From Owenia fusiformis (Eukaryota > Annelida > Polychaeta > Sabellida > Oweniidae), in the NCBI GenBank assembly GCA_903813345.2, contig CAIIXF020000001.1:55073885-55137884 (forward strand): 64,000 bases of DNA. The letters run 5' to 3'. This document shows, one piece after another, positions 1-64,000 of the stretch. The notes below the pieces were generated by a model, which saw only the letters and a list, made by a program, of their open reading frames with translations, had not been told where the DNA came from and did no database searches. The translations under genes and the position numbers were made by a program. Every line of letters starts with the position of its first letter. Position 1 is the first letter of the stretch.

Positions 1-303
1 TTGTCCTTTGAATATAAGATTTGCAATAAATCGCTGGTTCTCACAAGAAAATCTAATAAAAAGAAAGTATACAACAAAGGTCTTAATCTATCTGTATAAA
101 GTTGTATTAGAGGAAATACTGCCATATAAATGAGGTTCGATTTGAAAGTATTAAAAATTTATCTTCGAGTATGCAAACATAGATAACGGGTAAAGATTGT
201 GCAGCAGCCAGAAAATGCAATTTTGTGATAAACAATACACACGACATGTAATGTAACTAATAAGAAGGATAGCTTTTACAGATGGTATTACTATATATTG
301 CAG

Positions 304-591
304 ATACAGAACTGGTTGTTGATGGTGTATCTGATCAAATTCCTGTTAGAAATGGCGATGTCATTGGCTGGCATTCTCCGGGAGATCAAAATATAGTGAA
401 ATATGACCTAGACTGTACTAACTCCCTCGGTAAAAATAATGATTGCATTTCACCTTCAAATTATTTCGAAAAAGATGGCAGTTCGGCAGTACCCGTTGGA
501 GGTTCGGTCACGTTTACCGGAACAGCTGCTCAGTGGGGGATTTCACCTTGGGTACAAAGGAACTTTGGAGTAATGGTTGAAGTTGGTCCAA
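304..591 (+). CDS. Gene 1 exon: end of the N-terminal extracellular domain
   Basis: 96-codon exon between acceptor ..TTGCAG and donor GTAAGT. It encodes a Trp- and Gly-rich stretch with the segments [19 protein letters not shown] and [10 protein letters not shown] and ends [12 protein letters not shown]. The exon at 38048-38335 in gene 2 has the same length, phase and most residues. I do not recognise this domain by name. In gene 2 it follows two Cys/Trp-rich exons that seem to belong to the same ~213-residue module. The intron sequence at window positions 1-300 resembles the gene 2 intron after 36753, so the missing upstream exon should lie just left of the window. Confidence 0.8.
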
Positions 592-3500
592 GTAAGTCAG
601 TTAGACTATGATCATGTATTTGTGTTACATATAATGTAAATAAAAATACAAAACACCTAGTTTAAATTACTTCTATTTAAATATTACCATTGCACATCAT
701 ATATACGAATCAACTATATACATTTATTTTTAATATTATATAGTTGATAAAACATTCCTATGTATCTCGAGTTAACTTCAAATTAGTTTAAAATCAATAT
801 CTGATTTAAGGTGAACCTCCAATATTTCAAAATTTACCTTACACAACAAGCACTGCTGATGATACCGCATTGGGAACAGTGATATTCGTCGCATATGCAG
901 TAGATCCAAACACATTGGAGACGCTCACAATGACGATATCACCAACAACTAACTTTATACTAAATGGATCGAACGGTAAATGACATACAGTTGTGTAATT
1001 TTACAATTTTACAACATACACTGTTTTGTCTATTACTCCTGAATCAACATTGATTTGTACACAAATCAAACATGTTCACCTCTGTATAATTTTTGAAATA
1101 GATAATATCACATATATGAAGCAGTGCCATTTGCAAATATGTGCAAATATGCCATTATTTTTCCCCTATTTATCAATATTAAAATCTATAAATTGATCAA
1201 AAAATGATCAATTTCCAATCTGATCAGTATTAAAAGTAACAAATAAAACTCATGAAATAGACCTGATTTACACTTAAAGATACATGCATATGGACATATA
1301 AAAACCTCATACTCATTAATTCCCATGACGTTTGGTTCATGTTCATTTGAAAGAATATAATTATGTGATTGTCACATTTTTACTCCCTTGTATAACGTAG
1401 ATGGATTAAAAGAGAAAAGTAGAAACTGACCTTGTGTTTTCAGGTGAAGTAACTGTTGACAGTGCACTGACTACAGGCACCTATGTGTTGACGATACAAG
1501 TCAGTGATGATTGCAATGATATCAGTGCCGATTTAACGGTTATCGTAACAGGTATGATACACTATCATCCGTTTGTTGATTAATTTATTCTTTTTAGAAA
1601 TTTGGACTATATTTTAGATATATACGTGTAAATGTGAATATTGTGTAATGGTCCTTTTGTAGTGGCTAGCCTTTATGACCGAATCGGCAGAGCGTCGGTT
1701 TTGCAAGTGGTCTTGTATTCGATTCCCGCCCTGAGGCTTGGCTTTAACACACTCCCTTTCAGATCTAGTATCTGACGCGTTAAACTAGAGCTTCGCGAAC
1801 GAATACCCACGGGTCGTTACAATATCATTTGGAATTGAATACACAACTCAATACATGCGCCCGAACATCAATAATATACGCCTGAACATGTTGTTGTTTC
1901 TAGTATATAGTTCTATATAATTGCAGCTAATGATGACTGTGCATCATCTCCTTGTCTCAACGGAGCTACGTGCAACGATGCATATTTGGCATACACATGC
2001 ACATGTGCAGCAGGATACACAGGAAGCGAGTGTCAAACAGGTAAAACTATATTACTATATGCAAAATTGTTTAAGTGGTATTTAATCCGAGTGGTTAATT
2101 TGCCGAATGGTCAAATTTTATCAATAACCTAATTTCAATTTTCCTAATGACAAGAAACTTCCCATTGGATAGCATTATGAAGACAATAATCCCGACGTTT
2201 AATTTTCCGAGCCAGGCAAAAATTAGGCAATAGGCAAATTAAATTATTAGGCAAAATTACCACTTATACAGTATTCTATAAAAAAGTGCCAATTTTTCCC
2301 CAATGACTCAAAATTCATTGGGAATAAAAAAAAACCTCATCAATTATGGAAAATTGTTAAGATTAGAATGTCGAAGTATATTAAAAGGATCTGTCAATAT
2401 TAAGTGTCACCATAAATAATGTATAAATCAAATGAACGATCATATAGGTAATTCTTATGAAATGATAATGATATAGGTAATATTCTTAACTCACTGATGC
2501 CATTCTTATTTTGAAATTAAATCAACCCAATAATATGTTTTCAGGCAATTGCAAGAGTGACCCATTCCTCTGCCAAAAGCGTGTGTTTTTGACAATCATT
2601 TTTATGGGGTTTAAGAATATATTCATTTAATATTCTAACAATATCAAGCTGTATGAATGCCTATTAGTTTGGAGGCACTCTAATCCTATATTCATCGGAG
2701 GCAATCAATTGCATCCTCCTTAGCAGGTGTCCAGAATCCGTACCTCCTAGATCCTTCTTCCCCCCTGCTATAACCAATTTGAAAGCACCCGATTAAACTG
2801 AATCATGTGATCTTATAATGCGCAATGACTTATACATGATTTCTGTCGCAACAGCCAATCAGATTGCGAGTTGTTAAACGGGGAAATGCTAACTGCTTAT
2901 CGCAGTGGTAAAAAGAAAGAATATATTCTGGATTTTGAAGCCCTGTGGTCGGAGGTTGAATCAAATGTGGCCTGTTTTTTTTATATCATGCTATGTGTGT
3001 TTTTCACTTCCTTGTATCAATGTGGCATATATATTCGAATAGCGTATTGCTTCCGCAGGCCTCGCCCACTCCTTTTTATGCCTCAATGTAAACATTATGA
3101 CAGGGGGCACAGTTTAGTGATAGTGTGGGCCGGGCCTGCGGAAGCACTGTAAAAGTGAAGTTGAACAAAAAATATAGCACATGATTAGGGCATATTGTGA
3201 TATTGGTTCTCGATTGGAGGGGGAGGGGGATGTTAGACATTGTTTCTTCTCACGTTAGATCATGGTTTTGGGATATATAGGGTCTACTTTTCTTATTCAT
3301 ATCATGTCATTTGTGAGGTTCAAATCATGAAAACCCTTTTCTTTTTTTTAAGAAATGTCGTGCTTGATAGATTTTAAAGTCCCCGTCTAAAGTTTGAAAT
3401 TTTTTTTTTTCATTCATTTACTATTTGTCAGGACTTAAAAAGTGATTTTAGAGATTTTTGAACCAAAAAAATTTCAAAAAAAAGTTGTGAGCATTTCATT

Positions 3501-6500
3501 TCTTGAAATTTCTTAATCATCAAATATTTCTTAATGCATTTCAAAAAAGATTATCTTTTTAACACCAATGCAAAGATTGAACAAAAGACACGCTATTTCA
3601 ATAATAAAATGTCATATTTAATGGGCTACACCAATGTTTAAGCTTATCAAAAATATTTTGAGACATTAGTGATGTCACTAAGGTAACAAAAACCTTTTGA
3701 AAAAAATTGAATTTTTTTTTCAATGTCAATCTTTTCTAAATATGCTAGACTTTCATAAAAACCAATGTTGATTGTCTAACCAAATTAAAAGGAAGAATAA
3801 ATTATGTTTTAGATATCATTGTACCATTGGTTTCTATGAGAACTAAAATTTTGAAATGCATTTTTCTCAGAACCATTTTCATGCACTTATAAGTTCATTT
3901 CTCGCTTGTTTATCAACCGATTTTCCTAATTTTTTCAGCAAAAAACATGGGAGGATGAATGCTATGCATTGATATGAATTGTGGCTAATTAGAAGATATG
4001 TATTGTATTGTATTGTATTGTATTGATTTATTTCCTTCAGTATGAAGATTTACAACATTAATAAGCAGCAATTTACATTATATCAAAATAAAATTATAAT
4101 AAGAAAACTATTTATAGTATCATAGTATGTACAGATGTGTGACTTTCTTTTAAAAATATAGGTAGATGATCTGTACTACCAGTGCAGTATTATTCTAAAC
4201 AAGTGTTGGTGAATCTGTACATCATCATATTGATGTATGTTGCACATATGTTAAGCAATTTTATTGATGTGGCATCATCAATTGTATGCAAAATATCGGA
4301 GCGTCCTCCAAGGAGAAATTCTAGGATTATGTCATCTTCACTGTTTAGGAGTTCACATGACTTATGCACAGAGATGCTATTTATAATATTTTCATACATT
4401 TCATTTCTTAATGCAATTAAAAATTGACATTCTACTATCATGTGTTTGACAGTATCATTGGTGGTTCTACCGCACCTCAGACATTGCGTATTGAAATCGT
4501 CATCTGGAAGTTCCCTTGAAGCCAAATGTAGAAGTATTGCAAATGCCTATGTTTTAAGAGGATATTTCCTGCCAGCTACCCAATGTATTGCTGGTTTAAG
4601 TTCAGTCTGAATTTGCGCAAATCTGTTTAATTTTGTATTATTGGAGAGCAAGCGTTGCCAGTTTCACATATCACACTTTGATAACATTGGGTAAGACTAC
4701 AATATTAGCCAAAGAGGTTTAAACTTTACATGGGGCCTTTAAGTGTTTTCTATATGTAGGCAAAATTACCATGTGAAGCTAATGTATTACAGTTCGATTC
4801 ATATCCGTTCATTTATGAATTTGTAATTATTAAAATGTTAAGTATTGTTTGTATCACTTGAAGATGTTGATGAATGCGCTTCTTATCCATGTCAAAATGG
4901 AGTGACGTGTACAGATGGCATTAACACTTACACATGTAACTGTTTAGCTGGATATACTTATAGTGTCTGCTCTTCGGGTAAAAGTACTAGTTGATCTCAA
5001 TGTTTAAGAATTATAATATATAATTTTAATTCTTTTTTCACCATTTGTAGATATTGATGAATGCGCAACTACTCCGTGCCAAAATGGAGGGACTTGTACA
5101 GATGGCATTAACACTTTCACATGTAACTGTGTAGCTGGATATACTGATAGTGTCTGCTCTACAGGTAAACGTACCAATTGATCTCAATATTTAAGAATTA
5201 TTTTCAGTTGACATTACTGCATGATAGTTTGATGCATATTAAATTGTGGATGAAATTGAAATCATGATAATTTAAATTTTTTTTTCACCATTTGTAGATA
5301 TTGATGAATGCGCAACTACTCCATGCCAAAATGGAGGGACGTGTACAGATGGCATTAACACTTACACATGTAACTGTGTAGCTGGATATACTGATAGTGT
5401 CTGCTCTACGGGTAAACGTACCAATTGATCTCAATGTTTAAGAATTATTTTCAGTTGATATTACTGCATGATAGTTTGATGCATATTAGATCGTGGATGG
5501 AATTGAAATCATAATAATTCTAATTCTTTTTTCGCCATCTTTAGATATTGATGAATGCACTACTACTCCATGTCAAAATGGAGGGACGTGTACAGATGGC
5601 ATTAACACTTACACATGTAACTGTGTAGCTGGATATACTGATAGTGTCTGCTCTACAGGTAAAAGTACCAGTTGATCTCAGTGTTTAAGAATTATTTTCA
5701 GTTGACATTACTGCATGATAGTTTGATGCATTTTAGATCGTGGATGAAATTGAAATCATGATTATTTTAATTCTTTTTTCACCATTTGTAGATATTGATG
5801 AATGCGCAACTACTCCATGCCAAAATGGAGGGACGTGTACAGATGGCATTAACACCTACACATGTAATTGTGTAGCTGGATATACTGATAGTGTCTGCTC
5901 TACAGGTAAAAGTACCAGTTGATCTCAATGTTTAAGAATTATTTTCAGTTGACATTACTGCATGATAGTTTGATGCATATTAGATCGTGTATGAAATTGA
6001 AATCATGATAATTTTAATTATTTTTTCACCATTTGTAGATATTGATGAATGCGCAACTACTCCATGCCAAAATGGAGGGACGTGTACAGATGGCATTAAC
6101 ACTTACACATGTAACTGTGTAGCTGGATATACTGATAGTGTCTGCTCAACAGGTAAAAGTACCAGTTGATCTCAATGTTTAAGAATTATTTTCAGTTGAC
6201 ATTACTGCATGATAGTATGATGCATATTAGATCGAGGATGAAATTGAAATCATGATAATTTTAATTCTTTTTTCACCATTTGTAGATATTGATGAATGCG
6301 CTACTACTCCATGCCAAAATGGAGGGACGTGTACAGATGGCATTAACACTTACACATGTAACTGTGTAGCTGGATATTCTGATAGTGTCTGCTCAACAGG
6401 TAAAAGTACTAGTTGATCTCAATGTTTAAGAATTATTTTCAGTTGACATTACTGCATGAAGGTTTGATGCATATTAGATCGTAGATAAAATTGAAGTCAT

Positions 6501-9500
6501 GATAATTTTAATTCTTTTTTCACCATTTGTAGATATTGATGAATGCGCAACTACTCCGTGCCAAAATGGAGGGACGTGTACAGATGGCATTAACACTTTC
6601 ACATGTAACTGTGTAGCTGGATATACTGATAGTGTCTGCTCTACAGGTAAACGTACCAATTGATCTCAATGTTTAAGAATTATTTTCAGTTGACATTACT
6701 GCATGATAGTTTGATGCATATTAAATTGTGGATGAAATTGAAATCATGATAATTTTAATTCTTTTTTCACCATTTGAAGATATTGATGAATGCGCAACTA
6801 CTCCATGCCAATATGGAGGGACGTGTACAGATGGCATTAACACTTACACATGTAACTGTGTAGCTGGATATACTGATAGTGTCTGCTCAACAGGTAAAAG
6901 TACTAGCTGATCTCAATGTTTAAGAATTATTTTCAGTTGACATTACTGCATGATAGTATGATGCATATTAGATCGTGGATGAAATTGAAATCATGATTAT
7001 TTTAATTCTTTTTTCACCATTTGTAGATATTGATGAATGTGCAACTACTCCATGCCAAAATGGAGGGACGTGTACAGATGGCATTAACACTTACACATGT
7101 AACTGTGTAGCTGGATATACTGATAGTGTCTGCTCTACAGGTAAAAGTACCAGTTGATCTCAATGTTTAAGAATTATTTTCAGTTGACATTACTGCATGA
7201 TAGTTTTATGCATATTAGATCGTGGATGAAATTTAATCCATGATAATTTTAATTTTTTTTCACCATTTGTAGATATTGATGAATGCGCTACTACTCCATG
7301 CCAAAATGGAGGGACGTGTACAGATGGCATTAACACTTATACATGTAACTGTGTAGCTGGATATACTGATAGTATCTGCTCTACAGGTAAAAGTACCAAT
7401 TGATCTCAATGTTTAAGAATTATTTTCAGTTGAAATTACTACATGATAGTTTGATGCATATTAAATTGTGGATGAAATTGAAATCATGATAATTTTAATT
7501 CTTTTTTCACCATTTGTAGATATTGATGAATGCGCAACTACTCCATGCCAAAACGGAGGGACATGTACAGATGGCATTAACACTTTCACATGTAACTGTG
7601 TAGCTGGATATACTGATAGTGTTTGCTCTACAGGTACAAGTACCAATTGATCTCAATGTTTAAGAATTATTTTCAGTTGACATTACTGCATGATAGTTTG
7701 ATGCATATTAGATCGTTGGTGAAATTGAAATCAAGATAATTTTAATTCTTTTTTCACCATTTGTAGATATTGATGAATGCGTAACTACTCCTTGCCAAAA
7801 TGGAGGGACGTGTACAGATGGCATTAACACTTACACATGTAACTGTGTAGCTGGATATACTGATAGTGTTTGCTCTACAGGTAAAAGTACCAGTTGATCT
7901 CAATATTTAAGAATTATTTTCATTTGACATTACTGCATGATAGTTTGATGCATATTATATCGTGGATGAAATTGAAATCATGATAATTCTATTTCTTTTT
8001 TCACCATTTGTAGATATTGATGAATGTATAACTACTCCATGCCAAAATGAAGGGACGTGTACAGATGGCATTAACACTTACACATGTAACTGTGTAGCTG
8101 GATATACTGATAGTGTCTGCTCTACAGGTAAAAGTACCAGTTGATCTCAGTGTTTAAGAATTATTTTTAGTTGACATCACTGCATGATAGTTTGATGCAT
8201 TTTAGATCGTGGATGAAATTGAAATCATGATTATTTTAATTCTTTTTTCACCATTTGTAGATATTGATGAATGCGCAACTACTCCATGCCAAAATGGAGG
8301 GACGTGTACGGATGGCATTAACACTTACACATGTAACTGTGTAGCTGGATATACTGATAGTGTCTGCTCTACAGGTAAAAGTACCAGTTGATCTCAGTGT
8401 TTAAGAATTATTTTCATTTGACATTACTGCATGATAGTTTGATGCATATTAGATCGTGGATGAAATTGAAATCATGATAATTTTAATTCTTTTTTCACCA
8501 TTTGTAGATATTGATGAATGCGCAACTACTCCATGCCAAAATGGAGGGACGTGTACAGATGGCATTAACACTTACACATGTAATTGTGTAGCTGGATATA
8601 CTGATAGTGTCTGCTCTACAGGTAAAAGTACCAGTTGATCTCAATGTTTAAGAATTATTTTCAGTTGACATTACTGCATGATAGTTTGATGCATATTAAA
8701 TCGTGTATGAAATTGAAATCATGATAATTTTTTAGTTCTTTTTTCACCATTTGTAGATATTGATGAATGCGCAACTACTCCATGCCAAAATGGAGGGACG
8801 TGTACAGATGGCATTAACACTTACACATGTAACTGTGTAGCTGGATATACTGATAGTGTCTGCTCAACAGGTAAAAGTACTAGTTGATCTCAATGTTTAA
8901 GAATTATTTTCAGTTGACATTACTGCATGATAGTTTGATGCATATTAGAACGAGGATGAAATTGAAATTAAATCAAATGCGCAACTACTCCATGCCAAAA
9001 TGGAGTGACGTGTACATATGGCATTAACACTTACACATGTAACTGTGTAGTTGGATATACTGATAGTGTCTACTCTACAGGTAAACGTACCAATTGATCT
9101 CAATGTTTAAGAAATATTTTCAGTTGACATTACTGCATGATAGTTTCATGCATATTAAATCGTGGATGAAATTGAAATCATGATAATTTTAATTCTTTTT
9201 TCACCATTTGTAGATATTGATGAATGCGCAACTACTCCATGCCAAAATGGAGGGACGTGTACAGATGGCATTAACGTTTTCACATGTAACTGTGTAGCTG
9301 GATATACTGATAGTATCTGCTCTACAGGTAAAAGTACCAATTGATCTCAATGTTTAAGAATTATTTTCAGATGACATTGCTGCATGATAGTTTGATGCAT
9401 ATTAGATCGTTGATGAAATTGAAATCAAGATAATTTTAATTCTTTTTTCACCATTTGTAGATATTGATGAATGCGCTACTACTCCATGCCAAAATGGAGG

Positions 9501-12500
9501 GACGTGTACAGATGGCATTAACACTTATACATGTAACTGTGTAGCTGGATATACTGATAGTATCTGCTCTACAGGTAAAAGTACCAATTGATCTCAATGT
9601 TTAAGAATTATTTTCAGTTGAAATTACTACATGATAGTTTGATGCATATTAAATTGTGGATGAAATTGAAATCATGATAATTTTAATTCTTTTTTCACCA
9701 TTTGTAGATATTGATGAATGCGCAACTACTCCATGCCAAAACGGAGGGACATGTACAGATGGCATTAACACTTTCACATGTAACTGTGTAGCTGGATATA
9801 CTGATAGTGTTTGCTCTACAGGTACAAGTACCAATTGATCTCAATGTTTAAGAATTATTTTCAGTTGACATTACTGCATGATAGTTTGATGCATATTAGA
9901 TCGTTGGTGAAATTGAAATCAAGATAATTTTAATTCTTTTTTCACCATTTGTAGATATTGATGAATGCGTAACTACTCCTTGCCAAAATGGAGGGACGTG
10001 TACAGATGGCATTAACACTTACACATGTAACTGTGTAGCTGGATATACTGATAGTGTTTGCTCTACAGGTAAAAGTACCAGTTGATCTCAATATTTAAGA
10101 ATTATTTTCATTTGACATTACTGCATGATAGTTTGATGCATATTATATCGTGGATGAAATTGAAATCATGATAATTCTATTTCTTTTTTCACCATTTGTA
10201 GATATTGATGAATGTATAACTACTCCATGCCAAAATGAAGGGACGTGTACAGATGGCATTAACACTTACACATGTAACTGTGTAGCTGGATATACTGATA
10301 GTGTCTGCTCTACAGGTAAAAGTACCAGTTGATCTCAGTGTTTAAGAATTATTTTTAGTTGACATCACTGCATGATAGTTTGATGCATTTTAGATCGTGG
10401 ATGAAATTGAAATCATGATTATTTTAATTCTTTTTTCACCATTTGTAGATATTGATGAATGCGCAACTACTCCATGCCAAAATGGAGGGACGTGTACGGA
10501 TGGCATTAACACTTACACATGTAACTGTGTAGCTGGATATACTGATAGTGTCTGCTCTACAGGTAAAAGTACCAGTTGATCTCAGTGTTTAAGAATTATT
10601 TTCATTTGACATTACTGCATGATAGTTTGATGCATATTAGATCGTGGATGAAATTGAAATCATGATAATTTTAATTCTTTTTTCACCATTTGTAGATATT
10701 GATGAATGCGCAACTACTCCATGCCAAAATGGAGGGACGTGTACAGATGGCATTAACACTTACACATGTAATTGTGTAGCTGGATATACTGATAGTGTCT
10801 GCTCTACAGGTAAAAGTACCAGTTGATCTCAATGTTTAAGAATTATTTTCAGTTGACATTACTGCATGATAGTTTGATGCATATTAAATCGTGTATGAAA
10901 TTGAAATCATGATAATTTTTTAGTTCTTTTTTCACCATTTGTAGATATTGATGAATGCGCAACTACTCCATGCCAAAATGGAGGGACGTGTACAGATGGC
11001 ATTAACACTTACACATGTAACTGTGTAGCTGGATATACTGATAGTGTCTGCTCAACAGGTAAAAGTACTAGTTGATCTCAATGTTTAAGAATTATTTTCA
11101 GTTGACATTACTGCATGATAGTTTGATGCATATTAGAACGAGGATGAAATTGAAATTAAATCAAATGCGCAACTACTCCATGCCAAAATGGAGTGACGTG
11201 TACATATGGCATTAACACTTACACATGTAACTGTGTAGTTGGATATACTGATAGTGTCTACTCTACAGGTAAACGTACCAATTGATCTCAATGTTTAAGA
11301 AATATTTTCAGTTGACATTACTGCATGATAGTTTCATGCATATTAAATCGTGGATGAAATTGAAATCATGATAATTTTAATTCTTTTTTCACCATTTGTA
11401 GATATTGATGAATGCGCAACTACTCCATGCCAAAATGGAGGGACGTGTACAGATGGCATTAACGTTTTCACATGTAACTGTGTAGCTGGATATACTGATA
11501 GTATCTGCTCTACAGGTAAAAGTACCAATTGATCTCAATGTTTAAGAATTATTTTCAGATGACATTGCTGCATGATAGTTTGATGCATATTAGATCGTTG
11601 ATGAAATTGAAATCAAGATAATTTTAATTCTTTTTTCACCATTTGTAGATATTGATGAATGCGTAACTACTCCTTGCCAAAATGGAGGGACGTGTACAGA
11701 TGGCATTAACACTTACACATGTAACTGTGTAGCCGGATATACTGATAGTGTCTGCTCTACAGGTAAAAGTACCAGTTGATCTCAATATTTAAGAATTATT
11801 TTCATTACTGCGTGATAGTTTGATGCATATTATATCGTGGATGAAATTGAAATCATGATAATCTTAATTCTTTTTTCGCCATCTGTAGATATTGATGAAT
11901 GCGCTACTACTCCATGCCAAAATGGAGGGACGTGTACAGATGGCATTAACACTTACACATGTAACTGTGTAGCTGGATATACTGATAGTGTCTGCTCTTC
12001 AGGTAAAAGTACCAGTTGATCTCAGTGTTTAAGAATTATTTTTAGTTGACATTACTGCATGATAGTTTGATGCATATTAGATCGTGTATGAAATTGAAAT
12101 CATGATAATTTTAATTATTTTTTAACCATTTGTAGATATTGATGAATGCGCAACTACTCCATGCCAAAATGGAGGGACGTGTACAGATGGCATTAACACT
12201 TTCACATGTAACTGTGTAGCTGGATATACTGATAGTGTCTGCTCAACAGGTAAAAGTACTAGTTGATCTCAATGTTTAAGAATTATTTTCCGTTGACATT
12301 ACTGCATAAGGGTTTGATGCATATTAGATCGTAGATGAAATTAAAATAATGATAATTTTAATTCTTTTTTCACCATTTGTAGATGTTGATGAATGTGCAA
12401 CTACTCCGTGCCAAAATGGAGGGACGTGTACAGATGGCATTAACACTTTCACATGTAACTGTGTAGCTGGATATACTGATAGTGTCTGCTCTACAGGTAA

Positions 12501-15500
12501 ACGAACCAATTGATCTCAATGTTTAAGAATTATTTTCAGTTGACATTACTGCATGATAGTTTGATGCATATTAAATTGTGGATGAAATTGAAATCATGAT
12601 AATTTTAATTCTTTTTTCACCATTTGTAGATATTGATGAATGCGCAACTACTCCATGTCAAAATGGAGGGACGTGTACAGATGGCATTAACACTTACACA
12701 TGTAACTGTGTAGCTGGATATACTAATAGTGTCTGCTCTACAGGTAAAAGTACAAATTGATCTCAATGCTAAGAATTATTTTCAGTTGACATTACTACAT
12801 GATAGTTTGATGCATATTAAATCGTGGATGAAATTGAAAGCATGATAATGTTAATTCTTTTTTCGACATTTGTAGATATTGATGAATGCGCAACTACTCC
12901 ATGCCAAAATGGAGGGATGTGTACAGATGGCATTAACACTTACACATGTAACTGTGTAGCTGGATATACTGATAGTGTCTGCTCTACAGGTAAATGTACC
13001 AATTGATCTCAATGTTTAAGAATTATTTTCAGTTGACATTACTGCATGATAGTTTGATGCATATTAAATCGTAGATGAAATTGAAATCATGATAATTTTA
13101 ATTCTTTTTTCACCATTTGTAGATATTGATGAATGCGCACCTACTCCATGCCAAAATGGAGGGACGTGTACAGATGGCATTAACACTTACACATGTAACT
13201 GTGTAGCTGGATATACTGATAGTGTCTGCTCTACAGGTAAACGTACCAATTGATCTCAATGATTAAGAATTATTTTCAGTTGACATTACTGCATGATAGT
13301 TTGATGCATATTAGATCGTGGATGAAATTGAAATCATAATAATTTTAATTCTTTTTTCGCCATCTTTAGATAGTGATGAATGCACTACTACTCCATGCCA
13401 AAATGGAGGGACGTGTACGGATGGCATTAACACTTACACATGTAACTGTGTAGCTGGATATACTGATAGTGTCTGCTCTACAGGTAAACGTACCAATTGA
13501 TCTCAATGTTTAAGAATTATTTTCAGTTGACATTACTGCATGCTAGTTTGAAGCATATTAAATTGTGGATGAAAGTGAAATCATGATAATTTTAATTCTT
13601 TTTTCACCATTTGTAGATATTGATGAATGCGCAACTACTCCATGCCAGAATGGAGGGACGTGTACAGATGGCATTAACACTTACACATGTAACTGTGTAG
13701 CTGGATATACTGATAGTGTCTGCTCTACAGGTAAAAGTACCAGTTTATCTCAATGTTTAAGAATTATTTTCAGTTGACATTACTGCATGATAGTATGATG
13801 CATATTAGATCGTGGATGAAATTGAAATCATGATATTTTTAATTCTTTTTTCACCATTTGTAGATATTGATGAATGCGCTACTACTCCATGCCAAAATGG
13901 AGGGACGTGTACAGATGGCATTAACACTTACACATGTAACTGTGTAGCTGGATATACTGATAGTGTCTGCTCTACAGGTAAAAGTACCAGTTGATCTCAA
14001 TGTTTAAGAATTATTTTCAGTTGACATTACTGCAAAATAGTTTGATGCATATTAAATCGTGGATGAAATTGAAATCATGATAATTTTAATTCTTTTGTCA
14101 CCATTTGTAGATATTGATGAATGTGCAACTACTCCATGCCAAAATGAAGGGACGTGTATAGATGGCATTAACACTTACACATGTAACTGTGTAGCTGGAT
14201 ATACTGATAGTGTCTGCTCTACAGGTAAACGTACCAATTGATCTCAATGTTTAAGAATTATTTTCAGTTGACATTACTGCATAATAGTTTGATGCATATT
14301 AAATTATGGATGAAAGTGAAATCATGATAATTTTAATTCTTTTTTCACCATTTGTAGATATTGATGAATGCGCACCTACTCCATGCCAAAATGGAGGGAC
14401 GTGTACAGATGGCATTAACACGTACACATGTAACTGTGTAGCTGGATATACTGATAGTATCTGCTCTACAGGTAAAAGTACCAGTTGATCTAAATGTTTA
14501 AGAATTATTTTCAGTTGACATTACTGCTTTATAGTAAGATGCATATTAGATCGTGGATGAAATTGAAGTCAGGGTAATTTAAATTCTTTTTTCACCATTT
14601 GTAGATATTGATGAATGCGCACCTACTCCATGTCAAAATGGAGGGACGTGTACAGATGGCATAAACACTTACACATGTAACTGTGTAGCTGGATATACTG
14701 ATAGTGTCTGCTCTACAGGTAAAAGTACCAGTTGATCTCAATGTTTAAGAATTATTTTCAGTTGACATTACTGCATGATAGTTTGATGCATATTAGATCA
14801 TGGATGAAATTGAAATCATGATAATTTTATTTCTTTTTTCACCATTTGTAGATATTGATGAATGCGCACATACTCCATGCCAAAATGGAGGGACGTGTAC
14901 AGATGGCATTAACACTTACACATGTAACTGTGTAGCTGGGTACACTGATAGTGTCTGCTCTACAGGTAGAATTACCAGCTGACCTTATTGTAAGATAGTT
15001 TGATTAAAATATGCGCATGTGTGACGCCGACATTATGTAAAATTTAAAATTCTGTTTGTATTTAATTGTAGACATTGATGAATGCGCAATTACTCCATGT
15101 CAAAATGGAGGGACGTGTACAGATGGCATTAACACTTACACATGTAACTGTGTAGCTGGATATACTGATAGTGTTTGCTCTACAGGTAAACGTACCAGTT
15201 GATCTCAATGTTTAAGAATTATTTTCAGTTGACATTACTGCATGATAGTTTGATGCATATTCTATCGTGGATGAAATTCAAATCACGATAATTTTAATAC
15301 TTTTTTCACCATTTGTAGATATTGATGAATGCGCAACTACTCCATGCCAAAATGGAGGGACGTGTACAGATGGCATTAACACTTACACATGTAACTGTGT
15401 AGCTGGATATACTGATAGTGTCTGCTCTACAGGTAAAAGTACCGGTTGATCTAAATGTTTAAGAATTATTTTCAGTTGACATTACTGCATGATAGTATGA

Positions 15501-18500
15501 TGCATATTAGATCGTGGATGAAATTGAAAATATGATAATTTTAATTATTTTTTCACAATTTGTAGATATTGATGAATGCGCTACTACTCCATGCCAAAAT
15601 GGAGGGACGTGTACAGATGGCATAAACACTTACACATGTAACTGTGTAGCTGGATATACTGATAGCGTCTGCTCTACAGGTAAAAGTACCAGTTGATCTA
15701 AATGTTTAAGAATTATTTTCAGTTGACATTACTGCATGAAAGTTTGATGCATATTAAATCGTGGATGAAATTGAAATCATGATATTTTTAATTCTTTTTT
15801 CACCATTTGTAGATATTGATGAATGCGCTACTACTCCATGCCAAAATGGAGGGACGTGTACAGATGGCATTAACACTTACACATGTAACTGTGTAGCTGG
15901 ATATACTGATAGTGTCTGCTCTACAGGTAAAAGTACCAGTTGATCTCAATGTTTAAGAATTATTTTCAGTTGACATTACTGCAAAATAGTTTGATGCATA
16001 TTAAATCGTGGATGAAATTGAAATCATGATAATTTTAATTCTTTTGTCACCATTTGTAGATATTGATGAATGTGCAACTACTCCATGCCAAAATGAAGGG
16101 ACGTGTATAGATGGCATTAACACTTACACATGTAACTGTGTAGCTGGATATACTGATAGTGTCTGCTCTACAGGTAAACGTACCAATTGATCTCAATGTT
16201 TAAGAATTATTTTCAGTTGACATTACTGCATAATAGTTTGATGCATATTAAATTATGGATGAAAGTGAAATCATGATAATTTTAATTCTTTTTTCACCAT
16301 TTGTAGATATTGATGAATGCGCACCTACTCCATGCCAAAATGGAGGGACGTGTACAGATGGCATTAACACGTACACATGTAACTGTGTAGCTGGATATAC
16401 TGATAGTATCTGCTCTACAGGTAAAAGTACCAGTTGATCTAAATGTTTAAGAATTATTTTCAGTTGACATTACTGCTTTATAGTAAGATGCATATTAGAT
16501 CGTGGATGAAATTGAAGTCAGGGTAATTTAAATTCTTTTTTCACCATTTGTAGATATTGATGAATGCGCACCTACTCCATGTCAAAATGGAGGGACGTGT
16601 ACAGATGGCATAAACACTTACACATGTAACTGTGTAGCTGGATATACTGATAGTGTCTGCTCTACAGGTAAAAGTACCAGTTGATCTCAATGTTTAAGAA
16701 TTATTTTCAGTTGACATTACTGCATGATAGTTTGATGCATATTAGATCATGGATGAAATTGAAATCATGATAATTTTATTTCTTTTTTCACCATTTGTAG
16801 ATATTGATGAATGCGCACATACTCCATGCCAAAATGGAGGGACGTGTACAGATGGCATTAACACTTACACATGTAACTGTGTAGCTGGGTACACTGATAG
16901 TGTCTGCTCTACAGGTAGAATTACCAGCTGACCTTATTGTAAGATAGTTTGATTAAAATATGCGCATGTGTGACGCCGACATTATGTAAAATTTAAAATT
17001 CTGTTTGTATTTAATTGTAGACATTGATGAATGCGCAATTACTCCATGTCAAAATGGAGGGACGTGTACAGATGGCATTAACACTTACACATGTAACTGT
17101 GTAGCTGGATATACTGGTAGTGTTTGCTCTACAGGTAAACGTACCAGTTGATCTCAATGTTTAAGAATTATTTTCAGTTGACATTACTGCATGATAGTTT
17201 GATGCATATTCTATCGTGGATGAAATTCAAATCACGATAATTTTAATACTTTTTTCACCATTTGTAGATATTGATGAATGCGCAACTACTCCATGCCAAA
17301 ATGGAGGGACGTGTACAGATGGCATTAACACTTACACATGTAACTGTGTAGCTGGATATACTGATAGTGTCTGCTCTACAGGTAAAAGTACCGGTTGATC
17401 TAAATGTTTAAGAATTATTTTCAGTTGACATTACTGCATGATAGTATGATGCATATTAGATCGTGGATGAAATTGAAAATATGATAATTTTAATTATTTT
17501 TTCACAATTTGTAGATATTGATGAATGCGCTACTACTCCATGCCAAAATGGAGGGACGTGTACAGATGGCATAAACACTTACACATGTAACTGTGTAGCT
17601 GGATATACTGATAGCGTCTGCTCTACAGGTAAAAGTACCAGTTGATCTAAATGTTTAAGAATTATTTTCAGTTGACATTACTGCATGAAAGTTTGATGCA
17701 TATTAAATCGTGGATGAAATTGAAATCATGATAATTTTAATTCTTTCTTCACCATTTGTAGATATTGATGAATGCACACCTACTCCATGCCAAAATGGAG
17801 GAACGTGTACAGATGGCATTAACACTTACACATGTAACTGTGTCGCTGGATATACTGATAGTGTCTGCTCTACAGGTAAACGTACCAGTTGATCTAAATG
17901 TTTAAGAATTATTTTCAGTTTACATTACTGCATGATAGTATGATGCATATTAGATCGTGGATGAAATTGAAATCATGATAATTTTAATTATTTTTTCACC
18001 ATTTGTAGATATTGATGAATGCGCACCTACTCCATGCCAAAATGGAGGGACGTGTACAGATGGCATTAACACGTACACATGTAACTGTGTAGCTGGATAT
18101 ACTGATAGTATCTGCTCTACAGGTAAAAGTACCAGTTGATCTAAATGTTTAAGAATTATTTTCAGTTGACATTACTGCTTTATAGTAAGATGCATATTAG
18201 ATCGTGGATGAAATTGAAGTCAGGGTAATTTAAATTCTTTTTTCACCATTTGTAGATATTGATGAATGCGCACCTACTCCATGTCAAAATGGAGGGACGT
18301 GTACAGATGGCATAAACACTTACACATGTAACTGTGTAGCTGGATATACTGATAGTGTCTGCTCTACAGGTAAAAGTACCAGTTGATCTCAATGTTTAAG
18401 AATTATTTTCAGTTGACATTACTGCATGATAGTTTGATGCATATTAGATCATGGATGAAATTGAAATCATGATAATTTTATTTCTTTTTTCACCATTTGT

Positions 18501-21500
18501 AGATATTGATGAATGCGCACATACTCCATGCCAAAATGGAGGGACGTGTACAGATGGCATTAACACTTACACATGTAACTGTGTAGCTGGGTACACTGAT
18601 AGTGTCTGCTCTACAGGTAGAATTACCAGCTGACCTTATTGTAAGATAGTTTGATTAAAATATGCGCATGTGTGACGCCGACATTATGTAAAATTTAAAA
18701 TTCTGTTTGTATTTAATTGTAGACATTGATGAATGCGCAATTACTCCATGTCAAAATGGAGGGACGTGTACAGATGGCATTAACACTTACACATGTAACT
18801 GTGTAGCTGGATATACTGATAGTGTTTGCTCTACAGGTAAACGTACCAGTTGATCTCAATGTTTAAGAATTATTTTCAGTTGACATTACTGCATGATAGT
18901 TTGATGCATATTCTATCGTGGATGAAATTCAAATCACGATAATTTTAATACTTTTTTCACCATTTGTAGATATTGATGAATGCGCAACTACTCCATGCCA
19001 AAATGGAGGGACGTGTACAGATGGCATTAACACTTACACATGTAACTGTGTAGCTGGATATACTGATAGTGTCTGCTCTACAGGTAAAAGTACCGGTTGA
19101 TCTAAATGTTTAAGAATTATTTTCAGTTGACATTACTGCATGATAGTATGATGCATATTAGATCGTGGATGAAATTGAAAATATGATAATTTTAATTATT
19201 TTTTCACAATTTGTAGATATTGATGAATGCGCTACTACTCCATGCCAAAATGGAGGGACGTGTACAGATGGCATAAACACTTACACATGTAACTGTGTAG
19301 CTGGATATACTGATAGCGTCTGCTCTACAGGTAAAAGTACCAGTTGATCTAAATGTTTAAGAATTATTTTCAGTTGACATTACTGCATGAAAGTTTGATG
19401 CATATTAAATCGTGGATGAAATTGAAATCATGATAATTTTAATTCTTTCTTCACCATTTGTAGATATTGATGAATGCACACCTACTCCATGCCAAAATGG
19501 AGGAACGTGTACAGATGGCATTAACACTTACACATGTAACTGTGTCGCTGGATATACTGATAGTGTCTGCTCTACAGGTAAACGTACCAGTTGATCTCAA
19601 TGTTTAAGAATTATTTTCAGTTGATATTACTGCATGATAGTTTGATGCATATTAGATCGTGGATGAAATTAAAATCATGATAATTTTAATCCTTTTTTCA
19701 CCATTTGTAGATATTGATGAATGCGCAACTACTCCATGCCAAAATGGAGGGACGTGTACAGATGGCAGTAACACTTACACATGTAACTGTGTAGCTGGAT
19801 ATACTGATAGCGTCTGCTCTACAGGTAAAAGTACCTGTTGATCTCAATGTTTAAGAATTATTTTCAGTTTACATTACTGCATGATAGTATGATGCATATT
19901 AGATCGTGGATGAAATTGAAATCATGATAATTTTAATTATTTTTTTCACCATTTGTAGATATTGATGAATGCGCAACTACTCCATGCCAAAATGGAGGGA
20001 CGTGTACAGATGGCATTAACACTTACACATGTAACTGTGTAGCTGGATATACTGATAGTGTCTGCTCTACAGGTAAAAGTAGCAGTTGTACTGATTGCAT
20101 ATCAGTTTGATTAATATCAGATCGATGGTAAAACCATAATCATGAAAATTTAAATTCTTTTTGGCATCATTTTTAGAAAATGATCAATGTGCAACCACTT
20201 CATGTGAAATCGGAGGGAAGGGTTAGCCCTTAACTTTTTGTGAGTGCATAAAGGGTAGGATTAGGTATTAGGGATAAACAATGAGTTTTGGGTTTTAGGA
20301 AAAAGAATGGCCAAGGGGCAAAGCCCCGGGGCCATTATTTTCTCCTAAGACCCAAGACGAATAAAAACACAGTTCTTTCTGTTGTTCATTCTATTGTGTT
20401 GCTACATAGCGGGGTCAGATGTCCTTTTTTTGTTCGGCTTTTTCAGGAAAGCAACAAACTTGGCACAGTTGTAGAATCATATGATATGAGTAAAAAATGA
20501 TTTCAGGGCAAGTGATTTGGGGTGGTCTTCATGGATTTTTTAGCCTCTGACCCCCCACCCCTACCAGACTGGGAGGGGTATATTATTAAAATTAAATAAA
20601 AATGGTTTTAAAGTATTTTTCTTTAAATGACTTCATTTGGTGATTGCTTTGAGCCTTGAAATTGTGTAAAACCCAATTAAGAAGTTGTTTGTAGCAAGAA
20701 AAACTCATTTTAACCCAATTATCTAAGAATAATTCGTTGTTTAAAGGGCCAAATACGGAACATCCAGTACTGTATTTCAAGAATGTGATGTCTAATAGTC
20801 CTGAAAAAATTCATAGTAGTAGAGGTTTAAGTGTTTATCACAGATAGAAAATATACTACGGGTGGCTCATGTATTTTTTGAGAAAAAAATTCTCGAAATT
20901 TCAATTTTTAAGTGCATGCAGCTCAGGGGTAACCTTATTTTACCTTAATAATTTTTAAAATATGCAATGTATGCATCTCATATGAGGTCAAAATGATGCA
21001 TAGAGCATTGTTTTGTCATATTATTCCTAATAAGATGTAAAAAAATTATTGGAAATTTTTCAAAAATCCAAATTTTCATTTTCGCTTCTGAAAGGCCAGG
21101 GGTAACCATATTTTACCTTAATAATTTTCAAGATATGTAATATATGCATCTCAAATTAGCTCAAAATGGTGCATATAGCTTTGTTTTATCAGATTACCCT
21201 TGATTAGATGTAGAAAAATGATTTTACATTTCTTAAAAATCTAAATTTTCATTTTAGCTTATTGTGGCCTATGGGTAGCCATATTTTACCTTAATAATTT
21301 TCAAAGTACAAGACATATGCATCTCAAATGAGCTTTTAAGGGTTTTTTAATCTTCTTTTGTCATATATTATTTTTAGGGGATGTAAAAAATGTTTGGAAA
21401 CTTGAAAAAATGATATTTTCATATTAGGCCATAAGAATTAGATTGTCAGGTTTGCGTCCTGGCAAAATCCAAATCATGCAAGGGTACAAGGAAACAAACA

Positions 21501-24500
21501 CAAACTCAAAAAACACAAACTTGTTTGCTGAGAAATGTATACATTTTATGGGCATTAAAAGGAATGACATACCAATTTGCAGTGATACAAACACAGATCT
21601 ATACGTTTATACAATATATTTAAATATAGGTATTATTCAAGGGTAAAAATAAAAAAATGTATGCCTAAGTAATCAATAACACTGTCAATTTTGACGCACA
21701 TCAATTTATCCGCCATTTCGTCTGATTCTGATTGAATGAAATGCGATGTTACTTTCAGACCCTTGTGGTTGCTATTTGGATATGTTTGTTTTTTCTGATT
21801 TAGTCAAAATCATGCAAGCAAGGGGAAGCAAAACAAAGAATCTAATTCTTACGGCCTTAGCTTTTGATGCCATTTTACCGTAATAATTTAAATAAAGATA
21901 TATCACACTTGTTACTCAAACGAGCTCAAAATGTTGATTATAGTCAAGTTTTGTCATTTATTCCTTCTGAAATAAGAAAAAATTATAAAAAATCTCAACA
22001 TCCATTTATTTATTTATATAAAGAATCACAACATCCATTCATTCCTTTTTAGTACCACTAGCTCAATACTGTACTATAGTTTTATCGAGCACTTTTCTAA
22101 GATTTGAAAATGTTTGACAGTCCAGTTTGTACTGAGTAGTAGCATTGTTAAGATTCTATGTATAATCATTTGAAAATATAATCCAAATCCATAAAACATA
22201 ATCAAACAGGTCAGGATTTATAGATTCTGACAGTCTCCCCTACAGCTACATAGCCCAGAGCAAATGAGATATGATTTCAAACATTTGCATATGTTCCCTC
22301 AACACTCCTTAAACATCAAACAAGTTTTTTGCATGCCTCGGATGCAACATCTTTTGTTATTATACAGATATCCGCCTCATAGGACCTACATTTTCATATG
22401 TTGTGGCCTCAGTATCAGCAGTGGGAGTAGTCCAACCACATTCATGTAGTGATAGAAACTGTGGGTTAGAATGCATCAGAATAACAAATGACTCTACAAC
22501 TGCAATGTTTCTAAAAAAAGATTCAAAGTTTAAAAACAACTGCAATAGCTCTGGGTATACACCTTCCATTCCTTCAAATCAGATGATTTAGAGAAGTAGT
22601 AGAATGCAAAGGTGACATATCAAATCCATTGATTGCATGAAAAATTGGGAGGGCTAAACTTTGGTCATGGCCAAGTGGTCTTGTAATATTGTGGGCAGGT
22701 AGATATTGGAAGGATTTCCCCTTACCATATGCAATCCAAATTGACATTTTCAGTTTTACTACATCAAAATCAATTGTTAGGCAATGATTGAAGCAGTCTC
22801 TCGTATGGAGAAATATCCTTGATGGCGCCTAAGACATTGCATTACTTGGTCACTATCATCTTGCCATGTTCTTGAGGGTTTCAGTGTTGATGCCTGGAAG
22901 GAGGACAGCTCCCTCTTGTTCCCACTACATCTTGGATTGCATTTGGTAAAAGAAAATCCATTCAATAACTATCTGTGCATGATATTGCAAGATCAATTGG
23001 CCATGACCAAAGTTTAGTCCTCCCCATTTTTCATTCAATCATTCTATGCGATGTCACATCTGCATTTAACTACTACTCTAAATCATCTGATTTGGAGGAA
23101 TGGAAGGTGTACCCAGAGGTGATGCAAGTGTTCTTAAACTTAATATCTTTATGTAATACTTCATTGATTTATCATTTTATATCACAGTATGAATATATGA
23201 ACATATGAATATGACAAAATGCCATTTTGAGCTTATTTAAGTTGCAAATGTGACATATCTTGAAAATTATTATGGTAAAATTAGGCCACCTATAACCAGT
23301 CAAAAGCTAAATCAAAATCTGATCATTTTTTCCATCTCCTTAGAAATGATATGACAAAACAAGATTATATACACCATTTCAAGCTCATTTGAGATGCATA
23401 TATGTAACATACATTGAAAATTATTATCTTAAGTATGGTTACCCCTGGGCTGTCAAAAGCTCAAATATAAAATTTAGATTTTTAGATATTAGATATTTAG
23501 TAATGTCAAATTATGTTTTTATATATTATTATTGGAAATATGATAACAAGACTTCTGGTATATGAACCACTTTGAGCTCATTTTAGATGCATATATAATA
23601 ATATGTAATTATTATGTTAAAAATATGGTCAAATAGAAAATTCAGATTTTTAAGAAATGTCCAATAATTTTTCTACATCTTATTTGGGGTATGATAAAAC
23701 AAGACTATATGCACCATTTTGAGCTCATTTGAGATGCATATATTACATATCTTGAAAATTATTATGCTAAAATATGGTTACCCCTGGACCATCTGAAGCT
23801 TAAATGAAAATTTAGAGTTTTAAGAATTATCAATCATTTTTCTACATCTTATTAGGGTTAATATGCTTAAAAAAGACTAGATGCACCATATTGAGCTCAT
23901 TTGAGATGGATATATTACATATTTTAAAAATTATTAAGGTACAATATGGTTACCTGTGGCCCTTCAGAAGCGAAAATGAAAATTAGATTTAAAAAAAATT
24001 CCAATGTTTTTTTTACTTCTAATTAGCAATATTATGACAAAACAAGACTAGATGCACCATTTTGAGCTCATTTGAGATGGATATATTACATATTTTGAAA
24101 ATTATTAAGGTACAATATGGTTACCCCGGGCCATTCAGAATCGAAAATGAAAATTTGAATTTTTTTTTGATTCCAATCTTTTTTGTACATCTAATTAGCA
24201 ATAATATGACAAAACAAGACTAGAAGCACCATTCTGAGCTCATATGAGATGCATACATTGACTATCTTAAAAATTATTGAGGTAAGATAAGGTTACCCCT
24301 GGGCCAAATGCACCAAAAAATTGAAATTTCGATATTTTTTTTCTCTGAGAATACATCAGCTACCAAAGCAATATTTTTTATCTGCAATAAACACTTATAC
24401 TTCTATTACTGTGAATTTTTTTAAGGCTATTAGTCATCACATTCTTGAAATACAGTAATCGACGTCCCATATTTGGCCCTTTAAATAATGAATTTTTCCT

Positions 24501-27500
24501 GGATAATTGGGTTTAAATGTATTTTCCTCACTAAATACCACTTCTAAAATGAGTTTTACATCATTTCAAGGCTCAAAGCAATCACCAAATGAAGTCATTT
24601 AAACAAAAATACTTTAAAACCATTTTTATTTATTTTTTATAATTTACCCCTCCCCACCTGATAGGGGTGGGGGTCAGAGGTAAAAAAATCCATGAAGACC
24701 ACCCCCAACCACTTGCCCTGAAATCATTTTCCACTCAAATCATATGTTTCTACAAATGTGCCAAGTTTGTTGCTTTCCTGAAAAAGCCGAACAAAAAAGG
24801 GGTTATATCTGGACATCTGATCCCGCTAACAATTACAAGACGTGTGGTTTGAAAATTGTTAATATTTGCACTATGACATTTTGTTTGATAAAGTACATGT
24901 CCTTATTTCTAATGAATAAATTTTAAACCTATTTCAAACCCTAGTTGGTTTGCGAGAGCTAACACTTTTTGGGAGGGTCTTGTATTGACAAGTAATATAC
25001 AAATACTGGATGATCAGGAGCTATATATGGCAGAATACCTATACTCTTTTTCAATGAGAGGTATTCTGGCCAACTTTGGAAACGCGCCTACAATCTTGAA
25101 CACTCTGTATAAAATTCTTGTCCCGTTCTGTATAAAATCCAATCTTGATCTGCTCGAAGAGACTTAACAAACTTGTCAAATTGATTTTTCAATCTTTTTC
25201 CGGAAAAGAAATTCTTGGGAATGAACATGGCCCTTAAATGTGTTATAAACGGGATCAATAAACGTGAAAATGATTTAAGGCCAGGGTGCATGTTCGGAAT
25301 TTTGCTGAATTCCTCAATTGAGTCACATATTATTTTTCAAATAGGAATCACTCCTTCCTCAATTCCAGTTTTCACAAAGAGTACACTAATGTGCCTAGAA
25401 AAGACTGGTGAGAAGACTTGTTTTGTAAAATGTATAAAAAAACTCAGTGAAAAAGATTTCTGAAATTTTTCTGAATTTTTTCACTGAATTTTCTTGTTTT
25501 TTATACATTTTATCAAAATATTCTTCATTACATTCTTTTCTAGGTACATTATTTCACTTGTTGTGCAAAAGTGATACACATGATTGTGTGATATGTACTT
25601 TTGGCTAAACAGATGTTACCTTTATTATAGTCTTGCCAGTTAAGAATGGGTAACATTTTTGGCCCAATCTGTATGAAGAATAAATACTTTGGAAATAATT
25701 TGGAAATGTTTATCTGGATATTCCTATAATGACTGTGGCATGTGTATAGGCATCGAAAATTGGTTTCATGAATTGCTATATTACAAACGTAATACATGAA
25801 ATTAAATTAACACGAATTGAATGAATGCTGCTTATGTTTGCATGTAATCAGATTTTTACATTGAAATAAATTGATCTCAAATATGCCTCATTTTGTGTGT
25901 TACTTGTTTATTTTGCCAATTTTTGTTCTTTGAAACCCATAACTGATTTATATTAAATCCATCGCATTTTTTTATTACAGATATAATTGATTGTTCAGAT
26001 AGCCCTTGTCAACATGGAGGGACTTGTACGCAACATGCAAATAACAATTACGCGTGTAGTTGTCTCTCGGGATACACCGATAGTAACTGTGGTACAGGCA
26101 AGTCAAATACAAATTGGTTCATATAATTTTAACCTGTTTTGGGACTTTGTTTTTGAAGATTAAACTTGTTTTAAAAGATATATCTGCACAGATTAACTAG
26201 ATAAACAAAATATGTCCTTTTGGATAAAAGTAAAACATGACTTCAACACGTCGTTTTTTATATAAACTATGATATATCTTATCAACGCTTGTCACTTCAT
26301 TGTGTTTCAGTATTACCTGACGTGGTGTTCCGAAGGTGACATTGTTATCGCCCCTTGTAAATAGTGTACGTGTCATGGTGAAATTGTATAGGTGTTGCGA
26401 TTTATTGAAAGATGTTTTCTTTCAGATATAGATGAATGTGCAACTAATCCTTGTTATCATGGAGGAACATGTATAGATGGTATAAATAAATATATTTGTA
26501 GCTGTTTGGCTGGATATACCGGTAGCGACTGTGAAACAGGTAAAGTTACACTACCAATTAAACTGATTCAAGCAATAATGTATTTTGTGTTATGTCAAAG
26601 AAAATGTTTTATTTAACTTTATTTTAACTCTATTTTATTTATAATTTAGATATAAATGAATGTGCACCTATTCCCTGCCAAAATGGAGCGACGTGTATTG
26701 ATGGAATAAATACTTACACGTGTAGCTGCGTACCTGGATACACTGATAATGACTGTGAAACGGGTAATTATCACAATACCATATAGGCACTTGTATTTTG
26801 TAAAAGGATCTAACAATTGCTTAACAAGAGAAACTCCGGACACCTACAGAAAATAGCAAGCATTATATACTTTTTCCGAATCCCAAACAAATTGAAGAGC
26901 AACGCAACATTGATAATTTCTGATACGACTGCTTTGTACATCTGACTATTCAATACTTTTCTTTTAATATTTATAAAATAACGTAGTCCTAAATAAAACA
27001 GCAACTTCAGATTAATTGTTTTTTAGACATAGACGAATGTGCATCTAGTCCTTGTCAACATGGAGGGATGTGCATAGACGGAATTGAGACTTATAGGTGT
27101 AGTTGTTTAGCGGGATACACAGATACTGTTTGTGAAACAGGTATTACCTATTCACTTTGATTCATGAAAAGTGTTATTTATATGTGGTTGTACAATGATC
27201 AAATTTAAACCTGCATCTCTCTAGAAACCAAGCAGGGGTTGTTCCAAAGTACCTAGTGATATTCTGAGTTACAATGAGAGAATATACTATAATGAACAAA
27301 TATGGTTAATATTGTGTTTGAATACTTACGGTAAATGTGTCATTATGAGGATTGTTCCTCCGATTGCGCGGATGTTCGCCGACCATCCAGTTTTTGTGTA
27401 GATTCTAAGGTTAGATTATGAATAGTATATGTTACTACAGTAGAATAAAACACAACAATAAAATAACACGCGTTAAATTTTAAGGCTGAATTTAAAATGT

Positions 27501-30139
27501 ATTGTGGTCTAGCGGTAGAATCCTCAACTTGTACGTGGATAGGCGGAGATCAAATCCCCATCTAACTATTTTTTGTTTTAAGTATTTGGTTGTGCTTTGA
27601 TATTATGCAAAAAAAACAGTTATAACCATGTCAATATTATATCACAGCATTGATAGTCTTGTCATTTGTATGAAAATTTCGTTTTATGTGAAGGTTGATC
27701 TTTAATTCATCTAATCGTATATTGTTTGTTTGCAGATATAGATGATTGTACAGTTACGTCCTGTCAAAATGGAGGCACGTGTACAGATGGCATTAACACA
27801 TATACATGTAGCTGTATTCCTGGTTATACTGGTGCTGACTGTAGCACAGGTGATACAACATAATTTGTGTTCGTCGCGTAGTGCATATTCTTGTTGATCT
27901 TAGTATAAAAAGAAAGAAACTGAACATCTTATTGTAATTTTCATAATATTTATGTTTGTATACGTCCTTTATTCACTAAAAGACTGACTCTTTACAGATA
28001 TAGATGAATGTGTAAGTACTCCTTGTCAAAACGGAGGGACGTGTACACAAGGAATCAACTCTTATACATGTCAGTGTGTTCCTGGATACTCTGGGAGTGA
28101 ATGTGAAAAAGGTATAATTCAAAGAAAAATTGCATTACTGAAATATTCTCTATATTTAAGCATTGAACCCAGCTCATGTCAATGTGTTTCAAACTTCTGA
28201 AGTGAGTTACAAGCTTATTCATCCCTTTTGATCGTCCATTTAAGTTATACCCGAGTCTTCCTCACTAATGAGTACTCCAGAGGGCCAAGCTATGATTGGT
28301 GCTATTGTTGGATGTCTGACTGTAGCAGCAGCAGTGGCAACAGGAATCAGCATTTTCAGATTTATCAAAAAGCGTAAAAGGTAAAAAAGATGTAATATTC
28401 CTTGAAAATATAACATACTAATAATAGCAGCCTGTACGGCGAGGGTAATACATGTTGCAAAGATCATTGAAAGTGCAACAGGTATTGCCCAAACTTAGAA
28501 CGAAATATTTGTTTATTATATCATCGCTAGACATTCTCTACGATCACTTTGCATATTAGAAATATAGAATATTTCTTTTAACCCGTGAACATTTATTTCA
28601 TCAATAGATATATCATTAACCCATCAATGAACATAATTACACACAAGTATCATTGTATAGTACACTTTTATTTTCTTCAAGTGTAGTTGTCAAAATCCTC
28701 GTGCTGGCAATACGCAGGGCAATATGTCTTATATTCCAATAATTCAGGGAGCCGTGATATTTTTTATCACATGTTATGGAATAAGTCCATTAAATCACAC
28801 GATTTCTAGCAAATATATAATAATGGGACATACCAAATTTGAACGTCGTTATTGTAAACATACATCGGACCATTCAGATAAAAATGCTATATTTATATTT
28901 CATATTGTGTTACCTTGTAACATTTGTAACATTCTATTTTGTAGTGCTGTATTTAAACTGAAACATACTGGTGATAGGGAGGAACCTAAGCAATGCCAAA
29001 CGTAAATACCATTTGCATTAATAACCAGGAGTTTTTTATCTTAAACATGTTGCCATTTATAATCAAAAATACGAAACTTGCAATATTAAACCTTCACTGC
29101 CATGTTCACAAAGTTGTGGAACCTTCTGTTGACGGGCTAATAATAATGTCACAGTATTTGTATATTTTGAAGATAGTGTTACACATGTAGAATTATATCA
29201 TTATTACTATGTAGGTTATTGTTTCAGTTTCTGTAGTAGCGGGTCCCAAGAACCACTACATAACAAGACTTCTAATAATGAAGTGGAAGATGTATCGGAT
29301 ATAGAGGATGATATATCTATTATCATGGACGGTATAACTCACTCCTCTTTTCGTAATAAAATATTCACAAGTCTTATTCTCCCAAAGAGACCATGGAATA
29401 TTAAATTTAGTCACTTTAGATAATTTACAGACATTTTTAGCCTCATGATTTTTTCATTTCTTTTGAATCAACTCTCGTATGTCCTGTCATTGCTGTTTAT
29501 ACTATTCCAGAGCCCACAACATATGAGGAACTTTCACTCAAGGAGGATCTAGTCCCTACAGACGAAACTACCCCTCGAGAGGAAGTTTTCCAGAAAGAGG
29601 AAATGCCAATTTCCCCCACAAAGGAATTTTCCTCCATAGGAGAAATTCCCGAGGAAGGTCCAAATGAAAATCTTGAATCAAGTCTAGACATTAGTCTTCC
29701 GGGGTCACCTGAACCATCGCCATCTATTGAACAAACTCAAACCAATATGTCACCGGGATCAAATCAAGCGTTGACTCCTTCAGAAATAAAAGCGAAATTT
29801 GTTAGTGACGTCTTTACACCTAGAAAGGTTGGTTTTGAATTACCCGACAAATATGTTCATATAAAAATCCATGTTCTTATAGCTATACGATTATGGACGT
29901 AATATTAATGCGTATATTCCTATCATTGTGTGAAGGATAGTATAAATCAGATATATGAGAATATTCTGCTTTGTTTTCAAGTATATTCTACTTTAGATGT
30001 TTTGTACTTCTGCCAGTCATCTTTGAGCCTAAATATATGTACGTATTATACTGCATTTCAGACAGTGCAATCAATTATGAAGATTCCTAAATCTATTACG
30101 CAAGTGCACAGAATAGTAAGGAAACCTCCATGGAAATAA
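304..30139 (+). CDS. Gene 1: giant EGF-repeat/cadherin-like single-pass receptor (5' end outside window)
   Basis: Multi-exon gene joined from splice sites and homology to gene 2. Exons: 304-591, 811-975, 1444-1551, 1927-2040, 61 EGF exons within 4864-20072, 25981-26097, 26426-26539, 26650-26763, 27027-27140, 27736-27849, 27998-28111, 28245-28380, 29228-29331, 29511-29827, 30062-30139 (stop TAA). The sum plus one carried-in base divides by three, giving about 2,983 residues; by analogy with gene 2, roughly 136 more N-terminal residues (signal peptide and two exons) lie left of the window. Domain order: unnamed N-terminal domain, cadherin-like repeat, 68 EGF domains, transmembrane helix, ~180-residue tail. 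Junctions from the first exon through the EGF region are phase 1, so EGF exons can be gained or lost without a frameshift. An extracellular binding or adhesion role is inferred from domains only. Which array exons are really spliced in is unknown. Confidence 0.8.
811..1551 (+). CDS. Gene 1 exons: cadherin-like repeat (811-975 and 1444-1551)
   Basis: Two exons (55 and 36 codons, phase 1) that together make a ~91-residue repeat. The features fit a cadherin fold: EPPIFQN at the start, a GTVIF strand, an AVDPNT turn resembling the cadherin A-x-D motif, GEVTV followed by a [11 protein letters not shown] strand, and a hydrophobic LTVIVTG ending. Cadherin repeats are usually ~105-110 residues, so this one is short. 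Gene 2 has the same pair at 38556-38720 and 39831-39938. Whether it binds calcium in the cadherin way is not evident, because the canonical DxNDN linker is absent. Confidence 0.65.
1662..1741 (+). repeat. tRNA-derived SINE-like fragment
   Basis: A tRNA-like stretch in a gene 1 intron. A box-A-like segment (GACCGAATCGGCAGAGCG) is followed ~35 nt later by a box-B-like segment (GTATTCGATTCCCGCC). The acceptor stem does not pair convincingly, so this is a tRNA-derived SINE head or pseudo-tRNA, not a functional tRNA. Confidence 0.5.
1927..2040 (+). CDS. Gene 1 exon: first EGF domain
   Basis: 38-codon phase 1-1 exon between TTGCAG and GTAAAA. It has six cysteines in EGF spacing ([12 protein letters not shown], then [12 protein letters not shown]). 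It starts NDDC instead of DIDEC, and CASSPC fits the O-glucose consensus CxSxPC. The equivalent in gene 2 (40096-40209) differs at only a few residues. This EGF is set apart from the main array by a 2.8-kb intron in both genes, so it belongs to the ancestral architecture. Confidence 0.85.
3048..3146. mobile_element. Short inverted-repeat element (MITE-like hairpin)
   Basis: A 99-bp unit bounded by TGCTTCCGCAGGCC and its inverse GGCCTGCGGAAGCA, with a second complementary pair just inside (GCCCAC / GTGGGC). It has no coding potential. It could be a MITE or a plain hairpin; target-site duplications are not clear. Confidence 0.45.
4000..4560 (-). mobile_element. Non-LTR retrotransposon (LINE) 3' fragment, minus strand
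   Basis: The minus-strand reading frame 4525-4190 (111 codons) contains a [19 protein letters not shown] segment. This is the Cys/His knuckle typical of the C-terminal end of LINE reverse-transcriptase proteins (CxxC...HxxxxC), followed by an Arg-containing helix. Downstream on the same strand is a pentanucleotide run (4000-4024; TATTG on the plus strand), the kind of 3' microsatellite tail LINEs often carry. The reverse-transcriptase core is absent, so the copy is 5'-truncated. The clade cannot be decided here. Confidence 0.6.
4864..20072 (+). CDS. Gene 1 EGF array: 61 tandem calcium-binding EGF exons
   Basis: Each exon is 114 nt, phase 1-1, and encodes one cbEGF of the form [39 protein letters not shown]. 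Exon starts: 4864, 5051, 5298, 5545, 5792, 6039, 6286, 6533, 6780, 7027, 7273, 7520, 7767, 8014, 8261, 8508, 8757, 9214, 9461, 9708, 9955, 10202, 10449, 10696, 10945, 11402, 11649, 11889, 12136, 12383, 12630, 12876, 13123, 13370, 13617, 13864, 14111, 14358, 14605, 14852, 15072, 15319, 15566, 15813, 16060, 16307, 16554, 16801, 17021, 17268, 17515, 17762, 18009, 18256, 18503, 18723, 18970, 19217, 19464, 19711, 19959. All keep six cysteines, the calcium-binding DxDEC, the Asx-hydroxylation pattern CxDxxxxYxC and the O-fucose pattern CQNGGTC. Donors are GTAAAA/GTAAAC and acceptors mostly TTTGTAG. The first exon (GVTC, YTYSVC) is the most divergent. Confidence 0.85.
8976..9080 (+). pseudogene. Dead EGF exon (first copy)
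   Basis: EGF exon remnant that lost its 5' side: the end of the upstream intron, the whole TTTGTAG acceptor and the IDE codons are deleted, so AAATTAAATC joins AAATGCGCAACTAC directly. It also reads GVTCTYG, and the codon for the sixth cysteine has become Tyr (GTCTACTCT). The 3' donor GTAAAC survives. With no acceptor it should be skipped. Confidence 0.85.
11164..11268 (+). pseudogene. Dead EGF exon (second copy, inside the 2188-bp duplication)
   Basis: Same deletion, GVTCTYG and Cys-to-Tyr change as at 8976-9080, offset by exactly 2188 bp. It was therefore copied after it had already decayed. Confidence 0.85.
13815..17712 (+). repeat. 1949-bp tandem segmental duplication in the EGF array
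   Basis: Block ~13815-15763 is repeated at ~15764-17712. The eight exons 13864 to 15566 match 15813 to 17515, sharing rare marks such as NEGTCIDG at 14111/16060, CAHTPC at 14852/16801 and the GTAGAATTACC intron. I see one clear difference: exon 15072 reads YTDSVC, exon 17021 reads YTGSVC. Confidence 0.85.
16305..19600 (+). repeat. 1702-bp tandem segmental duplication overlapping the 1949-bp one
   Basis: Exons 16307, 16554, 16801, 17021, 17268, 17515 and 17762 recur at 18009, 18256, 18503, 18723, 18970, 19217 and 19464, an offset of 1702 bp. This is one 247-bp unit less than the 1949-bp offset. Exon 18723 carries YTDSVC like 15072, not YTGSVC like its source position 17021, so that substitution arose in the 17021 copy after this duplication, or was reverted. 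Break points are approximate. Confidence 0.8.
20177..20220 (+). pseudogene. Truncated EGF exon at the edge of the foldback element
   Basis: After an acceptor (TTTTTAG) the sequence reads [15 protein letters not shown], an EGF start already diverged from the array. It then stops matching and runs into sequence beginning GGTTAGCCC that belongs to no EGF. No donor follows. The exon was probably cut by insertion of the adjacent element. Splicing is expected to run from the donor at 20073 to the acceptor before 25981. Confidence 0.7.
20285..20352. repeat. Hairpin at the outer left flank of the foldback
   Basis: GGGTTTTAGGAAAAAGAATGG pairs imperfectly with the downstream CCATTATTTTCTCCTAAGACCC, with a GGGGCAAAGCCCC inner stem. 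It has no equivalent at the right end. Confidence 0.5.
21427..21856. mobile_element. Nested MITE, PIF/Harbinger-like, inside the left foldback arm
   Basis: A 430-bp insertion absent from the right arm. Its ends GGCCATAAGAATTAGATT and (inverse) GGCCGTAAGAATTAGATT are near-perfect terminal inverted repeats. The trinucleotide TTA flanks both sides, and removing the element restores the repeat consensus of the arm. A TTA duplication with GGCC-type termini fits PIF/Harbinger MITEs. No transposase is encoded. Confidence 0.7.
24851..25980 (+). other. Intron 3' part between the foldback and the next EGF exon
   Basis: No exon is seen. Two local hairpins stand out: 25029-25072 (GGCAGAATACCT with AGGTATTCTGGCC) and 25427-25514 (TGTATAAAAAAACTCAGTGAA with its inverse). 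The rest is AT-rich. Confidence 0.5.
25981..28111 (+). CDS. Gene 1 exons: six divergent membrane-proximal EGF domains
   Basis: Exons 25981-26097 (39 codons), 26426-26539, 26650-26763, 27027-27140, 27736-27849 and 27998-28111 (38 codons each), all phase 1-1. They begin DIIDC, DIDEC, DINEC, DIDEC, DIDDC and DIDEC, with six cysteines each. Unlike the array they differ from each other clearly and have unrelated introns of 110-600 nt, so they are the old, stable part of the gene. The first exon ends with a GC donor (GCAAGT at 26098); the other five use GT. Closest relatives are the membrane-proximal EGFs of gene 2 (50140-53728). Confidence 0.85.
27499..27571 (+). repeat. tRNA-like sequence (pseudo-tRNA or SINE head)
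   Basis: TGGTCTAGCGGTAGAAT is a good box A and AGATCAAATCCCC a poor box B, about 33 nt apart, in a gene 1 intron. The arms do not fold into a full cloverleaf. Surrounding intron sequence 27141-27735 holds nothing else I recognise. Confidence 0.45.
28245..30139 (+). CDS. Gene 1 exons: transmembrane helix and cytoplasmic tail
   Basis: Exon 28245-28380 (136 nt, the same length as its gene 2 partner) encodes a linker with [10 protein letters not shown], then a helix rich in Ala, Ile and Val, stopped by FIKKRKR. Exon 29228-29331 carries an acidic stretch, [12 protein letters not shown]. Exon 29511-29827 is Glu/Pro/Ser-rich and contains [16 protein letters not shown], then [10 protein letters not shown] and TPRK. 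The last exon 30062-30139 adds a basic end (VRKPPWK) and the stop. Gene 2 keeps DASDIEDQMSII, DISLPGTPDPSPTFEQ and LSPSDI. The acceptor at 28244 and the weak donor GTTGGT at 29828 are the least certain points; reading through the latter would give a different end at 29902. Confidence 0.75.
28381..29227 (+). other. Intron between the TM and tail exons of gene 1
   Basis: 847 nt with several chance reading frames but no exon I can support. Gene 2 has an extra 60-nt tail exon at this point (54584-54643); I found no clear match here. Confidence 0.5.
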
Positions 30140-30800
30140 CACCGTAAGTATGCTGTATACTAGATTGCATTTTGCATTATGTGTTAATTACTCCCCATAT
30201 AAGAAAACACATACTCTTACTGGATACCAAATGTTTACATGAATAGAATTCTAGTCACCAAACCATAAATCACTATTTCCTACGTTACAGTATTCTTCTC
30301 TGAATTTGTAATCTTTAAGTGTGCAAATGTTGTCTTACTGAAATGTCCTAATGTGATGTATATTTCACTTGTGTAACACGTTCGTCTTCCTACACTGTTG
30401 GAAGAATAATCAAGCGCCCCAGCCCCCTCCCCCAACACAAAATCCTTGACCAGCGGCTGGTTTCTAAACTAAATATAGTACATTTTGCTTCGATATTTTA
30501 CAATCATCATTACAATTTAAGCATTGAAGAAATAAGATAGTACACAAGTTCATTTTTTATCGTGTCTATTTCCAGGTTCAGCGGACAAGGCGGTAATCAC
30601 AACTTGATACTTACAACCTCATATTTACTGTCTGATACGCAGATTGACAGGCACCTTACCCCTGTCTACAAATATATATCAATGCACAGAGCTCTGGAAA
30701 ACAAATTAAAGAACAATTTAACAATAATCTGCATGTGCATTAATCGCTATTAGTCAGATATGAAATACTTCACTACAGAATATATTATGATAATAAAGGT
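30140..30800 (+). other. Gene 1 3' UTR and poly(A) signal
   Basis: After the stop a donor GTAAGT lies at 30144 and a possible acceptor TTTCCAG ends at 30575, so the 3' UTR is probably split. AATAAA at 30792-30797 is the likely poly(A) signal. Confidence 0.5.
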
Positions 30801-30996
30801 ATGATATACAATGAGAAAATATGGACATACTCTTTGTAAATATAGGATGTGCAATACTAATGCTGTGATTCCAAGATCTCAATATTTTTGTTAATGATAT
30901 ACAGAATATGTATGCTTGTGATGAATAAGATTTAGAATTCAAAGCTCTTGCAAATATTAAGAAATAATGTGTGCTTACCTGTGGATAATTATCTAA

Positions 30997-31158
30997 GGTA
31001 GCATTCGCGAATTCAACTGAGGGCTAACTACTATTTTATGGCCAACGTATTTTAATATGAATAGAGCCAGCCACTATATATTCCAACAATATTTAAATGA
31101 ATTGGCCTTAAAAGGTAGGTTAAACAGTCAGCCGGTAGTTGAATTCGCAAATGCTACC
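30997..31158. mobile_element. MITE with long terminal inverted repeats
   Basis: 162 bp. The ends GGTAGCATTCGCGAATTCAA and (inverse) GGTAGCATTTGCGAATTCAA match at 19 of 20 positions, and similarity continues inward to TTGGCC on both sides. Non-coding. No clear target-site duplication. Confidence 0.7.
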
Positions 31159-32107
31159 CAGTTTTTGGAAACATGATTGCCACCTTCTGATAATTATAAT
31201 TATGTATTAATTAGATCATAATTATTTTTGTGATACTAGAGGCTTATTATAAATAATAAGTTATTGTAAGTCATCGCGCAGTGATTGGATGAGGTTTTGA
31301 TAAATAAATTCAAATTCTATAGAAATCATATTATGTGATCTACCACGCAAATTAGCAAAAATATTGTGTTAAAAATGTGTAACTCTTCATTAATTTAAAA
31401 CAAAACCATGCAGTAGCATAATTTAAATATAAGACATGGAATTATATGTGTAAATGTAAATGGAAAATCCAATGGGCTGGGAAACCTGTTTTACCATGGG
31501 CTCGTCTAAATGATTAATATAAACAATTGGATACTATTTACCGTGAAATAATATCATGTTGGTGATGGTGTAAATTGTAGTTTGGATCAAGTAGCAATAC
31601 TTCTGAGCTTGTTATGACATTCAGCAAAAGAAGCTTTTCATAGAATAATGTGTTTTGTTGATGGTTAAATGCAATTGCCCAAAACAAATAAATAGCATTC
31701 AAAAGAGTAGCATTCTTCAACCTTGTAGTTATCCAAATAGTACGTTATTTTTTGGTTTATTAGCTGTCGTGTGTGCTATGTATTGAAAAAATACTGATAT
31801 AATCCCCACTTCATTTTTAAAAGAATGCGTAAAATGACCCATGTCCTTATTTTTTATACTATTTTATAAATAATTTGGTCCTTGAGATGTATATAACACA
31901 CGCAGCTGAGTCGGCAAGAAAAACAGAATTGAACTGCACCTGTAAAATACATTTACTCTGCACACGCCTAACCATCGACAACGTACAGTTACAACATACA
32001 CGGGTGTACACGTTAGCTGTACGTTGTCTGGTTTGAAGCAAAAATGAAGGCTTTAAAAGATTTATCTAAGGAATATGATGAAATATATCATGTTTAATTT
32101 CATGTGC

Positions 32108-32295
32108 ATGCTCTTGGCAAGACTTTTAACTTTCTAATTACCTTAATATATCGAGCGGTGCTCAGATTTTATCTTGGTAGTTCCTCCCACATAATTGACC
32201 GGTTGAAAAATGTTCACATGGACGTATGTGGAATAACCTCGAAAAAATCTGCTTGAGAATATGTTAACGTAATTAGAAAGTCTTGCCGAGAGCAT
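32108..32295. mobile_element. MITE with ~40-bp inverted ends
   Basis: 188 bp bounded by ATGCTCTTGGCAAGACTTT and the inverse of AAAGTCTTGCCGAGAGCAT; both ends then share CTAATTAC. Non-coding. Confidence 0.65.
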
Positions 32296-32358
32296 ACTTA
32301 TGACATTAAGCATGGAATACTTTTACCATATTCCTTAAATAAATAATATTTCAAATTA

Positions 32359-32574
32359 ATGGTAAAGCTGCTATTGAATCAAACACTCAATGGAAATAAA
32401 AAATGGGACGACAGAAAATGCAATATATGTAATACTGGCGAAATAGAAACATTGGATCATTTTTTACGTTTCTACAATTCCATAGATGCGGAAAGAGTTG
32501 CACTTCTCATTTATTTAGAATTGGTTATGACATTATATTTCAAACTTTCAAATCAGACAATGATGAAGAAATGA
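32359..32574 (+). mobile_element. LINE C-terminal fragment, plus strand
   Basis: A 71-codon frame with RKCNICNTGEIETLDHFL, the CxxC...E(T)xxHF knuckle seen near the C-terminus of many LINE polymerases. It runs out into non-coding AT-rich sequence. A degenerate fragment only. Confidence 0.5.
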
Positions 32575-33716
32575 TTTTAAAAGTCAAAGCTGTATTCCTA
32601 ATGTATGCAAACCGTAATATGTTTATGCAAATGTAATATTATGTATGTTAATGCAAAACAAAAATTGTAAATGTACTCAAATGCACTCGTCTTCTTCATG
32701 CTTTTCTGTGAATGAACCATACCGGAAACATTGGTTTACATGATAAAATTCAAAATTACATCAAAGTCTTTAATACAATATCATATCTTCAATTAAAGAA
32801 AAACATTTAAAGAGAATGGTATCTCAATATTTGGTTGAAGAAATGTGTATGTTCAATATTGGCAAATACTCCAATAAAACAATATTATAAAATTTAAGTA
32901 TATAGTGCTTATGCTGAACTGTTTCTACAATATATAAGTTCGGGAGAGGGGATTCCTCTGACGGGTCACAAGGCAAATTAAAGAAAACAATAATGTTGAA
33001 TATCACAGTGCATTATTTACATACATATGACAATGGTATTAATGTGTTGAACTGTAGGACCTTTAAGCGTAATACTACTACCTAATCGATTCATTTTTAA
33101 ATAATGTTTATAACAGCGTCAAAGCTATATCAAATATTTACCATTTAACACTTTATCAACTACATATGAATAGTATTATTTTTGATAGGTCGATAATATT
33201 TGCTCTATTTGGAGTTATACACAAATGTTGGGAGGTGACGCACTGTGTCCAAGAGGTAGTTACAACGTTGTCAAAACGCTTTGACAAAATTAACAACTAT
33301 TTCAATTCATCAACAATGGAATGGTTGTAACAGAAATCAAAGAAAGTTGTTGAGAGTTGAAATTCTAAACACGTTTTTACAGATCAATATATCCAACATT
33401 CGTGTTTGGCTATACAATTAACTTTTTGTGATATTTACATACCTGGGGGAAGTGTCAAAATTGTTACAAGTAGCAATTTTCTATAATCCATTTCCAAGCA
33501 CTCATACGTACGTCCATGCCAACCTGACATCAAATATTAGCCTTACTGCTTATTTTGAAACCAATTGTGTATTAATAAACGACTATGTATGAAAATATTT
33601 TGTCCACGCAAAATGTATATGTAAAGCTCAATTACATTGGTGACACATCCCCCACATGACGGCTTTACATAAAATTAGTAAAATACTACAAGGAACATAT
33701 CCAGATTTAAAACAAA

Positions 33717-33823
33717 ATGGCGACGGGATATACATCCATACAATTTTTAACAAAAACTTACTAAAACGGATCGACATGAAGCGGCTACATAAGGATTATG
33801 TCATATTTGGATTAAACACATAG
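33717..33823 (+). promoter_or_regulatory. Two upstream ORFs before the gene 2 start
   Basis: ATG at 33717 (context AAAATGG) opens a 15-codon frame ending TAA at 33762-33764. ATG at 33776 opens another 15-codon frame ending TAG at 33821-33823, four bases before the main ATG at 33828. If the transcript starts upstream of 33717 they could damp translation or allow reinitiation. The transcription start is unknown. Confidence 0.4.
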
Positions 33824-33827
33824 AAAA

Positions 33828-56308
<22,481 letters not shown>

Positions 56309-56770
56309 CATAATCTACAGTGGCGTAGCGTGTATATTTTGTGAGTGATCGAAACGAACTAGCTTTGAGGGAGTTAAGTGGTGGGTTCTCCCTCAAGAAA
56401 ATCTGAGAATGAGATTGCATTTGAAGCGTTCTGTGGCGTTTTGAAATACGGGATTCCGACTTTTATAGACTTGTGACTTTAAGTGTGTGGCAATTCAATA
56501 TAAAAATCGACTGTTTTCTAAATTTTGAGAGCAAGTTACGCCATGGTGTGACGCTACGCCATTGATCTACCTCTACAATACATAACCTAGATAAAGACAT
56601 TTATGAATGCTTTTGTAATTTATTTATACTATTACAATGTTATCATCCTTGAATGGTAGTTAGTATAGTGTATTTGTGTATTTGAATTTGTAATTGCTTT
56701 GTGTGTGCGTTCTATTATATATTAGTTGAATTACCCATTATGTAATAAAGATTACTTGATGAGATTTTAC
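56309..56770 (+). other. Gene 2 3' UTR and poly(A) signal
   Basis: Non-coding sequence after the stop at 56306-56308, with AATAAA at 56744-56749 followed by GATTACTTGATGAG. This is the likely gene end. Confidence 0.6.
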
Positions 56771-57329
56771 ACCTTTAGCCAATAAGGACTTAAATTTTCT
56801 TCTATCTGAATTCTGTGAATATTTTCTGAATAAAAGCTGGGCTAAGTCCCAATTGATACAATGTTAGAAAATGCATCACTACCCCAATTTTAACAAAATC
56901 AACTGTATTAATATTCGTGTATTCTAATAAATAATTTTCATTAAAACTATGAAAACGCCTATCATCATACCATACCATAGAAATCACAGTGAATCATACG
57001 ACATTGGACTCAAACAATGCTTAATTTATTCATATCCTGGTGATATTGAAACAGTATATATATATACTATTTCTGGATAATATTTGCCGAAGAGATATCA
57101 CAAAATCTTGGAAAGTTATGTATGCATCGCAATCATTTCTCTTCGTTTCTTATAGTAGTACTCAAACATATTCTCAGATACTAGGGGAGAAGATTACACT
57201 CCAATATCCTAAGTTTGATAATAATTCAATCGTTGTGGTTGAATATTTCAGATGATAATCTGATTGCAACATCTTTTATTATGAGTCAACATGTATGACA
57301 TCTGACATGTGTATGATCTTTGCTGGGAT

Positions 57330-58830
57330 CTTTGTGATATCAAGACGGGTATTGTAAATGACCATTTAATTGTAACCTTTACGGCGACATATTGTAAATG
57401 ATCGACTGATTGTTATCTCTATATGTATATTGTGAATGACCATTTGATTGTAATGTGTTACATTTTAGGCGATATATTGTATAATATTATCAATTCATTG
57501 TAATCTCTATATTTGTACAGGGTGGTCCAAAAAAAATGGGACACTCGTATTTCAAAAAAAAATATTGATTTTCTTGATGAAAACATGTCATATTATATAC
57601 CAGTGGATAGGGAATTTACTTATCTTTAATTTGGTATATCATAAGTTCATATTCATTATAATGTCTGTCAACCAGCGTCCATTATATAAATGACGTCATT
57701 TTAGTTTCAAAACGGGTTTTCCAAAACTTGCAAAAACAAGTTTTATTGTCAATTTTATATTTACATAAACAGACGTTCAATATGTCCACCATTTTGATCA
57801 ATTGTTCCCCTCAATTTTGGCCTAAACTGGCCAATAGCATCATTGATATGCTGTTAAAGACAATGAATTTCACTTCTCATTAATGCAGGTCTGTTCTCAA
57901 GAGACTGAATAGATGTAAAGGATTCATGGTACACATATTCTGTTAGTTCTCCCCATACGTGGTTGTCGCAGATCGTATGATCTGGGGGAGACAGTGATTA
58001 GAGAGATGAATCTAGGCACATTTTCTTTTAAACATTTGACACTCTTGTGAGATCTGTTGCTTGGAGCCCCATCTTGTTGGAAAATGTAATGATTCGAGAA
58101 TGAGCTCATACCAGGATGGTCTAAAAACAACATAATTGGATAATGCGATGTCAACGTCTGCGACTACCACGTATTGAGAGAACTAACAGAATTGGTTTAC
58201 CATGAGCCCCTTACATCTACTCAGTCCCTTATTAAGGATAGACTTGTTTAGAAGTAGAATTCATTGTCTCAACAGAATATCAATGATGTTTTTGACCAGT
58301 TAAGGCCAAAACTGAGGGCTATAATTGATCAAAATGATGGACATATTGAACGTCTGTTTGTGTAAAAAAAAGTTGACAAAAAACTTGTTTTTTGCAAGTT
58401 TTGGAAAACCCGTTTTGAAACTAAAATGACGTCATTTATATAATGGACGCTGGTTGACAGACATTATTATAAATTTGAACTTATGATATACCAAATTAAA
58501 GATAAGTAAATTCCCTATCCACTGGTATATAATATGACATGTTTTCATCAAGAAAATCATTACTTATTTTTGAAATACGAGTGTCCCATTTTTTTGGACC
58601 ACCCTGTATTGTGGATCAGAGACATATAAAACTGTTCTATATGTCTCTGTGTGGATGACCAATTCACTGCAACATTTACATTATTTTTTACATTGTACCT
58701 AATTTCATAGTGTTATGATATAGTGTTGGTGATCAACTGATTTTCAAGCAGCTAAATTGTAGATGACCAACTTATAATGATCGTGATGATCGATATATTG
58801 TGGATGATTAACTGCTACCTTTATTTGATT
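57330..58830. repeat. Degenerate tandem repeat interrupted by a transposon
   Basis: ATTGTAAATGACCATTTAAT-like words recur near 57350, 57389, 57427 and 57474, and again after the transposon near 58607, 58649, 58725, 58755 and 58796. The spacing is ~38-45 nt with much decay. The mariner-like element at 57518-58606 was inserted into this array. Confidence 0.55.
57518..58606. mobile_element. Tc1/mariner-like foldback element
   Basis: 1089 bp flanked by TA, with ends CAGGGTGGTCC and GGACCACCCTG and arms matching for ~400 bp each side (to about 57935 and from about 58195). The minus-strand frame 58154-57924 shows IFQQDGAPSNRSHKSV and VSPRSYDL, the second and third catalytic blocks of Tc1/mariner DDE transposases. 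The stretch ending RPKLRGTIDQNGGHIERLF (minus, left arm) has a plus-strand twin RPKLRAIIDQNDGHIERLF in the right arm. The first catalytic Asp region is missing, so the element is dead. Confidence 0.8.
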
Positions 58831-60107
58831 TTGATGCAAGTTCTAACATTTTGCATACTGGTATGCAAATACTTTGTACCATGTTAATAAAAACAGTTCT
58901 TTCTGGTAGAATAGAATCACAAAATCGAATCTTTGTTATGTTTTTTGCAATTTACTATGTAAGTTTATACACCGTTGTTCATACAACTGGGTGTCCTTGG
59001 TAGTTTTAATTGCCAAGCATGACGTGAAGATGAGACTTCCAGTTGCAAGAATTTTTGAACGGGGTGCAAAAAGAGTGGGAGGATTTAAACTACCTCGTAG
59101 AATTGAGGCCATCTGGGCTGCTGGGGGAGACATACAGACTATTAAAAAAGTGAAATATGGACATCACTAAAAATACTCTAAAAAATTTGGAATTAAACCA
59201 ATCACTCTGAAATTTGGTGTGTGATCAGCAAATTAAATTCCCTTTAAGATGATATATAACAACCCTATATTATTCCTGAATCGAAAAAGTTAAGGGGGGA
59301 GAACAGACTTATTTGACACCCTGTAGAAATCCTAGATATCAGGTATCAATAAGAAGACATGTACCTCCTGTAGTTGTCCTCCTCTTCATAGTGATTAAAT
59401 CCCCCCTGCCACCCTCCCCCTTCCAATGCTTGTCGAGGTTCTTTTTAAAACTATCCAAGGATTGAGATTGTATGGTAAATGGGGTTAATTCCATTCATTA
59501 ACTATGGAGTTTCTAGCGAATTGCACTAGCAGAGTTCCTAATCCCCCCTCCCAAGTAAAAGTAGATCTATTGCAATATGAAAAAAGATGCAATGATCGGC
59601 CTAAATCGGGTCTCTCATGAAAGTGTTTCCTGACTTACTTCTCGACTTTGATAATTAATAAAAAAGGTAATTAGTAGGCCCACGTGTACGATATTTTGCA
59701 GGAAATTAGTTTATATATCCTTTGGAGCATCTACCCCCCCCCCCCCCCCCTTAGGAACTCTAGGGTTAATAGAATATCAATCAAATAATAATAAATAAAC
59801 ATATGCTGACATATTCAGCTCTGGACTTTATGTCCAAAGGGGGGTAACACACATCGTCAGAAAATATTTTAAGTTCTCACACCCCTATGTTTAATCATGG
59901 ACCTGAAAACCGTGGTTTGCCAATTTGCGAACGTTCGGGGTAATACGTTCACCCTTGTGTACAGTGACACGTGTTTACGCGATGGTTAGGCGTGATTTAT
60001 GGCTATTTGTGTAGCCTAGTGTTGAATTTAAACGTTCCTAAGCTCCTGATAATAGGCTAGGCTAATCCTTTGGTACCTAGTGAGGTAAGCTTACACAACG
60101 AACGAAA
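58831..60107 (+). other. Intergenic region before UBIAD1
   Basis: No gene is supported. A minus-strand frame at 59133-58936 looks protein-like but is isolated and may be old transposon. A poly-C run lies near 59737-59750. The UBIAD1 promoter should lie in the last few hundred bases, but no motif stands out. Confidence 0.45.
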
Positions 60108-60119
60108 TGAATTTTGAGA

Positions 60120-62616
60120 ATGATTTTGAAAAGCCCGCGCAAATTAGTTCCTGGTTTAGTGGGATCTCGTTGTTCAAGTCTCGTGATCGAGATTTCGGCA
60201 ACCGGAAGTAAAGAAAATTATAAAATGCCTTCGAAAAAAGTCAAGTCTGTTTCTTTTAGCGATGTTATGACCACAGAAGTATATCAGAATGGTGAGACGT
60301 GTACTGTCAAAGAGAATACATTGAAGACATCTGGTCTATCAGACTATGTCGTTGCACTTCGGCCTTGGTCGTTCACTGCTTCACTCACTCCAGTTGCTCT
60401 AGGATCTGTATTGGCATACAAAATGACTGGGGATTTCAACATATGGATAGGTACACGTCATTTTATAATATATTATCTATTCATGTGACATTCATGTCAT
60501 TTTCTCCAAGGTATTTCAAAATATTGAAACACATAAAGGCTACATGTACAATATATAGATCTAATACAGACTCTTCTTCTTCACCTGTGAGTGTAATAAC
60601 TTCCAAGGCTGGTTTTTATGTAGCAGTTTGTCCTGGTCATACCCTCCCACAGACTTGTGAGGCCTACAATATTGAGACGCTGAAATCTGCAACTTCTATA
60701 AATGTTTCACTGATCATTGGAATCGATTCGTCATACTTACATATTATGAAAAGTATCAGCACTCTCCGTGCTGATTACTGATTAGGAGTCCTCAAACATG
60801 TAATGAATAATTTTCCCAAGGAACAAAAATGATAGCTATAATGGGAATTGATTACCTTCTTCTAAGGCCGCTGTATCGTGGCCTTCCAGTACAGATATAT
60901 TCCTGCATGAACAACTGGTCATGTCGTAATCATAAAATTTGAAATCATATGTTCGCCATTTTTCCACATCACAATTTGAATTGCGAGTTTTGGTCTTATT
61001 ACCTCACCAAAAATTCCAAAATACACATAATGTGATCAGTGTATTAGTTCACATCTTCTGGATCGCTAACTTAGAATTTACAGCCAGTTACTAATGTCAG
61101 ACATTAACGACATTTCGTCCAGTTTTCGAACATCGCCATTTTTCTTGGAGCCATTTTGTTTTAATTTTAGACGAAATCCTGATGAAATCATGTCATATCT
61201 CATCAAGGAGCCGAGCTGGGTCCAATTTGATTATTGATTTATTTATCTGGCGATTTTTAAAATATTCAATAAATTTATGACACCACGGCCAGCTTTTTTC
61301 AAATAGAGTTCACAGTATTCCAGATGAAACCCCCTCTAGCCAGAGACTCGAGTAAGGAATTCATGTTATTGATCCAAGGGTCAAGGAATTTGATTGGTTC
61401 AAAAGTGTAAGCATCTTGAGTTGTGTTGCATCGGTGCTCTATCATTAGTCCAAATCTTCAGATACTTTCCAATGTCTTAATCATCAAATGCTTGATTCAA
61501 ATTGGACCTGAATTCAAATCAAATTGGTCAAGATTTGACCAATCAGCGATGATGTCATCTCAATACACATAATTATAGACATTATGTCATCTCTAGACCT
61601 TGGAGTTTTTCCCCCTCTTTTTGTTATGCGAAATGTGGCATTCTAATATTTCAGTAAATTGACGCAACTAAATTAATTTTTTTAAAAACTGTCTGTAGAT
61701 GAGTTACATATCTTATGTATTTTTAAAATTTTTAACCAACATGTTTTTGTTAAGGTTTCACCATGTTCACTCTTCTCTAAAATTTGACCCTCCTAGTTCA
61801 TGTAGTTTTTCCTCAAATAAGTAATTCTGTGCTATGTGTTTAATTCCAGTTATTGTTACTTGTATCACAGCACTAGCAGTCCATGCAGCAGGAAATCTGG
61901 TGAACACCTACTTTGACTATGTTAAAGGGGTCGATAGTAAGAAAAGTGATGACAGAACATTAGTTGATCATCTTTTAGCTCCTGATGAAGTTGCACGCTT
62001 AGGAGGCATTTTTTATATCATAGGATGCTGTGGATTTGTTGTCATGACAATTTTATCTCCAACAAAGATGGAGCATTTAGCTTTGCTGTATTTCGGAGGA
62101 TTATCTGCTAGTTTTCTCTATACTGGAGGATTGGGATTAAAATATGTTGCATTAGGAGATATTCTTATTTTTATTTCTTTTGGACCAATTACAGTATTAT
62201 TTGCCTTTCTAGCACAAGGTGGTGAATTGAGTCTTCTACCTATGGCATATGCTATTCCTGTAGCTCTAAACACCGAAGCCATTCTGCATAGTAACAATGT
62301 TCGGGACTTTGAATCTGATAAGGCTGCAGGGATTGTCACACTCCCGATACTTATAGGAAAAACAGCATCGTATGTTGTGTTTGCTTTACTGATATTTGGA
62401 CCTCCAGCAATTTTTGCTGTTATGACTGTAAAATTTAATCCTTGGTGTTTTTTACCAACTTTAACAATGTTGATGGCCTTGAAAGCAGAAAAAATGTTCA
62501 GAACTGGTAAATTAGCACTATTGCCTCATTATATAGCACAAATGAACCTGATCTTAGGGTTCTTATATATTGTTGCGATATACATGTCAAGCAGTGCACA
62601 ATTACCTGGTTTTTAA
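60120..62616 (+). CDS. UBIAD1: UbiA prenyltransferase domain-containing protein 1 (menaquinone-4 synthase)
   Basis: Two exons, 60120-60450 and 61850-62616 (TAA), joined at GTACAC and TTCCAG in phase 1. The ATG at 60225 (MPSKKVKS) gives 330 residues, close to the vertebrate ~338; the ATG at 60120 gives 365. The protein transfers geranylgeranyl to a naphthoquinone ring in ER/Golgi membranes to make menaquinone-4, and vertebrate UBIAD1 also binds HMG-CoA reductase. Numbered from 60225, the first Asp-rich motif NLVNTYFDY spans residues 91-99 and the second, NNVRDFESD, spans 224-232; both are intact. Characteristic stretches include [26 protein letters not shown] and [16 protein letters not shown]. 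Several hydrophobic segments fit a polytopic membrane enzyme. It is independent of the receptor genes. AATAAA lies at 62644-62649. Confidence 0.93.
60451..61849 (+). other. UBIAD1 intron
   Basis: 1.4 kb. An overlapping frame at 60299-60781 is an out-of-frame shadow of exon 1 running into the intron. No element was recognised. Confidence 0.6.
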
Positions 62617-62643
62617 CAGTAGAGCATATTGCTCTCTTTGATC

Positions 62644-62649
62644 AATAAA
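62644..62649 (+). other. UBIAD1 poly(A) signal
   Basis: AATAAA 28 nt after the stop codon. It implies a very short 3' UTR unless a later site is used. Confidence 0.5.
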
Positions 62650-63164
62650 AATGCTCATTATATCTAGTTGATAACATCAAAACTATTTTTCGCAAAATTG
62701 TTGAGATCTATCAGGTTGCCTCAAATATCAAGAGTGAATGCAAGTTCCAAACAAGATCTGAATATAACTCAAATCTTAAGGTGCTTTGATTTGCCAAATT
62801 TTGTATATGCACAAGGTATAAGCCCTATAACAGTATAAGTAAACATAAAACTAGTTTATATTTAAGATTCATTGAGATATAATGTGACAATATTAGTTCT
62901 CTCCCCTCGTTTCTTTCTTAACAGGCTGTAAAATCCTAATTTCACCCTCTTGCTCAAAACACCTATAATATTTCATTATTTTGACAGGGTGTAATTTTAA
63001 CATAATGACATGTAATTTCATGGGCATTCATCTGATAGAATGTCAATGGTAATTTCCATTAGGGTACTTCACCCAGTTGATCTTCTGCTAGGGAATTCAC
63101 CTTCATCCAATACTTAGTAGTGTTATAGGTAAATTACATGCGGGAATATAATTGATATCTGAGT

Positions 63165-63776
63165 TGAGCGGGTGATATATATATTTATCCCATACTTGGA
63201 TGTGTCACGGGTACATAAAGCCGGTTTGTAAAAACTTATATTTTCATCAGCGGGCAGATATAGCTTTACGCACCGCTCCGAGCGGGCAGATATAGTATAT
63301 CTGCCCGCTTACGTCATAATCGCTGTTCCCATATTGGTTCTTTTGTGTAACGTTCGCATACTATAAACGACAATGGAGAAAAACGCAAACAATCGCAATC
63401 TGTTTGATACTTTAAAAGAGGGAAGGAGCAGTATGCCCCATTAATAATCAAAGATTTGAACAGAAAAATCTGGCTACGGACAAGAATACAAAACTGGGCA
63501 TGAATATCTTAAAATAATTCAATGGTTGGTTGCAAAGTTTCTGAACTTTGGCCAATTGAACAATGTGATTGGTATGGGATAAACAGATCATCCTATAGTC
63601 GGTTCAGGATATGTGGATTATCCCTTGGCCAATATAACATATCTACCCTCGGGACCTATGGCCCTCGGGCAGATATATTATATTGACCTCGGGATAATCC
63701 CGATATCCTGAACCTCATATAGGATAATCTCTATATCTCCCGCTGAGATGAGCGGGAGATATATATCACCCGCTCA
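63165..63776. mobile_element. Palindrome-rich MITE downstream of UBIAD1
   Basis: 612 bp with ends TGAGCGGGTGATATATA and the inverse TATATCACCCGCTCA. It contains a perfect 29-nt palindrome at 63281-63309 (arm AGCGGGCAGATATA) and further hairpins (CCTCGGG / CCCGAGG type, CAGGATAT / ATATCCTG). GGGCAGATATA and CGGGAGATATA words recur throughout. Non-coding; family unknown. Confidence 0.65.
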
Positions 63777-64000
63777 TCAACAATCTCCCTGGAAATTTCT
63801 TCAGTGCTTTTTTGAATTCCTGGGATATACTTTGGCTCTATTTGATAAATATAAATTTCATACAGTGTTAAGTGTTAAAAGCTGTTGAGTTTTAAAAAAC
63901 AAAATTGTTTAGGACTTTAAAATGAGATAAATTATATATGTTTTGATGTAACTATCGTTTGTAATTATTACATTAGGGTTCCCTAACATTCAATGCATAT

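Follow-up and report, generated by a model that had tools for sequence, protein, structure and literature searches.

Tandem EGF-like exon-intron units of an Owenia fusiformis gene and their probable growth by amplification and whole-block copying

Our analysis confirmed that a 64-kb stretch of Owenia fusiformis DNA (the window, analysed over its whole length) contains a tandem exon array of near-alike units, each with its own intron (array A; forward strand, 4864 to 20072). We explain this array by amplification of one unit type, copying of whole blocks of units and exchange with a neighbouring paralogous gene, the encoded rod of EGF domains being kept under constraint, and we give this explanation as a whole a probability of about 0.78. 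An ungapped scan with a 114-bp exon consensus located 63 exon-like units from 4864 to 20072, and the usual 247-bp period also appears in three TRF rows (5020-8968, 8976-11156 and 11164-20088). The usual unit consists of a 114-bp exon (38 codons, phase 1-1) followed by a 133-bp intron, and the spacing from unit to unit is exactly 247 bp in 50 of 62 intervals, the other 12 being 187, 210 (twice), 220 (three times), 240, 246 (twice), 248 and 249 bp (twice). The frame is open, all six cysteines are present and the AG acceptor is found in 61 of the 63 units, and the GT donor in all 63. On reading from the exon into the intron, the first stop is met at one common place in 59 of 62 units and ten codons later in one, and in both dead units it lies inside the exon; the array A introns would thus have to be spliced out. 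The preliminary description, made from the sequence alone, had reported a 61-copy array at 4864-20072, and this number is borne out as that of the intact units, 63 being the total with the two dead ones (8967 and 11155). Its assignment of the exons to phase 1-1 agrees with the 114-bp length and the single open frame of 61 of the 63 units, and from this phase it follows, as had been proposed, that units can be gained or lost without a frameshift. Chance was dismissed as the source of array A, and a dispersed satellite was also rejected, as one 133-bp intron used as a genome query matched only within array A (at least 42 matches; best 40 of 60 candidates scored). Rfam gave no matches across the 64-kb window at the gathering threshold.

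The dead EGF exon at 8967-9080 has no AG acceptor, contains an in-frame stop and has lost one cysteine, and the intron that precedes it measures 96 bp instead of the usual 133; the dead exon at 11155-11268 is an identical copy, brought by a nine-unit duplication described below. The presence of two dead exons within an otherwise open array suggests that the loss of a unit is tolerated, and dead exons are carried along in both genes, as the symmetric phase permits. A decayed EGF-like exon remnant lies just past the 3' end of the array on the same strand (20178-20226, approximate ends, by eye). In the neighbouring sequence, a large inverted repeat (foldback) lies beyond array A but ahead of the last EGF exons of its gene (20423-24801); its arms are complementary over 138 nt (91%) and 503 nt (84%), it has internal tandem repeats of ~172 bp, and it is probably a mobile element. 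A second inverted repeat, found by eye at 57515-58610, where ~57520-57760 recurs as its reverse complement at ~58360-58600, is perhaps a small DNA transposon. The window also holds a UbiA prenyltransferase exon (61852-62580; PF01040, 4.9e-33) of a downstream gene that we take to resemble animal UBIAD1.

Each intact unit is predicted to code for one calcium-binding EGF-like domain of 38 residues: two joined consensus units scored 62.2 bits with PF00008 (cut-off 21.5) and 38.9 bits with PF07645 (cut-off 27). The motifs D-x-D/N-E/Q-C and C-x-D/N-x4-F/Y-x-C, which we take to be the calcium-binding and hydroxylation signatures of EGF domains, both occur in all 61 open units; the O-fucose and O-glucose signatures occur in 60 and in one of the 61, respectively. 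At the protein level these units fall into 23 different peptides, in which 21 of the 38 residues never vary. The gene to which the array belongs (gene A) starts upstream of the window, where we located its exons 2 and 3 as well as sequence that matches the exon 1 region of its paralogue, gene B. Within the window it comprises, all on the forward strand, exon 4 of the N-terminal region (304-591, ends by eye), exon 6 (codon-aligned part, 1443-1550), its first EGF exon, which is not part of the array (1927-2040, from the consensus scan), array A, six diverged EGF exons (25984-28111, starting at 25984, 26426, 26650, 27027, 27736 and 27998, the one at 25984 being a weak consensus match of 60/114 with ends by eye), a transmembrane exon (28281-28380, hydropathy peak 2.17 over 19 residues) and a cytoplasmic tail exon (29513-29830) that matches no Pfam family and weakly resembles the gene B tail at 55768-55890 (E 0.05, 56%); by eye, the gene ends at ~30.1 kb. 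The EGF domains thus number ~68, of which 61 are in the array, one is at 1927 and six are at 25984-28111. The N-terminal peptides of gene B, when joined, gave a cadherin domain at 22.9 bits, below the Pfam cut-off of 28.8. The gene A product would be a single-pass cell-surface protein: its N-terminal region, which includes a weak cadherin-like stretch, would be followed by ~68 EGF domains, a single transmembrane segment and a cytoplasmic tail. It may form a long rod, stiffened by calcium, that serves in adhesion or recognition.

The array A protein is under purifying selection. In 38 de-duplicated units, pS is 0.1024 (95% interval 0.068-0.144) and pN 0.0254, and intron divergence is 0.0684 (95% interval 0.051-0.086) in 29 de-duplicated units, namely the open units at 247-bp spacing that remain after de-duplication, with both dead units left out. 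Very similar values were obtained from the 48 open units with a 133-bp intron after them (pS 0.105, pN 0.024, intron 0.068) and from all 61 open exons (pS 0.1055 (0.068-0.148), pN 0.0249). pN/pS is ~0.24; of 1000 bootstraps, 95.5% placed pS above the intron value, and every one placed the intron value above pN. The comparison of introns with synonymous sites had been proposed in the preliminary description, with much greater intron divergence as the contrary outcome; that outcome is absent, divergence in the introns (0.068) not exceeding that at synonymous sites (0.102). The low pN relative to pS, together with a neutral simulation, indicates that the EGF domains are constrained. When units evolved neutrally at the intron rate, on average 14 of 29 were broken by a stop or a lost cysteine and the fewest in 2000 runs was four, against none of the 29 observed; if the dead unit, of which there is one distinct form, is counted as well, the figure becomes 1/30, still under the simulated minimum of 4/29. 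It could be argued that translation has been lost and that array A is decaying as a pseudo-array, since it contains two dead exons and a remnant at its 3' edge and the array of gene B contains one broken exon and exon fragments, but the frame, cysteines and splice sites are intact in 61 of 63 units, and the pN/pS of ~0.24 and the simulation, in which about half of the units are expected to be broken, led us to reject such a pseudogene, a reading to which we give next to no credence.

Within array A, the introns have diverged about as far as exon sites free of constraint; their likeness is roughly that of unselected sites of equal age, or perhaps greater. We attribute it mainly to recent shared ancestry. 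An improbable alternative is that it reflects functional constraint on the introns themselves, for example through splicing elements or RNA pairing, rather than the youth of the units. It would account for the 71 of 133 intron positions that are invariant in the 29 de-duplicated units, including an invariant run of 14 at positions 27-40 (P 0.0045 by site permutation, in a test picked after the run was seen). However, divergence of the whole intron is near synonymous divergence, and near-identical exons are served in the array of gene B by introns of other sequence and length. Among three hand-picked introns of that array that do resemble those of array A (80, 84 and 90% identity to the array A consensus), one has a nearly intact 14-bp core and the other two do not, and the introns that follow both dead exons, which are outside the set of 29, have a change within this core (both by eye). 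In the intron at 5412-5544 and in other array A introns, the invariant run stops just ahead of a CAG that completes a TTTTCAG with the look of a hidden acceptor. The earlier proposal that the array is being homogenised or was recently amplified can be divided accordingly: recent amplification is supported by blocks with 0-1 mismatches, while continuous homogenisation is weakly supported, as there is no distance effect and the linkage disequilibrium (LD) signal is small.

Gene B (33.8 to ~56.3 kb, ends by eye) is a tandem paralogue of gene A located ~38 kb downstream, with related N-terminal exons, its own EGF array, a transmembrane exon and a tail. On the forward strand, we placed its exon 1, with a signal-peptide-like start, at 33828-33885 (by eye), exon 6 at 39830-39937 (the paralogue of 1443-1550), array B at 41545-48602 (19 open EGF exons and a broken one at 45968, from the consensus scan) and the transmembrane exon at 53848-53983 (hydropathy peak 2.26 over 19 residues). 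In a genome search, the exon 4 peptide hit only the gene A and gene B places among the matches listed. Array B introns are varied (104-322 bp, and one of 1,907 bp); at 41545-43147, an acceptor-like AG and the start of a truncated EGF exon lie within introns of ~205-210 bp and recur with the unit. Among the 19 open array B exons pS is 0.209, twice that of array A, and it is 0.210 between the two arrays, array B exons being no closer to one another than to those of array A; for six single-copy exons, pS between the genes is 0.245, versus 0.105 within array A. In an exon tree, which has little resolution with its 114 columns, arrays A and B intermix and are not separated, and the 63 A and 19 of the 20 B exons together part from 11 of the 19 other EGF-like exons included (94/78).

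Introns have diverged between the two paralogous genes, with the exception of one that they have in common. This intron measures 106 bp and does not resemble the 133-bp introns of array A. It is found on the forward strand at 14966-15071 and identically at 16915-17020 and 18617-18722, and all three copies differ by one base from the array B intron at 48383-48488 (99% identity). The identity between A and B extends 29 bp into the preceding exon and 18 bp into the next (offsets 85-237, one mismatch), and in a genome search the intron was found in these four places only among the best-scored candidates. This pattern points to a tract exchange between genes A and B, and a transfer from B to A seems likelier because array B holds many intron types. 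Exon 6 is a likely second case of inter-gene exchange: it shows 0/26 synonymous differences between A and B, versus 57/~207 in five other single-copy exons (Fisher P 0.0005, exon 6 having been singled out after the figures were seen).

Three block duplications, which would explain 24 of the 63 array A units, are present in the assembly, all on the forward strand. A nine-unit block at 7255-9475 recurs at 9443-11663 without a mismatch in 2,221 bp (lag 2188), units 10-18 (numbered from 0) recurring as units 19-27; an eight-unit block at 13809-15784 recurs at +1949 with one mismatch (15168) in 1,976 bp, and a seven-unit block at 16289-17895 recurs at +1702 with one mismatch (17117) in 1,607 bp. 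All three lags are whole numbers of units, the copies are in register, and tract length is near the lag in two of the three; in the seven-unit block the tract falls 95 bp short of the lag, and there is a difference of 7 between units 53 and 60, which are the same lag apart. The mismatches at 15168 and 17117 are the same private base of unit 50, and two differences separate unit 44 from units 52 and 59. The 29 de-duplicated units differ on average by 13.7 of 247 bases (variance 10.7, maximum 23), de-duplication having kept units more than 4 bases apart, which fixes the least difference at 5. Outside the blocks, likeness is not related to distance along the array (correlation 0.05), and no position effect on unit similarity was found in array A beyond the block lags. 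The four-gamete test was failed by 156 of 741 site pairs, 191 being expected if sites were independent, nearby pairs failed it less often (P 0.0095), and r2 within 30 bp is 0.081 versus 0.050 in permuted data (P 0.001), a signal that clustered mutations could mimic; these are weak signs of short-tract exchange among units. Such a pattern of differences would result if an older amplification had been followed, very recently, by the copying of blocks.

Assembling tandem arrays is difficult, and the two copies of each block match fully or almost fully over 1.6-2.2 kb; the blocks, or the total of 63, might be artefacts created by two haplotypes of unequal length or by misplaced reads. We consider this unlikely. 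The de-duplicated units are too far apart, at 13.7 bases on average and up to 23, for the array itself to be a copying error, the three block sizes in whole units and the private differences (unit 50; unit 44 versus 52 and 59) fit real duplications, and there was no second copy of the array A locus elsewhere in the assembly among the best-scored candidates. If the duplications are real, as we favour, blocks copied nearly without change mean that the length of the array A protein has probably altered very recently, and array length would be predicted to differ between individuals, which makes the length-variable protein locus of the preliminary description a reasonable supposition.

Long cbEGF runs are also present in Notch-type and fibrillin-type proteins, where the domains are ordered and individually distinct, whereas the 61 domains of array A amount to 23 peptides. 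In mechanism, array A would resemble spider-silk MaSp2/Flag genes and the human LPA kringle IV type 2 (KIV-2) repeat. Argiope MaSp2 is reported to consist of repetitive exon-intron units with 97.6% mean intron identity within the gene, its introns are homogenised within and rapidly diverging between genes, intergenic exchange is discussed, and unequal crossing-over is proposed, with the flagelliform silk case cited likewise (PMC9779670). Array A has in common with MaSp2/Flag the repeated exon-intron units, the likeness of introns within the gene, their divergence between genes and the exchange between genes; it differs in coding for a folded EGF domain of a membrane protein rather than few-amino-acid silk repeats of a secreted fibre, and in that blocks of several units were copied with no more than one mismatch. 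Human LPA KIV-2 has 98-100% exon identity and ~40 length alleles (PMC7613587; see also PMC11462820), and is similar to array A in its tandem coding units, near-identical exons and one extracellular domain per unit. Its unit is ~5.5 kb long with two exons per kringle, as opposed to 61 intact units of mostly 247 bp, and its length polymorphism is demonstrated, whereas that of array A is deduced from one assembly. What is new compared with these systems is the EGF domain, the number of units and the nearly unchanged blocks. A literature search by title and start of abstract, with subscription papers mostly outside its range, found no earlier EGF exon array of such kind.

Taken together, the unit structure, the blocks in this assembly, the common intron tract and the constraint on replacement sites were shown at the level of sequence, and they are consistent with the following history. 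The 61 array domains of gene A would derive from one amplified exon-intron unit, and most of the growth of the array, starting from one unit type, would postdate the duplication that gave rise to genes A and B. Whole units would then have recombined out of register, for which we infer unequal crossing-over as the mechanism, so that blocks of nine, eight and seven units were copied almost unchanged, with occasional short exchange among units and with the neighbouring paralogue. With every exon in phase 1-1 and splice sites in every unit, the reading frame would survive the gain, loss or skipping of whole units, and the rod would change in length by steps of 38 residues, while selection would maintain the EGF domains intact. 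A more speculative extension, which we hold to be unlikely, is that genes A and B together make up a hypervariable locus for recognition, at which individuals differ in rod length and unit order through continual block duplication and inter-gene exchange, and which might serve as an individuality marker or in gamete recognition. The locus may be read as recording clearly how, in nature, an extracellular rod can grow, first by amplification of one unit type and then by the copying of whole blocks, with the dead exon as a tracer of block copying and the common intron as a marker of exchange between the genes. If the blocks are confirmed, the gain and loss of array units, and selection on protein length, would be directly measurable here.
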